Positions 1 to 64,000 of a stretch of DNA of 64,000 nt are shown here, piece after piece (within the stretch, counting starts at the first letter, position 1; every line of letters begins with the position of its first letter). This DNA comes from Termitidicoccus mucosus. Lineage in GTDB: Bacteria; Verrucomicrobiota; Verrucomicrobiia; Opitutales; Opitutaceae. Where the stretch lies: contig NZ_CP109796.1 in the NCBI RefSeq assembly GCF_038725785.1, positions 3,472,001 through 3,536,000 of the forward strand, written 5' to 3'. The notes beneath the pieces were generated by a model. The model ran no database searches, was not told the DNA's origin, and saw only the letters and a program-made list of their open reading frames with translations. The position numbers and the translations under genes are program-made.

Positions 1-699
1 GCGCGTGGAATCGACGGGCGTGCGCGGATTGGGGCGCTCGTCCCAGGTGTCCATGCCGAAAAAGGTGGTGTCCTGCGAGATGAGGTTGATCTCGCGCACG
101 CCCTCGGCGACGAGGCGGCGCGCCTCGGCCACGACGCTCGCGACGGTGCGCGAGCGATGGCGCCCGCGGATTTGCGGGATGATGCAGAATGCGCAGGGGT
201 GGTTGCAGCCCTCGGCGATTTTTATGTAGGCGTAGTGGCGCGGCGTGAGGCGGAAGCGCGGCGTGTCGTAGTCGGGGATGTAGGTGGAGCGCGGCGTGAC
301 GAAGCTGCCGGGGGCGTCCTTGCGCCCGCGTTCCCGGGCGAAAATCTCCTCGATGATGGGGGCGACCTTGGTGACCTGGTCGAGGCCGATGAAGGCATCG
401 ACCTCCGGCAGGGCGTGGGGGAGCTCCTTGGCGTAGCGTTGCGCCATGCAGCCGGCGACGATGAGCTTTTGGTCCTTGCGGCGTTTGCGCAGGCTGCGGT
501 CCTGGTGCGAGGCGAGGATGGTGTTGATGGATTCCTCCTTCGACGAGTCGAGGAACGAGCAGGTGTTGACAATGACGACGTCGGCATTCCCGGCCTCGGG
601 GATCACGGTCATGCCCGCGCGCTGGATGTGGCCGACCATGATCTCGCTATCGACGAGGTTCTTGGCGCAACCGAGGGAGATGAGGCTGACTTTGATCAT
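1..699 (-). CDS. rimO: Ribosomal protein S12 methylthiotransferase RimO, N-terminal part (gene runs off the window)
   Basis: This is the first 233 codons of a radical-SAM methylthiotransferase; the 3' end lies beyond base 1. The protein opens MIKVSLISLGCAKNLVDSE, the family's N-terminal MTTase signature with the first cluster cysteine. It continues with NTCSF (about residue 47) and the radical-SAM triad CNHPCAFC (about residue 175) followed by IPQIRGRHRSR. Known role: RimO adds a methylthio group to an aspartate of ribosomal protein S12 using S-adenosylmethionine and two 4Fe-4S clusters, in the cytoplasm. The SLGCAKNLVDSE start and the IPQIRGRHRSR stretch favour RimO over the tRNA enzyme MiaB. 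The start is the ATG at 697-699. The gene follows the 32-residue basic protein gene by 24 bases, so the two are probably co-transcribed. Confidence 0.95.
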   Translation of the reverse strand, partial: MIKVSLISLGCAKNLVDSEIMVGHIQRAGMTVIPEAGNADVVIVNTCSFLDSSKEESINTILASHQDRSLRKRRKDQKLIVAGCMAQRYAKELPHALPEVDAFIGLDQVTKVAPIIEEIFARERGRKDAPGSFVTPRSTYIPDYDTPRFRLTPRHYAYIKIAEGCNHPCAFCIIPQIRGRHRSRTVASVVAEARRLVAEGVREINLISQDTTFFGMDTWDERPNPRTPVDSTR

Positions 700-723
700 G
701 GCTAAAGTTTGCTGGGAAGCGCG

Positions 724-822
724 TTATTTTGCCTGGCGGCTTTCTTCGCGCTGGCGGCGCTTTCGCTTCAGGTAAGCGATGCGGCGTTTCTTTTTGATGA
801 CCTTGTTGTATTGTTTGCCCAT
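724..822 (-). CDS. 32-residue highly basic small protein, possibly ribosome or RNA associated
   Basis: A short open frame, ATG at 820-822 and TAA at 724-726, encodes MGKQYNKVIKKKRRIAYLKR followed by twelve more mostly basic residues. More than half of the residues are lysine or arginine, with one central hydrophobic patch (IAYL). I recognise it as the sort of small basic protein annotated as hypothetical in Verrucomicrobia, but I know no proven function. Charge and size suggest binding to rRNA or another nucleic acid, and the adjacent rimO (ribosome modification) points the same way. That function is inference. It is long enough to be real because the basic sequence is not low-complexity and the frame is placed neatly between two genes. 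Confidence 0.7.
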   Translation of the reverse strand: MGKQYNKVIKKKRRIAYLKRKRRQREESRQAK

Positions 823-989
823 GGGTTGAAAGTGTGAAAGGAGGGAGAGTGAGGAAAGCCGGGCGGGGGAGTCAAGCGCGCGGTCGCGCCGTCTGGCGTC
901 GGGCGGGCGATGCCGGCAAATGGCGCGAAGCGGCGGGCCGTCGCCTTTCCTTGGCCGGGACGCCGCCGCTCCGATGCCACGGATTCCAT

Positions 990-2744
990 TCATCCCGTCC
1001 GCTCCTGGATATATTCCTGCTTCAGGCCCAGTTCCTCCGGCGCGTGGAGCACGAGCATCTTCCGGCGAATGTCCGCCGGCACGTCCGCGGCGGTCAACTT
1101 CGACACGACCACCATCAACCCGATCGCGAGCGGCACGGTCCAGATGGCCGGTTGTTCGCACAGGATGCGCAGCAGCGGATGCCCCGCCCAGAAGGCGGCC
1201 AGGTCGATTTTTTTCAGGTCGCCCAGGTTGATGATGGTCGTGCACGCCAGCGCCGCGAGGCCGCCGCCCAGCATGCCGGCCGCCGCGCCTTTCATGGTCA
1301 TGCCGCGCCACCACACGCTCATGAAGAGCAGCGGGAAATAACTCGCCGCCGCGATGGCGAACGCCTGGCCGACCATGAAGTTGATCTGGAGCTGCTCGAC
1401 TTGCGTGCCGAGCAAAATGGACACGCCGCCGATGAGCACCGCCGAGAGCTTGAACATGCGCAGGCGCTGCTCCGCCGTCGAATGCGGATACAGCATCCGC
1501 CCGTAAACATCGTGCGCGAGCGCGCCGGTCATCGACACCAGCAGGCCGCTGAACGTGCTCATGAACGCCGCGAACGCCCCCGCGCACGTGATGCCGCTCA
1601 ACACCGAGCCGAGCATGCCGTAGCGCTCGTTCACGAGGCGCGGCAGCTCCAGCACGATCTTGTCGGGCCCCTTCGCGCCGCCCGCCGCGTAAAGCTCCGG
1701 CAGCAGATTGCGCCCGAGCACGCCGAAGACCGGCGGAAAAACATAAAACGCGCCGATCAATATCATCACCCACATGGTGGTGCGCCGCGCCGCCGCGCCG
1801 TTGGGGTTGGTGTAAAAGCGCACCAGGATATGCGGCAGCCCCGCCGTGCCGCACACCAGCGCGATGATGAGCGAGTAGGTATAGAGCAATGAATACGGCC
1901 GCACCTCCTCCGGCGACAGGCCGGCCGCGCGCGCGGCCTTCGTGGTGAGCGGCCCGAACGGGTTCAGCCACGCGGGGTCGGAGGGAGCGCCAGCCGCGGG
2001 CGCACGGATCCCGGCGGGCGGCGCGTCCTCCGCCGCCACGACGGCGGCAGGCTGCGCCGGGGTGTTGTTCAGGTCCAGATGCCTGCCGTAGCCGCCGAAC
2101 ACAAAGAGCAGCACGAAGACCGGCACGCTGATGGCGAACATTTTCAGCCAGTATTGAAACGCCTGCACGAGCGTGATGCCCTTCATGCCGCCGAGCGCGA
2201 CGTTCAGCGTGATGACCGCGCCGACGATCGCCACGCCGACCCAATACGGCATGCCCGGGAAAATATAGGCGAGCGTGGTCCCCGCGCCCTTCATCTGCGG
2301 CATCGCGTAGAAGAAGCCGATGAATAATACAAAGCACACCGCGATTTTTCTGAACAGCGGCGAGTCGTAGCGTCCTTCCGCGAAGTCGGGGATGGTGTAG
2401 GCGCCGAAGCGGCGCAGCGGTCCCGCGATGAACAACAATAAGAACAAATACCCGCACGCGTAACAAACCGGATACCAGAGCGCGTCGTATCCGGACGACA
2501 TCACCATGCCGGCGATGCCCATGAACGAGGCGGCGGAAAGGTATTCGCCGGAGATGGCGGATGCGTTCCAGCCGACGGACACCGAGCGGCCCGCGACAAA
2601 GAAGTCGCTCGCGGTGCGCGATTTTTTCGCCGAGCGAAACCCCATCCAGATGGTCGCGACGACGGTGAGTAGAGAGAAGATGAGAATCCACGGGTCGATG
2701 GATTGCTGGGCGCCCGTGATGGCGGAAGAGGCGGAAGGATTCAT
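990..2744 (-). CDS. Sodium:solute symporter family protein, acetate permease (ActP)-like
   Basis: A 584-residue polytopic membrane protein of the SSS family. After a short N-terminus it shows repeated hydrophobic helices, beginning WILIFSLLTVVATIWMGF. The SSS signature SDFFVAGRSVSVGWNASAIS is at about residues 47-66, and the helix ends GEYLSAASFMGIAGMV and YALWYPVCYACGY-like segments follow. The pairing with a DUF485 membrane protein immediately upstream (4-base ATGA overlap, 2741-2744) is typical of yjcH-actP, in which ActP imports acetate and other short monocarboxylates with Na+ or H+. An insertion rich in Ala/Pro (about residues 228-252) sits in a loop. The C-terminus ends in a cytoplasmic tail. 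Substrate is inferred from the pairing; other monocarboxylates or glycolate are possible. Confidence 0.85.
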   Translation of the reverse strand: MNPSASSAITGAQQSIDPWILIFSLLTVVATIWMGFRSAKKSRTASDFFVAGRSVSVGWNASAISGEYLSAASFMGIAGMVMSSGYDALWYPVCYACGYLFLLLFIAGPLRRFGAYTIPDFAEGRYDSPLFRKIAVCFVLFIGFFYAMPQMKGAGTTLAYIFPGMPYWVGVAIVGAVITLNVALGGMKGITLVQAFQYWLKMFAISVPVFVLLFVFGGYGRHLDLNNTPAQPAAVVAAEDAPPAGIRAPAAGAPSDPAWLNPFGPLTTKAARAAGLSPEEVRPYSLLYTYSLIIALVCGTAGLPHILVRFYTNPNGAAARRTTMWVMILIGAFYVFPPVFGVLGRNLLPELYAAGGAKGPDKIVLELPRLVNERYGMLGSVLSGITCAGAFAAFMSTFSGLLVSMTGALAHDVYGRMLYPHSTAEQRLRMFKLSAVLIGGVSILLGTQVEQLQINFMVGQAFAIAAASYFPLLFMSVWWRGMTMKGAAAGMLGGGLAALACTTIINLGDLKKIDLAAFWAGHPLLRILCEQPAIWTVPLAIGLMVVVSKLTAADVPADIRRKMLVLHAPEELGLKQEYIQERTG

Positions 2745-3097
2745 GTGTGGAAGTCGCGGGAGGCGTCGGCGGGTTTGGGTTGCGTGGACTGCGGGGCGCG
2801 GGCGGCGGCGACCTCGGCCGTCTCAAGCGCGGCGGAGCGGCGGATGAACGCATAGGCGATGATCCAGACAAACGGAAAAAACAGCACGCCGAGCAGCAGC
2901 CACGTGAGCGTGAAGCCGGCGACGCGCGCCGCCATGAAGGCGGGCGCGACGAAGTTGGCGAGCGGCACGCCGACGAGACCGATGAGAAACGCAAACGCGC
3001 AGGCAATGGAGAGCTTGAGCTGGCGGCGCATGAGCGCGCGCAGAAACGGCTCGCTGTGCACGACATCACCGTGAGGAGGAAGGGATGGGGAGGGCAT
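2741..3097 (-). CDS. DUF485 family inner-membrane protein (YjcH-like), partner of the symporter
   Basis: 118 residues with two transmembrane helices (about 30-52, LSIACAFAFLIGLVGVPLANF, and about 60-85, VAGFTLTWLLLGVLFFPFVW). This two-helix arrangement after a short cytoplasmic lead is the DUF485/YjcH architecture. Its stop overlaps the start of the symporter gene by the ATGA arrangement, so translation is coupled. The role of YjcH-type proteins is not well defined; they almost always precede ActP-type permeases and probably assist or regulate them. The C-terminal 30 residues are Ala/Pro/Thr-rich and likely cytoplasmic. Start chosen is the ATG at 3095-3097. Confidence 0.85.
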   Translation of the reverse strand: MPSPSLPPHGDVVHSEPFLRALMRRQLKLSIACAFAFLIGLVGVPLANFVAPAFMAARVAGFTLTWLLLGVLFFPFVWIIAYAFIRRSAALETAEVAAARAPQSTQPKPADASRDFHT

Positions 3098-3215
3098 TCG
3101 CCCTCAACGTGCGCCACACCCGCGCATGGGCAACCGCCGCAGGGTTAAAAAGGCGGTGAAATTGCAGGCGCATGCGTGCGACCGCGCCAGCGCCGCGACC
3201 GTCCGGGGCCGGGTC

Positions 3216-4922
3216 TTACGGCGAAGGCGCGGCCGCCAGCGCGAGTTCATGCGTGATGGCGAGCGCATCGGCAAAGGCGGTGTCGTGCGTGGCGAGGACG
3301 AGGAGGCCGCGATAGTTTTTCAGTGCGTGCTCGAGCAATTCCTGGCTTTGGAAGTCGAGGTGGTTCGTCGGCTCGTCGAGCAGGATGGCCTGGGGAATCG
3401 ATTCGGCGAGGAAGAGCCGGGCGAGGGCCGCGCGCATGCGTTCGCCGCCGCTGAGCGTGCCGACGGGTTGCGCGACGCGCGCGCCGGTGAAGCCGTAGAA
3501 GGCGAGTTCGTTGCGGAGTTGCACGGGCGTGAAGCGGGTGTGCGGCGCGAGCTGGTCGAGGATGGATTGGCCGTCGCGCAGAAGCGTCTGGTGCTGATCG
3601 AGATGGTGCAACGGGCGTTCGGACCGGCGAAGCTCGCCGGTGAGCTCAAAGGTGGCGGCACTGGCGGAAAAAGGAGCGCGGACATGGCAGACTGTCGCTG
3701 ACGCTCGAAACTTGTCCGCGTGGGCAGCGGGGTGGAGTTCGGGACGGGCTGCGGGTTGGGTCGCGGGCAGGTCTTTGTTGCCGTCGTCACGCGCCATGCG
3801 GCCGAGCAGCGCGGCGAGCAGGGTGCTCTTGCCGGAGCCGTTGGGGCCGTGGATGCGCCAGCGCTCTGAACCGGCCATGGTGAAGTTGAGCGGCGCGGGC
3901 CAGAGGGGTGCGAGGGCGTTGAGGAAGCGAAGGTTGAGGTCGCGGGCGGCGAAAAAAATTTGTCCGGCGGCGGGCGCGGCGGAGGCGAAATCGAGGCGCA
4001 GAAACGGATCGCGGTCGAGCGTGTCGGCTGCCTCGCGGAGGCGCGCGCCGGCCTCGGCGAGCGCGTCGTCGGTGACGTGGTGAAGCTTGCCGAGCGTGGC
4101 CTGCGCCTCGCGCTTGCGGGCCCCGGCGATGATGCGGGGGATGCCGCCGCCGGAGGCGTTGCGCGCGGCCTGCCGCATGCGGGTTTCCTGGGCGGCGAGT
4201 TGTTCGCGGCGTTGCTGCTCGGCGTGTTTCTTGTCACGGCGGGCCTGGCGGAGTTGTTCGGACTGGAGGGCGCGGGTGTGCCGGCGCTGCTCCCAGTATG
4301 CGGGAAACGCGCCGGTGAAACTGCGGAGGCCGCGCGGGGTGAGTTCCACGATCTCGTCCACGTGATGCAGGAGCTGGCGGTCGTGCGTGATGATGACGAG
4401 GCCGCGTCCGGCCCAGGCGCGGAGCAGCGTGACAAGGATGGCGCGTCCATCGGCGTCGAGATGATTGGAGGGCTCGTCGAGGATGAGGAAATCGTCGCCG
4501 TGCGCGCCGGGGTTGGCGAGGAGGCGCAGGAGGCGGAGTTTCAGCCACTCGCCTCCGCTGAGGTCGCGAAGCGCGCGCCCGTCGGGGAGCGCGTCGAGCC
4601 ATGCCCGGGCGCAATCAGGGAGCGGCGCGTCGAGCCCGGCCCAGAAATCCTCGAGCGCGTCGGCGACGGTGGCGGCGGCGCTGCCGGTGATGGCGGCGCG
4701 CGGCTCGTCCTGCGGGAGATAACGCACCGAAAGGCGGGCCGGTTTCGCGATCGTGCCCCGGGTGGGGGAGAGTTGTCCGGCGAGGAGGCGCGCGAGGGTG
4801 GATTTGCCGACGCCGTTGGCGCCGACCAGGCCGTGGCGGTGCGGACGGAAGGTGAAGTCGAGGCGGTCGAGGAGCGGCGCGCCGTCTTCGTGGTCGTAGG
4901 AAAGATCGTGGAGGGTCAGCAT
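3216..4922 (-). CDS. ABC-F family ATPase (Uup/EttA-type, soluble, two nucleotide-binding domains)
   Basis: 568 residues carrying two ABC ATPase domains on one chain and no membrane segment, the ABC-F plan. Domain 1 has Walker A GANGVGKST (about residue 34), signature LSGGE (about 121) and Walker B with LDEPSNHLD. Domain 2 has GPNGSGKST, LSGGERMRAALARL and LLDEPTNHLD. A charged linker (QARRDKKHAEQQRREQLAAQ) joins them, as expected for the P-site tRNA-interaction motif region. ABC-F proteins act on the ribosome in translation or antibiotic resistance, so the cytoplasm is the site of action. Domain 2 contains an unusual stretch of about 40 residues between Walker A and the signature motif, encoded partly by a palindromic repeat (3677-3720). 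It is monocistronic or first in the minus-strand run leading to the symporter pair. Confidence 0.88.
   Translation of the reverse strand: MLTLHDLSYDHEDGAPLLDRLDFTFRPHRHGLVGANGVGKSTLARLLAGQLSPTRGTIAKPARLSVRYLPQDEPRAAITGSAAATVADALEDFWAGLDAPLPDCARAWLDALPDGRALRDLSGGEWLKLRLLRLLANPGAHGDDFLILDEPSNHLDADGRAILVTLLRAWAGRGLVIITHDRQLLHHVDEIVELTPRGLRSFTGAFPAYWEQRRHTRALQSEQLRQARRDKKHAEQQRREQLAAQETRMRQAARNASGGGIPRIIAGARKREAQATLGKLHHVTDDALAEAGARLREAADTLDRDPFLRLDFASAAPAAGQIFFAARDLNLRFLNALAPLWPAPLNFTMAGSERWRIHGPNGSGKSTLLAALLGRMARDDGNKDLPATQPAARPELHPAAHADKFRASATVCHVRAPFSASAATFELTGELRRSERPLHHLDQHQTLLRDGQSILDQLAPHTRFTPVQLRNELAFYGFTGARVAQPVGTLSGGERMRAALARLFLAESIPQAILLDEPTNHLDFQSQELLEHALKNYRGLLVLATHDTAFADALAITHELALAAAPSP
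3677..3720. repeat. Palindromic repeat inserted in frame within the ABC-F gene
   Basis: The 8-base ends CGCGGACA (3677-3684) and TGTCCGCG (3713-3720) are perfect inverted copies enclosing 28 bases. The segment falls inside the second ATPase domain of the ABC-F gene and adds residues not expected in the family (DKFRASATVCHVRA on the protein). It resembles a small mobile palindrome that landed without breaking the frame. Whether it recurs in the genome cannot be seen here. Confidence 0.5.
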
Positions 4923-5339
4923 GATTGCGGAATGAAGGAGGCGGGCGGCGTGTAGTTATAAATCGGATACGAGGTCGGCAGACGGAAACACGGATGCGCG
5001 AGGCGTGACGCGAATCGGGTGCTGGCAACCGCCCGGCTGGTGTGCCGCGCGATGGGAATGGTTTCGCGCGGCGGCGCCGTTGTGGTTTTTGTCGCGAAGA
5101 ATCGCTCCTGATTCGGGAGCCGGTTCGCTCGTCAACGGCGCGGAGGGCGGCTGGCAATTAGTCGTTCATTTCGCCAGCGACTGAAATGCACGACCCGCGG
5201 AGGGGCAAGCATGGAATCCCCCGTCATGCGCAAGGGTGCGGGCGGATTGCAACCCATCAGGTTGCAAAACAGGGCAAGATGCCCGGCCGTCATGCGTGGT
5301 GCGTGGTGTATGTCGGGCAGGCGGAAGATCGCGGGGGAG
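4923..5339. other. Gene-free stretch upstream of the ABC-F gene
   Basis: No supported coding sequence is seen in these 417 bases apart from the palindrome at 5247-5267. The part next to 4922 must contain the ABC-F promoter and leader, but no convincing -35/-10 pair stands out by eye. The part next to 5339 is the 3' flank of the broken XRE-like gene. Confidence 0.5.
5247..5267. promoter_or_regulatory. 21-base perfect palindrome TTGCAACC-N5-GGTTGCAA
   Basis: TTGCAACC (5247-5254), five bases CATCA, then GGTTGCAA (5260-5267). It lies 73 bases beyond the 3' end of the broken XRE-like gene. No T-run follows on either strand, so it does not read as an intrinsic terminator. A closely similar site with the same 8-5-8 spacing lies on the other side of the gene (5696-5716), which suggests a protein-binding site. 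Confidence 0.5.
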
Positions 5340-5666
5340 TCAGAGCGAGAGGTCCCGTCCGCTGCGTTTTTCCGAGAGCCAATGCAGGAGGCGGAGCGTG
5401 ATTTCGGCGTCCGGCAGGCGGGAACGGCTGTGCAGGAAATCCTGAAGGCGCTGGCGGGGTATGCCGAGATAACGCGCGAGTCTCGCCTTGGCGCCGTGGG
5501 CGGCTTTCAATTAAGTGGCGCAGATGTTCCATAACGGGGTTTCATGCCCCTGCCGGCTTGTGAGTTCCGGCGTTTTCCGGGATTGCTTGAGCGCCTTGGT
5601 GGCGCGGTCCGCGGCGACTTCGACCGCGTCGAAAATCAACTCGCCCAAGGTCCGCCATGACTGCAT
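5340..5666 (-). pseudogene. Small XRE/Cro-like helix-turn-helix gene interrupted by one TAA codon
   Basis: Reading from the ATG at 5664-5666, the frame gives MQSWRTLGELIFDAVEVAAD, then ATKALKQSRKTPELTSRQGH and ETPLWNICAT, followed by an in-frame TAA (5511-5513). The same frame then continues for 57 codons beginning LKAAHGAKARLARYLG, including IPRQRLQDFLHSRSRLPDAE and LLHWLSEK, to a TGA at 5340-5342. The second half is a clear small helix-turn-helix domain and the first half looks like its natural N-terminal extension, so this is one gene with a single nonsense change (TAA directly before TTG). Restart at the TTG could still make the DNA-binding half. Similar short regulators seem to be common in Opitutaceae; that is recollection, not a search result. 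Two matching palindromes flank it. Confidence 0.65.
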
Positions 5667-5695
5667 GGCGGGATGAACAGGAGGTTGAGGCATTG

Positions 5696-5716
5696 CTGCA
5701 ACCCAATTGGTTACAG
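5696..5716. promoter_or_regulatory. Second palindrome CTGCAACC-N5-GGTTACAG upstream of the XRE-like gene
   Basis: CTGCAACC (5696-5703), CAATT, GGTTACAG (5709-5716), a perfect self-complementary site except for the spacer, with two base differences per pair from the site at 5247-5267 and identical spacing. It sits 30 bases upstream of the start codon of the broken XRE-like gene, where an autoregulatory operator would lie. A third half-site (TTGTAACCCATTGG) occurs near 5780-5793. Confidence 0.5.
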
Positions 5717-5833
5717 CTTGTTTCTCAACATGCTTTTTACCGGGATGTCCCCGCGGGGCAGGGTAAGCGCGGGGAGGTTTGTAACCCATTGGCGTCGGCG
5801 ACCAGCTGGAGGTCGTGTGCGGTGTTCTTTGAC

Positions 5834-8800
5834 TCAGGAACCGGCGCACGCACGGGCATGGTGGAGGGTGCGAATTTTTTCGAGCTGGGTTTCGGGATCA
5901 CGAAAGAGCGCGGGCGTCCAGAGGCGGTGCAGGTGCCAGCCTTGAGAGCGAAGAATAGTGGCACGGAAAAGTTCCCACGCGATGGGATCGGGGGTTTTGT
6001 TGTAGCGGTTAAAATCGACGAGCACACCCAATGTGACGTCCTCGGGCATTTCGGGATGGGTGAGGGCTGCGTCGATGCAAAATCCGTCGTTACCCCAATA
6101 GGTGGTGGAACCGATTTGGTGACGCGCGAGGAGCACCCGGGCAAGGGATTCGGCGACCGGCGAGGACGCGCCGGTTTCATTGGTTTCACAAACCGGGGCA
6201 GCGTCGCTGCGGGCGGTCTCGAGATGGTCATGCCATTGCTGGTAGAGCTCGCCGAGGCGTTCAGCGTAACGCAGGTAAGCGTAGAGCTGGTGTCGTCCGG
6301 TGAGGCGCGCGCCGGGCTCGGGGGCGGCGAGATATTCAGCGCGTGGGATGGACGTGAGGATGTGGATTGCGGAACGGGCCCGGGTGACAAGGACGTTGAG
6401 GCGGCGCTCACCGCCGAGGCGCGAGAGCGCGCCAAAGTTGCGGCGGAATTTCCCCTCTTTATCCACGCCGAAGGTGGTGGAAATAATCATGTGGTCGCGC
6501 TCGTCGCCCTGCACATTTTCGAGGTTCTTGACGAAGAGCCCTTCAAAGGAATCCCGTCCGCGGCGTTTGCGCGCGATTTCGAGACGCGCGGCAAATTCGG
6601 GCTCGGCAGCGGCTTTTTCATCGAGCGCATCGAGAATAAGGTCGCGCTGGTTGATATTAAAGCAGGCGATGCCGATTGAGGGAGGCTCGTCGGAGGCGAG
6701 GAGCTCGGCCACGAGGCCGGCGGCGGTCCGCGCCTCGTTGGGATTGCCGCGTTCGTGGTAGAGGCCATTGACGTGGGTAAGCTGGATGGGAACGCGGACG
6801 GCCTTGTTGCGAGGATGGCCGGGAATGGGCTGGAGGCGGCTGGAGTAGAAGGCGTCGTTGGAAAAGCCGATGAGCGCCTCGTTGCGCGAGCGGTAGTGGA
6901 CATCGAGAAACGCTTCCTGCACCTCCAGGTTGAGCGCGGCGGAGAGCAGGTCTTCGGTCTCGCTTTGTTGCTGCTCGAAAACCTCCCCGGCGGTTTCGGC
7001 GGCGGTATTGTCGCTTTCGGCGAGTGATTGCTCAAAGAAACGCGTGGGCGGGAGCTGTTTTGGATCGCCGGCGATGACGACACGGCATCCGCGCAGGAGC
7101 ACAGGCAGCGCTTCTTCGAGACGGCACTGGCTGGCTTCGTCGAACACAATCATGTCGAAGAGCGGCGTACGCGGAAAAATCTGCGCCACCGTGGAGGGAC
7201 TGGCCATCCACACGGGGCAGAGGTCGAAGAGCGGATCGCCGCCGGGAGTGTCTGCACCGGCCGCGATCATTTGGCGGAGCTTGAGCGCGCGCTGGCCGCG
7301 TACGAACAATCGCTGGCGGATGGATGCGCCGAGGGTATTCAGGCGCGTGCCGGTGGCGGCGAGAAGACGCGCGCGCCAGAGTTCCCGCCAGCGATGAACC
7401 ACGTGCTCGCGCACAAGCGCCTGTTTTTCGGCGGTGCGTTCGGCGAGTTCGGAAAACGCGGCCTCGACTCGCTGCGTGTCGATGCGCGCGAGCGTCTCGT
7501 CCTCGCGCAGCCGCTGCCGGATGGCACGGGCGAGCGCGGTGGCGCGAAGCGCGGGCTCGGCGACGGACCAGTCAAGCGACTGGGCGATGGCGGCATCGAG
7601 GGATCGTGCGAGCGGCGCGGGTAGTGTGCGAAGCCGGTCCACGAGACGCACGGCATCATCGAGCGTTGGCGCGAAATCGAGCAGCGCGGCGGTGTGAGCG
7701 GCGGGTTGGCATTCGTTTCCGATCCAGACGCGCAGGTCGGAGGCGATGGAGTCGGGGGTGAACAGGCCGGATTCCTCCATGGCCCGGTGAAGTGCCGCCA
7801 GTGCGTCGGCAAGCGCGGCGGAGGCGCGGAGGGACTGCGGTGCGGTGCCGGCGGACGAGGTGGCGGCGAGAAGGACTTGGATGCGCGCGGTAAAGCTTGG
7901 AAGACAGGGGGATTGAAGTGTCGTATGAATTGCAAACACTTCAGGCAGACCATCGCGGAGTGTTACGAGTTCGGCATCAGGCGCGAGGGACGCGAGCGGG
8001 TTTCCGCGGACTTGCGCGAGAAAGTCGCTCCAGAGCCAGCGGGCGCGCAGCCCCTGATAAAGGAGACGGGCGCGAGGGAGCGCATCGGGGGAATCGAGGG
8101 CGAGCCCGAGCGGCGCGAGTGCGGCGCGGGCGGCTTTTTTGGCGGAGAAGGCGAGGAAACGTTTGAGACTGCCGGCAAACGCGGACCACGCATCGAGCGC
8201 GGCGAGGCGGAGGTTGGTTTCGCCGAGCGAAGGCAAGCCGGAGCCGAGGGCGAGCACAAGTTCGCGGTCGGGCGGCGTGTCGAGCAACGCAGCCGCGGGC
8301 GCGAGTCCGGCATGGCGTTTTACCAGTGGTTCGATGGTGGAGCCCGCAAACGTAAGCGTGGCGAGATAGGCGGCGTCGGAGGTGGCGGCGATACGGCGGA
8401 GAAGTTTTTCCAGCACGTCGGCGAGGTGGCGTCGCGCTGCGGATTGGTCAGCAAGCGCGATGTCTGGCGTGAGCGCGGGCAAGATGGCATCGGTGGCGTC
8501 AAAGTTTTCGACGGCAAGCGCGAGGCGATGGAGATTTTCAAGCGTGGTTTTGGTGGCGACGGGCTCGCGCGCGAGCCAGGCGTTAATCCCGATGCCGAGG
8601 CGGCCATGGTAAGGCGATTCGTGCCAGCGGGCGGCGGCGGCGCGACGCAGCACTTCCTCGGCGTCGGCGCGGTGGGTGTCCAGCATGGAGGAAGTGAGCC
8701 CGTCGATTTCGGGAATGACGGTCCCGCTGAGGGCCCGCAGGCTGAGCCATTGCCCGGTGAGGTTGTGGAACGAATCCGTCTCGGGCATCACGCCATGGAG

Positions 8801-10216
8801 CCGGTCAAAGGCAGAGCGGAGCTCGTCGCGCAGGGAAGCAAGACGCTGTTCAACACGCCGGAGCTCAGTGGCGGGATTGCGCGGGGCGAATGGCTCGGGC
8901 AGGGATTCGAGACGATCGCGAAGGCCGAGGTAAAGCTGGCGCCGGTCATGCGAAGGATCGTGGATGACGCCGCAAAGTTCGCCGAGCCCCATGCCGTCCA
9001 GCCGGTATTTCACCACGTCGAGCGCGGTGCGTTTGTCGCAGACAAAGAGGACACGTTCGCCCCGCGCGAGATGGTCGCCGATAATGTTGGCGATGGTCTG
9101 GCTCTTCCCGGTGCCGGGCGGACCGTGGATGACGAGCGCGGTGCTGCGGCGCGCGTGGGCGACGGCTTCAGTCTGACAAGGATCGGCGTGCGTGATGAGA
9201 AAAGGCGCGGCGTCGCTCAAAGCGGCGGGGGAGTCTGGAAGCGGTGGCGGCGTGGCCGCCTGAATGTCGCGGTGGTGGCTCGCGGTGTGATTCCATTCGC
9301 GCGCGGCGGGCAGGTCGTGCGGCGCGGGTTCGTTGAGCGCGAGGGGGGAGAGGAAAGCGCGAACCGGATTTTCGAGTGCGCGCTCGTTTTCGATCATCCA
9401 TTTGGTATCGCGCAGGAGACCGGGATTGGTGAGCGGGAAAAGCCCCAGCACGGCCGAGGGAACAAGCGAAGTGCAATCGGGAAGCGCATCGGCGCGCGGC
9501 ACCGGCTGGAGCGGCGTGGCGGCGGTGAAGGCATCGCGGGAAAAGGGAAGTCCGGTCGCGCGAGTGACGAGCGCGAGCACGTCGGTGATTTCCTGCCAGG
9601 GATTTTCGCCGGTATCGTCGGCGAAGAGGGTGTCGGTGTCCTCGCCTGTCTGTTGTTCAATCCAAGCGAGCAGCGCGGGGTTCGGAATGATGAGGTCGCT
9701 GCCGTCGCCGGCCGTCTCGATGGTGACTCCGGTGCGCCCGCCTTGGCGAACGCGAAGATTGACCGGGGCAAGCAACACGGGGGCGAGCAGGTTTTTTGTT
9801 TGAAAGCCGCGGCGTGCGCCGCCGTTGGCCGCGGGAATGGCGATGAGAGGAAAGCCCAGGAAGAGCGCATTTTCGCCGTGGTCATTATAATAGTCGGTGG
9901 CGTCGGTGGCTATTTCCCGGAGCTTGGCGAGGACACGCCGTTGACGCTCGGCGGCGCGGGCGGCGGCTTTTTGCTCGTCAGACCACTCTTTCTCGGGATA
10001 CGGCGGGGGCGTGAACGCGGGCGTCTTGGCGGGAAACTCGACTGAACGTGTCGGCGGGCCAAAAAGCAAACCAAGCGCGGAGGCCGAAGCGGTGCCTTGA
10101 AATGCATCCAGTTCGGTGAAGTCGATCCGCTGGCGGCTGTTGTGCGGGCGGGCATTGAGACCGGGCCCGTGCGCGAGACTGGCGTTGAGCCGCTGAAGCA
10201 TGGTTTCGAGGATCAT
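5834..10216 (-). CDS. Giant superfamily 1 DNA/RNA helicase with N-terminal DUF4011-like region and C-terminal MTES_1575/Vsr-like nuclease fold; candidate defence protein
   Basis: About 1460 residues from the ATG at 10214-10216; a longer TTG start (10285) is possible. The N-terminus ([14 protein letters not shown]) resembles the DUF4011-type start. Walker [20 protein letters not shown] is at about residue 365, with motif Ia [14 protein letters not shown]. Walker B and motif III are [20 protein letters not shown] and [12 protein letters not shown]; motifs V-VI are [13 protein letters not shown] and LNVLVTRAR. The last 110 residues ([20 protein letters not shown] ... [20 protein letters not shown]) match the layout of the PD-(D/E)XK MTES_1575 domain, but the usual acidic-cysteine-D-G stretch reads LVDFNRY, so the nuclease centre may be altered. 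Proteins of DUF4011-helicase-Vsr type have been reported as single-gene anti-phage systems; that role is inferred here. It is divergent from polX with about 170 bases between starts. Confidence 0.75.
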
Positions 10217-10388
10217 GATGGAAACGGGGAGGATGCGCGTGGTGTCGCGGATGATTATGGCTAGATGTGGACGGACGCGCGGCAAGCGCAGATTCTTGTT
10301 GTTGGGTCAAGGTGTGCGCATGAGACAAGGCAGACGGTCCTTCAGGGAGGAAAACCGGCGATTGTTTTTTCCCGCGCGGTGCGCTTGG

Positions 10389-12161
10389 ATGGGCGGCGTG
10401 ACCAGGAACGAGATTGCCGATGTGCTCAACGATATCGCGGTGCTGCTCGAACTAAAGGGCGAGAATCCGTTCAAGACGCGCGCCTATCAGGCCGGGGCGC
10501 GCACGCTGGAGGCGCTGGAGGAGGACCTCGGCGCGGTCATCGCGGAGGGACGGCTCGGCTCGCTCAAGGGCATCGGCGAGGCACTGGCGAAAAAAATCAC
10601 GGAGCTGCACGAAACGGGCCGGCTGGACTTTTATGAAAAGCTGCGCGCGTCCATCGCGCCCGGGCTGGTCGAGATGCTTGAAATTCCGGGGCTCGGCGCG
10701 AAAAAAATCAAGGCGCTGCACGAAAAGCTCGGCATCGATACGATCTCCGCGCTCGACCATGCCTGCCGCGACGGGCTCGTCGCCGGCCTGGCCGGATTCG
10801 GCGAGAAAACACAGGAGAACATCCTCGCCGGCATCAGGAATCGCGAGGCCTACGGGAAGCGCCATCTCTGGTGGGACGCGGCGGGCGTGGCGGAGCCGAT
10901 CCTGGCGAGGCTGCGCGGATTGCCGCAAGTGCGCCGCGCGGAGCACGCGGGCAGCCTGCGGCGCGGGCTGGAAACGGTGGGCGACCTCGACTTCATCGCG
11001 GCGGTGCGCGCCGGGGAGGACGCCGCGCCGGTGGCGGACTGGTTTGCCGCGCAGCCGGGCGTGCAGGAGGTCACGGCGCGCGGCGTGACGAAGGCGAGCG
11101 TGCGCTTCGAGGGTGGCCTGCAGGCGGATTTGCGCATCGTGCCCGAGGAGCAATTCGCGTTTGCGCTGCATCATTTCACGGGATCGAAGGACCACAACGT
11201 GCAGATGCGCCAGCGGGCGCTCGCGCGCGGGCTGAGCCTCAGCGAGTGGGGGCTGGAGCCGGCGGAAGGCGAGGGCACGGTGAAGGCAAAGGCGGCGGCG
11301 GGCGCGGCGAAACACATCAGGGTCGCCAGCGAGGAGGAGCTTTTCAAGGCGCTCGGGCTGGCGTTCATCCCGCCGGAGCTGCGCGAGGGGCTCGGCGAGA
11401 TCGCGGCGGCGGAGGCGGGAAAGCTTCCGCGCCTGGTCGGGGCGGCGGACCTACGCGGCGTGTTTCACAACCACACGACCGAGTCCGACGGGCGCAACAC
11501 GCTCGAGGAAATGGCCGCGGCGGCGCAGGACCTGGGCTGGGAATACCTCGGCATCGCCGATCATTCGAAATCGAGCTTCCAGGCGCGCGGGCTCGACGAG
11601 GAGCGCCTGCTGGCGCAGATCGGTCGTATCGAAAAACTAAATACAGCGGGAAAATTCACCGTGCATGTATTTGCGGGCACGGAGTGCGACATCCTCCGGG
11701 ACGGGCGGCTGGACTTCGACGACGTGGTGCTGGCGCGGCTGGACTACGTGGTGGCGTCGGTGCACAACGCGTTTTCGCTGGACGAGGACGCGATGACCGC
11801 GCGCATCATCCGCGCCATCGAAAACCCGCACGTGACCATGCTCGGGCACCTGACGGGGCGGCTGCTGCTGCGCCGCGAGGGCTACCGCGTGAATGCCGCG
11901 AAGATCATCGACGCGGCGATCGCGAACGGGGTGGTCATCGAGCTCAACGCCAACCCGTGGCGGCTCGACATGGACTGGCGCCACTGGCGCCGGGCGGCGG
12001 AGCGCGGGTTGCTTTGCTCGATCAATCCCGATGCTCACGAGACGGCGGGGCTCGCGTATGTGGCGGCCGGCGTGAACGCGGCGCGCAAGGGCTGGCTGGA
12101 AAAGAAGCATGTGGTCAACACGCTGCCGCTTGCGAAGATGAAGGCCTGGCTGCGCGAGTGA
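10389..12161 (+). CDS. polX: DNA polymerase X family protein with PHP 3'-5' exonuclease domain
   Basis: 590 residues. N-terminal helix-hairpin-helix 8-kDa region ([20 protein letters not shown], then [10 protein letters not shown] and [18 protein letters not shown]). Next comes the nucleotidyltransferase palm with [18 protein letters not shown] (residues about 190-210), whose GSLRR and D-x-D are the family signature. The C-terminal PHP domain has [22 protein letters not shown], and further metal-ligand histidines ([22 protein letters not shown]). PolX acts in base-excision repair, filling short gaps and trimming 3' ends. The frame is open further upstream, but the ATG at 10389 is chosen because family similarity begins right there ([17 protein letters not shown]) and the upstream residues look like untranslated sequence. 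Confidence 0.93.
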
Positions 12162-12251
12162 GCCCGGCCACGGGATGAAAGGCGCGCGGCGACGTGACGA
12201 TGTCGTTTTTCAGAAATGCAAAATCACACGGAGAACCATGGCAGTGTTTTT

Positions 12252-12320
12252 TCCGGAGGGACGGCCTCCGTGCCGTCCGCGCCAGCCCTGAGAGGGCGGC
12301 ACGGAGGCCGCCCCTCCGGA
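12252..12320. repeat. Large palindromic repeat (two 27-base arms) before yraN
   Basis: Arms at 12252-12278 and 12294-12320 are inverted copies with two mismatches, separated by 15 bases. Each arm is itself built around GGACGGC...GCCGTCC or GGGCGGC...GCCGCCC, so a cruciform with side hairpins is possible. It separates polX from yraN and ends 21-24 bases before the yraN start. It resembles the GC-rich palindromes dispersed in verrucomicrobial genomes. Confidence 0.75.
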
Positions 12321-12343
12321 GGCATGAAAGGCGGCGCGCGGTG

Positions 12344-12820
12344 ATGAAGGCATGGTTGCGAAAAGCGTGGGCGCGGTTGCGCGGGGGTGACGCGGACAAG
12401 GCCGGCGCGCCCCGCGGCGGCAGGACGGAGAAACAACAACACGGCGCGGAGGGCGAGCGGGCGGCGGCGGAGTTTCTGCGGCGCGAGCGCGGCATGAAAA
12501 TCGTGGCGCGCAACTGGCGCAGTCCGCGCGATCGCCGCGACGAGATCGACCTCGTGTGCCGCGATGGCGGGGCGCTGGTGTTTGTCGAGGTGAAGACGCG
12601 CGCGGCCGGCGCGCTGGCGCAGGGGGCGGACGTGGTGGACGCGCGCAAAAAGAAAACGCTGCGGCGCGCGGTGTCGGTGTATTTGTGGAGTTTGGGCGAG
12701 GCGGCGCGCCCGCGCACGACGCGGTTTGACGTGGTCGAGGTGGAGCGGTTTCCGGACGGGCGGATGGAGGTGCGGCATTTCGAAAACGTGCCGCTGTTCG
12801 CGCGCGGGTCGGGGATGTGA
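12344..12820 (+). CDS. YraN/UPF0102 family protein, restriction-endonuclease-like fold
   Basis: 158 residues from the ATG at 12344 (a GTG one codon earlier is possible). The core [48 protein letters not shown] and [13 protein letters not shown] is the complete UPF0102 pattern, with the E...D-hydrophobic-E-V-K arrangement of a PD-(D/E)XK fold. The family is nearly universal and its role is not settled; a link to Holliday-junction or recombination processing has been proposed because of its fold. An N-terminal basic extension of about 30 residues precedes the core. The frame also runs upstream through the palindrome at 12252-12320, but that would translate repeat sequence, so the downstream start is preferred. 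Confidence 0.88.
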
Positions 12821-12841
12821 GCGCGCGGAGACGGGATCTCT

Positions 12842-13030
12842 TATGCCAATTCCGAACAAGATTGTCACTTTAGCGGCGCGGTCGGAAGGCGGCGGGTTGC
12901 GTGCCATGGGCGTCCCCGCCCATGTTTTTTGGGGATGGCGGCGCGGAGCGCCGTGGCACGGGCGAGCCGCCCGTGCCACTCGATCCGGCAGGGCGGCGCA
13001 AAAGTGCCATTGCAGTTCGCCAATGGTATT
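12842..13030. repeat. MITE-like nested inverted-repeat element abutting the cyclophilin gene
   Basis: Outer arms 12842-12871 and 13001-13030 are inverted copies matching at roughly 21 of 30 positions. Inside are two further hairpins: CATGGGCG/CGCCCATG (12905-12924) and a perfect 12-base stem GTGGCACGGGCG/CGCCCGTGCCAC (12953-12979, loop AGC). The right arm overlaps the first two bases of the reversed stop codon of the cyclophilin gene (13029-13031). No coding sequence is supported inside it. Confidence 0.65.
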
Positions 13031-13541
13031 ACTCCGCAGGAACGATGCGGATGCTTTCGATGGCGAGGCGCTCGATGGGCGTGCTGCGTTCGCCGCCGGG
13101 CTGGCAGGGAACGGTCGCCAGGCGTTCGAGCACGTCGTCGCCGCCCACGAGTTCGCCGAAGGCGGTGTATTGACGGTCGAGGAAACGCGCGTCGCCGTGG
13201 CAGATGAAGAACTGGCTGCCGGCGGAATCGGGATGCTGCGAGCGGGCCATGGAGATGACGCCGCGCACGTGCGGCTTGGCGTTGAACTCGGCCTTGATCT
13301 GGTAGCCGGGACCGCCGGTGCCGGGCATGCCGTCCGACCCTTCCTTGGTGTTGGGACAGCCGCCCTGGATCATGAATCCCTTGATGACGCGATGGAACGC
13401 GAGGCCGTCGTAGAAGCCTTCGTTGGCGAGTTTCTTGAAGTTGGCGACCGTCTTCGGCGCGACTTCGGGCCAGAAGGCGATGGTCATTTCCCCGTAGGGG
13501 GTCTTGATGACGGCGTTTTCTTTGGGCGTGTTTGTGCTCAT
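13029..13541 (-). CDS. Cytoplasmic cyclophilin-type peptidyl-prolyl cis-trans isomerase
   Basis: 170 residues matching a single cyclophilin domain: ETPYGEM-like start (AVIKTPYGEMTIAFWPEVAP), then GLAFHRVIKGFMIQGGCPN with the catalytic FHRV-GFMIQGG motif. VRGVISMARSQHPDSAGSQF carries the MAR and SQFFI signatures and YTAFGELVGGDDVLERL the FG-VVxGxDV-like segment. It speeds folding of proline-containing proteins. No signal peptide is seen from the ATG at 13539-13541, so it is cytoplasmic; a longer start (13580) would add MPGALASRFAWPF, which I consider untranslated. Its stop codon sits in the right arm of the repeat at 12842-13030. Confidence 0.92.
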   Translation of the reverse strand: MSTNTPKENAVIKTPYGEMTIAFWPEVAPKTVANFKKLANEGFYDGLAFHRVIKGFMIQGGCPNTKEGSDGMPGTGGPGYQIKAEFNAKPHVRGVISMARSQHPDSAGSQFFICHGDARFLDRQYTAFGELVGGDDVLERLATVPCQPGGERSTPIERLAIESIRIVPAE

Positions 13542-13647
13542 GAAGGGCCAAGCAAAACGCGACGCGAGCGCGCCGGGCAAGGATGAAGTGCCCGCGCGCG
13601 GACCACAAGGGAAGCGATGTCAGCAAAAGACGTGATATGCCGGGCAT

Positions 13648-13676
13648 GCGGGCGTAGCGCAGGCATCTTGCCGGCA
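13648..13676. repeat. Fragment of a dispersed verrucomicrobial filler repeat
   Basis: GCGGGCGTAGCGCAGGCATC followed by TTGCCGGCA. Its reverse translation gives the well-known spurious peptide CRQDACAT seen in many short false genes of this phylum. It lies between the cyclophilin gene and the integrase, at the left edge of the accessory block. Confidence 0.55.
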
Positions 13677-13717
13677 CGAAAGGCCCGATTTCCAGAGGGA
13701 AGCCGGAGATTTCATGA

Positions 13718-13747
13718 ATAGGTTGCCACGTGAGGGCGGCAACCTAT
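13718..13747. promoter_or_regulatory. Perfect 10-base inverted repeat immediately before the integrase start
   Basis: ATAGGTTGCC (13718-13727) and GGCAACCTAT (13738-13747) with a 10-base spacer; the integrase ATG follows two bases later (13750). The position suits an operator, a translation-blocking hairpin or a recombinase core site. It shares the GGTTGC core with the palindromes around the XRE-like gene near 5.2-5.7 kb, which may be chance. Confidence 0.5.
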
Positions 13748-13749
13748 CG

Positions 13750-15003
13750 ATGAAACAAAAAAAATCCGCATTCACGATCAAGCCGTTCAAGAATCGCAAC
13801 GGCGTGATTTCATTCCGCGTAGCCGGCTGGTTGCTCGGCGAGCGCATCCGCAAGAACTTCAAGACCCGCGAGGATGCCATTGCAGAGCGCGCCGCGCTCG
13901 AACTGCGCGTGCTCCAGTCGCAATCCAACCTGCGCGGCGCGAGCACATTTCTGACCGAGGCGCAGTTGCGCGAGGCCGAGGCCGCGTTTCTCCGGCTGGA
14001 GAAGGCGCGGCGTCCGCTCACGTTTTACCTCGACTACGCGCTGGCCAATTACCGCGAGCCCGAGGCCGCGCTGAAAATCACCGATGCCGTCACGACTTAC
14101 ATGAAGGCGCGCAAGGAGGACGTGCAACAGGCGTTGATAGGCAAACGGCAGTTGCGGAACATCCGGCTGGAGCTGACGGAGTTCCAGCGGCATTTTCCGA
14201 CGCAGACGCTTGCGGAGGCGGGCACGGAGGCGTTGCACGCCTACATCCGGCGCGACAGTGGCTCGCTGAAGACGCAGAACAACCGGCGCGGCGTGCTGTG
14301 CGCGTTTTTCAACCACGCGGTGCGCAAGGAATGGGTGGGCGGCAACCCGGTGGCGAAAATCCCGCGCAACCGCATCGAGCACAATCGCGGCAGCGCCGAG
14401 GCGCTGACGGCGGAGCGCGCCGCGCAACTCATGGCGCATGTGGAGACTGTCCACGACGGAGCATTCGTGCCGTTTTTCGCGTTGTGCCTGTTCGCCGGCA
14501 TCCGCCCCGAGGGGGAGATTTCCAAGCTGCCCGCGTGCGACGTGCGGCTGGAAAACAGTGCCATCACCATCGAGCCATGGGTGTCGAAGGTGAATATGCG
14601 CCGGCTGGTGACCATCCAGCCGAACCTCGCGACGTGGCTCAAAGCCTATCCGCTGGACGAATATCCGATCATTCCGCCCAAGGAGAAGATGAAGAGCATT
14701 GCCAAAAAACTCACGCGCATCCGCCAAAAATTCGGCGTGGGGCACGACGTGTTGCGGCACACGTTTATTTCGATGCATGTTGGAAAATTCCGTTCGATGG
14801 GCGACACGGCGTTGCAGGCGGGCAATTCGGAAAGCATCATCCGCCGCCATTACCTGAACGTGACCACGCCGCAGGAGGCCGGAACCTTCTTTGCCATCAT
14901 GCCGATGCTTCGCGCCGTGCCGCAAACGGAGCCAGCGCCGCAGGCAGAGAGCGCGCCCACGCCCGCGCCCACGTCCGACCCGCAAAACCGGCTCGCCGCA
15001 TAA
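13750..15003 (+). CDS. Tyrosine recombinase (phage-type integrase)
   Basis: 417 residues. The N-terminal part has an Arm/SAM-like region (KPFKNRNGVISFRVAGWLLG), then a core-binding segment (ITDAVTTYMKARKEDVQQAL). The catalytic domain shows LFAGIRPEGEI (first arginine), then GHDVLRHTFISMH (H-x-L-R-H box) and SESIIRRHYLNVT (H and nucleophile tyrosine). These R-HxxR-H-Y elements are the tyrosine recombinase signature. It would catalyse integration and excision of the neighbouring accessory DNA. The ATG at 13750 is chosen because the earlier in-frame ATG (13714) lies inside the inverted repeat 13718-13747. A hairpin resembling a terminator follows at 15014-15045. The C-terminal 35 residues are Ala/Pro-rich. 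Confidence 0.9.
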   Translation: MKQKKSAFTIKPFKNRNGVISFRVAGWLLGERIRKNFKTREDAIAERAALELRVLQSQSNLRGASTFLTEAQLREAEAAFLRLEKARRPLTFYLDYALANYREPEAALKITDAVTTYMKARKEDVQQALIGKRQLRNIRLELTEFQRHFPTQTLAEAGTEALHAYIRRDSGSLKTQNNRRGVLCAFFNHAVRKEWVGGNPVAKIPRNRIEHNRGSAEALTAERAAQLMAHVETVHDGAFVPFFALCLFAGIRPEGEISKLPACDVRLENSAITIEPWVSKVNMRRLVTIQPNLATWLKAYPLDEYPIIPPKEKMKSIAKKLTRIRQKFGVGHDVLRHTFISMHVGKFRSMGDTALQAGNSESIIRRHYLNVTTPQEAGTFFAIMPMLRAVPQTEPAPQAESAPTPAPTSDPQNRLAA

Positions 15004-15013
15004 ACCCGCAACC

Positions 15014-15045
15014 GGGCGGATGCGGTTTCCCCGCCGCATCCGCCC
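15014..15045 (+). terminator. Terminator-like hairpin after the integrase
   Basis: GGGCGGATGCGG (15014-15025) and CCGCATCCGCCC (15034-15045) form a perfect 12-pair stem with an 8-base loop, 11 bases after the integrase stop. The following bases are a C/T tract rather than a clean T-run, so strength as an intrinsic terminator is uncertain. Confidence 0.6.
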
Positions 15046-15167
15046 TTCCTCCCCCCCTCCCGCCTCCGCCCGGCTTTTTTCGTTTCCGCGCCGCACCTGC
15101 GGAGAGCCAAGGCACGCCCACGGAATGGAAGCCCCCCGCGCGCCACGTGATGCGCGCACATGGGCGT

Positions 15168-15428
15168 ATGAACTCCACCTCCACCGCTCCCACCACGCCA
15201 GCCCCCGCCCCCGCGCAGACGCGCGCGCATCCCGCGCTCACGGACATCAACGGCCTGCGCCTCAGCGGGATTTTCCCGCAGGGGCGCGAGCCGTCCGTGC
15301 GCACGCTGCGCGAATGGACGCGCACCCGCCGAATCCCGCATCACCGCGTCGGGCACTTTGTATATTACGACCTTGCCGAGGTCTCCGCGCATATCCGCAC
15401 CCGGCTGCTCGTGCCCGCGCGCGGATAA
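15168..15428 (+). CDS. Excisionase-like small helix-turn-helix protein
   Basis: 86 residues from the ATG at 15168. After a Thr/Pro/Ala-rich lead (20 residues), the sequence LRLSGIFPQGREPSVRTLRE, WTRTRRIPHHRVGHFVYY and DLAEVSAHIRTRL has the layout of a MerR-like winged helix as in AlpA/Xis-type excisionases: recognition helix, wing with the conserved R-x-G...Y-Y-D. It follows the integrase in the same direction, so it is probably the recombination directionality factor or the element's regulator. A strong hairpin-plus-T-run terminator follows at 15457. Confidence 0.75.
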   Translation: MNSTSTAPTTPAPAPAQTRAHPALTDINGLRLSGIFPQGREPSVRTLREWTRTRRIPHHRVGHFVYYDLAEVSAHIRTRLLVPARG

Positions 15429-15456
15429 AACCGCCCATAATACGACAGGAAATCCC

Positions 15457-15488
15457 AACGCCACATGCGCCATGCGTGTGGCGTTTTT
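15457..15488 (+). terminator. Intrinsic terminator after the excisionase-like gene
   Basis: AACGCCACA (15457-15465) and TGTGGCGTT (15477-15485) form a nine-pair stem with an 11-base loop, followed by TTTAT. It begins 29 bases past the stop of the excisionase-like gene. Confidence 0.75.
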
Positions 15489-15592
15489 ATATACATCGAA
15501 AAGCCCTGCGCGAAATCCGGGCAAACCCGCGATGAAGCGCGCCGCTATTTTGATTTTATAAACGCTGGCAGGATGCGGGGTGAGGCAACAAC

Positions 15593-15928
15593 ATGAATAC
15601 ACAAAATAAAACCAATCCCGCCCAGTCCGCCCCAAACCCCGCCCGCGCGTCCGCCGGCGACGACGCGTTTTTCCAAAACCCCGTTGACCCCAAAGCCGAG
15701 GCCCGCGCGATGGCGGCGGAGGCCATCGCGCACGTGCTGCTGTGGATTTCCGAGGGCACCACGCTGGAGCAGCGCGGACTGCGCGCGTCCATCGTGCTGC
15801 GCCAGGTCCGCCCCGACCTCATCGGCGGCATGACGCTGGAGGCGCTCGGCGAACAGGCCGGCTGCACCCCGCAGACCGTCCACAAACTTGCGGACGATTT
15901 CCGCCAAAGCATGGGTCTCGTATCATGA
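15593..15928 (+). CDS. Small helix-turn-helix-containing protein of unknown role (accessory block)
   Basis: 111 residues. The N-terminal third is Asn/Pro/Ala-rich and probably disordered. The rest is helical: AEARAMAAEAIAHVLLWISE then GGMTLEALGEQAGCTPQTVH, which reads as a helix-turn-helix (LEALGEQAGCTPQTVHKLAD). It likely binds DNA, perhaps as a small regulator or a replication/partition helper of the integrated element. Its stop overlaps the start of the next gene (ATGA, 15925-15928), so the two are translated together. I do not recognise a named family. Confidence 0.7.
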   Translation: MNTQNKTNPAQSAPNPARASAGDDAFFQNPVDPKAEARAMAAEAIAHVLLWISEGTTLEQRGLRASIVLRQVRPDLIGGMTLEALGEQAGCTPQTVHKLADDFRQSMGLVS

Positions 15929-16500
15929 ACACGGATACACTTATGCCGCCCCCTGCCCAGTGCAACGTCACGCCCGCGCCCCCGGCGCGCGAGACATCCG
16001 CCTTTTTGGAAATCAACCGCCTGCACGTAGAGGCGCGGCGGCTTGCCGGCGACTCCCGCCGCTCGCTCGACGCCGCGCTGTCCGCCGCATGGCGCGCGGG
16101 GCAACTCCTCATCGCGGAAAAGGCGCGCATCCGCCGCCGCGCCGGGCAGGGAGCATGGCTCGGGTGGCTGGAAACACGTTTTCACGGCGGAGTGCGCACC
16201 GCGCAACGCTACATGCAGCTTGCCCGCCGCGCGGACACCCCGGGCGCGTTGCGCGGACTCGGCCTGCGGCAGGCGTATCTGCGGCTGGGCATTCCCATTT
16301 CGTCAAAAACTTCCGGCGAAGACCGGCGCGTCCGCCCGCCAAAGCTCCCGCCCATCGTCACGCTTGCCGCCAGACTGACACGCCTGCTGCGCCGGCAGGC
16401 GCGCCTCGGCATGGACATCCAGTTTCCCGACGACCTCCGGGTGCTCCATAGTCAACTGGCCATTTTGTTAAAAAATACGGGAACGGATACCGCCGTTTGA
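15925..16500 (+). CDS. DUF3102-like protein of the accessory block
   Basis: 191 residues starting at the ATG that overlaps the previous stop. The segment EARRLAGDSRRSLDAALSAA, WRAGQLLIAEKARI, GAWLGWLETRFHGGVRTAQR and YMQLARRA resembles DUF3102-type proteins found on plasmids and phages: a helix, G-x-x-L-x-x-AK, a W-x-x-x-L region and a helix-turn-helix-like S/V-R-T-A-Q-R-Y-M. These are thought to be DNA-associated, but no biochemical role is known to me. The C-terminal half (RLTRLLRRQARLGMDIQF) is helical and basic. Coupled to the preceding helix-turn-helix gene. Confidence 0.65.
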   Translation: MNTDTLMPPPAQCNVTPAPPARETSAFLEINRLHVEARRLAGDSRRSLDAALSAAWRAGQLLIAEKARIRRRAGQGAWLGWLETRFHGGVRTAQRYMQLARRADTPGALRGLGLRQAYLRLGIPISSKTSGEDRRVRPPKLPPIVTLAARLTRLLRRQARLGMDIQFPDDLRVLHSQLAILLKNTGTDTAV

Positions 16501-16613
16501 TTTTGGTCAATTGGTTCCCCAAAAAAAGCGCATGGGTTCAATACAAGCGGGCGGTGATTTTGTATAAATAATCAGGAGATGCCCGGCAATGGGGCCGGCA
16601 ATCCGGCTCACCT

Positions 16614-17540
16614 GTGCCAGCCAAAGCTTCAATAATTAAAGAAACGCTCCATGCCGCATGCAATGGCAGGGATGCCGGCATTTTTCTACTGTCCGCGCAA
16701 TGCTTGCGTGAAGAAACCGGAGAACGTCACCGGCTTATTGTGATGCCGGAGATGAAATCCGAGGCGCGAATTGACTGGCGGAACGAAAAAAGCGGAGAAC
16801 GCGGCACCTTCACCGTTCGCGGACAGAATGTGATTTTTATACACAAACAGGCAAGCTATGCCCTCCATTGGAAACAAGAGGCGCTGATGCTTTGCTTTTG
16901 CGCGGAGGATGAGGCGCAACCGCCCGCCAAAAAGAAGCCATTGGACAAGGTGCGGCACAGTCCGTTGTGGGAGCTGGCGCGGCACGATTGCATCATCATG
17001 AACGTAATCCGGTTTCTCGTTGAATCCGGTCATCATACGCAACCCGCTTGTCACGTGAGTTGCTTCGGGCATTTTTGCTCCGCCCTGGGTTTCCTCCTGC
17101 TTGACGCACTGACGCGCGGAAAGGAAAAGAAAACCGCGCCCGCAACCATGAACCCCGAGCGCCTGCAACACGTTCTGGACCACATTGACAAAAATCTGCA
17201 CGGGAAGATTGCGGTAAAAACACTGGCGGACATCGCGTGCCTGAGCCGGACCCACTTCAAGCTGTTATTCAAAGCCAGCACCGGCATGCCGGCACGCGAT
17301 CATATATTCAGGGAACGGATACGCAGGGCGCAGGCATTGCTCCGGCAGGGCGGCATGCGTATCTCCGAGGTGGCCGCCCTTTCCGGCTTTTGCGATCAAA
17401 GCCACCTTGACCGTTGTTTTCGCCGCTTCTGCCAGTGCTCGCCAAGGGATTTTGCTCAAAAATATCCAATCATTACTAAAAAAAGCCCGGGCATCCAATC
17501 CAAGCCCGGAAAAACCGGGCATAATGGCGGCACACTTTGA
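16614..17540 (+). CDS. AraC-family transcriptional regulator
   Basis: 308 residues with a GTG start at 16614 (no in-frame ATG precedes the conserved part). Residues up to about 190 form the sensing part, including RGQNVIFIHKQASYALHW, similar in plan to AraC cupin-type sensors. The C-terminal two helix-turn-helix motifs are complete: IAVKTLADIACLSRTHFKLL, FKASTGMPARDHIFRERIRR and AQALLRQGGMRISEVAALSG followed by FCDQSHLDRCFRRF. It is paralogous to the regulator at 18834-19709 (shared FKASTG, LLxRGGMRxSEIA, DQSHL). It lies within the accessory block and might control it or the neighbouring pectin locus. The inducer is not known. A Lys-rich tail follows the second motif. Confidence 0.88.
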   Translation: MPAKASIIKETLHAACNGRDAGIFLLSAQCLREETGERHRLIVMPEMKSEARIDWRNEKSGERGTFTVRGQNVIFIHKQASYALHWKQEALMLCFCAEDEAQPPAKKKPLDKVRHSPLWELARHDCIIMNVIRFLVESGHHTQPACHVSCFGHFCSALGFLLLDALTRGKEKKTAPATMNPERLQHVLDHIDKNLHGKIAVKTLADIACLSRTHFKLLFKASTGMPARDHIFRERIRRAQALLRQGGMRISEVAALSGFCDQSHLDRCFRRFCQCSPRDFAQKYPIITKKSPGIQSKPGKTGHNGGTL

Positions 17541-17582
17541 CCGGATTCCGCATGACGCGAGCCGGAAAGACAAATTCCAGCC

Positions 17583-17942
17583 ATGAAAAAACTCCCTTCC
17601 TCCCGAGGCGCTTTGATCGCGTTTCTCGCCTCGCTTTTCACCTTGCCGGAATGGGCGGCGACGACAGCCTCCGCCGCAATCACGGACGGCTCTTCATTGG
17701 GCGTTCCGCTCATTCTGGCCCAGGTTCCCTCGCAGGTTAAGACCGGCTTCCAATACGGCCTCGGCCTCCTCTTCATGATCGGCTTCCCCGAGGTCAAGGC
17801 CAAGGTCGAGGAGCGCATCAAAAACGTCCCCGCCGAGAACCGCCAGCGCGCCTTCGTGCGCGTCGCCAAGGACGAGGCCATGCGCCAGACCATGCGGCAG
17901 GGACAAGGACAGCCGCCCCCCTCCCAAGGCATCGGGGTGTGA
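17583..17942 (+). CDS. Exported small protein of unknown function
   Basis: 119 residues. It starts MKKLPSSRGALIAFLASLFT, a signal-peptide-like or anchor segment ending near ATTASAAI. A second hydrophobic stretch (FQYGLGLLFMIGFP, about 56-70) is followed by a charged helix (EVKAKVEERIKNVPAENRQR) and a Gln/Pro-rich tail. It begins 42 bases after the AraC stop in the same direction. I recognise no family; one transmembrane helix with a periplasmic or cytoplasmic charged tail is all that can be stated. Confidence 0.6.
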   Translation: MKKLPSSRGALIAFLASLFTLPEWAATTASAAITDGSSLGVPLILAQVPSQVKTGFQYGLGLLFMIGFPEVKAKVEERIKNVPAENRQRAFVRVAKDEAMRQTMRQGQGQPPPSQGIGV

Positions 17943-17946
17943 AAGC

Positions 17947-18033
17947 AATTACGAATGACGAATTACGAATTGAAACCAGTGGCGCAAAGGCGCGGCTTGG
18001 AAATTCGTCATTCGTAATTTGTAATTCGTAATT
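17947..18033. repeat. AT-rich dispersed inverted repeat (ATTACGAAT type)
   Basis: Arms 17947-17970 and 18010-18033 are 24-base inverted copies with two mismatches, built from ATTACGAAT units; the 39-base spacer contains the palindrome GGCGCAAAGGCGCGGC region. Such ATTACGAATTACAAATT elements are dispersed in several Verrucomicrobia and planctomycetes and generate false peptides ending FVIRHS. It separates the small exported protein from the next gene. Confidence 0.75.
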
Positions 18034-18047
18034 ATCCCGTCCCCACC

Positions 18048-18827
18048 ATGTCCTCCGGCTCCGCGTTTGCCGACGCCATCCTGTCGCTGTCGGCGGATTC
18101 CAACGATTCGGCTTGCGTCGCGCTTTTTATGCAACTGCTGCGCGAATCGCCCGGCTTGCGCTACTGGCTCGCCACGGTGTTCCTTGAACCGCGCACACGC
18201 GCGCGCCTTGCGCGTTATCTGCGCGACAAGGAACGCCCGCCGGGGCACGCCAGCCAAGGGCGCAATTTGCTCGCATGGCTGGCCCATGCCAACACCGCGC
18301 TCGAAACCGACGCTGCCAGACTTGCGCATGCTCGCGCACCGGCTTCCGCCGCGCCCTACGGCGGGCTTACGCGCGGGCAGGTTGCCGGGCTCATCCGCCG
18401 CTGCCAATCGGGCGGCGAAGGCGATGTCGCGCTCGCCTCGTTCCTGCTTGCCCGTGCATGGTGGCAGTCTCCCGCAGGCGCGCCTCCGAATGCTTCGCTT
18501 TTGCTCCTTGGCGGCTTGTTTTTGCAGGCAGTGTTTGCCGGCGATGCCCCATCGGGGCCGCTCATTCGCCATCTCACCAAGGCCATGGAGTTTTTCCACG
18601 GGCGCCCGCGCGGCTCCATCACCCGCTCGCACTACGGCCATGCCAGTTGGTGGAAACTTTCCGTGCTGCATTACATGCTCAACCATCCCAGACCGCGCTA
18701 TCGCACGCGGGATTTTATAAAACATCTGGACGCGCAAAAAATCACCGTCGATGCGAAAGACCTGCGCCGTTTCTGTAAAAGACACGGCATCGTCAGGGAT
18801 ACTCGCCCCGGCAGGCCAAAACTATAA
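18048..18827 (+). CDS. Protein of unknown function closing the accessory block, basic C-terminus
   Basis: 259 residues, no signal peptide. The body is helical and Ala/Leu/Arg-rich (RYWLATVFLEPRTRARLARY, GEGDVALASFLLARAWW). The last 60 residues are distinctive: SHYGHASWWKLSVLHYMLNH, YRTRDFIKHLDAQKITVDAK, DLRRFCKRHGIVRDTRPGRP. This resembles a small DNA-binding domain with a recognition helix (DLRRFCKRHGI) and an AT-hook-like RPGRPKL end. It may be a regulator or replication-related protein of the element; no family is recognised. The AraC gene on the opposite strand ends six bases further on. Confidence 0.65.
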   Translation: MSSGSAFADAILSLSADSNDSACVALFMQLLRESPGLRYWLATVFLEPRTRARLARYLRDKERPPGHASQGRNLLAWLAHANTALETDAARLAHARAPASAAPYGGLTRGQVAGLIRRCQSGGEGDVALASFLLARAWWQSPAGAPPNASLLLLGGLFLQAVFAGDAPSGPLIRHLTKAMEFFHGRPRGSITRSHYGHASWWKLSVLHYMLNHPRPRYRTRDFIKHLDAQKITVDAKDLRRFCKRHGIVRDTRPGRPKL

Positions 18828-18833
18828 ACAGGT

Positions 18834-19709
18834 TCACTGATGTTTTTTCTTGGAAAGCAAACGGCCGTAGAAGGCGCGAAGATTGCGCGACAGGTGGCTT
18901 TGGTCGGCAAAGCCTGCCTGGGTGGCTATCTCCGACATGCGCATGCCTCCGCGTTGCAAAAGCTCCAGCGCACGATGAACACGCTGTATGAGGATGTATC
19001 GCTGCGGGGCATAGCCGGTTGACGCCTTGAATTTGCGACCGAAATGGCTCCTGCTGATGCCGGCGACACGGGCCAGTTCCCATATTTCGAAGCGCTCTGA
19101 AATATGCTCGTTTATCCAGTCATGAACGAGCTTCAGTTGCATATTCTGCAACCCCGCTGATTTTTGCACCCGCGCCTTCGCGCGTGAGCGTATTCGGATG
19201 AGTTGCGCTCCCAGAAAAATGCCGGCCACCCGCAGGTGCAACGGATGCAGCCGGTCATGCTGGCGGCAAAGCTCGGCCATGAGCAGCACAAGGCCCAAGG
19301 TCAGCAAATCGCAGGCAAGAAGCTCGCCCCAATGATGAATGGCGACATCCTTCCAGCCGTCGTTTGGCGATATCTGCGCCATAAAAGCCTCGCTGATATA
19401 CAAACAGACGAGCGGGGCGGGAGCATACCATCGGAGGGAATGGGGCAGATTTTTCTCGATAAAGCACACCTGCTGGCCCGAAACCCGCCGCTTGCATTGC
19501 GAGCCGTCGGCCATGCGCCATGTAATCTCTGCATCGGAGCAGGCATCCAGCATCAAAATAAATTGATGGCGGTCGTGGACATGTTCCTCCCAATAGTGTG
19601 CGGGATGCACGGCATAGCCGATGTCAACGGATTCGTCGTTGATGCGAACAAGACAATCTCCGGCGGGGTAAGGTGGATTGCGGCATGTGGAATCGATGGA
19701 TTGGGACAT
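18834..19709 (-). CDS. AraC-family regulator at the end of the PL11 operon
   Basis: 291 residues from the ATG at 19707-19709 (MSQSIDSTC). The N-terminal cupin-like sensor shows HYWEEHVHDRHQFILMLDAC and VSGQQVCFIEKNLPHSLRWY, the usual H-x-H plus PHS pattern. The C-terminal domain contains FEIWELARVAGISRSHFGRK, FKASTGYAPQRYILIQRVHR and ALELLQRGGMRMSEIATQAG followed by FADQSHLSRNLRAFYG, both helix-turn-helix units. The gene starts two bases after the stop of the PL11 lyase gene, so it is co-transcribed with LacI and PL11. It probably activates the pectin genes in response to a released sugar; the ligand is unknown. It is a paralogue of the AraC at 16614. Confidence 0.9.
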   Translation of the reverse strand: MSQSIDSTCRNPPYPAGDCLVRINDESVDIGYAVHPAHYWEEHVHDRHQFILMLDACSDAEITWRMADGSQCKRRVSGQQVCFIEKNLPHSLRWYAPAPLVCLYISEAFMAQISPNDGWKDVAIHHWGELLACDLLTLGLVLLMAELCRQHDRLHPLHLRVAGIFLGAQLIRIRSRAKARVQKSAGLQNMQLKLVHDWINEHISERFEIWELARVAGISRSHFGRKFKASTGYAPQRYILIQRVHRALELLQRGGMRMSEIATQAGFADQSHLSRNLRAFYGRLLSKKKHQ

Positions 19710-19711
19710 TC

Positions 19712-21691
19712 CTATTCTTTCAATTCCCGTGTCAGTTTGCGTGCAGTCTGGATGTTCGGCTGGGGCGGCGGTGTCATGCCTTCGCCAAGATAGAAGCTTG
19801 GGTGCGGCGGCTGGTTGTAGGCTGTGTTTTGCCATGCGATAGCGGTGCGATACTGGCGGTCATGCATGAGCGTGAACAGGCGGTGCCTAGTCGGGATCGT
19901 CGTGGTGTATATGCGCAACTCGCGATTGTCTTTCGTGCGCCAGATGACCTCCTCGCGCCAGTCGCCGAAAATATCACCGCTCAGGCAGGGCGTGGCCTTG
20001 GTGCCGTTGTTGGAGTCGCATTCGGCGTCAGTGAAAAGCACGTCAGATTTTTCCGTTTTCCAATTCCATTTGGAAATAGTCACATCGTCGAGAAGCTCGC
20101 GGAGGAAATCGCCATCCCACCAGAGAAGGAAGTTCTTTTGTCGTGGCATTTTTTCCGAAACGACATTGCCTTTGCAATCGTAGAGCGCGCCGCGCGAGGC
20201 CCACATTTCGTAACCGGGTGTGCGCGGGTCGATATCGGCGGCGACGCCGCGCCCGACATCACCCCACTTTTCACCAGAGCGCCCGAAAATAAGCCGGCCC
20301 GTGCGCGCGTCGCGAAACTCGATGGCCGCGTCGCGATATTGTTTCGGACCTTCGTGCACCATCCACACCTGCATGTCTTTGCCGGATGGGTCCATGACGG
20401 TGAGGTGCTGCGCGTCACCGTGGCCGAGGCCGGTCGAATAGAGCCCCTTGCCGTCATGGTCTATGGCCGCGGCACCGTAGATAAGCTCGTCGCGACCGTC
20501 GCCATCGACATCACCGACGAGCACGCTGTGCGCGCCTTGGCCGCGATAGCTTTCATTGCCGGGCGTGCCATCGTCGCTGTCAAAAACCCAGCGTTGCGTG
20601 AGCTTGCCGTCGCGCCAGTCCCAGGCGGCGATCACCGCGCGTGTATAGTAACCGCGACACATGACGAGACTCGGGCGCTGCCCGTCGAGATAGGCGACGC
20701 AGGCCAGAAAGCGATCGGAGCGGTTGCCGCGCGAGTCGCCCCAACCGGAGCCGTCTCCACCGCGCGGCGGCACGTAATCGACGGTGGCCATCGCCGCGCC
20801 GGTGCGCCCGTTGAAAACAGTCAGGTATTCCGGGCCGCTGAGGATGCGACCGCGCCCGTTGCGATAATCGGCCTTGGCGTCGCCGATGATTTTGCCCGTG
20901 CCATCAACGGTGCCGTCGGCGGTTTTGCAGGCGACCTCGGCGATGCCGTCGCCGTCGAGATCATAAACCTGGAATTGAGTGTAGTGCGCGCCGGCGCGGA
21001 TGTTTCTGCCGAGGTCGATGCGCCAGAAAAACGTGCCGTCCAACTTGTAGGCGTCGAGATATACATTGCCCGTGTAGCCGTCGTGCGCATTGTCGTGCGA
21101 ATTGGTCGGATCCCATTTCACGACGATTTCGTATTCGCCGTCTCCGTCGAGGTCGCCGACGGAGCAATCGTTGGCATTGTAGGTGTATGCGACGCCATCG
21201 GGTGTCGTGCCTCCCTCTGGAATACGCAGCGGAACGGGAATATATTGGCGCACCGGGGCGTTGGCCGGAAGCGTGTTGAGCACAGTCGCTGTTTTCGTAT
21301 CGCCGGGCGTGTCACCGCATGGCAGCTCCTTGCCTGTGTCTCGTGAAACCGCGCGGATCGCATAGGTGTTGCTCCTTGAAAAATCCGCCGTGTCGTCGGT
21401 GAAATTCGTACTCTGGGTGAGCGGTGTTTTATTCAATTTCACGAGCACCCCGCCATCGGTCGAGCGATATATATTAAAAGCGACATCGGCCGCCTCCGTG
21501 CCGAGAAGCCGCCAACTCACAAATGCACCCGACTCCGTCGCGCGCACGGCCACGACACCACGATCGAGATTCTCCATGAGCGAGGGAGGTGACGCTTGGG
21601 CAGCAGCGGAAAAGCCGGACACGCCAAGGGCGCAACCGGTGATAACAAAGGCCCCGAGCGTTTGCAGGGATTTTATATTGAGAGACATCAT
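19712..21691 (-). CDS. Secreted rhamnogalacturonan lyase, family PL11
   Basis: 659 residues from the ATG at 21689-21691. A signal peptide (LQTLGAFVITGCALGVSGFSAAAQA) precedes the catalytic domain. The start MENLDRGVVAVRATESGAFV then SWRLLGTEAADVAFNIYRS is the PL11 N-terminus, followed by an eight-bladed propeller with repeated calcium loops of form VGDLDGDGEYEI, VYDLDGDGIAE and VGDVDGDGRDELIYG. The end carries the family stretch LSGDIFGDWREEVIWRT, ELRIYTT and YRTAIAWQNTAYNQPPHPSF. PL11 enzymes cut rhamnosyl-galacturonate bonds of rhamnogalacturonan-I by beta-elimination. The start codon overlaps the upstream LacI stop (ATGA), giving translational coupling. A second PL11 copy lies at 55976-61132. 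Confidence 0.95.
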   Translation of the reverse strand: MMSLNIKSLQTLGAFVITGCALGVSGFSAAAQASPPSLMENLDRGVVAVRATESGAFVSWRLLGTEAADVAFNIYRSTDGGVLVKLNKTPLTQSTNFTDDTADFSRSNTYAIRAVSRDTGKELPCGDTPGDTKTATVLNTLPANAPVRQYIPVPLRIPEGGTTPDGVAYTYNANDCSVGDLDGDGEYEIVVKWDPTNSHDNAHDGYTGNVYLDAYKLDGTFFWRIDLGRNIRAGAHYTQFQVYDLDGDGIAEVACKTADGTVDGTGKIIGDAKADYRNGRGRILSGPEYLTVFNGRTGAAMATVDYVPPRGGDGSGWGDSRGNRSDRFLACVAYLDGQRPSLVMCRGYYTRAVIAAWDWRDGKLTQRWVFDSDDGTPGNESYRGQGAHSVLVGDVDGDGRDELIYGAAAIDHDGKGLYSTGLGHGDAQHLTVMDPSGKDMQVWMVHEGPKQYRDAAIEFRDARTGRLIFGRSGEKWGDVGRGVAADIDPRTPGYEMWASRGALYDCKGNVVSEKMPRQKNFLLWWDGDFLRELLDDVTISKWNWKTEKSDVLFTDAECDSNNGTKATPCLSGDIFGDWREEVIWRTKDNRELRIYTTTIPTRHRLFTLMHDRQYRTAIAWQNTAYNQPPHPSFYLGEGMTPPPQPNIQTARKLTRELKE

Positions 21692-22776
21692 AAGGGAAAA
21701 GGAACTGTGGCGGCGGGCACGGCCACGCCGCCACGCAGTGTGCGCAGAGTCACACCATCCACCCAAAGCGCGGGGATGGTCGTGGTCGAAGGATGCTCCG
21801 GGAGGCCGTGTTCGTTACGGTAGATTTGACCGATCACCAACTCGATGCCACGCGCACCGACCAGACGCGGCTGCTGGTCAAGTCCCGAGCAGGCGATATC
21901 GGGGTTTTTTGTGATATTCAGGCAGCAAAAACCGTGGGTGTCCGGGATTTTTGCACCGCACGCGCGCATCCAGTCCATCACGACGGCATCGTGACCAATC
22001 ACGACGTCGGGATTGTGTTTGCGAAACCATTCCGAAAAGCCGCCGTGTTCCATTTCCGGCATGACAAGCGGATGAACTTTCGGGCGCTTGCCGGGACCGC
22101 CTTGGCCAAACCACCAGAGGTCTTCCCAACGACAAGGCAGGCGATCCTCCTCGCTTTTCTGCAATACAAGGCCGGGACGGCGATAGCCAAGCGCGCGCAG
22201 GCGCCCGATCACCAGGCGCATCGCATTGTAATGATCCGGGCAGATGTTGTGGAGCGCCGGCTGTCCCGTTTCGCAATCGGCATAAACTGCCGAGTGACGC
22301 GACCAATCATGCCCGGCCATGGTGGAACGATCTTTGACGGGCAGGAGAAGCACGCCATAGATGTCGCGTTCCTGAAGAATGGCGTCGATTGGTTGACCGC
22401 AGATCCCGTGATCGCGCGCACGAAAAATCTCGGATTTGAAACCAAGCTCAACCGCGCGATCGCCGGCGCCCTCGGCGAGTTCGCGATGATAGCTAGCAGA
22501 GCTGGGCGGACGCCCTTCGGCACCGTCAAGATCGACGATGGCCACCACGCCTTGGAAGGCGCTCCCGCACTGCCGGCGCATCCGGGACATGACCGCTCCC
22601 ACCAGCGGATTGCGCTGGTAGCCTAGGGCTTTTGCGGCGGCTTGCACGCGTTTGCGTGTTTCGAGTTTGATGTTGGGATTATTGCGAAGCCCCTCGGACA
22701 CGGTGCTGTGCGAAAGGCCGAGGGCACGCGCAATGTCACGGGTCGAAGGTTTTTTGGAGAATGCCAGGGTTTGCAC
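21688..22776 (-). CDS. LacI-family transcriptional regulator
   Basis: 362 residues with a GTG start. The helix-turn-helix is STRDIARALGLSHSTVSEGL RNNPNIKLETRKRVQAAAKA (residues 11-50), with VSEGL in place of the more usual VSRAL. The effector domain follows (VVAIVDLDGAEGRPPSSASY ... PSTTTIPALWVDG). Both LacI proteins here share the unusual core HRELAEGAGDRAVELGFK and GFSEWFRKHNPDVVIGHD, so they are a distinct subgroup. Regulation of the PL11-AraC genes is expected: it is translationally coupled with the lyase gene. The ligand is likely a rhamnogalacturonan fragment, by context only. Confidence 0.9.
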   Translation of the reverse strand: MQTLAFSKKPSTRDIARALGLSHSTVSEGLRNNPNIKLETRKRVQAAAKALGYQRNPLVGAVMSRMRRQCGSAFQGVVAIVDLDGAEGRPPSSASYHRELAEGAGDRAVELGFKSEIFRARDHGICGQPIDAILQERDIYGVLLLPVKDRSTMAGHDWSRHSAVYADCETGQPALHNICPDHYNAMRLVIGRLRALGYRRPGLVLQKSEEDRLPCRWEDLWWFGQGGPGKRPKVHPLVMPEMEHGGFSEWFRKHNPDVVIGHDAVVMDWMRACGAKIPDTHGFCCLNITKNPDIACSGLDQQPRLVGARGIELVIGQIYRNEHGLPEHPSTTTIPALWVDGVTLRTLRGGVAVPAATVPFPL

Positions 22777-22851
22777 GGGGCGGGGATTCTATTGTTGTGA
22801 TGTTATCAAAACCGCGCCGCCCTCGCATACCCCCCAATATTAGGTGTTTTG

Positions 22852-23649
22852 TCATTGTTTTTGAAATACGCGCATGGCTTTGGCAAAGCGGGCGCCCATT
22901 TGTTGCTGCGCGTCGGCGGAGAAGTGGAGTTTGTCGCCCAAGTCCCCGAGGCCGGCGGAGTCGGCGAAGCCCACGCGGGGAACGATGTCGGGGATGCGTC
23001 GGATGGCACCGCGCACAGTGTCGGCGAAAGGATATTTTTCAGGCAGGAGAAATTCGCCGATCTGGCCAACCATGATGGGAAGATCGGGCCGGCCGAGATC
23101 GTTACGCAGATCCTGAAGCATCCGGGCAAGGCGCGTCTCGTAGGTGCCGGCGTTCTCCCGGCTGGTGGTATCGGATTCGCCTTGGTGCCAGAGCACGCCT
23201 TTGATGAGGCCGGCTTGCGCCGCGAGCCTGGCGCGACTCACGGTTTGCTCGTAATACTCGGCGCCCTTGATCCAGCGGCGAAGGGAACTGCCACCAACGG
23301 CGCAGGGCACGAGGCCAATGGTGATTTTAGGGTCCGCCGTCTTGAGCATTTCGCGGGCAAAGGGAATGCCGAGGCCGATGCCGGGCAGGGTGCGCCCCCG
23401 TTGGGGATGCAGCGGATCGCGGGCGACGAGCCACCTACCGTCGGCATGAAGTGCGAGAATTCGCGGATCATCGCTCTGGGCGTCGAGCGTCCTCCGATCG
23501 CGGCCCGCCATGTTGGATTGTCCCATCAGCAGGTAGATGTGGAAAAACTCTCTGGCCGGCGGGGTGGCGGGCGCGGCGGGTTCTCCCGTTTGCGCCAGCA
23601 TGGTGCCCGCCGCAAACACGGATAGCAACGCAAGTGAACGCGAGAACAT
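22852..23649 (-). CDS. Secreted SASA/DUF303 family carbohydrate acetylesterase
   Basis: 265 residues. Signal peptide MFSRSLALLSVFAAGTMLAQ; the start is taken at 23649, although an upstream ATG (23694) would only lengthen the signal n-region. The catalytic features are the SGNH-type LLMGQSNMAGR (serine in GQSN), GLVPCAVGGSSLRRW, and VLWHQGESDTT with the H-Q-G-E-S-D block, plus a late H near LHFSADAQQQMG. These are typical of sialate-O-acetylesterase-like or CE6-type esterases that remove acetyl groups from plant polysaccharides. It would deacetylate pectin or xylan before the lyase acts. The polysaccharide deacetylase gene ends 67 bases upstream. Confidence 0.88.
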   Translation of the reverse strand: MFSRSLALLSVFAAGTMLAQTGEPAAPATPPAREFFHIYLLMGQSNMAGRDRRTLDAQSDDPRILALHADGRWLVARDPLHPQRGRTLPGIGLGIPFAREMLKTADPKITIGLVPCAVGGSSLRRWIKGAEYYEQTVSRARLAAQAGLIKGVLWHQGESDTTSRENAGTYETRLARMLQDLRNDLGRPDLPIMVGQIGEFLLPEKYPFADTVRGAIRRIPDIVPRVGFADSAGLGDLGDKLHFSADAQQQMGARFAKAMRVFQKQ

Positions 23650-23716
23650 GCAAATCAATCCGGCAATGCGTGACGAATAAAGGTGATGGATCATGGCGGG
23701 ACGGAGGACGCGGGTT

Positions 23717-24715
23717 TCAATGCCACGTGACAGTGATGGGGTCTTTGTCCGGGGCGGCGTCGATTTGGATGGCACCGGGCACAACACGGACCGGCAGTTC
23801 GCCGCCCGCGCGTTTGGCGCGCGCGGAGGTGACGACGGGTGCCTCGATAACGAGGGTGAGCGGCACATTGTAAACGGCGGGCTCGAGCGTGCTGGAAAGC
23901 ACGCACACGAGACGACCCGGAATAGGGCTGGAAACAACGAGCCGGGCATTGTCGCGCTCCTTCACGTAACGGGCGACGTTGGCAAAGGTATCAACCCATA
24001 TTTCGTGCGCGCGGCCTTTTACGTGACGAAAGTGGTCGCGCAGGATTTCCGGGTCGGTGAAGGCGGCGTAACCGCGGCCGATTCCGTGCGCCATGATGAT
24101 GCCCCAAGCACGGTCGCGCACCTGTTTGTCCGTCCAGTTTTCGAGCCATTCGACGGTGGTTTTTCCGCCGCCCACTCCCGTCTGATAATCGCGGCTGGCA
24201 ACATGGTATTTGAGCACCGCGGCCTTGGTTTCGGGCGTGGACTGGTTGAATGGAAACGCAAGGGTGAGGGGCGGGCGACCGATGCGGGTTTTGATCGCAT
24301 CGAAGGCTTTGGCCAGCTCGGCGTCCACTTCCTCCGGTGCGAGCTTCGGGAGTGCGCGGTGAGACCAGGTGTGGCTGGCGATTTCGTGTCCCTGCCCCGC
24401 CATCTCGCGCAACTCGGGCCAGGTGATGCCGCCCCAGGCGCGTTTGGCATCCTGCTTGCGCTCGGCCTCCTCGATGCTCGGAGCAACATGGCCGGGAATG
24501 ACAAAAAAAGTGCCTTTGAAACCGGCCTCGTTGAGCATGGGAACAGCCAATGTGTATTGGTCGCGCAGGCCGTCGTCGAAGGTGTAACTGATGGCGGCGG
24601 CGCGGTCGCCGGCAAATCTTGCGATGCGAAGCTGGGGTGGAGTGGCCCCTGACGCCGCCAGGCAGCACGCTGCAAACGCGAGTGCACATGAGGTGAGTTG
24701 TTTTGTAATATTCAA
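23717..24715 (-). CDS. Secreted NodB-homology polysaccharide deacetylase (CE4-like)
   Basis: 332 residues with a TTG start at 24713-24715, which directly precedes a good signal peptide (NITKQLTSCALAFAACCLAA). The NodB features are present: AAISYTFDDGLRDQYTLAVP with the catalytic aspartates, GTFFVIPGHVAP, GHEIASHTWSHRAL with the H-x-x-x-H zinc ligands, and LTLAFPFNQSTPETKAAV. CE4 enzymes remove acetyl groups from N-acetylglucosamine polymers or O-acetylxylan; the substrate here is unknown, acetylated pectin or xylan being favoured by context. The C-terminal 90 residues form a separate beta-rich domain (ARLVVSSPIPGRLVCVLSST). It heads a pair with the esterase gene. Confidence 0.85.
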   Translation of the reverse strand: MNITKQLTSCALAFAACCLAASGATPPQLRIARFAGDRAAAISYTFDDGLRDQYTLAVPMLNEAGFKGTFFVIPGHVAPSIEEAERKQDAKRAWGGITWPELREMAGQGHEIASHTWSHRALPKLAPEEVDAELAKAFDAIKTRIGRPPLTLAFPFNQSTPETKAAVLKYHVASRDYQTGVGGGKTTVEWLENWTDKQVRDRAWGIIMAHGIGRGYAAFTDPEILRDHFRHVKGRAHEIWVDTFANVARYVKERDNARLVVSSPIPGRLVCVLSSTLEPAVYNVPLTLVIEAPVVTSARAKRAGGELPVRVVPGAIQIDAAPDKDPITVTWH

Positions 24716-24908
24716 TATGATACAGAGTTTTCCCCTTCCGGGTGTCTTTTATAAATCGAATTATGAAAAAAACGGACCGAGAATAGGCGCAAAAAAATGC
24801 AATGGATAAATTTTATAATATTCCGTTCGTTTGTGGAGCCCCAGTGAAATTCTGTTTTGAATCAAGTGCCCCCTCTGCGCCATGTGATGCGTCTGCGTAA
24901 TATCAGTT

Positions 24909-25958
24909 TCATGGAACAGGGCGACCCATCGCACGCAGGGTTGGGCCATCAATCCAGCGCGCGGGAATGGTCGTGGTGGACGGCTGGACCGGGATGCCAT
25001 ATTCGTTGCGATGGAGTTGCGCGATGAGCAGCTCGATGCCGCGCGCGCCGAGCAATCGAGGTTGGAGATCCAAGCCGGCGCAGGGGACATCGGGATTCAT
25101 CATCGTGTTAAGGCAGCAATAGCCGTGGGTTCGCGGGATCCTTGCGCCCGCCTCGCGCATCCAGCCCATGACCTCGGCACGGTGACAAAGCACGACGTCG
25201 GGGTTGTGTTTCTTGAACCACTTGGTGAAGCCTTTTTGTCCGATATCGCCAGGCAGGTGAACGGGGATCTTCACTCGGGGCGTGCCAATGTGGGTTTGAT
25301 ACGCCCAATGCGCAGCCTCCCAGAGGTGCAGGAGGCGTTCGTCATGATGACGCTGGAGCACAAGACCGGGGCGTTTGTAACCGAGCGCGCGGAGCTGCCG
25401 CAGGGCCATGAGCATAGCGCGGAAATGATTCGGGCAAATGCTGTGCAGCGCGGGATGTTCAATCACGCAATCAGTGTAAACGCCGGCATAGCGCGTCCAG
25501 TCGAGCGGGGTGACGTCGGGATTATCGCTCACGGGCAGGAAAAACACGGCGTGGATGCCGCGCGATTGGAGAATCGTGTCGAGACGCCGCGTAGTCATGC
25601 CCCCATGTCCGACGATGAAAACCTCGGCCCTGAAACCGAGCTCGGCCGCGCGGTCGATGGCCCCCTTGGAGAGTTCGCGATGGTAATACGCCTGTGAAGG
25701 CGGGCGGCTTTCGGGGCCATCAAGGTCAACGATGGCAATGACACCGAGAAGGACGCCCGCGCGCGAGCGGCGCATCTCGGACATGAGCACGCTGGCGAGC
25801 GGGTTTTTGCGGTAGCCGGCAGCCTGGGCCGCGACACACACGCGCCGGCGCGTTTCGGCGTTGACACGCGGGGTGTCGCGAAGCGCCTCCGACACGGTAG
25901 TGTGCGAGAGGCCCAGCACGCGCGCAAGGTGACGGATTGATGGAGTTGCCGGGATCAC
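24909..25958 (-). CDS. LacI-family regulator, paralogue of the one at 21688
   Basis: 349 residues, GTG start at 25956-25958. The helix-turn-helix is SIRHLARVLGLSHTTVSEAL RDTPRVNAETRRRVCVAAQA. The body is nearly collinear with the other LacI protein: GVIAIVDLDGPESRPPSQAY YHRELSKGAIDRAAELGFRA, YRRPGL-like GYKRPGLVLQRH and PSTTTIPARWIDGPTL. Such a closely related pair in one locus suggests duplication with divergence of operator or ligand. It is divergent from nothing and sits between the deacetylase and GH2 genes in the same direction, so it may repress one or both. Confidence 0.9.
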   Translation of the reverse strand: MIPATPSIRHLARVLGLSHTTVSEALRDTPRVNAETRRRVCVAAQAAGYRKNPLASVLMSEMRRSRAGVLLGVIAIVDLDGPESRPPSQAYYHRELSKGAIDRAAELGFRAEVFIVGHGGMTTRRLDTILQSRGIHAVFFLPVSDNPDVTPLDWTRYAGVYTDCVIEHPALHSICPNHFRAMLMALRQLRALGYKRPGLVLQRHHDERLLHLWEAAHWAYQTHIGTPRVKIPVHLPGDIGQKGFTKWFKKHNPDVVLCHRAEVMGWMREAGARIPRTHGYCCLNTMMNPDVPCAGLDLQPRLLGARGIELLIAQLHRNEYGIPVQPSTTTIPARWIDGPTLRAMGRPVP

Positions 25959-25984
25959 CCAAAATTGGATTTAATTACAAAAAC

Positions 25985-25990
25985 ATTATA
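25985..25990 (-). promoter_or_regulatory. Candidate -10 element for the second LacI gene
   Basis: TATAAT on the minus strand 26 bases upstream of the GTG start of the LacI gene at 24909. The best -35-like TTGCTC (26004-26009) lies only 13 bases away, too close for a standard promoter, so only the -10 hexamer is proposed. Confidence 0.3.
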
Positions 25991-26028
25991 AAGATCGGGA
26001 ACGGAGCAATTTGTAATACTGCCTGGGG

Positions 26029-28965
26029 TTATTTCAGCCTTTCATAGAACTCGACTTCGATAATGCTTAGCGTGGCGCTTCCGCCGTGGCCGGCGCCGGT
26101 AGATGCGTTTTCCTTGTTGGCAACCTCCGTGATCGCAAACGCGTCACGCGCTTCCGAGTCACCGATTAGCTCAATGCGTGCGAGCGTGCCCGCGGCACGC
26201 GCGGACAATGGCAACGTCACGTAGCCGAGATTTTTCGCCGTCAGGCCGCGGAAAACCTCGTTTCCATCCAGCGTCACGCGCACCGGATAACTGCGCTGGC
26301 GCCATCCGGTGAGCTTAAGCGTGACCTCGCTGAGCAGGGCAGAACGAGCCAGTGTGTATTCTATCCACGCGGATGCCTTGTCATTCGAACTCGCCCACGA
26401 GGTGGTTTCGTCGTCATCGAAGCTTTTCGCCGCATCTATTTCGTTCGAGCCAGCGCGCGCGGAGGAGATTTCGATGGGCGTGCGCGTGATTTTATACGAG
26501 GGCATCACGGGCGTCGGGCCGCGATCGGCGATTGCGATGGTATCAACAGGTGCGACCGGCGCGAGGCCATTGGCCGACGCCACCTCGACGGATTTGAGGG
26601 TGAGAGCGGCAGGCTTGAGCGAGCCGGATTTTGCGCGGAGGGTGATCGCGCCCGGCTCGCGCGTGGTGCGGACGAGCACACGGTTCACGCCACATTCGAC
26701 AGGAAGTTTTTTGGCAAGTATATAATTGCCCGGCCCCTGTGCGATGCCGCCGCGCCACTCGGCGGGGCCTTCGAGCGCAAACTCCACCAGGTCGAGCGCG
26801 GTGGGGCAACGGCGGCCTTCGCTATCGATAACTTCGACTTCGACGAGCAAGAGGTCGTGTCCGTCGGCCTTGTATGTTTCCTTGCCGATGTTTTTCAGGC
26901 GCAACGCGGCAGGCGCTCCGGTGGTCAGCAGGGCCGTCTCGGTGATTTTAGTGCCGTTGGCATCGTAACCGACAGCACGGAGTTCGCCGGCTTGCCAAGT
27001 GACGTTTTCGAAGGTGTGGAGGAACCGACTGCTTTGCGCGCTACGTCCGAGGGATTTGCCATTGAGAAAAAGTTCCACGGCTTCGGCGCTGGAAACCACA
27101 TGGACGGCTTTCACGGTGCCGGGCGCGTAGTTCCAGTGGCCAATGATGTGCGTGCGGATATTTTCAACGTCCACCCAGCCGTCCCACATGACTTGATGCG
27201 CGAAGAAGCCATCCTTCGGAATGCGCATGGCATCAACCTCGCCGCTGCGGCGGTAATTCTCAGCGCCGCGGTGATGCGTATTGGAATCGGAGAAAACAAT
27301 ATTCACACCGCCGCTGCTCACGCGTTTTCCCGTGCCGGGGCGTTCGCGCCAGTAGTCATGCCAGCGAACAACGTTCTCGATGGCGTGCGAGTCCCGGTTG
27401 CGGTTATAGGAGCTCGCGTTCTGGCCGTTGTGGAGCGGGCCGTCGCCGTCCTTGTGGAAGGGCGGCGAAAATTCGTCCCAGTATTTGCGCAATCCCTCGT
27501 CGCGCGAATATTCCATGGCCCAAAACGGAATGCGCGCGCTTTTGTTTATATAAAGCATGTGCCCGCCGTATTCGGCTACACGGCTGTTGAGCATATCGCG
27601 GCTGCCGCTGGCGCGCCCGCCATGCGGGTCGTATTTGTCGCGAAGGGTCTTCATTTGCGTCATGTGTTCCTCGGAGACGCCGTTGTTGCCGGACTCATAA
27701 AATAGGATGCTGGGGTTGTTGCGATTATAGATAATGGCGTCGCGCATGATCTCCAAACGCTGCTCCCAGCGGCGTCCGCCAACGTCCTTTTCGGAATCGC
27801 CGGCGGGCATGGCCTGAATAAGGCCGACGCGGTCGCAGGATTCGACATCCTGCTTCCACGGAGTGATGTGCATCCAGCGCACGAGATTGCCGCCGCTCGC
27901 GACCATGAGGCCGTTGCTGTAATCGCTGAGCCACGCGGGCACACTCGCGCCGATGGCGGGCCACTCGTTCGAAGTGCGCTGCGCGTAGCCGTGCATCTGG
28001 ATAACGCGGTCGTTGAGTTTTACCATGCCGTTTGCGAACTCGGTTTTGCGGAAACCAGTGCGCGTGATGACGGTGTCAGAAGGTTTGCCATCGACGAGCA
28101 GCGTGGTGCGCACGTCGTAGAGCGTACCGTGCCCCCAACTCCAAAAATCGATGTTGGCGGCGCGGACGCTGGCTTTGACGATGGCGGTTTTACCACGCGC
28201 GAGCGTGGTAGGCACGGATGCGCTGGCCTTCAGGCCGAGCGCGGGGATTTCCATTGTGTATAAAAACGTCTGCGTCCCGCCGGTTTCGTTGCGCACCTCG
28301 GATTCGGCGTGAATGGTGGCGGCGTGGCTGGCGATGTCGAAATCGGTTGCGTAGATATAAACACCGGTCGTCTGGAGATTGGAATAGAGCGGAAGCGTTT
28401 GATATAATTTCCCGGTGACGTGCAGGCGGACGTTTTTCGTAATGCCGCCGTAGTTGGCGTTGAAGTTTTTGTCGGCCCACTGGTAGCGCTGACGTGTGGC
28501 CTTCTCGCGGTAATCCCATGCGTTGTCAGTGCGCACGGCGACGACATTCCCGCCCGCGACGACATGCGGCGTGATGTCGAAACCAAACGACATGACTCCG
28601 TTTTCGCTCAAGCCGGCGCGTTTGCCGTTTATATACACCTCGGCAGCCTGGCGCACCCCCTCGAACTCTATGAACACTTTCGCATCCTTGAGTTGACCGG
28701 CGGTCAGCGTGAAGTGTTTTCTATACCACGCGATGCCGGTGGAGTGGTCCTTGATGTCCTTGCGGAAGGCGTCGTCCTCGTTCCATGCGCGCGGGAGCGT
28801 TACGAGTTTCCAACGAGAATCGTCGAAGCGTTTTGCACCGGCATCCGCCGGATCGCCGACGTGGAGAAGCCAGTCGAGATTGAGGTTGTAAGACTCGCGC
28901 CCGGCAAAGGCGGAATGCGTGAAAAGAAGGCCGGCTATTATACAGAGGATTCTTGCGGGACTCAT
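26029..28965 (-). CDS. Secreted GH2 family glycosidase (beta-galactosidase-like)
   Basis: 978 residues with signal peptide (ARILCIIAGLLFTHSAFAGR). It follows the GH2 plan: sugar-binding jelly roll (FIEFEGVRQAAEVYINGKRA), immunoglobulin-like domain, and TIM barrel containing NGMVKLNDRVIQMHGYAQRT, IIYNRNNPSILFYESGNNGV (acid/base glutamate, where classical members have NE) and IPFWAMEYSRDEG (candidate nucleophile). Next is a DUF4982-like domain and, near the C-terminus, a discoidin-like segment (SFDDDETTSWASSNDKASAW). GH2 enzymes remove beta-linked galactose, mannose or glucuronate; beta-galactosidase action on rhamnogalacturonan side chains fits the locus. Monocistronic or following LacI. Confidence 0.9.
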   Translation of the reverse strand: MSPARILCIIAGLLFTHSAFAGRESYNLNLDWLLHVGDPADAGAKRFDDSRWKLVTLPRAWNEDDAFRKDIKDHSTGIAWYRKHFTLTAGQLKDAKVFIEFEGVRQAAEVYINGKRAGLSENGVMSFGFDITPHVVAGGNVVAVRTDNAWDYREKATRQRYQWADKNFNANYGGITKNVRLHVTGKLYQTLPLYSNLQTTGVYIYATDFDIASHAATIHAESEVRNETGGTQTFLYTMEIPALGLKASASVPTTLARGKTAIVKASVRAANIDFWSWGHGTLYDVRTTLLVDGKPSDTVITRTGFRKTEFANGMVKLNDRVIQMHGYAQRTSNEWPAIGASVPAWLSDYSNGLMVASGGNLVRWMHITPWKQDVESCDRVGLIQAMPAGDSEKDVGGRRWEQRLEIMRDAIIYNRNNPSILFYESGNNGVSEEHMTQMKTLRDKYDPHGGRASGSRDMLNSRVAEYGGHMLYINKSARIPFWAMEYSRDEGLRKYWDEFSPPFHKDGDGPLHNGQNASSYNRNRDSHAIENVVRWHDYWRERPGTGKRVSSGGVNIVFSDSNTHHRGAENYRRSGEVDAMRIPKDGFFAHQVMWDGWVDVENIRTHIIGHWNYAPGTVKAVHVVSSAEAVELFLNGKSLGRSAQSSRFLHTFENVTWQAGELRAVGYDANGTKITETALLTTGAPAALRLKNIGKETYKADGHDLLLVEVEVIDSEGRRCPTALDLVEFALEGPAEWRGGIAQGPGNYILAKKLPVECGVNRVLVRTTREPGAITLRAKSGSLKPAALTLKSVEVASANGLAPVAPVDTIAIADRGPTPVMPSYKITRTPIEISSARAGSNEIDAAKSFDDDETTSWASSNDKASAWIEYTLARSALLSEVTLKLTGWRQRSYPVRVTLDGNEVFRGLTAKNLGYVTLPLSARAAGTLARIELIGDSEARDAFAITEVANKENASTGAGHGGSATLSIIEVEFYERLK

Positions 28966-29075
28966 GATATTATTGAAATGCGATTATTTAAGGGTTACAA
29001 AATATTTTTGAACCGCAGATGAGCGGATAAAAAATGACGCCGCCTTGATCCGTGTTTAATGAACAAAAGGAGGAG

Positions 29076-29164
29076 GCAGTCAGTTTAGGTTCAAAGCTTA
29101 TGCTCAGCCAGCGGCTTGACGCGCCCGCATTCTCCAGCTTAAACATCCAGCCTAAACTGATTGC
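29076..29164. repeat. Imperfect inverted repeat between the GH2 gene and the FN3-like gene
   Basis: Arms 29076-29091 (GCAGTCAGTTTAGGTT) and 29149-29164 (AGCCTAAACTGATTGC) are inverted copies with two mismatches, and the interior also pairs imperfectly. Open frames on both strands here repeat the same amino-acid signatures in inverted form, as expected of a palindrome rather than a gene. Possibly a small mobile hairpin. Confidence 0.55.
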
Positions 29165-29193
29165 TTCCACATCATTCAAAGCAAGGAACCCTA

Positions 29194-29595
29194 TTACTCC
29201 TCCGCCTTCACGGGGCCGATGTTGGTTATCGCATTGTCCTTGTCGAAAAGCTTCAGCCAATACCAATACTGTTTGCCCGTGTCAGAAATTGTGTCCACAT
29301 AGGCTATATCGCCGCGACGGCAGACTTTCACCCTTTTGCGATTTTTGACATCCGGTTTATCGTTGCGGATGATCTCGACACGGCGCCAGTTCCCTTCGGG
29401 AAGCGTCCATGTGAGCGTGACCTTGTCCCCTTTGCGCCCAGCTTTGAGGCTGCCGTTTGTTTGGGCGGCTGCGGCGGCTTCCGGCTGCTTTGGTTCCGAT
29501 TGTTTTTCCGAAGCAGCCCAAACGGTGCTTGATAAAACGATGGAGGCAATGCTACCGAAGACGAAGAGCCATTTTATGATATTATTCATGATCAT
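29194..29595 (-). CDS. Small exported protein with one fibronectin-III-like domain (YWYWLK family)
   Basis: 133 residues, signal peptide MIMNNIIKWLFVFGSIASIV then LSSTVWA. After an Ala/Gln-rich linker, one beta-sandwich-like domain runs KVTLTWTLPEGNWRRVEIIR to YVDTISDTGKQYWYWLKLFD and ends NIGPVKAEE. The same domain occurs twice in the lipoprotein at 32908-33621, which has SYWYWLKVTPPEGGAKTLGP and DYWYWIEALLHEG. These form a small local family I do not recognise by name; fibronectin type III is the nearest fold by strand pattern (W, Y-W-Y-W-hydrophobic). Role in surface binding is only a guess. Confidence 0.65.
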   Translation of the reverse strand: MIMNNIIKWLFVFGSIASIVLSSTVWAASEKQSEPKQPEAAAAAQTNGSLKAGRKGDKVTLTWTLPEGNWRRVEIIRNDKPDVKNRKRVKVCRRGDIAYVDTISDTGKQYWYWLKLFDKDNAITNIGPVKAEE

Positions 29596-29696
29596 GTGTT
29601 ATGTATATTTGGATTTTTGGTTGTGCGGTGGGTTTTGAGAATCACCATGCGGTGTTTTCAAAATTGTTTTCAGGCCCCATGGTGCGCGCAGAGTCA

Positions 29697-30995
29697 TCAG
29701 CTTCCCTCGGGTTTGATTAAGTCGCGCGCGGGCGGGCTTGGCGGTATCGCAAAGGCCGAGGGGGCGTCGGGCTGTCCAGGGTTGAACTTGCCGACGTCGG
29801 GCGCGAGGCGCGGAGCCAGTTCGGGAACGACGGCGCGGATCTCCTCGACAATGCAGCGGGCAAGCTCGTAGGCGCCGTAGTTGCTGAAATGCGAATTATC
29901 AGCGATTGGCTTGGGCTGGTTTGGGTAGGTGTTTGCGGGGACGTGCACGAAGGCGGCCTTGGATTTTTCCTGGCCGAGCGCGACAAACAGGCGCCCGCTG
30001 GCTGCATGCAGGTCGATGAAGGGAATTTTTTTCTCCTCCGCGACCTTGCGCACGGCAGCAGGATAATCGCCAAGCGTGTCTACGAGCGAACCGTCTTTCG
30101 CGAAGCGGCGGCGATACATGGGGGAAATCAGCACGGGTTTTCCTTGTTTTTCGGCGATAGCGTCAACGTATTGGCGGAGATTCCCGGCGTAGGTGGTGAA
30201 GGCACCGCCACCCTTTTCCTTCATGTCGTTATGACCAAATTGTATGAACACATAATCGCCCGGCTTGATTGTGCTGAGGATTTTATCGAGACGGTTTTGC
30301 CGACGGAAGGAGCTGAGCGTGAGGCCGGACTGGGCGTAGTTAGCGACAACCGTGCCCGGTGCGAAAAAGCGCGGGAGCATCTGGCCCCATGATGTCCAAG
30401 GCTCCCTCGGGCCGTCGGTCACGGTGGAATCGCCCGCGAGGAATACGGTCAGCGCGGAGTCGTTGCGTCTGATTTCCAAGCCAGCGACGGATGGATGTGG
30501 TCCGTTGAATTCGAGCGTGAGCCTGCCATCCCAATTCGCGGAGTCGGCTTCGCCCGGTTTCAGGGAAACGTTTTTGAACGTGCCTGCGATGGGCGGCGTG
30601 TGGACATTGACCGTGAAGGTTCGCGCGATGAAAGCGCCCTTGGCGGTTTTTACGGATTCGAGCATCAGTCGGCGATTCTCGGCCTTGATGGTGGTGTCGG
30701 ATGCGGCGGACGGGTCGCCGAGATGGACGGTGACGTCGTAGTTACCCTCGGGCAGGTCTACCGCAAAGAAAAACGGTTTGTCGCTTGTGAGCGCGCCGGT
30801 TTTGAACGCGGCGTTGCCGTTTGCAGGCACGTCGCGAAGACCGTCGGCACTGACAAAGCCATGGCCGCGTTCTTGCGTGTAGGCGGCGCCGATGCCGGGG
30901 CCGAAATCGAAGCGCTCCGGCACGGAGCCGGCGGCGCAAACCGTGGTGGCAAAAACGGACGCAAATACAAGGGGAACGCAATGTTGTTTGTGCAT
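29697..30995 (-). CDS. Secreted rhamnogalacturonan acetylesterase (CE12-like SGNH hydrolase) with N-terminal binding domain
   Basis: 432 residues, start ATG at 30993-30995 followed by a signal peptide (HCVPLVFASVFATTVCAAGS). Residues about 25-180 form a malectin-like or CBM domain (RFDFGPGIGAAYTQERGHGF). The catalytic SGNH domain carries LTVFLAGDSTVTDG (GDS serine), NYAQSGLTLSSFRRQ, DYVFIQFGHNDMKEKG (GxND) and DNSHFSNYGAYELARCI (D-x-x-H). These are the four blocks of CE12/YesT-type rhamnogalacturonan acetylesterases. It removes acetyl from galacturonate in rhamnogalacturonan-I so that PL11 can cut. Context supports the assignment. Confidence 0.9.
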   Translation of the reverse strand: MHKQHCVPLVFASVFATTVCAAGSVPERFDFGPGIGAAYTQERGHGFVSADGLRDVPANGNAAFKTGALTSDKPFFFAVDLPEGNYDVTVHLGDPSAASDTTIKAENRRLMLESVKTAKGAFIARTFTVNVHTPPIAGTFKNVSLKPGEADSANWDGRLTLEFNGPHPSVAGLEIRRNDSALTVFLAGDSTVTDGPREPWTSWGQMLPRFFAPGTVVANYAQSGLTLSSFRRQNRLDKILSTIKPGDYVFIQFGHNDMKEKGGGAFTTYAGNLRQYVDAIAEKQGKPVLISPMYRRRFAKDGSLVDTLGDYPAAVRKVAEEKKIPFIDLHAASGRLFVALGQEKSKAAFVHVPANTYPNQPKPIADNSHFSNYGAYELARCIVEEIRAVVPELAPRLAPDVGKFNPGQPDAPSAFAIPPSPPARDLIKPEGS

Positions 30996-31075
30996 GATGT
31001 TAAAAACGAGTGTTAAGGTGCAAAGGCCAACCACTGGGGGCGCGCGGTGTCGCGAGTCTCCACGTTCGCATGGGT

Positions 31076-32866
31076 TCAGGCATCGACGGCAGGGCCGGCA
31101 TCCAGTTTGGATGCCTCGGCAATGGTTTTGTTTTTCGGATAGCGTTTCGCGGCTTCACGCAGGAAGGCGGCGAGACCGGCGTCCGGGGCGACGGAGCTAT
31201 GGGTGACCACCTCGGCTAGCGTGGTGCAAAGGTCCTCGGTGGTCAGGCCGCCGGCGAGCGCGCCGCTCAATACGGAGATCAACTCAGAGGTTTCCTCCGC
31301 GCCGAGTTTCGCGCCGGGCAGCTTGATGGCGAGCGTGTCCTTGAGCCGGATGCGGGCGGCGGTGATGTAGGCGCGGGGCGGTGGCTTGGGCAGGGCCAGC
31401 AGCGGTTGGATGAGCTTGCGGGCGCGGGACTCGGAGCCGGATTGTTGCTCGAGCATGGCGAGTATGGCGAGCATGGCGGGATCGCGCTCGCCGCGCCAGT
31501 AGGCGACGCGCAGCTCGTTGAGGGCCTTCGCGAGGGCACCCTGCGCAATATGCACCTCGGCCTTGATGCGGGCGACCTCCGCCTGCGTGGCTTCGCGGTA
31601 AACCGGCGGGGGCATCGGCGGGATGTCGCCCTTTATATCCATGCTTTTATAGAAGGCAAAATCGCGCGAATAGACAGCGAGGTTTGTTTCCATGCGGCTT
31701 ATGCCGGAGTTGAACAGGCCGGAGCCGAAGGTTTCATTGAACAACGCCTCGGTCGGCGGCTCGCCGCGCTCGAGCCTGTCCACAAATTTCATGAAGCGTG
31801 GAGCGAATTTCCCCTTTTCGGCGTAGAGGCCGTAGTGGACAAAGACGGAGGCGAGCCGCGACTCTTCGGTGGTAAAGCTGTCGCCGTCCTTTTTTTGAAA
31901 AATATCGGAGAGATTAGGCATATGGCGTCCGGTGAATTTATCGCGCACAAGGGCGAATTGGATGTGGGTTTGCGAAACCTGCGTGCTGCCGAGGAGGCTG
32001 CCGAGACCGCGGGCAAACCAAGGCGGCGGTTTTTGCGCGAGCGAGTTGAGCGCGAACATGCTCAACTCGTAGCTCAAGGTCGCGGCGAGGCGCTCCTCGC
32101 TGGGGCGCTCCGCGCCCGCCGCCGGGTCGCCGGCGCGGATGAGCGCAGTGAGCGGGCCTCCATTTGCCACCAGTTTCACAAAACCTTCCGCGAGCGGTTT
32201 TGTCTCGTATTCCTCCGAGGCTTGGCGCTCTTCGGTTCTGCGCGCGTTCTCGCCCGGCGGCACGGGGGGGGCCAAGCCGGTCTCCTCGCCGGGTTCCGGG
32301 ACCGCGCCGAGGCCGTATTCGGCCGCAAACGCCCGGGAAGCGTCGGCGGCCACGATGAAGCCGCTGGCCTCCACGCCGGTGGCGTCGGCTCCGTCCGCTA
32401 GGGGCAATGCGGTGTCCGGCACGATGGGGTCGCCCTCCCAGGCCCCGCTCAATTGCAACACCGGACCCGGCAGCGACAGGAACTGCTGGTTGATGTCAAC
32501 GACGACATACACGGGTGACTTCGGCAGGGCCTGCGTGAGCATCGGCCAGATATAGGTGGCGGCGAACTGGCGCAACTGCAATTCCTCGACGAGCACCCTG
32601 GTCTGGCTGGCGTTGAGGTTGGAGAGCATTTCATAGCCGGGCGCGACGATGCTGCGCTTGCCGCGCAGCAGCTCCAGCGCGGGCACCTTTACATAGTGCC
32701 ATTGCTCGGGGGGCGGCAGGATGCGGCTGTCGCGCACCACATACGGCTCCATTTCGACGAGGGGGCCGGAGGTTTCCGCTTTTTTTGCGGATGGTTTTTC
32801 CTGTCCGGACGCGCTCCCCAAAAACAAGGTAGCGCACAGCAGGCAAAACAGAATGTTTTTCATCAT
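31076..32866 (-). CDS. Secreted protein resembling a catalytically dead DUF1570/gluzincin with helical repeats
   Basis: 596 residues, signal peptide MMKNILFCLLCATLFLGSAS. The early stretch VEMEPYVVRDSRILPPPEQW is a lead seen in verrucomicrobial exported proteins. In the middle, LAATLSYELSMFALNSLAQK then PPPWFARGLGSLLGST corresponds to a gluzincin region where HExxH and PPWFxEGLA would be expected; the histidines are missing (SYELS), so protease action is unlikely. The last 200 residues resemble tetratricopeptide-like helices (IAQGALAKALNELRVAYWRG). Function unknown; it follows CE12 and may help surface assembly or be a substrate-binding remnant. Confidence 0.65.
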   Translation of the reverse strand: MMKNILFCLLCATLFLGSASGQEKPSAKKAETSGPLVEMEPYVVRDSRILPPPEQWHYVKVPALELLRGKRSIVAPGYEMLSNLNASQTRVLVEELQLRQFAATYIWPMLTQALPKSPVYVVVDINQQFLSLPGPVLQLSGAWEGDPIVPDTALPLADGADATGVEASGFIVAADASRAFAAEYGLGAVPEPGEETGLAPPVPPGENARRTEERQASEEYETKPLAEGFVKLVANGGPLTALIRAGDPAAGAERPSEERLAATLSYELSMFALNSLAQKPPPWFARGLGSLLGSTQVSQTHIQFALVRDKFTGRHMPNLSDIFQKKDGDSFTTEESRLASVFVHYGLYAEKGKFAPRFMKFVDRLERGEPPTEALFNETFGSGLFNSGISRMETNLAVYSRDFAFYKSMDIKGDIPPMPPPVYREATQAEVARIKAEVHIAQGALAKALNELRVAYWRGERDPAMLAILAMLEQQSGSESRARKLIQPLLALPKPPPRAYITAARIRLKDTLAIKLPGAKLGAEETSELISVLSGALAGGLTTEDLCTTLAEVVTHSSVAPDAGLAAFLREAAKRYPKNKTIAEASKLDAGPAVDA

Positions 32867-32907
32867 AATAAAGAATCCTTAAATGTGGATGGCTCGTCGC
32901 CTTTTGT

Positions 32908-33621
32908 TCATTCCATGGTTTTTGAACTGCCTTTGGGGGCAAATTCGGCCTTAACCGGGCCTTGCACAACAAACGTCCCCTCATGCAGCAATGCCTCAAT
33001 CCAATACCAATAATCCGCCTCGGGGTCGGGCAATTCATCAATCCTGCTGCTGCTCCATTCCAAGGTCGTAAGGATTTCTTGTCGGTTGTTCTTGGGATTA
33101 GTGGATCTTATAATCCTTATGTGTCGATACTTTATATTGGGAAAACTCCACGCTATGGTGGCGGTAGCGTTGTCACGACGGACCTGCCACGGATATTTGT
33201 CTGAAATCCTTGAATAACTGCCAATTTTCCGATCATCGGCCCCAACCCTCACCGGCCCCAAGGTTTTCGCTCCTCCTTCCGGTGGCGTGACTTTGAGCCA
33301 ATACCAATAGGAGCTGGTATCGGGCAGAGTGTCTTCATACCGTCTTGTTTCGGGCTTCAGGAGCGCCGATCGATGCCTATTCCTTGGCCTGCCCGTGGTA
33401 TTCCTGAGAACTTCAATGGATTTGCATGCCGAAAAATCATGGAACCATTCCAAGCTGACGAGATGGCCGTTTCTGGTTGCTGAAAAGACGGCGGCGGGAG
33501 CCACGCCATCCTCATATATGATGTCGGGCACAACGGCTTTCTGTTGCGCTTCCTTTGAGCAAGACGCCCCAAGAAGCATGCAAAACAACCCGACGAGATG
33601 GATGCTGATTTTGATTTTCAT
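32908..33621 (-). CDS. Lipoprotein with two fibronectin-III-like (YWYW) domains
   Basis: 237 residues. Starting at the ATG at 33619-33621, the sequence MKIKISIHLVGLFCMLLGAS is a lipoprotein signal ending with a cysteine in LLGAS-C (lipobox). Domain 1 covers VFSATRNGHLVSLEWFHDFS to YWYWLKVTPPEGG and domain 2 covers TATIAWSFPNIKYRHIRIIR to YWYWIEALLHEG, both closing GP-V/VKAEF. It is a paralogue of the single-domain protein at 29194. It is likely anchored in a membrane by lipid; the partner or ligand is unknown. It marks the left edge of the lower-GC gene set 32.9-41.5 kb. Confidence 0.65.
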   Translation of the reverse strand: MKIKISIHLVGLFCMLLGASCSKEAQQKAVVPDIIYEDGVAPAAVFSATRNGHLVSLEWFHDFSACKSIEVLRNTTGRPRNRHRSALLKPETRRYEDTLPDTSSYWYWLKVTPPEGGAKTLGPVRVGADDRKIGSYSRISDKYPWQVRRDNATATIAWSFPNIKYRHIRIIRSTNPKNNRQEILTTLEWSSSRIDELPDPEADYWYWIEALLHEGTFVVQGPVKAEFAPKGSSKTME

Positions 33622-33663
33622 ATGGGCATGGATTGTTGAAAATATAATAGGGAGAACACGCAT

Positions 33664-36132
33664 TCAGTCATTCTCCCCGGAGACGGGCATCCCCAGTTTT
33701 CCAATGATTCCGCGCTTCAAGCGATCCCCTTCCATTTCAATGACACCGCAATCAAACCAAGCCCTGCATGGGTTGATATTTGTCGCGAATATCAAATTCC
33801 GCAAATCCCCGGCACCGACCAGCAAGATATGATTTTCCCGATTTGAGGGGTTCCGGCATATTGCCATGAACGCGGATTCGCCGGAGAAGGGACGCCCGCT
33901 TATTGCCAATTCGCCATTCCCCACTTTCACGGGCAGCCCCAACTCCAGTTTTTTCCAAACGCTGTTGCTTTCGGGATTCCCAACCAGAATCAATGATTTG
34001 GTTTTCAAGTCATCTTTCGTAACGTCCCTGTCTTTTTTTACAATAAAATCAGCGCCGTAAAACTGCCGGTTATACATCCCCGACAACAAGCGCATGGCCG
34101 CGCGGATGTGGAATGCGCCCCCCGGACCGGACGAAGCCCCCTCGACGACAATAAACGGGCGGGAAAATATCTCCGATATTGGACCGGCATAGCCGGATTC
34201 GTCGAGGCCATTGGCCGGGGCGCTGTCATGCCCGTCATTTTTGCAATGGGCCAGCCATCCAAAAATCATATCCCAAAGCTCCACACCGGTTGGACGCCTG
34301 CCCAGCAAATGCTTGATATCGTTCCGTAGAGGCAACGCTGCTTGCAAGAACTCTTCGGACAGCTTCATTTCCCCGTGGCCTTCCGTCCTTGAGCCATCGT
34401 TAAGAACAAATATATTAATCCCCGGATTATTAGCAACCCTCCCGGAAGGATTGATTGCCTCAAGCCACTCATCCAACGACCCCGGCGAATCTTTCTCGAT
34501 TGATGCTTTTCCGTCGAAAATCGCCCGATCATAAACGATGGCTGCAAAGCGTTTGGGATATTTCATAACCAGTCGCCCGGCGTAAAAGCCACCGCTGCAA
34601 ATCCCATAGAGACTTATCCTTGAGGCATCAATATTGTAATCTTTCTCAACGGCCCTTAACGCCTCCCCGGCATGAACGGATTCATACGACCAGCCCTCGG
34701 GGGCGTTTCTGTATCCAGGCCATAGAATTCCAACCCCGTGCTTCTCGGCGAACCTGCAAATTTGAACGGCATTGCGGTGCGACGCCATGAAGGGGCTCTC
34801 AATAAACGGCCTGCCCCTTGCGGATATGGCCGTCGGCATGATGAGCATCAGGGGAATGCCCCGGGCGCGCGTGTAATTTGACGGAATGTATAGTCGGTAG
34901 AATTGCCGGGAGCGGTCAATTTCAGAGGTAAATCCACGAATGTGCAATCCTGGGGTGTCCCTGGCATAATCTCCGGTGTTTCTTTCCCTCAGTTTCATCA
35001 ACTCTGACAGGCTTCCGAGCGTGTAAACAACCTTTTCCTGCCACGCACGGTTGTTTGCATCGTAATTTGATTTGTCCAAAAGAATCTTCCCTCGTATGAT
35101 CTGTGCCTCAATGTTGAGTTGAGCGCCATCGTCCCATGAGAACTTTGCGAGCGCGTTTTTCATATCCTCGAACACTCTCCGGGGGGAGCCCACCAAGAAA
35201 TACTCATAAGCCTCGTCCTTGTTCGATTTGTAGGAAATTTTATAGAATCCCTCGCCCAGATAATCCAGGCCATTTCGCAAGACACTGCCGCTTCTGAGGC
35301 TTTCTTTTTTCAGCACTATTTGGCCGGTCGCCATGTCATGAACTTCCACAGAGACGGCCAATCTGCCCAACAAATCATCCCATTTGAGCGTCGGAACCTC
35401 GCGATCGCTCGCCTTGGCATATATTTGTTTGTTTAAAAAGCCCCCCGTCGTATTCCACGCGGCTTGAAAATCCTTGGATTGATCCAGCGCCATCAACATC
35501 CGGAGCCTCGGAGGACCGGCTGGAGAGACGATTTTGATAAAACACATGTTCTCTCCCTCCTCCAGCGGAACGGGAATCAAGGAATTGATTCCAAGCTCCA
35601 CATTTTCCGTCGGCACCAGTTCCTTCACCAGCTTGGAATTGACATACACAGCAAGCCTATTGTCCGTGTCCACTTCGAGAATCGCAGTTTGACGCTGTGG
35701 CGAAATCGCACGGAATGCCATGGCCGACACCTGGCTGTCTTTCCATGATATTTTATTAAAATAAGCGTCCTCGGCGTCCAAACTCAACAATGCTGGCAAT
35801 GCCCCGTTTATTCCTGCCTCGCGGGCGGTCAATTTCAATCGCGCGCTGTCCCGCTCATAATTCAACCGGACAGTATCTTTCCATGAATTTCGACCATTCG
35901 CCTTAAAATCCGTGTCCCAAGAACCCAAAAAATTATACTTGGATATTTCGCATGCCCCCTTGCCAAGATCCATACTGACAATCTCCGTCTTTTCAAACCA
36001 CCGGGTCATCTCCCGGCCATCCCCGGCGTCCAGCGTGCTTATGCCAAAAATAACGAGGCAAATGTTTGCGGCAAGAATGCGCCCCGTTTTTGACACAAGA
36101 GGATTGAAGGAGTGTGTGATTTTCCAAGACAT
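33664..36132 (-). CDS. Large exported alpha/beta hydrolase (esterase-like) of uncertain substrate
   Basis: 822 residues with a signal peptide or anchor (GRILAANICLVIFGISTLDA). The first half is beta-rich with a PA14/galactose-binding flavour (FLGSWDTDFKANGRNSWKDT). Residues about 420-640 form an alpha/beta hydrolase: RLYIPSNYTRARGIPLMLIM, FAEKHGVGILWPGYRN, ISLYGICSGGFYAGRLVM with the nucleophile elbow G-I-C-S-G-G, and VYDRAIFDG. The rest is a beta domain (KSLILVGNPESNSVWKKLEL). This arrangement is found in predicted esterases of polysaccharide loci, for example PHB-depolymerase-like hydrolases. Acetyl or feruloyl ester removal is plausible but unproven. It lies 31 bases after the exported unknown at 36152 in transcription order. 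Confidence 0.65.
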   Translation of the reverse strand: MSWKITHSFNPLVSKTGRILAANICLVIFGISTLDAGDGREMTRWFEKTEIVSMDLGKGACEISKYNFLGSWDTDFKANGRNSWKDTVRLNYERDSARLKLTAREAGINGALPALLSLDAEDAYFNKISWKDSQVSAMAFRAISPQRQTAILEVDTDNRLAVYVNSKLVKELVPTENVELGINSLIPVPLEEGENMCFIKIVSPAGPPRLRMLMALDQSKDFQAAWNTTGGFLNKQIYAKASDREVPTLKWDDLLGRLAVSVEVHDMATGQIVLKKESLRSGSVLRNGLDYLGEGFYKISYKSNKDEAYEYFLVGSPRRVFEDMKNALAKFSWDDGAQLNIEAQIIRGKILLDKSNYDANNRAWQEKVVYTLGSLSELMKLRERNTGDYARDTPGLHIRGFTSEIDRSRQFYRLYIPSNYTRARGIPLMLIMPTAISARGRPFIESPFMASHRNAVQICRFAEKHGVGILWPGYRNAPEGWSYESVHAGEALRAVEKDYNIDASRISLYGICSGGFYAGRLVMKYPKRFAAIVYDRAIFDGKASIEKDSPGSLDEWLEAINPSGRVANNPGINIFVLNDGSRTEGHGEMKLSEEFLQAALPLRNDIKHLLGRRPTGVELWDMIFGWLAHCKNDGHDSAPANGLDESGYAGPISEIFSRPFIVVEGASSGPGGAFHIRAAMRLLSGMYNRQFYGADFIVKKDRDVTKDDLKTKSLILVGNPESNSVWKKLELGLPVKVGNGELAISGRPFSGESAFMAICRNPSNRENHILLVGAGDLRNLIFATNINPCRAWFDCGVIEMEGDRLKRGIIGKLGMPVSGEND

Positions 36133-36151
36133 TGTTAATTCAAATAGGTTT

Positions 36152-37201
36152 TCAGTCTGACGCGCCTTGGTGAGACGGTATATTCTCTAAAATTCTGCGC
36201 CCATCCGGCGCACGCTTGTAGCGCGCCCTGATTTCCCGATCCGGGAGGATTTGGACCAAGCCCTTGGCTGTCAGCCTCGTCTCGCTTACAAAGCCCTTTT
36301 TTTTATCCCTGATGACGATATAGTTGATTCCGACTTTTGTTCCATATTCATACGTAAAGTCGTTGTCCTCGCGAAGCGCGACCGGGGGATCGCCGAAACT
36401 GAAAACCTTGGCGGGATGCCTCCGTTCACGCCACGCATACTTGTTGCCATTGCCATTTTCGGTGCTCCAGCTTTTCAATAATAAATTTTCGTATTGCAAT
36501 GAGACGCTGCCGCAATCCCCCCCCTTGATCCTTGTGAGACAACAGTCGTCCGACCAAGACAGGACATTGCGTTTTGTATCCGAAAATTCCATAACTTGGA
36601 CGTATCCAAACTCGCAATATTCGATCTTTAATATTTGCCTGCCATTTCCCGCCGCGTCCAGCCGGGAAGCTTGGAGAATGGATTCCCTGTCGGTTGCAAA
36701 CACAACCAGACCCCAAACGGGGTCGGTGATCCTATCCAGCCATCCATTTTTATAGCACCATTCCTGTCCATTGGCATGGTTCAATCTTGCGCCAATGCCG
36801 TCCGGGGCGGCACGGACGAACCAGCCTGACACAGAATCCTTATAGGCGTTTATTTTATGGAAAGCAATTTTCCGCCCATCCGGTCTTATCCAAGTCATGT
36901 CCCCGCCTTTGTTTTGGTGAAGGCAAGTCCGCAAGCCTGTGATTTGCCATTCCGACTTGGCACCACGTTCGCGGGAAGGCGTCACTTTGTGTATCGCGAC
37001 AAACCTGAAACCGAGCTTGGACAATTCGGGAGTGGAACCCAGATTGAATCTCACACGGGGCAGCCCCCACAAGTCCACATGTCCCAGATTGTGCACAATC
37101 TGCGCGCTTATGGAATCCTCCCCGGCGCTGACACACGGCAAAAGTGTGCAGAAGAGCAACGGAAGCAATGTCAACCAGTAAGGCATGTCAAAACGAAGCA
37201 T
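36152..37201 (-). CDS. Exported protein of unknown function
   Basis: 349 residues from the ATG at 37199-37201, with a signal peptide (FDMPYWLTLLPLLFCTLLPC then VSAGEDS). The mature part is beta-strand-rich and contains repeated aromatic turns (YCEFGYVQVMEFSDTKRNVL, SWSDDCCLTRIKGGD). No catalytic motif or named domain is recognised; RHS/YD-like strands are a distant possibility. Its first 14 bases overlap the end of the O-antigen-ligase-like gene, so the two are probably translated from one message and may act together. Confidence 0.6.
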   Translation of the reverse strand: MLRFDMPYWLTLLPLLFCTLLPCVSAGEDSISAQIVHNLGHVDLWGLPRVRFNLGSTPELSKLGFRFVAIHKVTPSRERGAKSEWQITGLRTCLHQNKGGDMTWIRPDGRKIAFHKINAYKDSVSGWFVRAAPDGIGARLNHANGQEWCYKNGWLDRITDPVWGLVVFATDRESILQASRLDAAGNGRQILKIEYCEFGYVQVMEFSDTKRNVLSWSDDCCLTRIKGGDCGSVSLQYENLLLKSWSTENGNGNKYAWRERRHPAKVFSFGDPPVALREDNDFTYEYGTKVGINYIVIRDKKKGFVSETRLTAKGLVQILPDREIRARYKRAPDGRRILENIPSHQGASD

Positions 37202-38627
37202 TATTTGAGCAGGCAAACAACCGTCTCCAAAAAACAATATTTTCCCGCACGATAATTCGCTGCCCGAGTTGAGGGGAATAAACCGGCTTGATATTCATAG
37301 TGGTGGCCCAACGCCGCCACGGCAGACTGTGTTCCGAGGAATCCTGCTCCGGCAGGCATAGCAACAGCCTCGGGCAATCAATCTTGGCACCGTCGCCGCG
37401 ACGCGGCGGCGCGGTCGGGTGCAGCAAGACAATATTCCCGTCGTCATGAGGGGTGTCAAAAATGCGCGTGGCATGGAATCCCGCATAGATTCGTGGATTC
37501 CCCGAGGGCTTTTCTTCCCGTCCCGTAACATGCCACGGCGGATATATAATCGCACTCCGGACGGAAAACAACGGGGCGGCGGCTCTGATGGCGCGTCCGT
37601 AAAAAGGCCCGAAAACCGCCCCATCCGCCCAGATTTCCACCTGCGCGCGGGGATTGTCCGCGCCTCCCGGGTGCCCGCGTTTGCACAGCGTGACTTTATC
37701 GGTGGCGCTATCCTTGATTACCAACCATTCATAACGCCGAGACGCATGCCGACCTGCGCACCAAAGGGCAGCCGTGGCAGCACAGGAAACCAAAGCGGCC
37801 CGGAACAACGCGCCAAGGACGGCGCGCACCTGCGAACGGGCCGCGCCAACCACGATCAAAAACATCGCGAACAGAGGGAAGATCCATAGCAAGGGCTCCA
37901 TCCACAGGCTGCTCCAGACATTGGCCAATCCCCACGCAACCAGGCAGGCTCCGGCAGCCGCCATTAATAAGGAGTGCTCTCGTGTAACCGACAAAATGAC
38001 AAGAAACGCCAGCAGCAACACGGCAACCGCCAGCAGGTGCAGCCCGTATTCCACGGCGACATCCAGGTAGCTGTTGACAAAGCCGACCGGCCGCTCCGCC
38101 GCATCCAAGGATTGATACCAATTGGCATATGCAAGTCCCCCGTTCCGAAAACCCCAGCCATTAAAGGGCGAGTCGTGGACCATGGCAAGAGCGCCCCGCC
38201 ACATTTCCAAGCGGTTGGAAACGGACTTGTCCGTCGCGAGGTGTCCCGGCGAAAATCTTCCGACGGCCCCCACCAGCACCAGAAGCAGAGCGGCAACCGC
38301 AACGCGCGGCGCAATCGCCTTCAGGCATGCGGAAAGCCGGACCGGCCCGAGCCTGACGACAAAAAAGAACAAGGCCGCTCCGGCGGCGGCCATGAAACCG
38401 CCCCGCGAGCAGGTCTTTGCCAGCAAAAACCAAACCGTCAGCTCAAGCAAAAGCAGAAAAGGATGCGCATACCCAAGCGCACGATGTTCCTTCTTTTTGG
38501 CCGTGACAAAACCGGCAATTACCCAAACCAGAATTAAAACAAACACCAAAAATGCCGCCCATGCATTTGGATTGGGCCAGTAAACGCTCCATCTCAAATT
38601 TCCGTTGTGAAAATATTCGGAGGGCAT
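37188..38627 (-). CDS. O-antigen-ligase-like (Wzy_C) membrane protein with a novel C-terminal domain
   Basis: 479 residues. About eight transmembrane helices are visible: WAAFLVFVLILVWVIAGF, FLLLLELTVWFLLAKTC, MAAAGAALFFFVVRL and others. Between them lies the O-antigen ligase/polymerase loop LEMWRGALAMVHDSPFNGWG, FRNGG and VNSYLDVAVEYG, as in Wzy_C (conserved P-x-x-G-W-G and N-S-Y/H). The usual 150-200 N-terminal residues before WPNPNAWAAFL are absent, so it is short or truncated at the 5' end. The last about 170 residues form a soluble domain (EIWADGAVFGPFYGRAIRAA, RLLLCLPEQDSSEHSLPWRR) that I do not recognise. Known relatives transfer glycans to lipid A or proteins. It overlaps the next gene by 14 bases. 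Confidence 0.65.
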   Translation of the reverse strand: MPSEYFHNGNLRWSVYWPNPNAWAAFLVFVLILVWVIAGFVTAKKKEHRALGYAHPFLLLLELTVWFLLAKTCSRGGFMAAAGAALFFFVVRLGPVRLSACLKAIAPRVAVAALLLVLVGAVGRFSPGHLATDKSVSNRLEMWRGALAMVHDSPFNGWGFRNGGLAYANWYQSLDAAERPVGFVNSYLDVAVEYGLHLLAVAVLLLAFLVILSVTREHSLLMAAAGACLVAWGLANVWSSLWMEPLLWIFPLFAMFLIVVGAARSQVRAVLGALFRAALVSCAATAALWCAGRHASRRYEWLVIKDSATDKVTLCKRGHPGGADNPRAQVEIWADGAVFGPFYGRAIRAAAPLFSVRSAIIYPPWHVTGREEKPSGNPRIYAGFHATRIFDTPHDDGNIVLLHPTAPPRRGDGAKIDCPRLLLCLPEQDSSEHSLPWRRWATTMNIKPVYSPQLGQRIIVRENIVFWRRLFACSNNASF

Positions 38628-38638
38628 ATGCGGAGTTG

Positions 38639-39493
38639 CTATTTTTTATTTGCCACCTGCCTGCCTTCATTGCCGGTCAGTCCGCTCCATATCTGTTTCA
38701 GCACATCCATTTGCCGGGGGCTTAAAAAATCACCCGCCTCTTTTATTATCACTTCTTCTTTTGCGGATAGCATACGCGCTGATGCCTTGGCAATGCCGGG
38801 CGCGCGCGATCTGATATGCTCATTGGCCAGCATGACACCGTTGTCCTTGAAAAGGCGCACCATCTTATCGACATCTTCAGCGTCGAGTTCGCATCCCGAT
38901 TCTTTCATTTGCTCCGAAATGGAACCGGCCAGCTCCCTGCAAGGCTTTGTATCACGATAATAAACCAACGCCTCAAACACCTCGTCGCCAAGCGGCTCTC
39001 TCAGGTCGGATTCAAACTGCCGCCGCCGGGCATCCAGATTAGCCCTTCTGATCGCGGGATCAACATTCCGGTTCATCCCGCCTTGGCGCATCACATTACG
39101 GATTGTTTCCAAATCCCGTGCCAAGGCGGCGCAGATCAAGTTTTTTTTCTCCTCACTCATTGGATATTTTGAGAAAAATGCCCCGTATTCTTTTTCAAAT
39201 TCCGTCAGTCTGTTCGTACCTGTTGCGCCCTGCCTCCGGCTTGCGCCCGGATTTGTCATCCTAACGGCACTCCCATCGGGGTTGCCATATTGCTTGGGGT
39301 TCCGTCCTGACGCGGACCAGCCGTCCGTCCCATCTGGAATTGATCCACCCTTCGGGTGCTGCGGATTTCCGTTCGCGCCTGGAGGCAAAGCCCCGCCCTT
39401 CCCAGACGCGACCGCATGGAATATATTCATGGCAGCGCTGACCGTTAAAAGTGACAGCAGGATTATCACTGCCGGGATATATTTGATTTTCAT
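38639..39493 (-). CDS. Membrane-anchored helical protein, paralogue A
   Basis: 284 residues. An N-terminal anchor or signal (KIKYIPAVIILLSLLTVSAA) is followed by a Gly/Pro/Asn-rich low-complexity stretch (30-95) and then an all-helical domain: LTEFEKEYGAFFSKYPMSEE, KKNLICAALARDLETIRNVM, EPLGDEVFEALVYYRDTKPC, and a C-terminal AKEEVIIKEAGDFLSPRQMD. It aligns along its length with the next gene (39574-40557), sharing F-E-x-x-Y-x-A-F-F, SE-x-x-x-x-LI, E-A-x-V-Y-Y and the end I-x-P-x-Q. No catalytic motif is seen. The family is not recognised; it may be a periplasmic adaptor or inhibitor. Confidence 0.6.
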   Translation of the reverse strand: MKIKYIPAVIILLSLLTVSAAMNIFHAVASGKGGALPPGANGNPQHPKGGSIPDGTDGWSASGRNPKQYGNPDGSAVRMTNPGASRRQGATGTNRLTEFEKEYGAFFSKYPMSEEKKNLICAALARDLETIRNVMRQGGMNRNVDPAIRRANLDARRRQFESDLREPLGDEVFEALVYYRDTKPCRELAGSISEQMKESGCELDAEDVDKMVRLFKDNGVMLANEHIRSRAPGIAKASARMLSAKEEVIIKEAGDFLSPRQMDVLKQIWSGLTGNEGRQVANKK

Positions 39494-39573
39494 GATTAGT
39501 TATTAGTGCGTTGTTTTTCTTTCACCGTGACCGGTATTTTGCGCTGGCGCGCCTTGGGATTTCACAATAGCAT

Positions 39574-40557
39574 TTAGTTTTCCACTGACTCGCTATTTAT
39601 CTTGCTGACAAGGCCGTCCCAGTAGAATCTCATTGCCTCCGCTTGATTTGGATTTATGATCGCGCCAGCTTCCCTCATCACATTGCTCTCTGCGCTTGTG
39701 AGCGAACGTAAAATATTCTTGCTCGCATAAGGTATTCGCAACCTATACCACTCTTCATCGTAACGCACTCCGTTTTTTTTGAGAACATCGACCAGCAAAT
39801 CGACCTGATCAGCGCTTAGTTCCGACCCCGTCACGGCGATTTGTCCGGCGATTTCATTGGCCAGTCTTCGCTGACTCAGTGTTTTTTGATAATACACAAA
39901 CGCCTCGAATGTCTCGTCACCAATCGACCCTCGAAGAGCCTCCGCAAGCAGGCGCGCCCCTTCTTCCACATTCGCCATTCTGACTTCCATGTCCCCCTTT
40001 CCCAGCTCGCCCCGACGCATCAAGCTCAGGGTGAAATCGTTATTTTTATCCAAGGCTATCCGTATCAATTCCTGCTGACCTTCGCTTAGCGAGTGTTTTG
40101 CAAAAAACGCCGCATAGTCCCTTTCGAACCGCTGGATTGTCAGCGGTTTTTCACTTGTTGCGAATGGTTTTCCGCCATGGCCTTGAGATGTTTTTTTGCT
40201 GTTTTTGGCATCCTTGGCCCTGGCAATTGTCTTGGCGACAACATCGCTCCTTTCCTTGGAACCGGCACCAGCAGTCTTTCTCTTTGCGCCGTTATCTTTT
40301 GAGGACTGAAACAAATCTCGTCGTAGAGACAGATTGCCTTGGTTCACGTCCGCAAACCCCTTTGACCCATACCCGGAATTCCTGGCCTTCTCATCATTTT
40401 GCCTCTCGTCGTCCGAAGCACTCCCGGCGTAGCGCCAGCCTCCAAATGCATTCGCGAGCAGGCTGTTCCCAGACTTGACCGCATGGATGTTTACGGCGAC
40501 GCTGGCCGTCAACAGCAAGAGCAGGGTTGCCAAAATAAAAATATATTTAACTTTCAT
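39574..40557 (-). CDS. Membrane-anchored helical protein, paralogue B
   Basis: 327 residues from the ATG at 40555-40557; two earlier in-frame codons give MIIMKVKYIF and are unlikely. The signal/anchor is VKYIFILATLLLLLTASVAV. A charged, low-complexity region (50-150, GSKERSDVVAKTIARAKDAK) precedes the helical domain QRFERDYAAFFAKHSLSEGQ, QELIRIALDKNNDFTLSLMR, GSIGDETFEAFVYYQKTLSQ, ending TSAESNVMREAGAIINPNQA. Paralogous to the gene at 38639; 80 bases separate them. The pair probably arose by tandem duplication and perhaps form a heteromer. Function unknown. Confidence 0.6.
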   Translation of the reverse strand: MKVKYIFILATLLLLLTASVAVNIHAVKSGNSLLANAFGGWRYAGSASDDERQNDEKARNSGYGSKGFADVNQGNLSLRRDLFQSSKDNGAKRKTAGAGSKERSDVVAKTIARAKDAKNSKKTSQGHGGKPFATSEKPLTIQRFERDYAAFFAKHSLSEGQQELIRIALDKNNDFTLSLMRRGELGKGDMEVRMANVEEGARLLAEALRGSIGDETFEAFVYYQKTLSQRRLANEIAGQIAVTGSELSADQVDLLVDVLKKNGVRYDEEWYRLRIPYASKNILRSLTSAESNVMREAGAIINPNQAEAMRFYWDGLVSKINSESVEN

Positions 40558-40593
40558 GATGATCAATTATTGATATTCATAGGCAAGACCTTG

Positions 40594-41508
40594 TTATGCC
40601 ATGGAGGAACCACCTTCCAATTCCGCCAGCCACTCATTTAGAAGTTCGATTTCATCGTGTTTCGCCTCAATATTGAGGTTAAGATTCTGAATTTCTTGCG
40701 CGATTTCACTCAAATCAAACTCGATTGATGAGATATCAGATTGGGCATTCTCAATAATTTCACTCACATCGTCAAGATCCGCCAGCACCGCCTCTAGGGA
40801 ATCAACATATCCGAGCAATTCGGATTCCATCGCGTATATTATCCCGCTGAGATCATCCGCGTCGTTTTGAATATTCGAGATGCCTGTTTCCACCGCCTCC
40901 GCAGCCGACTCAGTTTGCTCGAGTTGCTGCTCATATCCGCCAATCTGGCTCTCAATCTGGCCCATCTCCACATAGATCATTTCCAACTCCACAGCTACAT
41001 ATTCCTCGTCCGACGCGTCGTAATCCCCGTTGTCCATCGCCGCTTCCAATGCATCGGCCTCGCCTTGCAGCTCATTAATTTGATCGTTCAGGATATCAAT
41101 GGTGTCCGTGATGTCTTGGATCTCCTCCAAGTATGCATCCAAAGTTTCGTTGGCGTCGGCTATTTGATCAAAAAGCGAATCATATAGGCTTTGGTAAGCA
41201 TCAATATCAGACTGTATTGTTTCAAGTTGTTGATCCAACCCGCCCTTTTCGGAATCTAGATTGGTCTGTGTGTCAAGCGCGTCATTCAGCAGCGCCTGTG
41301 CCAGAGCCAACTCACCTTCGAGACCGGATTTTTCAACCAAGGCGTCATCATACGCCTGCTGCAACTCAACGAGCTCATCATTGAGCCCGAATATCATCGC
41401 CCGCAACTCGTCCGCGGTCATGGCACCGCAGACCATCCCGAATGACATGCAAAGAAAAAGGCAAAACGTTGCCGACAGTTTTTTGTAAATGTTGATGTTG
41501 GTTTTCAT
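40594..41508 (-). CDS. Acidic exported coiled-coil protein
   Basis: 304 residues, signal peptide KLSATFCLFLCMSFGMVCGA. The mature protein is almost wholly heptad-type helix with many Glu, Asp, Leu, Ile and Gln: LQQAYDDALVEKSGLEGELA, IQDITDTIDILNDQINELQG, AKHDEIELLNEWLAELEGGS. It is strongly acidic with few basic residues. Such proteins form rods or tethers; periplasmic or surface location is expected. No family is recognised. It is the first gene of the lower-GC set transcribed toward the O-antigen-ligase-like gene. Confidence 0.65.
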   Translation of the reverse strand: MKTNINIYKKLSATFCLFLCMSFGMVCGAMTADELRAMIFGLNDELVELQQAYDDALVEKSGLEGELALAQALLNDALDTQTNLDSEKGGLDQQLETIQSDIDAYQSLYDSLFDQIADANETLDAYLEEIQDITDTIDILNDQINELQGEADALEAAMDNGDYDASDEEYVAVELEMIYVEMGQIESQIGGYEQQLEQTESAAEAVETGISNIQNDADDLSGIIYAMESELLGYVDSLEAVLADLDDVSEIIENAQSDISSIEFDLSEIAQEIQNLNLNIEAKHDEIELLNEWLAELEGGSSMA

Positions 41509-41583
41509 GGGTTTGATTTGGTTGGTGTTTAATTCTGAAAAATTTTGTTCATTCTGTCTAAAAATAAGATTCGGTTTTGTTGG

Positions 41584-44160
41584 TCAGAACGCATAGGTAA
41601 CGCCGCCGCGGATGCCGACATTTTCGTTGGCGGCGCCGCGGTATTCGGAATGGTAGCGCAGGTCGATGCGGAGCTTGCGGGTCGCGCTCCAGTCGATGCC
41701 GGCGTCCAATCGCCAGCCGTTGGCGTTGATGCCGGGGGATTCGATGTCGATGCGCCCGCCGAAGAGGTCGGCGCTGAGCACGCGGGTGTCGCTTTCAAAC
41801 TCAGCCAGCCACGCGTAATGGAGAAAGGGGCGCAACATGCCCGCCTTGGTACTGAAGCTGCGCGCGACGCGGACACCCAACTTGCCTTGGAGGGAAGTCT
41901 CCTTTTGTTCGTAAACAGACAGGCTGGCTTCGCCGGCGTTGCGTTCCTGAAAGGCGTCGGCTTTCCAATCCAGCCATTGCGCGCCGACGATGGGGGTGAC
42001 TTCAAACCAAGGAAGATTGAGCGTGAAGGCGAGCGAGGCGGCGGCACCGAGGCGGGTGCCGCCGGTGTCGGCGTCGGCCCAGGTGGCGAGCCGGGTGAGC
42101 GCCACGGAGCGGGAGGATTTATAATCGTCGGCGCCGTAGAAGCCGGCCAAGTTGAACTGGAAGCGGCCCTTGTTATAGCGCGCATTGAGTCCGAAGGTGT
42201 AACTGTCCACGTCGCAGGAGCCGCCGGCGGTGTCGAGATCGAACTCGGTTTGCTCGTAAGCGGCAAAGGCGCCGAGGATGGCGTTTTCGCCGAACGCATA
42301 ATCGACACCCGCGACCGAGGCAATGACGCCGTAGTTGGAATAGGCGGCAAGGGCATCGCGGGCATGCGACGCCTCCTGCCGGTAACCTTCGAGGAAGGTT
42401 TGCCACGAGCGTTTTTTGCGCTTGAAGGCGGCGTCCTGATACATCCTGTCCTCCATGCTCTGCACCATCGAGTTGGCGCGGACGACGGCAGAGGGGAACC
42501 ACGACTGGTAGTTGCTGGGGGTGAGCTGGTCGAGAACGTCGCGGTAGAGCATGATGGAGGGCTGGCGGTTGAGGGCGTCGAAGAGTGGCTCGAAGGTTTG
42601 GTAAACATCCCCATTATTGGCCGCCAAGGCGTAAACCTCGTCGACTTTTTCAGCCGCCGCCAAGTATTTGCCGGCGAGTTGGGGCGAACTGGCGAAGGGA
42701 AGTTGTTCGAAGGAGACGAGGAGAGTGCGTTTTTCGTGGAGGACGCCGCCAATGGTTTCGTTTTGAACATCCCAAGCCCAGGAGTAGCGGATGGAGGTGC
42801 TGGAGGGGAAGGAGACGTGGGTGTCGGCGAAGTTGCCGTCGAGGGCGCCGGCGGTGCCGGTAATGACGCCGTCGGTCACGGTCTCGGTGACGGGGGCGGT
42901 GACGGTCATGAGAGCGTAGGTGCCGGTGACGAGGGGAAAGGTGTCGGCGAGGCCGACGACGAGGTTGGCATCGCCGGGGGCGGTGGGATGCGCGGGGCTG
43001 TGGACGGTGAGGGTGCCGGAGATGGCGAGGCGGTCATATACGGTGGGAGTGACGAGGTCGAAGCTGAGGTTGCCGTAGAGATTGACATTGCCGTTGATGG
43101 TGAGAGGGGCGTCGGCGGCGGTGTTGCGGCGACCGGGCGTAAGCTGGCCGCCTCCTTCGACGGTGACGTTGCCGTTGATAATGCCACTGCCGCCGAGGGT
43201 GGACGCCGACCATATGTCGATGTTGCCGTTGTGGACGCCGTCCACAATGTATTGGGCTCGGCTGCCGCGGAGGCGGAAGGCTGCGCGGCCATCGCCGGTG
43301 AAGTTGACGATGCCGGTCATATGAGTGATGTCGCCATAGACGTCGCAGGTGGCGTTGCCGGTGTTGTCACCGTAGAAGAGGCCGGACATTTCGCTGGTCT
43401 GGCCGGTGCCGAGGCTGGCGTTGATGCTCACGTTCCGCGCGCCGACGTAGATCACAGTGCCCGGGTCGGTGCGGAGGAGAGCACCGATTTCGACGGTTGC
43501 GGTGCGGCTGGCATTGGTGGTGGTGACGCTGCCGGATTGCATCCAGACGAAGGGGACGTTGCCGGACTGGGAGACGTCCATCTCGGCATTGCCGAGGAGG
43601 GTGAAGACGCCGAGTCCGAGGCCGCTGGCGGCGAGGCGCACACCAGCGGAGGAGTTGGCGAGAGTGAGGCGAGTGTAGGGGTGGAGGATGACATTCGTGG
43701 CGAGCCGGGTGGTGGCGTTGCCGGTGGTGTCGGGCCGTGTGATGCGGTAGGAGGAGCCCATTTCGGCACCGATGACACCGTTGAAAACGAAACCGCGTCC
43801 AACGGGGTTGATTTCGAGCCAGCCGTTTTCGTTGCCCGCGAACTCAAGGGTGTAGGCCTTGCTGGCACCGGTCTGGATGCTATAGAGGGTGAGGCGTTTG
43901 TCGCCGGCATCGGTGTGGTTATAGGTGATGCGCTTGTTGGGGATGGCGGGGTCGCCGGGCAGGCGGATGGCGATGTCGGGGCCTTCGAGGACGACGGGGG
44001 AGCCGTTGTCGGTGCGCCAGTTGGCGGGGTTAAGGAAGTTGTTGTCCACCGCGCCGGTCCAGTCGGTGAAGTGGTCCGGGATGGGCGTGAGCTGGGCGCG
44101 GAGGGCCGCTGCCGACAAAAGGGCGAGGGCGAGAGGGAGGGATTTGGCGAGGAATTTCAT
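41584..44160 (-). CDS. Autotransporter (type Va) outer-membrane protein
   Basis: 858 residues. Signal peptide LAKSLPLALALLSAAALRAQ, then a beta-helical passenger rich in N/G/T (IRLPGDPAIPNKRITYNHTD; NGNVTVEGGGQLTPGRRNTA) typical of autotransporter strand repeats. The last about 280 residues form the translocating barrel: SHARDALAAYSNYGVIASVA, EQTEFDLDTAGGSCDVDSYT, ending ENVGIRGGVTYAF with the terminal phenylalanine needed for BAM insertion. It is expected on the cell surface; the passenger has no visible enzymatic motif, suggesting adhesion. It precedes (in transcription follows) the giant TonB receptor gene by 84 bases. Confidence 0.85.
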   Translation of the reverse strand: MKFLAKSLPLALALLSAAALRAQLTPIPDHFTDWTGAVDNNFLNPANWRTDNGSPVVLEGPDIAIRLPGDPAIPNKRITYNHTDAGDKRLTLYSIQTGASKAYTLEFAGNENGWLEINPVGRGFVFNGVIGAEMGSSYRITRPDTTGNATTRLATNVILHPYTRLTLANSSAGVRLAASGLGLGVFTLLGNAEMDVSQSGNVPFVWMQSGSVTTTNASRTATVEIGALLRTDPGTVIYVGARNVSINASLGTGQTSEMSGLFYGDNTGNATCDVYGDITHMTGIVNFTGDGRAAFRLRGSRAQYIVDGVHNGNIDIWSASTLGGSGIINGNVTVEGGGQLTPGRRNTAADAPLTINGNVNLYGNLSFDLVTPTVYDRLAISGTLTVHSPAHPTAPGDANLVVGLADTFPLVTGTYALMTVTAPVTETVTDGVITGTAGALDGNFADTHVSFPSSTSIRYSWAWDVQNETIGGVLHEKRTLLVSFEQLPFASSPQLAGKYLAAAEKVDEVYALAANNGDVYQTFEPLFDALNRQPSIMLYRDVLDQLTPSNYQSWFPSAVVRANSMVQSMEDRMYQDAAFKRKKRSWQTFLEGYRQEASHARDALAAYSNYGVIASVAGVDYAFGENAILGAFAAYEQTEFDLDTAGGSCDVDSYTFGLNARYNKGRFQFNLAGFYGADDYKSSRSVALTRLATWADADTGGTRLGAAASLAFTLNLPWFEVTPIVGAQWLDWKADAFQERNAGEASLSVYEQKETSLQGKLGVRVARSFSTKAGMLRPFLHYAWLAEFESDTRVLSADLFGGRIDIESPGINANGWRLDAGIDWSATRKLRIDLRYHSEYRGAANENVGIRGGVTYAF

Positions 44161-44244
44161 GTTATGGAAAGGAGGATTGAAATGCGGAATGCCGGACTCC
44201 GGCAGGGATTGCGTGCTTGTGGTTTGTCAGTTCCGCATTTTCGT

Positions 44245-47200
44245 TCAGAAGTTGGCGCGGACGCCGAGGTTCACGACGGTGCCGGCGGTGAAGTAGCCGC
44301 CGGTACGGTCGAAAATTTTGCGGTCGTCGCCCTGCGCGGTGATATTGCGCCAGTCGAAGCTGGCGGACCAGCGGCTGCTGATCTTGTAGCTGAGGCTGAG
44401 GTCGAAGCGGAGGGATTCATTCTGCCAAGTGACCTCAAAGGGGTTGGTCCTGAGCCTGCGCACGTAGCGGTCAACCCAGAAGCCGGCAATTTTGCCGCTC
44501 CAGCGTCTGCCATTGTAGCGAAGCTGGAGGGAGGCAGAATGCTTTTTGATGTTGGTGGTGGGAATCGTCTCCAGAATCATCGGGCTCAGCAGGTATTCGA
44601 GCATGATGTCGGGACTGACGGTGGAGGAGGGTTTGTCGATGGTGTGGCGTTTGACCTGGCGAACGGGATCAGCGTAGGAATAGACGCCATAAAGCTCAAT
44701 GTTGCGCAGGCTTTCGTGGATGAACCCGAGGCGCTGGCGGTAGGCCAGCTCGAAGCCTTGGTTCGAGCCTGTGCCGATGTTTCGCGGGGTGGTGATGGCC
44801 CAGAGTCCGGCGGGCATGCCTTCCCTATACAATATATCGTCGGCGGTTGCATTTTCGGGCACATCGGTGACGGTGGCCTCCTCGGGGATATCGGTGACGG
44901 TGAGGAAGGTGAGGTCGTTTTCGATGAGGTTTTTCATCTTCTGGTGGAAGAGGGAGAGGGTGAGCACGCCGCCGTCGCGTCCGCTGGGATACCACTCGAA
45001 GGCGACATCGTATTTTTCGGAGGTCGAGGGTTTAAGCTCGGGGTTGCCGCGGTCGATGGTGCGGTAGGCGTCGTTCCATTCCTCATCGGCCATCATCTGG
45101 CCGAGCGGAGGGCGGCCGATGCTGGTGGTGCGGGCGAAGCGGACGTTGATGTTCTTGTGGGGCGTCCACCTAAACTGGAGGTTGGGGAAGGCACGGGGGG
45201 CCTTTGGTTTCACGTTGTCGTAATACTTCCGGGTGAAGAGCAGGCGCATTTTTTCATCGAAGCCGATGCCGAGAAGCGGGTTGGGTATGTAGGAGGGGTT
45301 GTTGATGGGGTGAAAGTCGGGAGCCTGAATCATCGGGGAAACGGTGTCGAATTTTCCGCCGGTGGCGAAATACTCGGAGTTCCAGCGCTCGACCGATGGA
45401 CCCCAGCCGCTCTGGCGCGAATCCTCGAAGCGCATGCCGGTGGTCATGACAAGATTGCGGAGCAGGCGGACGGTGAACATAAAGTAGGCGGCTTGGTTGG
45501 ATTCCTCCTGGTATTTCGCGCCGCGCAACTCGGTGTAAAGGTCGCCGGAGGTGGAGGTGTCCTCGTTTTTGGTGTAAAACGCCTCGGGGGTCGCCTGAAG
45601 ATAGTCATAAATGGCATAGGGGTTGACCCAGACGGGGACTGGCACATCGAAGCCCCAATCGTTTTTGAAATAGGGGTCGGAGAACTGGCGCAGGGCGGGT
45701 TCGGAGGGTGTGCCGAAGTTGGGGAGGTTGGCGCCGCCGGTCATGCGGTAGCGGCGCTGGAAGCGGCGGGTGTCGGTGGAGCTTTCGCCGTAGCTGGCGC
45801 CGATCTTGGTCTCCACGATAATGGAATGGTCGGTAAAGGGCACGGTGAAGGCCAGCGGGGGCAGGGTGAGGTCCACCTTGGCGCCGCGGTTTTCGCGGGT
45901 GGTGAGGCGCATGCTCTGGTAGAGGATGAGGTTGCTGTAGTTGTCGATGTTCTGGTAGCTGCGCGGGTCGTCGGCGGTGATGACGCCCAGGCCGTCGTGG
46001 GAGGTCTGGACGATGCGGCCGGTGCCGTTGCCAGAGAGGTCGAAGATGTTGAGACCGAAGCCGGTGGCGTTGTATTCGACGCGGAAGTTCTTTTCCGGGT
46101 CGGGGTCCACCTCGGCGCGGCTCCAATTGGCGGAGTAATCGAGGCGGAAGTTGCCGAAGCGGTGCTTGCCGCCGCCGCTGACGGCGAAGTTGCGGTTGTT
46201 GGGGGAACTGACGCTGTTGCTCATGCTGATGGTAGTGCCGTTGGGCGAGACCATGGTGTCGAGGTCCGAGCCGTCGCCGCGGGTACCTGCGGCGACGTTC
46301 ATATAGCGGGAGTAGGCGCCGATGCCGCGGACGAAGCTGGCGGAGGTTTTGAGGTAAAACGTATGATTTTTGGACGCGAAGGGCTGGAAGTCGAGGTTGA
46401 GCGAGATGGAGCGGCTTTCGGACTGGCTGGCCCCTTCGGTCCACTGCAAACGGCTCACGTAGCCGACGGTGTCCGGCGTGACTTTGTTGCCGGTGAGCAG
46501 CAACGACTCCGGCGTGTAGGTGTAAAGCCAGTCGTTGCGGCCGGGCAGGCCATATTCATTGTTATAACGGTAATTGCGGCTGAAACTGGCGCTGAGGGCG
46601 ACGCCGATTTTGCGCTTTGTGCCAAAGGATTCCGAATAAGAGAGGCCGAAGCCGGGCTGGATTTTGCGGGTGGGGGTGCGCGCACCGCCGGGGGTTTTGT
46701 CGAAGTCGAGCTCGGCGGTGTTGAGGCTCAGGCCGCTGTTGAAGGTGATGCGGCGTCCGCGCTGGGTGAGGGCGCTCTTGGTGGTGATTTCGACCGCGCC
46801 GCCCATGCTGCCGGCTGACTTGTCGGGCGTGGGGGCGATGTCGATGGTGATGCTCTCGATGTTTTCCAAGGCGACGGTTTTCAGGTTGAAAGCGCGGCTT
46901 TCGGTGGCGGTGCCGTTGCCGATCCGGGCTTCGCCGTCGAGGCCGGCGGTGGCGACGTCGTTGCCGTCCATGGTGACGTTGGTGGCCTCGGGGTCCATGC
47001 CGCGGATGCGCATGGTGGAGGCGTCCTCGCCGTCGTAATCAATGGTGACGCCGGGGAGGTTTTTCATGAGTTCGCCGAAGTTGCTGTCCACGATGTTGCC
47101 GAAGGAGTCAGCGGCAAAGATGGCCTTCTGGGTGGCGGACATGCGCTGTTCCTGCAATATGCGGGCCGAGCCCTCGGCTTCACCCGCGACCACGAATTTT

Positions 47201-50200
47201 TCCATCACATAAACCTGTGCGGTGAGGTTGAAGTCGGCGGCGGCCTCGATGCCGTCGGCGACGGTGACTGTCTGCGTCTTTTTGTCGAGACCGGCGTAGG
47301 AGGCGGTGACGCGGGCGGCACCGGCGGGGACGTTGACGAGGCGGTAGGAACCGGTCGAGTCGGTGGTGGTCTCGATGCTCGTGCCCTCAATGGTGACGAG
47401 CGCGCTGCCGAGGTATTGGCCGGTGGCTTGGTTAAGGATGCGGCCGGTAATGGAACCGGAGCCAGTTTGCTGGGAAAAAACTGAGGGGCTGAAAGGCTGA
47501 GAAACTGAAAGGAAAAATGCGAGGGCAAGAAGGATCGTGTGGCGACGGGCGGCGCTGCGGCGCAGCGCACGAAACGCGGCAAGAAGCGCGAGGGCGCCCA
47601 GATACCAGAGGGCGGGCGCGCCGCCGCCATGGCCACCACCGCCACCGCCGGCGCCACCGTTGGGTTGGTTCGGGCTGGCGTCGGAGACGGAAAGAAACGC
47701 GCTGGCGGTGCGGGTGCCCATCGGGTTGGTAGCCATCACGCTATAGTCGGCCACGTCGGAGAGTTGCACGTTTTCGATGATGAGCGTGGCGGAGGTGGCG
47801 CCGGGGATGACGATACCGTCCTTATACCATTGGTAGGTGGGAGCGGGAGCACCGGTTGCCGCGGCGGTGAGGGTGGCGGTGGAGCCGAGGGGCACGGACT
47901 GGCTGGCGGGCGGGGTGAGGATGGAGGGGCCGATTTGCAAGACGCGGACGGTGTGGTTGCCGGTGTCGAGCACGTAGATTTCGCCGTTGACGGCATCGAT
48001 GGCGACGCCGCGCGGGCTGTCGAGCAGCGACTGGTCCACGGCGCCGTCGGCGGTACCGGGCTCGTCGGCATTGCCGGCGAAGGTGATGACGGCCCCGGTG
48101 GCGGTGTCGAGCGAGCGGATGGTGTGGTTGCCGGTGTCGGCCACGAGGAGGACACCGGCGGCGTCGAGCGCGAGGCCGGTGGGCGAGTTGAAACGCGCGC
48201 CGGTGTCGCCGTCGTTGCCGCCAATTTCGCCGGCGATGCCGGCGAGGATGGTGACTTCGCCGGTGGTGGTGTCGAGGCTGCGTATGGCATGGTTGCCGGT
48301 GTCGGCGATGTAGAGGCACGCGCCATCAGAGGAGAGGGCGAGACCGGTGGGCGAACTGAAGGCGGCGGTGCCGCCAACACCGTTGGCGTAACCATCCGCA
48401 CCGGTGCCGCCGACGGTGGTCATGGTGCCGGTGGCAGGGTCGATTTTGCGGATGAGGTGGTTGCCGGTGTCGGCCACGTAGAGCGCGCCAGTCACGACGT
48501 CGAGAGCGAGGCCGGCCGGGGTGTTAAGCGCGGGGGCGTTGCCGGTGAGCGCGAGCGGGGTGAGGGCGCCGGTGGAGGGGTCCACTTTTGTGATGGCGCC
48601 GGCCTCGGCGACGTAGAGGGTGGCACCGTCGGCGGAGATGACGATGGCGGCGGGCTGGCTGAGGCCGGTGACGAGGGTGGAGACGGTGCCGTCGGGCGCA
48701 AGGGCGCGGATGGCGTTGTTGGCGGTATCGGCGATGTAGAGCGTGCCGTCGGGACCAACCACGGCGGCGCCAGGGGAGTTGAAGCGCGCGGTTTCGCCCG
48801 GACCATCGTCGGCGCCGGATGCGCCCGCCTCCCCGGCGAGTGTGGTTAGCGCGGAGGCGCCGTTGATGGTGATGACGACGAGCTTGGCACCGGAACCGGT
48901 GATGTTGGAGGCGACAAAAGCGACCTCGAAGACGCCGCCGACGAGGGGCGCGCCGCTGATTTCACCGGTCCTAGGGTTGACGTTGAGGCCGCTGGGGATG
49001 CTGGTGACGCCATAGGTGCGCATGTAGGCGGGATACATATTGGAGGCGAGGAGGGTGTGGTTGAAGGGCACGCCGACGGCAGTGGTGAAATGATCGGGGC
49101 TCAGGATCTCCGGCGCAGGCGGGTTGACGGTGATGGTGACGCTATAGCTGGTGGTGCCGGAGAGGTTCCACGCGGAGATGGTGCCTTGGATGACGAGCGG
49201 GGCAGTACCGGAGGTGGCCACGTTGGGGCAGGCGCCGGTGATGAGTCCGGTGGCGCTGTCAACGGAGAGGTAAGCGGCGGGATTGGCGGCGACTCCGCCG
49301 ATGGACTCGGTGAAGCCGCTGATGGAGTAGCCGAGCGGCTCGTAATTCCACTCCGGCTGCCACGAGAACGCCTCGTGCTGCACGGCGATGGTGGAGGTGG
49401 TAGTGAGCAGCATGGGCCGCGGGTGGGTAACGGTGAGCGAGAGCGAGAGCGTGCCTGCGCCGCCGAGGTTGGAGGCGGTGAGGGGAACGTCGGTGGCGCC
49501 AACCTGCTCAGGCGTGCCGGTGATGCGGCCGCGGGCGGCGTCGAAGACGAGGCCGGGGGGCAGCGCGCTAGCGGTGTAGCCGGTGACGGGGCGGTCGGCC
49601 GTGATCTGGTAGGACATTTGGCGTCCGCGCTGGACGATGATGGCCGCCTCGCTGGTGATGGCCGGCGGCGGTGGCGTGGTGTCATACACGATGAGGCGCA
49701 GGGTGCCGTCAACGGCGCCGGAGGTGTTTTCGGCGCGGAACTGGACGGCATGCTCGCCGGCGGCGGCGAGAGCGCCGGAGAGGATGCCGGTGGCAGGGTC
49801 GAAGGCGAGACCGGCGGGCAAGTCTCCGACGACGGAGAACTGCGTGGGTGCGACGGGGTCGCCAGTGGCGGTGAGGGTATAGCTGAAGGGCTGACCGGTG
49901 ATGGCCTCGGCCACGAGCACGCTGGTGAGTACCGGGCGGGGAATTTCGCCGCCGGTGACGGTGACGCGGATCTGGTTTTCGCCGACGTAGGCGAGCGCGC
50001 CGGTGACGCCGGGGGCATCGGGCGACGACCATTCGAGCGAGGGGCGTCCGGAGAAGTCGAAATCGGAGAAGAGCGCGGTGTAGACGCCGTTGGTGATTTT
50101 GCCGCCAACGGGAATGACGGGGCGGACCTTGAGGGCGCCGCCCTCGAACTTGACCGCGCCGCCGACGGTGGGGCCGGCGAGTTCGCCGGTGGCGGGGTCG

Positions 50201-53200
50201 GCGGCGAGGAGCAGTCCGGCACCGTCTTGGAAGGTGATATCGGGCGCGATGATGGCGGAGCCGCCGAAGGCCGCCGAGCTGCCGACGAGGATGGCGCCGG
50301 TGCCGTCGTGCCGCCCGGTGAGGAGCAGGCCGCCGTCATAGACGGCGGTGTTGCCTGTGTGGGCGAGTGAACCGGTGAGGGTCATCATGCCGGTGCCGGT
50401 CTTGTGGAAGTTGGACAGGCCGGCGATGCTGCCAGCGAAGGTGGTGTCCACGTTTTTCGCGCCGACGCGGTAGGTGACCATGTAGCCGTTGGCACCGCCG
50501 CCCAAGCGGACATCGGGGCTGGAGCCGGCGAGCGCGCCGATGACGAAGGTGTTGCCGCCAGAACTGGTCGTATGCGAGAGGTTGGCGGATTTTCCCAGCA
50601 CGAGCGTGGTGTTGAGGTAGCCGGTCGCCCAGTTGAGGTTGCCGGCGGCGGTGGGGATGCGCATGCCGCCTTCGCCGTTTATTATCAGTGTGCCGTTGAA
50701 TGACTCGGGGTTGAACAGGTCGAAATCGGCACGGCTGATGGTGGTGGCGAAGTTGATGGCGAGGGTGCCGCTGCCCATCGGGCGTCCGCGCATGGTGAAG
50801 CGGTTGCGGCGGAGGTCAATGACGCCGGACTCACCCTCGTCCACGAAATAGGCGAGTGACTCACCGCCGACGCTGCCAGCGGTGTCGGTGTAGTTGACGG
50901 CGAGGGTGCCGCCGTTGAACACGACCGAGCCGTTGTAGGTCTGGTAGCGCAGCACCTCGCCGGAATCGAGTGTCATGAGGCCGACCCAGCCGGAGACGGC
51001 AGCGGGGAAAACGACGGTGCCGCTGCCCTGCATGTGCAGCGAGGCGGTGCCGGAAATGGTGGTGCTCGCCGAGGTGACGATGCGCAGGGTGCCCACCGAG
51101 TTGTTAAAGGTGAGGTCCGCGGGGATGTAGGCGACCGAGCCGGTGGCGGCGAGCTCGTCGGGGACGACGAGGGTGACGGTGTCGGTGACGGCGGCATCGT
51201 CGAACCAAAGCCGGGCGCCGTCGGTGTAAGTGGCGGGGGCGCCATTTTTGGTCCAGTTGGGCGTGGTGGTGTCCCAGTCGCCGTTGACGGCACCGGTCCA
51301 GACAAGCGCGTCGGCGGGGGGAGGCTCGACGATAACGAGGGTGAGCATGGCGGCGACGGAGCCAACGGGGTTGACGGCGGCGATGGCGACACTGCTGGCG
51401 CCGGGGGCGGCGGGCGTGCCGGAGATGAGGCCGGTGGCGGGGTTGACGGCGAGGCTGTCGGGCAGGCCCTCGGCGGCGTAGGTGGAGGGATTGCCGGTGG
51501 CGGCGATCTGGTAGGAGAAGGGTTGTCCGGCGGTGCCGGTGACGCGGAGCGGACTGGTGATGACGGGCATCTCGTAGGCGTTGAGCACGAGCGTGGCCGT
51601 GCCGGTGCCGACGGCGTTGGTGGCGGTGAGGGTGACGTTGCTGGTGCCGACGGTGGTGACGGCGCCGGAGATGACGCCGGTGGCGGGGTCAAGCGAGAGG
51701 CCACCGGGCAGGCCGACGGCGGTGAAGCCGGTGAGCAGGCCGGGGAGCGCGGTGATGCGGTAGCTGAACGGCGCGCCGACGGCGGCGGCGGCGGTGAGCG
51801 GGCTGGTGATGGACGGCGCAACCGAGGGCGCGGGCGGGGCGTCGATGGTGATAACGAGCGTCTGCGTGGCGGTGCCGCCGAGGTTGGAGGCGGTGATGGT
51901 GACGCTGGTGGCGCCAACGGCGTCGGACGTGCCGGGCGGGGTGCCTGTGATCTCGCCGGTGGCGGGGTTGAGGGAGAGACCCTCGGGGAGACCGGTGGCG
52001 GCGTAGCGGTCGGGGATGTTGGTCGCCGCAATCTGGTAGCTGAACGGGATGCCGGCAGTGCCGGTGGCGGTGAGCGAGCTGGTGATGGCGGGCGGCTGCG
52101 GGACGTTGAGTGTGACGGTGATCTTGTCAACGGTGCGGTTGAAGACGACTTCGCCGTCCACACGCGGGCCGGTCCAGGTGATGACCGACGCGCCGGTGAT
52201 GCCCTCGGTGGCCTCAAGCACGGTATAGGTATGCGTGCCGGTGAAAATGGGATCGCCGTCCCCGGTGCTGATAGTGGAGACGTTGAGCGTGGCGCCGAGA
52301 GTGGCGGCGCCGATCACATGGGGACCGGAGAGGATGCCGGAGCCGACGCCGGGCGTGGAGTTGAAGGTGCCGACGAGCAGGGTCGCGCCGTCGGCGAGGG
52401 TGAGGTCGCCGGCGACGAAACTGTTGCCGCCGAAGCCCGCGCCGGGAGCGATGGAGACAGGGCTCTGGCCAAAGAACGCGCCCGCGAGGTGGAGCGTGCC
52501 GGACTCGACGGTGGTGGCGCCGCCGTGGGGGCTGGTGCCGGTGAGGGTAAGCACGCCGGTGCCGATCTTGGTGAGGGAGGCCTTGGCGGAGGAACTGGCG
52601 TCAATGAACTCGCCGCCGTAGGTGGTGTCGAGGTTTTTGCCGCCGACGACGTAGGTGGTGCCGGGGGCCTTGTCGGAGGACTTTAATTGCGCGTAGGTGC
52701 CGGTGCTGGCGAGGGCACCAATGGTGACGGTGGGGACGGCGAGACCGGCGTATTCCTCGAGGCGTGTGTTGTCGAGGACGAGGGTGGTGTTTTCGAGGAC
52801 GGAGGCGACGGTGGCGGGGCGGTGCTGGAACGCGCGGACGGCGGTGGCGGTGTTGGAGGAGAGAACGAGGTTGCCGGTGAAACCAGCGAACTGGGCGTCG
52901 AGGAACTGGATTCTGTCGCCATCAGCGACGATTTTGAGGGTGCCGGCGCCGGTGAGGATGGTGGTGAACTTGAGGACGCGGGAGTTGTTGTTACCGATGA
53001 AGACACCCTCGGCATCCTTGGGGACGTGGAGCGGCCAGCCGGGTGTGCCGAAATTGGCCTCGCCGCCGGTGTAGCGGGTGTGGGTGAGGGTGCCGCCGGC
53101 GAAGACGACGGGACCGAGGGTCGGGGAGGCGGGGGCGGTGTTGGTGAGATACGCCTCCATGATGCCGGCCTCCAGCGTGGTGGTGCCGGTGAAGGCGCCG

Positions 53201-53394
53201 ACGGCGCCGTTGTGGCCGGTGAAGGCGAGCTTGCCGGCGCCGCGCTTGATGAGGGGCGTCGTGCCGGTGATGCCGCCCGTGGCGGTGGTGGTGGCAAAGG
53301 CAAGGTCGCCCGCGATATCAACGGTGACGGAACCGGGGGCGACGGGCGCGGGGAAGGCGACGGTGCCAGTGACGGAGGAGTCGTTAAACACCAC
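44245..53394 (-). CDS. Giant surface protein fused to a TonB-dependent receptor (3' part of a frameshifted gene)
   Basis: 3049 residues in one open frame. It continues the frameshifted gene that starts at 55937. Order: autotransporter strand repeats; Ig-like He_PIG repeats (ITSSLTATGTAGIPFSYQIA, LSLNPATGEITGTPPG); more strand repeats; NHL propeller (LYIADTANNAIRALAPDGTV, VADTGNHTIRSLDTATGAV); an Ig-like domain; and a Gly-rich membrane tail GGGHGGGAPALWYLGALALL then AAFRALRRSAARR near 47545-47660. Directly after, with no stop and no start codon, comes a signal-peptide-like stretch (TILLALAFFLSVSQPF), a carboxypeptidase-like domain (GSITGRILNQATGQYLGSAL), TonB plug (NFGELMKNLPGVTIDYDGED) and a 22-strand barrel ending NLGVRANF. 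The barrel should import a polysaccharide fragment. Whether the fusion is translated whole is doubtful. Confidence 0.75.
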   Translation of the reverse strand: MVFNDSSVTGTVAFPAPVAPGSVTVDIAGDLAFATTTATGGITGTTPLIKRGAGKLAFTGHNGAVGAFTGTTTLEAGIMEAYLTNTAPASPTLGPVVFAGGTLTHTRYTGGEANFGTPGWPLHVPKDAEGVFIGNNNSRVLKFTTILTGAGTLKIVADGDRIQFLDAQFAGFTGNLVLSSNTATAVRAFQHRPATVASVLENTTLVLDNTRLEEYAGLAVPTVTIGALASTGTYAQLKSSDKAPGTTYVVGGKNLDTTYGGEFIDASSSAKASLTKIGTGVLTLTGTSPHGGATTVESGTLHLAGAFFGQSPVSIAPGAGFGGNSFVAGDLTLADGATLLVGTFNSTPGVGSGILSGPHVIGAATLGATLNVSTISTGDGDPIFTGTHTYTVLEATEGITGASVITWTGPRVDGEVVFNRTVDKITVTLNVPQPPAITSSLTATGTAGIPFSYQIAATNIPDRYAATGLPEGLSLNPATGEITGTPPGTSDAVGATSVTITASNLGGTATQTLVITIDAPPAPSVAPSITSPLTAAAAVGAPFSYRITALPGLLTGFTAVGLPGGLSLDPATGVISGAVTTVGTSNVTLTATNAVGTGTATLVLNAYEMPVITSPLRVTGTAGQPFSYQIAATGNPSTYAAEGLPDSLAVNPATGLISGTPAAPGASSVAIAAVNPVGSVAAMLTLVIVEPPPADALVWTGAVNGDWDTTTPNWTKNGAPATYTDGARLWFDDAAVTDTVTLVVPDELAATGSVAYIPADLTFNNSVGTLRIVTSASTTISGTASLHMQGSGTVVFPAAVSGWVGLMTLDSGEVLRYQTYNGSVVFNGGTLAVNYTDTAGSVGGESLAYFVDEGESGVIDLRRNRFTMRGRPMGSGTLAINFATTISRADFDLFNPESFNGTLIINGEGGMRIPTAAGNLNWATGYLNTTLVLGKSANLSHTTSSGGNTFVIGALAGSSPDVRLGGGANGYMVTYRVGAKNVDTTFAGSIAGLSNFHKTGTGMMTLTGSLAHTGNTAVYDGGLLLTGRHDGTGAILVGSSAAFGGSAIIAPDITFQDGAGLLLAADPATGELAGPTVGGAVKFEGGALKVRPVIPVGGKITNGVYTALFSDFDFSGRPSLEWSSPDAPGVTGALAYVGENQIRVTVTGGEIPRPVLTSVLVAEAITGQPFSYTLTATGDPVAPTQFSVVGDLPAGLAFDPATGILSGALAAAGEHAVQFRAENTSGAVDGTLRLIVYDTTPPPPAITSEAAIIVQRGRQMSYQITADRPVTGYTASALPPGLVFDAARGRITGTPEQVGATDVPLTASNLGGAGTLSLSLTVTHPRPMLLTTTSTIAVQHEAFSWQPEWNYEPLGYSISGFTESIGGVAANPAAYLSVDSATGLITGACPNVATSGTAPLVIQGTISAWNLSGTTSYSVTITVNPPAPEILSPDHFTTAVGVPFNHTLLASNMYPAYMRTYGVTSIPSGLNVNPRTGEISGAPLVGGVFEVAFVASNITGSGAKLVVITINGASALTTLAGEAGASGADDGPGETARFNSPGAAVVGPDGTLYIADTANNAIRALAPDGTVSTLVTGLSQPAAIVISADGATLYVAEAGAITKVDPSTGALTPLALTGNAPALNTPAGLALDVVTGALYVADTGNHLIRKIDPATGTMTTVGGTGADGYANGVGGTAAFSSPTGLALSSDGACLYIADTGNHAIRSLDTTTGEVTILAGIAGEIGGNDGDTGARFNSPTGLALDAAGVLLVADTGNHTIRSLDTATGAVITFAGNADEPGTADGAVDQSLLDSPRGVAIDAVNGEIYVLDTGNHTVRVLQIGPSILTPPASQSVPLGSTATLTAAATGAPAPTYQWYKDGIVIPGATSATLIIENVQLSDVADYSVMATNPMGTRTASAFLSVSDASPNQPNGGAGGGGGGHGGGAPALWYLGALALLAAFRALRRSAARRHTILLALAFFLSVSQPFSPSVFSQQTGSGSITGRILNQATGQYLGSALVTIEGTSIETTTDSTGSYRLVNVPAGAARVTASYAGLDKKTQTVTVADGIEAAADFNLTAQVYVMEKFVVAGEAEGSARILQEQRMSATQKAIFAADSFGNIVDSNFGELMKNLPGVTIDYDGEDASTMRIRGMDPEATNVTMDGNDVATAGLDGEARIGNGTATESRAFNLKTVALENIESITIDIAPTPDKSAGSMGGAVEITTKSALTQRGRRITFNSGLSLNTAELDFDKTPGGARTPTRKIQPGFGLSYSESFGTKRKIGVALSASFSRNYRYNNEYGLPGRNDWLYTYTPESLLLTGNKVTPDTVGYVSRLQWTEGASQSESRSISLNLDFQPFASKNHTFYLKTSASFVRGIGAYSRYMNVAAGTRGDGSDLDTMVSPNGTTISMSNSVSSPNNRNFAVSGGGKHRFGNFRLDYSANWSRAEVDPDPEKNFRVEYNATGFGLNIFDLSGNGTGRIVQTSHDGLGVITADDPRSYQNIDNYSNLILYQSMRLTTRENRGAKVDLTLPPLAFTVPFTDHSIIVETKIGASYGESSTDTRRFQRRYRMTGGANLPNFGTPSEPALRQFSDPYFKNDWGFDVPVPVWVNPYAIYDYLQATPEAFYTKNEDTSTSGDLYTELRGAKYQEESNQAAYFMFTVRLLRNLVMTTGMRFEDSRQSGWGPSVERWNSEYFATGGKFDTVSPMIQAPDFHPINNPSYIPNPLLGIGFDEKMRLLFTRKYYDNVKPKAPRAFPNLQFRWTPHKNINVRFARTTSIGRPPLGQMMADEEWNDAYRTIDRGNPELKPSTSEKYDVAFEWYPSGRDGGVLTLSLFHQKMKNLIENDLTFLTVTDIPEEATVTDVPENATADDILYREGMPAGLWAITTPRNIGTGSNQGFELAYRQRLGFIHESLRNIELYGVYSYADPVRQVKRHTIDKPSSTVSPDIMLEYLLSPMILETIPTTNIKKHSASLQLRYNGRRWSGKIAGFWVDRYVRRLRTNPFEVTWQNESLRFDLSLSYKISSRWSASFDWRNITAQGDDRKIFDRTGGYFTAGTVVNLGVRANF
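47480..47512. repeat. Low-complexity CTGAAAGG repeat at the fusion point with the TonB receptor
   Basis: On the plus strand the unit ctgaaagg/ctgaggggc/ctgagaaa is repeated about four times. The minus strand reads it as the QPFSPSVFS part of the TonB-receptor signal-like region. Similar fillers are dispersed in verrucomicrobial genomes. Expansion or loss here could have removed a stop and start codon. Confidence 0.5.
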
Positions 53395-55937
53395 GGTGTC
53401 GCCGTTGGTGTAGAGCGCGGGGGCGCCGTCGCGGGTCCAGTTTGCGGTGGCGGTGTCCCAGTCGGGGGTGACGGCACCGTTCCAGACGAGGGCGCCAGCG
53501 GGGGCCGGCTCGACGGCGAAGAGGGTGAGCGCGGCGGTGGCGCGGAGATGACACCGGTGGCGGGGGCGAAGGCGAAGCCGTCGGGCAGCGGCTCGGCGGC
53601 GAAGGACGCGGGGGTGTTGGTGGCGGCGATTTGGTAGGCGAAGGGCAGGCCGACGGTGCCGGTGGCGCGGAGCGGACTGGTGATGGCGGGGGCGAGGGAG
53701 GTGACGGTGAGGTCAAGAGTCTTGGTGTCGGAGCCGGCAGGGTTGGTGGCGGTGAGGGTGCCGGTGAAGGCGCCGATGCCGGTGGGGGTGCCGGAGATGA
53801 CGCCGGTGGCGGCGGCGAGCGAGAGGCCGGAAGGCAGGCCGGTGGCGGCGAAGGTGTTGCCGGGACCGCCCTCGGCGGTGATGGTATAGCTGAAGGCGCC
53901 GCCGACAATGCCCTCGGCGGTGGCAGCGCTGGTGATGACGGGCGGGGCGTAGGCGGTGAGGACGAGGCCGGCGGTGCCGGTGCCGACGGCGTTGGTGGCG
54001 GAAAGGGTGATGGTGGTCGCGCCCCAGGCGGAGGGAGTGCCGGAGACGAGGCCGGTGACGGCGTTGAGAGCGAGGCCGGCGGGCAGCGGCGCGGCGGCGT
54101 AGCCGCTGATGGGGCCGGGGGCGGCGGCGATCTGGTAGGAAAACGGCGCGCCGACGGTGCCGGTGGCGGTTGGTGCGCTGGTGATGGACGGTGCGACAGT
54201 CGGCACGTCCGCCGACTCGATGGTGAGGACGAGGTTCCGGGTGTCGGAGCCGCCGGCGTTGGTGGCGGTGATGGCCACGGTGCTGGTGGCGACGACGGAG
54301 GGCAGGCCGGAGATGACGCCGGTGGTGGTGGCGACGGAGAGGCCGGAGGGAAGTCCGGTGGCGGTGTAGCTGGCCGGATTGTTGGTCGCGACAATCTGGT
54401 AGCTGAACGGGATGCCGGCGGTGCCGGTGGCGGTGAGCGCGCTGGTGATGACAGGCGCGTGCGGTGTGATAGTGGCGGTGATGCTGTCGGTGGTCTGCGC
54501 GAGGGCGACATTGCCGTCCACCGCCGGTCCGGTCCAGGCAAGCACGGGAGCGCCGGCGATGCCGCCAGCGGCGTGGAGCACGGTGATGGTGTGGGTGCCG
54601 GAGGCGAGCGCGGCGCCGGCGGGAGCATGGAGGGAGATGTTGAGCGTGGCACCGAGGGTGGCGGCACCGGCGACCTCGAGGCCGGCGGCGCCGCCGCTTT
54701 CGGAGACGGCGGCGAAAAGGGTGGCACCGTCGGCGACGGTGACGTTGCCGGTGACGCTACCGGAGCCGCCGAGGGAGCCGGTGGCTGCGACAGTGACGGG
54801 GGAGGCGGCGGTGAACGCGCCCGCGAGGTTGAGCGCGCCGGCCTGCACGATGGTGGAGCCGGTGTGCGCGGTGGTGCCGGAGAGGGTGAGGACGCCGGCG
54901 CCGACTTTGGTGAGGGAGGCGGGGTTGGAGGCGCTGCCGTCGGCGAAGTCGCCGGCGTAGGTGGTGTCGAGGTTTTTGCCGCCGATGATATAGTGCGTGC
55001 CGAGGGATTGGTTGAGGGCCTGAAGGCGGGCGAAGGTGCCGGAACTGGAAAGGGCGCCGATGCGCAATTCCTTGAAGTTGGCGGCGTTGGTATTGTATTG
55101 CGCCAAGGTGGCGTTTTCGAGGACGAGGATGATGTTGTCGAAGGAGGAGGCGCGGTTTAAGGGGCGGTTGTTGACGGTGCGGATCGCACCGGTGGAGACA
55201 AAGCGGAGTTCGCCGGTGAAGCCGGACAAATCCGTGTCGAGCAACTCGAAGTAGTAGCTGCTGGCACCGGTGGCGTTGGTGACATCGACGGCGAGGGTGC
55301 CGCCGCCGGTGAGGATGGTCTGGAATTTGAGTTTGCGGGAGGTGTTCGCGACGAACGCGCCTGTCTGTCCGTCGGGCACGTGGAAGGCCTGGTCGGTCAG
55401 GCTGGTCTCGCCGCTGGTGTAGCGGGTGTGGGTGAGGGTGCCGCCGGCGAAGACGATGGGGCCGAGGGAGGGGGCGATGTCGGTGTTGTTGAGGCGCTGA
55501 AGGAGGATGCCGGCCTCGATGGTGGTGGTGCCGGTGTAGGCGGTGCCGTTTTTGCCGGAGAAGGAGAGTGTGCCCCCGCCGCGCTTGGTGAGCGGGGCCG
55601 TGCCGGTGATGGCGGCGGCGGCGGTGGTGGCGAAGACGAGGTCGCGCGAGGTGTCAACGACAATGGAGCCGGGCGCGACATTGGCGGGGAAGGCGATGGT
55701 GCCGGTGACGGAGGTGTCGTCAAAGACGACATCGGCACCGTCGGCGTAGGCGGTGGCGGCACCTTCGCGCGTCCAGTTGTTCTGAGTGGTGGCGTCCCAG
55801 TTGTTGCTCGCACTGCCGGTCCAAATGAGCGGTTGCGCGGCGAGCGGGAGCGCGCCGGACAAGGCGAGGAGAAGCAATGAAACCGCAGCCATAACGGGGC
55901 GCGGCAGCACGGGGGCGGAGGTAGTTTGGTGGTACAT
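52683..55937 (-). CDS. 5' part of the giant autotransporter-repeat/Ig surface protein (frameshifted near 53540)
   Basis: The frame opens MYHQTTSAPVLPRPVMAAVS and has a signal peptide (LLLLALSGALPLAAQP). Then come strand repeats (PLIWTGSASNNWDATTQNNW; GTLSFSGKNGTAYTGTTTIE) and several He_PIG domains (ITSALTATGTAGIPFSYQIV, LSVATTTGVISGLPSV). At FAFAPATGVIS the expected continuation is lost: about residue 800 the reading turns into a Pro/Ser-rich out-of-frame translation that ends at 52683. The correct continuation (AALTLFAVEPAPAGALVWNG) is read in the frame of the downstream ORF, so a deletion of about 25 codons plus a frame change lies between 53536 and 53546. Product from this ORF alone would be truncated, exported but lacking the tail. 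Confidence 0.7.
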   Translation of the reverse strand: MYHQTTSAPVLPRPVMAAVSLLLLALSGALPLAAQPLIWTGSASNNWDATTQNNWTREGAATAYADGADVVFDDTSVTGTIAFPANVAPGSIVVDTSRDLVFATTAAAAITGTAPLTKRGGGTLSFSGKNGTAYTGTTTIEAGILLQRLNNTDIAPSLGPIVFAGGTLTHTRYTSGETSLTDQAFHVPDGQTGAFVANTSRKLKFQTILTGGGTLAVDVTNATGASSYYFELLDTDLSGFTGELRFVSTGAIRTVNNRPLNRASSFDNIILVLENATLAQYNTNAANFKELRIGALSSSGTFARLQALNQSLGTHYIIGGKNLDTTYAGDFADGSASNPASLTKVGAGVLTLSGTTAHTGSTIVQAGALNLAGAFTAASPVTVAATGSLGGSGSVTGNVTVADGATLFAAVSESGGAAGLEVAGAATLGATLNISLHAPAGAALASGTHTITVLHAAGGIAGAPVLAWTGPAVDGNVALAQTTDSITATITPHAPVITSALTATGTAGIPFSYQIVATNNPASYTATGLPSGLSVATTTGVISGLPSVVATSTVAITATNAGGSDTRNLVLTIESADVPTVAPSITSAPTATGTVGAPFSYQIAAAPGPISGYAAAPLPAGLALNAVTGLVSGTPSAWGATTITLSATNAVGTGTAGLVLTAYAPPVITSAATAEGIVGGAFSYTITAEGGPGNTFAATGLPSGLSLAAATGVISGTPTGIGAFTGTLTATNPAGSDTKTLDLTVTSLAPAITSPLRATGTVGLPFAYQIAATNTPASFAAEPLPDGFAFAPATGVISAPPPRSPSSPSSRPPLAPSSGTVPSPPTGTPPPQTGPATAPPRSTPTATPWCLTTPPSLAPSPSPRPSPPVPSPLISRATLPLPPPPPRAASPARRPSSSAAPASSPSPATTAPSAPSPAPPRWRPASWRRISPTPPPPPRPSVPSSSPAAPSPTPATPAARPISAHPAGRSTSPRMPRVSSSVTTTPASSSSPPSSPAPAPSKSSLMATESSSSTPSSLVSPATSFSPPTPPPPSARSSTAPPPSPPSSKTPPSSSTTHASRNTPVSPSPPSPLVPSPAPAPTRN

Positions 55938-55975
55938 GGATGATGTGGATTCAGATTAAAAGCCGGAGGGGTGTT

Positions 55976-58900
55976 TTATGTTAAAACGCGAAGGATGCGA
56001 AGGATGCGAAGAGTGAATATTTTAGACGTCGGCAGACCTGCTTTTTTGCAGACCCCTTTCAGGACGGCGAGCCCCGCGAGGGCGGGCAGATACCAGAAGC
56101 CGGGGGCACCGCCGCCACCCCCTCCTTGGTCGCTGCCCCCGGAAGGGAGAGGTGTGGAGGTGCCGCTGGATGTCGCAGTGACGGCGAGCGTGGCGGGGGT
56201 GGTGGCGAGGGTGCCCATTTCGTTGAAAACGAGCGCGGTGTAGGCGCCGTCGTGCGCCGGGGCTGCGACAGGGATGGTGTAATTGTAATTTGTGGCGCTG
56301 GCGATGGTGTCGCCGTTTTTGCGCCATTCGTAGGCCGGATTGGGCGCGCCGATGGCGAGGACCTCGAAGGTGGCGGTGGCACCGGGGGCGACGGTTTTAT
56401 TTTCGGGGTGCTTCAAAATGCGCGGCCCGTCAAGGAGGACGCGGATGGTGTGATTGCCGGTGTCGGCGATGTAGAGGTCGCCGGTGGCGGCGTCGAAGGC
56501 GAGGCCGGCGGGTGAGCGGAGGCGGGCGGCGGAGCCGAGCCCGTCGGCAGAGCCAGGGTTGCCGGTGAGGCCGGCAACGCTGGTGGTGGCGCTGGTGAAC
56601 GCGTCGATACGGCGGATGGTGTGGCTGGCGGTGTCGGCGATGTAGAGGTTCCCAGCGTCGTCGGCAATCTGGTTGGCGGGTGAGGGAAAGGCGGGGGCCT
56701 GTTCGACGGTGGTGACGGTGCCGTCGGACGCGATTTTGCGGATAACGCGATTGCCGGTGTCGGCGACATAAACGCTGCCGTCGGCGCCGACAACGAGTGC
56801 GTCGGGGAAGTGGAAGCGGGCGGCGGAGGCGGGGCCGTTGGCGACGCCGGGCACGCCGGCTGCACCGGCCAAGGTGACGAGCGCGATGGTGGCGGAGGCG
56901 ACTGGCGGCGGGGCGACGGGGACGAAGGTGACGGCGATCTCGCCGGCCACCGAGGTGTCGAGCCGGCCCGAGGGGTCGCCTGCCCAGACGAGGGTGGCGT
57001 TGTTGGCGAGCGCGCCGGCAGAGACGAAGAGGCGGTAGCGTTGGCTGGCGATGTTTTCAAAAAACGGCGGCGGCACGACGGTGACGGTGCCGGAAAGCGT
57101 GACAGCGCCGGTAATGGCGAGGCCTGAATCGGGCTCGGACGGGAGTTGCCAGCGCGCGCCGTTTTCGAGGGTGAGCGAGCCGCCGAGCGCGCCGGCACCG
57201 CCGATGGTCGCATCGCTTTTCACGGTGACGGCGGTCGCGCCGAGCGCGCCGTCCACGATGAGCGCGCCGGCGATGACGGTGGTCTCTCGGGTGTAAGTGC
57301 TGGTGCCGGTGAGGGTGAGCGCGCCGGGGCCGACTTTTTCAAGGGCGGCGTAGCCGGAGCCGTTGGCGATGGCGCCCGCGAAGACGGTATCGCCGCCCTT
57401 GGCACCGATCTGCCAGCGGAGGGTACGGCCCGAGGTGGGGCCGCCGGAGAGTTCCGAGCCGGGCTCGCCCGAGAGCGCGCCGAGAGGGACGGTGACGCCC
57501 GAGGAAGGAACCGATTTTATATAATACGCGGACGCGCTGGCGGCGAGGTGCAGCATGGCGGCGGGCAGGCCGGCGGCGTTGTTCAAACGGAACTCGCCGC
57601 CGCCGGAGGCTGCGATGATGTTGAGGCGCCCGGCGAAGGCGGACCAGTCGCCGGCGATGTCGGAGCGGACGTAGGGCGTGCGATAATCGAGCGTGCCGGA
57701 GCCGGTGAGCGCGCCGTCGAGCACGCAGCGGCCGTCGGCCTCAAGACGCGCGGCGGCGCCGGCCGGCACATGAACGGGCCACGCGGCGTGCTCGGAGCCG
57801 CGCTTGTCGGACATGGCGAGGGCGCCGCCCTTCAGAGTGACGGTGCCGGAGCCGATGCCGCCACTGTTGGCGATGACGCCGGCAAGGAGCAGGCGACCCT
57901 CCTCGATAACGACACCGCCCTCGTGTGTGTTGGCGGAGGCGAGGGTGAGGAGGCCGGGGCCGGTCTTGTGCAGCGCGCCGGGGCCGGTGAGCGTGCCGGA
58001 GATTTGCAGGTAGTCCGTTGTATTTGAAACATGGATGCACGCGCCGTCCACGCCTAGCGTGAGGCAGCGGTTGGTGTTGGCCGGGGCGTCGAGGCGGAGG
58101 GTGCCGCCGTTGAGCACGAGATTGGCGGCGGCGGAGGAGGACGCGCCGAGCGGACCGGGTTCGCCGGCGTCGCCGATGGCGGTTACGGCGAGCACGCCGC
58201 CGGTGATGGTGGTTGCGCCGGTGTGGGTGTTGGCGGTGGCGAGGGTGAGCGTGCCCGCGCCGGATTTGTTCAACCCGCCCGCGCCGGAAATGAAGCCCGC
58301 ACCGGAGAGCGTATAGTCGGCGGTGCCGGTGACGGTGAGCGCGGCGACGGAAAGCTCGCCGTCGAGGGTGACGGCGGGGTGCGCCGCGCCAGCATCGTCG
58401 AAGATGATGGCGTCGCCGGGGACGAAGACCTCGGCGGCGGCACCCTGCGTCCAGTTGGGCGACGAGGCGATGTCCCAGATGTCGGAATTTGCGCCTCCAA
58501 TCCAAGTGACGGTCGCAGGTGCGCGCAGGGTCGGCACCGTGAGCGTAAGGGCGCCGTCCTGGATGGAGGCGATGAAGGGCGTGCCTTTGGGCGTTTGAAT
58601 GGAAATTTTGGACAGGTCGGCGGTGATGGTTCCGCCGGAGCAGGTGATGAGCGGGTAGTTTCCAGGAGAGAGCGGGGTGCCGGGACTGGCGACGTTGCGG
58701 ACGATGATGGTGGTGAGGTCGGAGAGAGTGACGGCGCCGGTGACGGCGACGCGGTCATTCGCGCCTGCGGGCGTGCCGGCGGTGTCGAGGATGAGCACGG
58801 AGCGGTCGACGGTGGCGAGGCCGGCGTGGAACGCGAGCGTGCCGGTGGCCGATGCCGTGCCGGGTGAGAGCGCGCCGTTTTCGTTGATGGTGACGGACTG

Positions 58901-61132
58901 GCTGATGGTGCCGGAGCCTTCGAGCCGTCCGCCGGTTTTGCCTTCGGCTGCAGCGCCGCCCCAGACTCCGCCCCAAACCTCGACGGGGGAATTTGAAAGC
59001 GCGCCGTTCACGACAAGCGCGCCGTCCCACACAGTTGTTTTTCCAAAATAGTCATGCGTGTTTTCAAGCGTGAGCGAGCCCGCGCCGGCCTTGGTGAGCG
59101 TGGCCGCGCCGGTGATTTTGCCGGCGCCGGTAAACGTGTAGTTGTGTGGCGAATACACGGCGACGGATTGAGGGGCGAGGTTACCAGCGAGCACGATGGG
59201 TGCCTGCGACGCGCCCGAAAGGTCGAAGAGCACGGACTGGCCGTCGGCGTAGGCGGCGGGCGCGGGCGTGGCACCGGGTGTGACAGCGTCGCGAAGCCAG
59301 TTCTGCGCGCCGCCGGCGCTCCAGTCGGCGGAGGCGGAGCCGCTCCAAGTGAGCGCAGCCGGCGTCATCGGCGGTGGGGCGGGCGGCGGCATGGCATAGC
59401 CGAGATAATAGTCAACGTAGCTGCCCTGCACGTAGCCCTTGGTCGTGGTTTGCGCGCGATACTGCGGGTTGTGCATGAGAGTGCGGAGGCGGTTTGTCGC
59501 GGGGCTGGTGGTGGTAAGGATGCGCAGCTCGGTGCAGTCGCTTTTGACGAGCACGATTTCCTCGCGCCAGTCGCCGAGGATGTCGCCCCAGAACGCGGGG
59601 CGCCCACCGGAGCCGGCGATGTTGGAATAGTCGCCGCCGACGCTGTAGAGATTTTTGCCGCCGACATAGACGCGGTCGCTGTTGCCCGTCGCGGGATTGA
59701 ATTTTTCGATGATGGGGTTTTTACCGTAGGTACTGATGCCGCCGATGAATTCGCGGGCGAGGTCGGAGTCCCACCACAGCCCCTCGGAAGGCCAGACTTC
59801 CTTGTCGTAAAGCGGGTCGCCCTTGGCGGAGAAAACGCCGCGCTGGGTGGAGAACATTTCATAGCCGCGGGAGTCCGGCGTGAGATCCGCGGCGAGGCCG
59901 CGCCCGACGTCGCAGACGGAACCGGCATACCATTTTTTCAGATACCTGCCGGTGCCCGCCTCATAGAGCGCGGTGGCGAGCATGGCGGAGTTGTTTTGCT
60001 GGATGACGTAGGTTTCGAGGCCGGGGTGGTCAGGGTCGATGTCGGTGATGTGGTAGCGGTCGCCGTGGGAGACGCCGGGAACGCGGAAGAGCTGCGTGCC
60101 GTCGTGGTCAATAACGTGGCCGATCTCGCAGATTTCGTCGCGACCGTCGTTGTCCACGTCGGCGATGCGGAGCGAGTGGGACTCGGCACCGGGGAGGACG
60201 CGCTGATCCTGCTCAAGCTGCCAGAGGCGCACGAGTTGGCCGTCGCGGAAATTCCACGCGGTGAAAACGTAGAAGTGGTCGAGGTAGGTGGGACTGTTCT
60301 TGTCCCGGTCGCGGTTCATGCCGTAGAAGACGACACTGGGACGGACGCCGTCGAGCCAGGCGATGCCGAGGCGGAAGGTGAGCGGGCCGTAGCGGTTCCA
60401 AGTGGTCTCGATGGGGGCGCGGGCTTTTTCGGTGCCGGTGAGGCCGTCGATGATGGAGACAAACTGGGCGCTGTTATCGGGGGCGGTGACGGAGAAGGTG
60501 GGCGCGCCGTCGGCGCTGGCGCCGGTGACGCCGTTGGCGGTGCGGACGACGACCTCGGCGCGGCCGTCGCCGTCGAGGTCGAAGACGGTGACGCTGTCGG
60601 AGGCGCCGACGCTGATGACGGACGCGCCGCGCGCGTCCTTGGAATTCGGGCCGAGGCTCAGGCGCCAGAGAAAGGTGCCGTCGCGTTTGTAGGCTTCGAG
60701 AAACTGGCCGTAGGCGCTGGAGCCTTCGGCATCCTCGTCATTGGTCTCGTCGGTGTCGGAGTTTTTCGACGAGTGCCGGTCAACGACGAAGTCATATTCG
60801 CCGTCGCCGTCGAGGTCACCGACCCAGCAAAACTTAACCGTGTAAGGACCGTCGGGGCCGGTGTCCTGGCGGAGCGGGAGCGTGAAGTACTGGCGGCGCG
60901 GCGCGCTGGCCGGGAGGGTGAACGGCGCGCCCGCCTGCGCGGTTTGCTCGACGCCGCCGATGACGGGGCGCACATGGTAGGTGATGGTGTCGTTGAAGGC
61001 GCTGCTGCCGGGTTTGTCGCTGTAGTCGGTGGTGGCGGTGATGGGCGCGGTGTTGATTTTTTTCGGGGTGCCGGCGGCACCGAGTTGCCGGTAGAGGTTG
61101 AAGGCAATGTCCTCCGGGTCACTTCCGAGCAT
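55976..61132 (-). CDS. PL11 rhamnogalacturonan lyase fused to autotransporter repeats, NHL propeller, Ig domain and membrane tail; N-terminus missing
   Basis: 1718 residues. The start is the ATG at 61130-61132, preceded by AAGGAGG with good spacing. The sequence begins MLGSDPEDIAFNLYRQLGAA, which is about residue 60 of normal PL11 enzymes: the signal peptide and first strand are absent. PL11 blades follow (VGDLDGDGEYDFVVDRH, VFDLDGDGRAEVVVRT, GDILGDWREEIVLVKSD, AQTTTKGYVQGSYVDYYLGY). Residues 590-1390 are strand repeats (LTKAGAGSLTLENTHDYFGK), 1400-1560 NHL units (VYVADTGNRVIRKIASDGTV), then an Ig-like domain and the tail GGGGGGAPGFWYLPALAGLA then VLKGVCKKA. A gut-type surface lyase would need export; without signal peptide this copy may be inactive. 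The 3' end reads through a 9-base repeat. Confidence 0.75.
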   Translation of the reverse strand: MLGSDPEDIAFNLYRQLGAAGTPKKINTAPITATTDYSDKPGSSAFNDTITYHVRPVIGGVEQTAQAGAPFTLPASAPRRQYFTLPLRQDTGPDGPYTVKFCWVGDLDGDGEYDFVVDRHSSKNSDTDETNDEDAEGSSAYGQFLEAYKRDGTFLWRLSLGPNSKDARGASVISVGASDSVTVFDLDGDGRAEVVVRTANGVTGASADGAPTFSVTAPDNSAQFVSIIDGLTGTEKARAPIETTWNRYGPLTFRLGIAWLDGVRPSVVFYGMNRDRDKNSPTYLDHFYVFTAWNFRDGQLVRLWQLEQDQRVLPGAESHSLRIADVDNDGRDEICEIGHVIDHDGTQLFRVPGVSHGDRYHITDIDPDHPGLETYVIQQNNSAMLATALYEAGTGRYLKKWYAGSVCDVGRGLAADLTPDSRGYEMFSTQRGVFSAKGDPLYDKEVWPSEGLWWDSDLAREFIGGISTYGKNPIIEKFNPATGNSDRVYVGGKNLYSVGGDYSNIAGSGGRPAFWGDILGDWREEIVLVKSDCTELRILTTTSPATNRLRTLMHNPQYRAQTTTKGYVQGSYVDYYLGYAMPPPAPPPMTPAALTWSGSASADWSAGGAQNWLRDAVTPGATPAPAAYADGQSVLFDLSGASQAPIVLAGNLAPQSVAVYSPHNYTFTGAGKITGAATLTKAGAGSLTLENTHDYFGKTTVWDGALVVNGALSNSPVEVWGGVWGGAAAEGKTGGRLEGSGTISQSVTINENGALSPGTASATGTLAFHAGLATVDRSVLILDTAGTPAGANDRVAVTGAVTLSDLTTIIVRNVASPGTPLSPGNYPLITCSGGTITADLSKISIQTPKGTPFIASIQDGALTLTVPTLRAPATVTWIGGANSDIWDIASSPNWTQGAAAEVFVPGDAIIFDDAGAAHPAVTLDGELSVAALTVTGTADYTLSGAGFISGAGGLNKSGAGTLTLATANTHTGATTITGGVLAVTAIGDAGEPGPLGASSSAAANLVLNGGTLRLDAPANTNRCLTLGVDGACIHVSNTTDYLQISGTLTGPGALHKTGPGLLTLASANTHEGGVVIEEGRLLLAGVIANSGGIGSGTVTLKGGALAMSDKRGSEHAAWPVHVPAGAAARLEADGRCVLDGALTGSGTLDYRTPYVRSDIAGDWSAFAGRLNIIAASGGGEFRLNNAAGLPAAMLHLAASASAYYIKSVPSSGVTVPLGALSGEPGSELSGGPTSGRTLRWQIGAKGGDTVFAGAIANGSGYAALEKVGPGALTLTGTSTYTRETTVIAGALIVDGALGATAVTVKSDATIGGAGALGGSLTLENGARWQLPSEPDSGLAITGAVTLSGTVTVVPPPFFENIASQRYRLFVSAGALANNATLVWAGDPSGRLDTSVAGEIAVTFVPVAPPPVASATIALVTLAGAAGVPGVANGPASAARFHFPDALVVGADGSVYVADTGNRVIRKIASDGTVTTVEQAPAFPSPANQIADDAGNLYIADTASHTIRRIDAFTSATTSVAGLTGNPGSADGLGSAARLRSPAGLAFDAATGDLYIADTGNHTIRVLLDGPRILKHPENKTVAPGATATFEVLAIGAPNPAYEWRKNGDTIASATNYNYTIPVAAPAHDGAYTALVFNEMGTLATTPATLAVTATSSGTSTPLPSGGSDQGGGGGGAPGFWYLPALAGLAVLKGVCKKAGLPTSKIFTLRILRILRVLT
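55988..56014. repeat. Three copies of a 9-base unit (GCGAAGGAT)
   Basis: GCGAAGGAT at 55988-55996 and 55997-56005, with a diverged third copy GCGAAGAGT to 56014. On the minus strand it is read as the last residues (TLRILRILRVLT) of the giant PL11 protein, beyond its basic tail. It looks like a dispersed filler repeat that replaced the original stop codon. Confidence 0.55.
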
Positions 61133-61177
61133 GCGCCTCCTTGCCCCGACGCCAGTCGCGGAACTTTAATTTCGCCC

Positions 61178-64000
61178 ATGTCGCCCCTGATATTGTTTTT
61201 GCGCCTCTTGCGCCTTTTCACGGCTATTGATAATTTTCGGCTTTCTTCATTTATCCGGAGCACGGGTTTGGTTTTCGCGATGCTGGCAATGGCATCGCCG
61301 TTATATATAACGGGCGCGCCGCCATGGAACCGGGACGACTCCATGCTCTCCATAGGAGAGTTTGTCGTGTCAACGTGGCATGGGGAGGGCGGCCTGCCGC
61401 ACAATGCCATCAACGATGTGGTGCGCGACCCGCGCGGTTTTCTGTGGCTGGGCACGCAAGGCGGCGTGGCGCGTTTCGATGGACGGTATTTTATTGATTA
61501 TCCCATGCCGGGCGAGTTTGCCCAAGGCCGGCCCGAGATACGTGCGCTAGCCGTGGAGGACGAATGCACCATGGTGATGCTCACGGGACACGGAAAACTC
61601 GTGCGTTTGCGAGATGGAAAATTCGAGCCGCACCCGGCTGATGCGCTCATAAGGAATGCCTCGGCGGCGGACCTCGCGGTCGATGAAACAGGCGCTCTTT
61701 GGATAGGCACGGTGGCTCCCGTTTCCCTCATGCGCTGGGATGGCCGGCGCATGGAAACGTTCGGGCCGGAATCGGGCGTAGGGCGGCGTAGCTCGCGGTT
61801 CTGCATCGTGTCCGAAGGAAAAAACCGCACGTGGGTGGCGAGCGGCGATTTTCTGGGCTGGCATGATACAGACGGACTGCACCGCCACAAGTTGCTGCCC
61901 GATTACTCGATCATGGCGGCCAAGGCGCGCGAGGGCGGCTTGTGGGTTGCCGGCCGCGACAGGCTCGCAAGATTCGAGGACGGGAAATGGCGCGTTGTGC
62001 TGGAGGGCGCCGACTGGCCGGCGGCGCAAGTCGGTATTCAGGATATCTACGAAACCGCCGACGGCGTGCTTTGGCTGGCAACCCGTCGCAACGGCGTGCT
62101 CCGGTTCGTTGATGGCAAACTGACGCGCCTGGCCTTGCGACACGACCGCGTCGAATCAATTAACGAAGACATAGACGGCAATGTGTGGCTCGGCACCAAT
62201 GGCGGCGGCCTCATCCGGCTGAAACGAAAACACCACGTGATCATAAACACGGCGCTGGGCATGCCCAAGGACACCAGTTCCTCCATCACCGAGGACGAGA
62301 CGGGCGCGCTCTGGTTCGCCAACCAGTCGGGCGGCCCGGTACGCATCAAGAACGGTCTGACGCTCGTGATTCGCACGGGATCCGGGCGCATCCCCTACGC
62401 AAGCAACATTTGCGCCGACCAGCGCGGCACCGTTTGGATCGGCGCGCTCGACGGACTCTACTCCACACCCGCTGTGCAGCCGAGTGATGATGCGCGGGTG
62501 CTGCGCCGCCACGATTTCAACATCACCAATGTCCAGACACTCTTTTGCGCCAGCGGCGGCGATGTCTGGATAAGCTGGGCAAACGGGCGCATCGGACGCC
62601 TGCACGATGAAAAATTGCGCGAGTTCACAAAAAAGGAAGGCTGGCCCGGAAAACGTGTCGCCGGCGTGATCGAACAACAAGGCCCTGATGGCCCGGAGAT
62701 CTGGGTCGCCACGCATTACGGCCTGTTGTTCAAACTCGCAAAAGACAGTGAAAGCTTCGCCGAGCAGCCCCTCCCTCCCAAGCTGAAAGCCGTCCAGATT
62801 TACGCACTCCATGCGGACGCCGACAACCGGCTCTGGCTGGCCACCTCGGTCGGCTTGCTGCTCTGGGACAAACAAAATCCAATGCTCTTCACCTGCGCGG
62901 ATGGTTTCCCGGACGACGTCCTTTACCAAGTCATTTCCGACAACCACAACCGCCTCTGGACAAGCAGTCGTCGCGGTATCTTTTGCGTCGAAATCGGCAA
63001 ACTGCTCGCCGCGAAATTAGCGCCGGGCCGCTCCGTCCCCGTCACACTCTTTGGCCGCGACGATAATCTCGAAGGACTCTCCGGCATGATCGGCGGGCAG
63101 CCCATGACATGGAAAAGCCGTGACGGGCGCGTATGGTTCGCGACCTACCGCGGCGTGGTGGGCTTCGACGCCACCAGGCCGTCCGTGGAGACAGCAAGGA
63201 AACAGCCGGTTTACATTGACGGCCTGTCCGCAAACGGCGCTTACACCGGCATTCACTCCGGCAACGCTCCCGGCGACAGCCAAAAGCCTCTGCGCATCGG
63301 CCCCCATGCAACGCAGGTCGAGTTCTCGTTTGCCGCGCTGAACTTTTCATCGCCGGAGCGCACGCGCGTGCGCCGCATGCTGGAGGGTTTCGACTTGGAC
63401 TGGATCGATGCCACTGGGGAACGCTCCAGCGTGTATTCCCGCCTGCTGCCCGGAAAATACATTTTCCACGTCGAGAGCATGGATGCCGGCGGCAGCGCGC
63501 CCGGCGCGCAAAGTTCGCTCGTGATTGAAATCGCGGCCACATGGTGGCAGACTGGCTGGTTCCGCGCCGCCATCGCGCTGGTCATCGTCTTTGCCGTGGC
63601 GTGGATCGCGCGCCGCGTCTCGAACCGCATACTCCGGCAACGCCTGCGCCGCCTCGAACTCGAAAAGGCCCTCGACCGGGAACGCGTCCGGATCGCGCGC
63701 GACCTTCATGACGAGCTCGGCAGCCGCATAAGCCAGGTGGGATTTGTCGCCGACTCCGTCTGCCGCAAGGCCGACGACCCTCGGCAAAAGGAAAAACTCT
63801 CGGGACTCGCCATCCAGTCGCGAGAGCTCGTCGAGGACCTCCATCGCATCGTGTGGACTGTAAACCCACAAAACGACTCGTGGCAGCGGCTCGCAGCCTA
63901 CATATCACGCTACACCCAGCGCCTTCTGCATGACACACCCATTACCTGCACCATTGACGGGGTGGATGCCATTCCCGACATCCCCGTGACACCCGAAATC
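61178..64000 (+). CDS. Propeller-type sensor histidine kinase (Reg_prop/Y_Y_Y, HisKA_3), 3' end beyond the window
   Basis: 941 codons are visible from the ATG at 61178. A signal or anchor (STGLVFAMLAMASPLYITG) precedes a periplasmic double propeller of two-component regulator repeats: GGLPHNAINDVVRDPRGFLW, LGTQGGVARFDG, VWLGTNGGGLIRLKRK, LWFANQSGGPVRI, LWLATSVGLLLWDK, DVLYQVISDNHNRLWTSSRR. A Y_Y_Y domain (VEFSFAALNFSSPERTRVRR then YSRLLPGKYIFHVESMDA) follows, then one membrane helix (AAIALVIVFAVAWIARRV). The cytoplasmic part begins with the HisKA_3 phosphoacceptor RVRIARDLHDELGSRISQVG. Related kinases sense oligosaccharides. Divergent from the giant PL11 gene with only 45 bases between starts. 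Confidence 0.88.
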   Translation, partial: MSPLILFLRLLRLFTAIDNFRLSSFIRSTGLVFAMLAMASPLYITGAPPWNRDDSMLSIGEFVVSTWHGEGGLPHNAINDVVRDPRGFLWLGTQGGVARFDGRYFIDYPMPGEFAQGRPEIRALAVEDECTMVMLTGHGKLVRLRDGKFEPHPADALIRNASAADLAVDETGALWIGTVAPVSLMRWDGRRMETFGPESGVGRRSSRFCIVSEGKNRTWVASGDFLGWHDTDGLHRHKLLPDYSIMAAKAREGGLWVAGRDRLARFEDGKWRVVLEGADWPAAQVGIQDIYETADGVLWLATRRNGVLRFVDGKLTRLALRHDRVESINEDIDGNVWLGTNGGGLIRLKRKHHVIINTALGMPKDTSSSITEDETGALWFANQSGGPVRIKNGLTLVIRTGSGRIPYASNICADQRGTVWIGALDGLYSTPAVQPSDDARVLRRHDFNITNVQTLFCASGGDVWISWANGRIGRLHDEKLREFTKKEGWPGKRVAGVIEQQGPDGPEIWVATHYGLLFKLAKDSESFAEQPLPPKLKAVQIYALHADADNRLWLATSVGLLLWDKQNPMLFTCADGFPDDVLYQVISDNHNRLWTSSRRGIFCVEIGKLLAAKLAPGRSVPVTLFGRDDNLEGLSGMIGGQPMTWKSRDGRVWFATYRGVVGFDATRPSVETARKQPVYIDGLSANGAYTGIHSGNAPGDSQKPLRIGPHATQVEFSFAALNFSSPERTRVRRMLEGFDLDWIDATGERSSVYSRLLPGKYIFHVESMDAGGSAPGAQSSLVIEIAATWWQTGWFRAAIALVIVFAVAWIARRVSNRILRQRLRRLELEKALDRERVRIARDLHDELGSRISQVGFVADSVCRKADDPRQKEKLSGLAIQSRELVEDLHRIVWTVNPQNDSWQRLAAYISRYTQRLLHDTPITCTIDGVDAIPDIPVTPEI

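What the first reader, a model, noticed from the sequence alone, without database searches (positions are those of the whole stretch)
32908..41508. Possible undescribed exported gene set around an O-antigen-ligase-like protein
Eight genes in one direction, all exported or membrane-bound, with visibly lower GC than both flanks: two-domain lipoprotein, alpha/beta hydrolase, exported unknown overlapping an O-antigen-ligase-like protein, two tandem helical paralogues and an acidic coiled-coil protein. The ligase next to giant surface proteins with shared membrane tails raises the idea of a surface-glycan or protein-anchoring pathway.
Basis: inference. Interest (0 to 1): 0.65.

Follow-up and report, generated by a model that had tools for sequence, protein, structure and literature searches.

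The report
Mobile Rhs-linked half-ligase gene set
A low-GC block of seven exported-protein genes in a gut-type Verrucomicrobiota bacterium holds a shortened sugar-ligase-like membrane protein that lacks the usual catalytic histidine, a small Rhs-toxin-like shell protein and a cysteine hydrolase; the core is repeated about ten times in this genome and recurs elsewhere in the phylum, and its function has not been tested.

Summary
The observation mostly holds: seven (not eight) minus-strand genes at 32908-41508, each with an N-terminal hydrophobic segment, 51.7% GC against 59.9% and 64.6% in the flanks. The core is not unique: ligase, hydrolase and exported protein recur together at ten places in this genome, and the pairing recurs elsewhere in Verrucomicrobiota.

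The 'ligase' is a half-size WaaL-like protein. It keeps the two arginines that bind undecaprenyl-PP in WaaL but not the acceptor-activating histidine (V/L/I/A in 50 of 50 copies read; 19 of 20 long ligases keep His). The 'exported unknown' is a mini Rhs/YD shell, fused to the ligase in three loci. The hydrolase has Cys where Ser is usual (14 of 15). Twenty long-ligase control loci show neither partner.

The giant surface proteins next door belong to another cassette, which occurs without the block at four other places, so that link looks like insertion. The helical paralogues are not conserved partners.

Best reading: a cargo-type envelope module in which a probably non-ligating membrane platform binds lipid-linked glycan and docks an exported hydrolase and an Rhs-type shell. 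The anatomy is well supported; the mechanism is inference (about 0.4). No activity was tested.

The parts
32908..33663 (-). two-domain exported lipoprotein-like protein, 251 aa (domains probably fibronectin-III-like; that label is recalled)
   Evidence: NCBIfam match to part of PelI, 38.6 bits, far under its cut-off, two stretches; 8 of 8 two-domain copies in this genome lie in ligase/hydrolase islands
33664..36132 (-). exported alpha/beta hydrolase, 822 aa, Cys512 at the nucleophile place (GICSG), His586
   Evidence: Pfam S9 below cut-off; AF2 model and fold match to S9/esterases Z about 20; Cys in 14 of 15 relatives, His in 15 of 15
36152..37237 (-). exported mini Rhs/YD shell protein, up to 361 aa (start perhaps at 37186 or 37201)
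   Evidence: profile A4 finds RhsA and other Rhs chains, best E 3.2e-15; fold of the homologous domain in a fusion matches Rhs cores, Z 17.7
37188..38627 (-). half-size WaaL-like membrane protein with a degenerate alpha/beta-hydrolase-like C-terminal domain, 479 aa
   Evidence: Wzy_C 49.6 bits; homologue model matches WaaL 7tpg residues 136-407, Z 12.4, and alpha/beta hydrolases over its C-terminal domain; R75 and R139 align with R191 and R265, V184 with H313
38639..39493 (-). exported helical paralogue 1, 284 aa (cargo, not a conserved partner)
   Evidence: 36-37% identical to paralogue 2; relatives not found near half-ligases elsewhere
39574..40566 (-). exported helical paralogue 2, 330 aa (cargo)
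40594..41508 (-). exported acidic coiled-coil protein, 304 aa, net charge -65 by residue count
   Evidence: only generic coiled-coil matches; charge
31076..32866 (-). flank: gene C15 of the autotransporter cassette, elsewhere next to the autotransporter
   Evidence: pair without the block in L038, L180, L181, L183
41584..44160 (-). flank: autotransporter of the same cassette
   Evidence: Pfam Autotransporter 147.7 bits
13714..15003 (+). tyrosine-recombinase-like gene shared with other islands (motif by eye; relation to this block unproven)
   Evidence: 88.8% DNA identity over 2.1 kb with island E (L032), 74-82% with L035, L036, L026; no Pfam match; motif read, recalled pattern

Best explanation
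The block is one of ten copies, in this Opitutaceae-type genome, of a cargo module whose core is: (i) a half-size WaaL-like inner-membrane protein; (ii) an exported alpha/beta hydrolase; (iii) an Rhs/YD-type shell domain, separate or fused to (i); and often (iv) a two-domain lipoprotein. Shown: domain make-up, fold matches of homologues, conserved arginines, missing histidine, Cys at the nucleophile place, co-occurrence, and absence of the block from sister cassettes. Inferred: the half-ligase binds undecaprenyl-PP-linked glycan through the two conserved arginines but does not ligate by the WaaL mechanism; its degenerate hydrolase-like domain docks the live hydrolase, which cuts or transfers an acyl/ester-type group on the bound or nearby envelope substrate; the Rhs shell encloses or presents a partner chain on the periplasmic side. 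Elsewhere such modules sit beside Rhs-repeat giants and conjugation genes, which suggests spread as cargo of mobilisable elements and a role in surface modification or contact competition. In this window the module was probably inserted between two genes of an autotransporter cassette.
For: Ten ligase loci and ten matching hydrolase loci in the own genome, pairs about 1-17 kb apart; a YD-type ORF within 0.9 kb of, or fused to, the ligase in 10 of 10 own islands. Ligase-YD fusion of 775-787 aa in three loci (and L028, L030). Arginine equivalents of WaaL R191/R265: 25 of 25 in A3, 24 and 25 of 25 further copies (the one loss is the split frame L078). Place of H313: V17 L5 I2 A1 in A3 and only V, I or L in 25 further copies; 19 of 20 long-ligase controls have His there and one Glu, some read from an HN motif where the added alignment slipped. 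Roles of those residues from passages of PMC10920833. Fold: WaaL part, hydrolase part, Rhs part; profile to WaaL E 1.2e-5. Controls: Rhs/YD ORF within 10 kb in 28 of 50 half-ligase loci (11 of the 33 not used to train the YD profile) against 0 of 20 long-ligase loci; hydrolase-like ORF within 3 kb in 26 of 50 (17 of 36 untrained) against 0 of 20. Relaxase-like gene in 7 of 10 own islands (Pfam/NCBIfam for two of them). Sister cassettes without the block: 4. Own islands interleave with Ereboglobus-genus copies in the tree.
Against: 22 of 50 half-ligase loci showed no Rhs/YD ORF and 24 of 50 no hydrolase-like ORF by these tests, so neither partner is universal. By the repeat criterion an Rhs giant was near only 6 of 50; the window island has none. 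No relaxase was found in the window. No direct repeats at the block ends were found. Another catalytic residue is possible: W170 and Q172 are invariant in A3. Z 12.4 to WaaL alone would be weak for a helical protein by the tool's own note; FtsW follows at Z 10. The model was of a homologue, not of the window pair; the hydrolase model is middling (pLDDT 77). Some untrained positives are near relatives of trained ones (L035 and L036 of L026). Complex formation was not tested.
Confidence: 0.4

Rival explanations
1. The half-ligase is an active transferase with a non-canonical base (for example in the W-Y/F-Q motif), and the set decorates surface lipids or proteins with glycans; the hydrolase trims or de-acylates the product.
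For: Phosphate-binding arginines kept; W170 and Q172 invariant in 25 of 25; related polymerase families use Asp/Glu at the His place, and one family probably a residue elsewhere (passages of PMC10920833).
Against: No His, Asp or Glu at the place in 50 of 50 copies read; the N-terminal half of WaaL is missing. I noticed no glycan-synthesis genes among the neighbours, but most neighbours were seen only as ORF starts and were not annotated, so this is weak.
Confidence: 0.25
2. The set is an accessory kit for Rhs/Tc-type polymorphic toxins carried on mobilisable islands: it helps their export, surface fixing, processing or immunity. The window copy is one that lost its toxin gene or carries other exported proteins instead.
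For: Rhs-repeat giants in islands B, C, D and E of the own genome and near half-ligases in the Ereboglobus genus (L071), TAV5 (L081), L079, L133 and L138; fused Rhs-type shell; relaxase/coupling genes nearby.
Against: Six of ten own islands show no Rhs giant in the stretches read; at least five Rhs loci of the own genome (2161736, 5523653, 5730135, 6976293, 7183794) lie about 40 kb or more from any half-ligase; most distant half-ligase loci lack one.
Confidence: 0.25
3. Decaying or selfish cargo: a formerly useful set kept only by transfer, with the window copy drifting.
For: Islands H and I are broken (stops or split frames); low GC; near-identical duplicates C/D (98% in the fusion protein).
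Against: The window frames are open and full length; arginine and active-site places are conserved across distant copies.
Confidence: 0.1

Closest known systems
O-antigen ligase WaaL (Pfam PF04932 Wzy_C; CAZy GT121)
   Same: Wzy_C match, membrane fold over WaaL residues 136-407, both phosphate-binding arginines
   Different: Lacks the first about 135 residues and the acceptor-activating His; extra degenerate hydrolase-like domain; other neighbours
PglS/PglL-type O-linking oligosaccharyltransferases
   Same: Same superfamily, with arginines and an active-site His aligned with WaaL (passages of PMC12800693)
   Different: PglS with H324 changed served there as the inactive control; the half-ligase has no His at that place
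Rhs/YD-repeat shells (RhsA, RhsP, Tse15, teneurins)
   Same: Sequence profile and fold
   Different: About 300 aa instead of a whole cocoon; no Rhs core match, no Pfam RHS_repeat match in the window protein and one under the cut-off in the fusion
S9/esterase alpha/beta hydrolases (LC-Est1, prolyl tripeptidyl peptidase)
   Same: Fold Z about 20; profile E 7.8e-17 to LC-Est1C
   Different: Cys at the nucleophile place; extra N- and C-terminal domains
Long O-antigen ligases of the same phylum (20 control loci, 583-796 aa)
   Same: Wzy_C region; R265 equivalent in 20 of 20, R191 equivalent in 17 of 20
   Different: His at the acceptor place in 19 of 20, Glu in one; 222-360 residues before the first arginine; none of these partners (0 of 20)

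Membership tests
O-antigen ligase WaaL (GT121) | Wzy_C domain | tested here: met
   49.6 bits, cut-off 31.7
O-antigen ligase WaaL (GT121) | two Und-PP phosphate-binding Arg (R191, R265) | tested here: met
   aligned with R75 and R139; 25 of 25, 24 and 25 of 25 further copies
O-antigen ligase WaaL (GT121) | acceptor-activating His313 | tested here: not met
   V184 in the window; V/L/I/A in 50 of 50 copies read
O-antigen ligase WaaL (GT121) | full 12-helix fold with N-terminal half | tested here: not met
   the A3 rows begin near the same point before the Wzy_C helices, the starts of L026, L037, L073 and L076 having been set by me; homologue model aligned from WaaL residue 136; the upstream gene ends 11 bp before the start
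O-antigen ligase WaaL (GT121) | ligase activity | not testable with these tools
   needs an assay
Rhs/YD-repeat proteins | YD beta-shell fold | tested here: met
   homologous domain Z 17.7, 272 residues aligned, rmsd 3.8; profile E 3.2e-15
Rhs/YD-repeat proteins | RHS_repeat above the curated cut-off | tested here: not met
   no match in the window protein; 17.3 bits against 22 in the fusion
Rhs polymorphic toxins | Rhs core followed by a C-terminal toxin domain | tested here: not met
   window YD protein: no NCBIfam match; an Rhs core is found in the giant of L032
S9/esterase alpha/beta hydrolases | alpha/beta hydrolase fold | tested here: met
S9/esterase alpha/beta hydrolases | Ser in GxSxG | tested here: not met
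   Cys512 in the window; Cys in 14 of 15, Ser in L039 only
Relaxase-bearing mobilisable element | relaxase with the cargo | tested here: inconclusive
   7 of 10 own islands, not the window's
Anti-phage defence system | PADLOC match | tested here: not met
   7 proteins scanned; only the coiled-coil protein gave matches, of the generic coiled-coil kind

The most novel reading that the evidence does not exclude
A Verrucomicrobiota envelope machine built on a 'pseudo-ligase': a WaaL-derived membrane platform that still grips undecaprenyl-PP glycans but cannot activate the acceptor, and hands its substrate to a separate exported hydrolase that in one lineage changed from Ser to Cys (as some transferring enzymes have it, by recall), under an Rhs-type shell, giving a new way to attach or remodel surface glycans or Rhs proteins, spread between genera as mobile cargo.
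Probability: 0.25. Interest if true: 0.8.

Novelty: new variant of a known kind. Interest (0 to 1): 0.55.

Why it matters
Proteins of this shape may be taken for O-antigen ligases on the strength of the Wzy_C match alone, although the catalytic His is absent in all 50 copies read. If the reading is right, half-ligases form a separate family with their own partners, and the fusion with an Rhs shell ties lipid-linked glycan handling to Rhs biology. The family offers a clear test: two arginines kept, the base lost.

Tried and rejected
Anchoring of the giant surface proteins by the ligase: rejected because their cassette lacks the block at four other places. Helical paralogues as partners: rejected. 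Missing N-terminal half encoded just upstream: rejected, the upstream gene ends 11 bp before the start and is exported, helical and not ligase-like. Defence system: PADLOC gave only coiled-coil matches. Plasmid records: no match to the window ligase by tblastn; records near the window's genome may be left out there. Boundary repeats: nothing convincing among 12 direct-repeat families. tRNA insertion site: no tRNA in the window. The low-GC 360-aa frame between the same two cassette genes in L038 gave no significant match to the block's profiles. The VIA-align list for the fusion barely tests parts outside 175-268, 298-465 and 479-775 (its own note).

Papers: 'Verrucomicrobia', 'Rhs', 'O-antigen ligase' together gave 0 papers; 'Verrucomicrobia' with 'O-antigen ligase' gave 1, not on this subject by title and abstract start; 'Rhs', 'YD repeat', 'Verrucomicrobia' gave 2, an Akkermansia outer-membrane proteome and a teneurin review, not opened. 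This covers only the held open-licence library. Seen as listings with abstract starts only: and so PMC4358385. Passages only: PMC12800693 and PMC10920833.

Limits of the counts. The YD and hydrolase profiles were trained on part of the same loci, hence the split given; the Rhs-repeat profile was seeded from L032 and recruited from L029, L079 and L081. The 50 half-ligase loci are not random: 10 own islands, 2, 18 and 20 picked by hand from the higher-scoring matches; contig ends cut many flanks. The 20 control loci were picked by long open frame (11, 9). A3 has 25 rows; left out were L030, L035, L036, L078, L081 and L120-L139, which read one by one against A3. In one search the added alignment slipped in 6 of 20 controls at the His place; there I used the HN motif. 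An earlier look at 12 weaker matches (L059-L070) had shown HN in 10; L065 and L067 did not show it at that place. In one search a parsing fault scored perfect matches as 0; one search repeated those 40 jobs. The hhalign cut-off of 70 was chosen after a first look; at 80 the count is 22 of 50 and at 50 it is 28 of 50, controls 0 of 20 each time. My Rhs criterion missed giants that Pfam sees in L027, L071 and L079. Phylum scans scored at most 4 (ligase) and 2 (hydrolase) candidates a genome, so their counts are lower bounds. Of the C15 matches I fetched five places and had L038: four of these six stretches show the autotransporter too; L182 (contig end) and L184 do not.

Full report
Observation. 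The stretch 32908-41508 holds seven minus-strand ORFs of 251, 822, 361, 479, 284, 330 and 304 aa, not eight. Gaps are 0-80 bp, with one overlap that depends on a TTG start. GC is 0.517 against 0.599 and 0.646 in the 10 kb on either side, and this is the lowest 8.6-kb stretch of the window (profile). All have an N-terminal hydrophobic segment. Pfam names the ligase-like protein above its cut-off (Wzy_C, 49.6 bits); the hydrolase stays below the S9 cut-off, and the coiled-coil protein gives generic matches.

It is one of ten. The ligase-like protein has 13 matches at ten places in the same 7.9-Mb genome, window included. The hydrolase has matches at the same ten places plus one weak extra, and an ORF of the exported-protein family lies within 0.9 kb of the ligase, or is fused to it, in ten of ten. 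All eight two-domain lipoprotein copies lie in these islands, in five of the ten; three single-domain matches lie elsewhere, one of them at window 29194-29595. The helical paralogues were found only in the window. Islands H and I are broken. Seven of the ten have a relaxase-like gene in the stretch read (named by Pfam or NCBIfam for L032 and L026), and L028 also a coupling protein and a TraL-like gene. The window shows no relaxase; a tyrosine-recombinase-like gene about 18 kb from the block is shared with other islands (motif by eye).

Context. G007 of the same family has the contig lengths of Opitutaceae strain TAV5 (abstract start of PMC4358385), and the two named hits are one Ereboglobus MAG, whose contig positions agree with G080, so genus g3 is Ereboglobus. 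In a tree of 32 half-ligases the own islands interleave with this genus: island E with one copy, islands C and D with two others, which fits transfer or old duplication.

The half-ligase. In an alignment of 25 relatives the rows begin near the same point, just before the Wzy_C helices (four starts were set by me). The profile aligns with WaaL (PDB 7tpg) residues 147-381, E 1.2e-5, and the AF2 model of a homologous fusion (L028, 775 aa, mean pLDDT 89) matches WaaL 136-407, Z 12.4, 234 aligned, rmsd 4.1; for a helical protein that Z alone would be weak, so the sequence match matters. [quoted passage not shown] In A3 the arginines are kept in 25 of 25 and the His place is V17, L5, I2, A1. In the 25 other half-ligases of the survey the His place is V, I or L, the first arginine is kept in 24 and the second in 25. 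Of 20 long-ligase controls 19 have His there and one Glu, and they carry 222-360 residues before the first arginine, against 43-150 of open frame in 24 of the 25 further half-ligases; the exception, L081 (TAV5), has a frame of unclear start. The C-terminal domain matches alpha/beta hydrolases (Z about 10), and I see no Ser or Cys at its elbow as far as the alignment allows (by eye), so it is probably not catalytic.

The mini Rhs shell. The homologous part of the fusion (469-775) matches Rhs cores best (RhsA 7q97, Z 17.7, 272 aligned, rmsd 3.8), and the family profile finds RhsA at E 3.2e-15 and other Rhs chains. The fusion occurs in L028, L030 and L071.

The hydrolase. The AF2 model (mean pLDDT 77) matches S9 peptidases and esterases over the catalytic domain, Z about 20. 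The nucleophile place is Cys in 14 of 15 aligned relatives and Ser in one, L039; His586 is kept in 15 of 15. Of 18 ORFs next to distant half-ligases that I looked at, 17 show a Ser motif of the GxSxG kind and none a GxCxG one; not all of these are proven hydrolases.

Co-occurrence and control. In 50 half-ligase loci, 28 have a YD- or Rhs-type ORF within 10 kb; 17 of these helped train the YD profile, so 11 of the 33 others is the fairer figure; 0 of 20 long-ligase loci have one. A hydrolase-like ORF lies within 3 kb in 26 of 50 (17 of the 36 untrained) against 0 of 20. An Rhs giant by my repeat criterion was near 6 of 50; Pfam sees three more, in L027, L071 and L079. At least five Rhs loci of the own genome lie about 40 kb or more from any half-ligase. 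So the hydrolase and the shell are the commonest company, and Rhs giants are recurrent but not general. Phylum scans found matches of the half-ligase profile in 128 of 387 genomes, which includes long ligases, and of the hydrolase profile in 45 of 387, most of them partial; both are lower bounds.

Insertion. The cassette C15 - autotransporter - giant protein shows its first two genes 7 bp to 1.6 kb apart in L038, L180 and L181 of the own genome and in L183 of G004; in the window 8.7 kb with the seven genes lie between. Two further stretches with C15, L182 and L184, show no autotransporter. In L038 an unrelated low-GC frame sits at the same junction, so this may be a place that takes up cargo. 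No flanking repeats were found. The idea that the ligase serves the giant proteins is therefore not supported.

Helical paralogues. Relatives occur in 48 of 141 genomes, own included; outside the own genome they are weak (best E 1.7e-11) and mostly cover the C-terminal part. In the five other genomes where I found both a helical relative and a short half-ligase (G012, G034, G036, G052, G080) the places are on other contigs or hundreds of kilobases or more apart; draft contigs leave a little room for doubt.

Reading. The anatomy is firm; the work of the module is not known. I favour a substrate-binding membrane platform with a docked live hydrolase and an Rhs shell (0.4), over a transferase with another base (0.25), a kit for Rhs toxins (0.25) and decaying cargo (0.1). 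The kit and platform readings overlap. It fails WaaL membership on two defining features (His, N-terminal half) but may still handle the same lipid-linked substrate. Novelty: a new variant of a known superfamily, with a set of partners that I did not find in print in the listings.

Noticed in passing
own genome 319001-348000 (L030/L031) and 7546001-7576000 (L028/L029): Two nearly identical islands (ligase-YD fusions 98% identical) with relaxase-like gene, coupling protein, TraL-like gene and SpvB/TcdB-mid/RHS giants: probably a recent duplication of a whole element.
   Followed up: partly
window 31076-32866, 41584-61132; L038, L180, L181, L183: A repeated cassette of a 600-aa gene, an autotransporter and giant proteins, at least four times in this genome and once seen in G004.
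   Followed up: partly
L038:2660-3739: Exported-looking protein with CxxCxGxG repeats (DnaJ-like, by eye) at the same junction where the window carries the block.
   Followed up: no
L087, L088, L124: Distant half-ligases with DUF1573-like genes (L087, L124), YD-like ORFs and, in L087, MauE: a possible second conserved cluster.
   Followed up: partly
L082:9103-10560 (second contig of G007, 99,831 bp, the TAV5 plasmid): A half-ligase on a plasmid.
   Followed up: no
window 19712-31034: Polysaccharide-use cluster: family 11 rhamnogalacturonan lyase, LacI-type regulator, deacetylase, GH2, GDSL lipase.
   Followed up: no
L079, L083, L084: Half-ligases whose C-terminal domain still shows an alpha/beta-hydrolase elbow-like motif without Ser or Cys at the nucleophile place (by eye).
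   Followed up: partly
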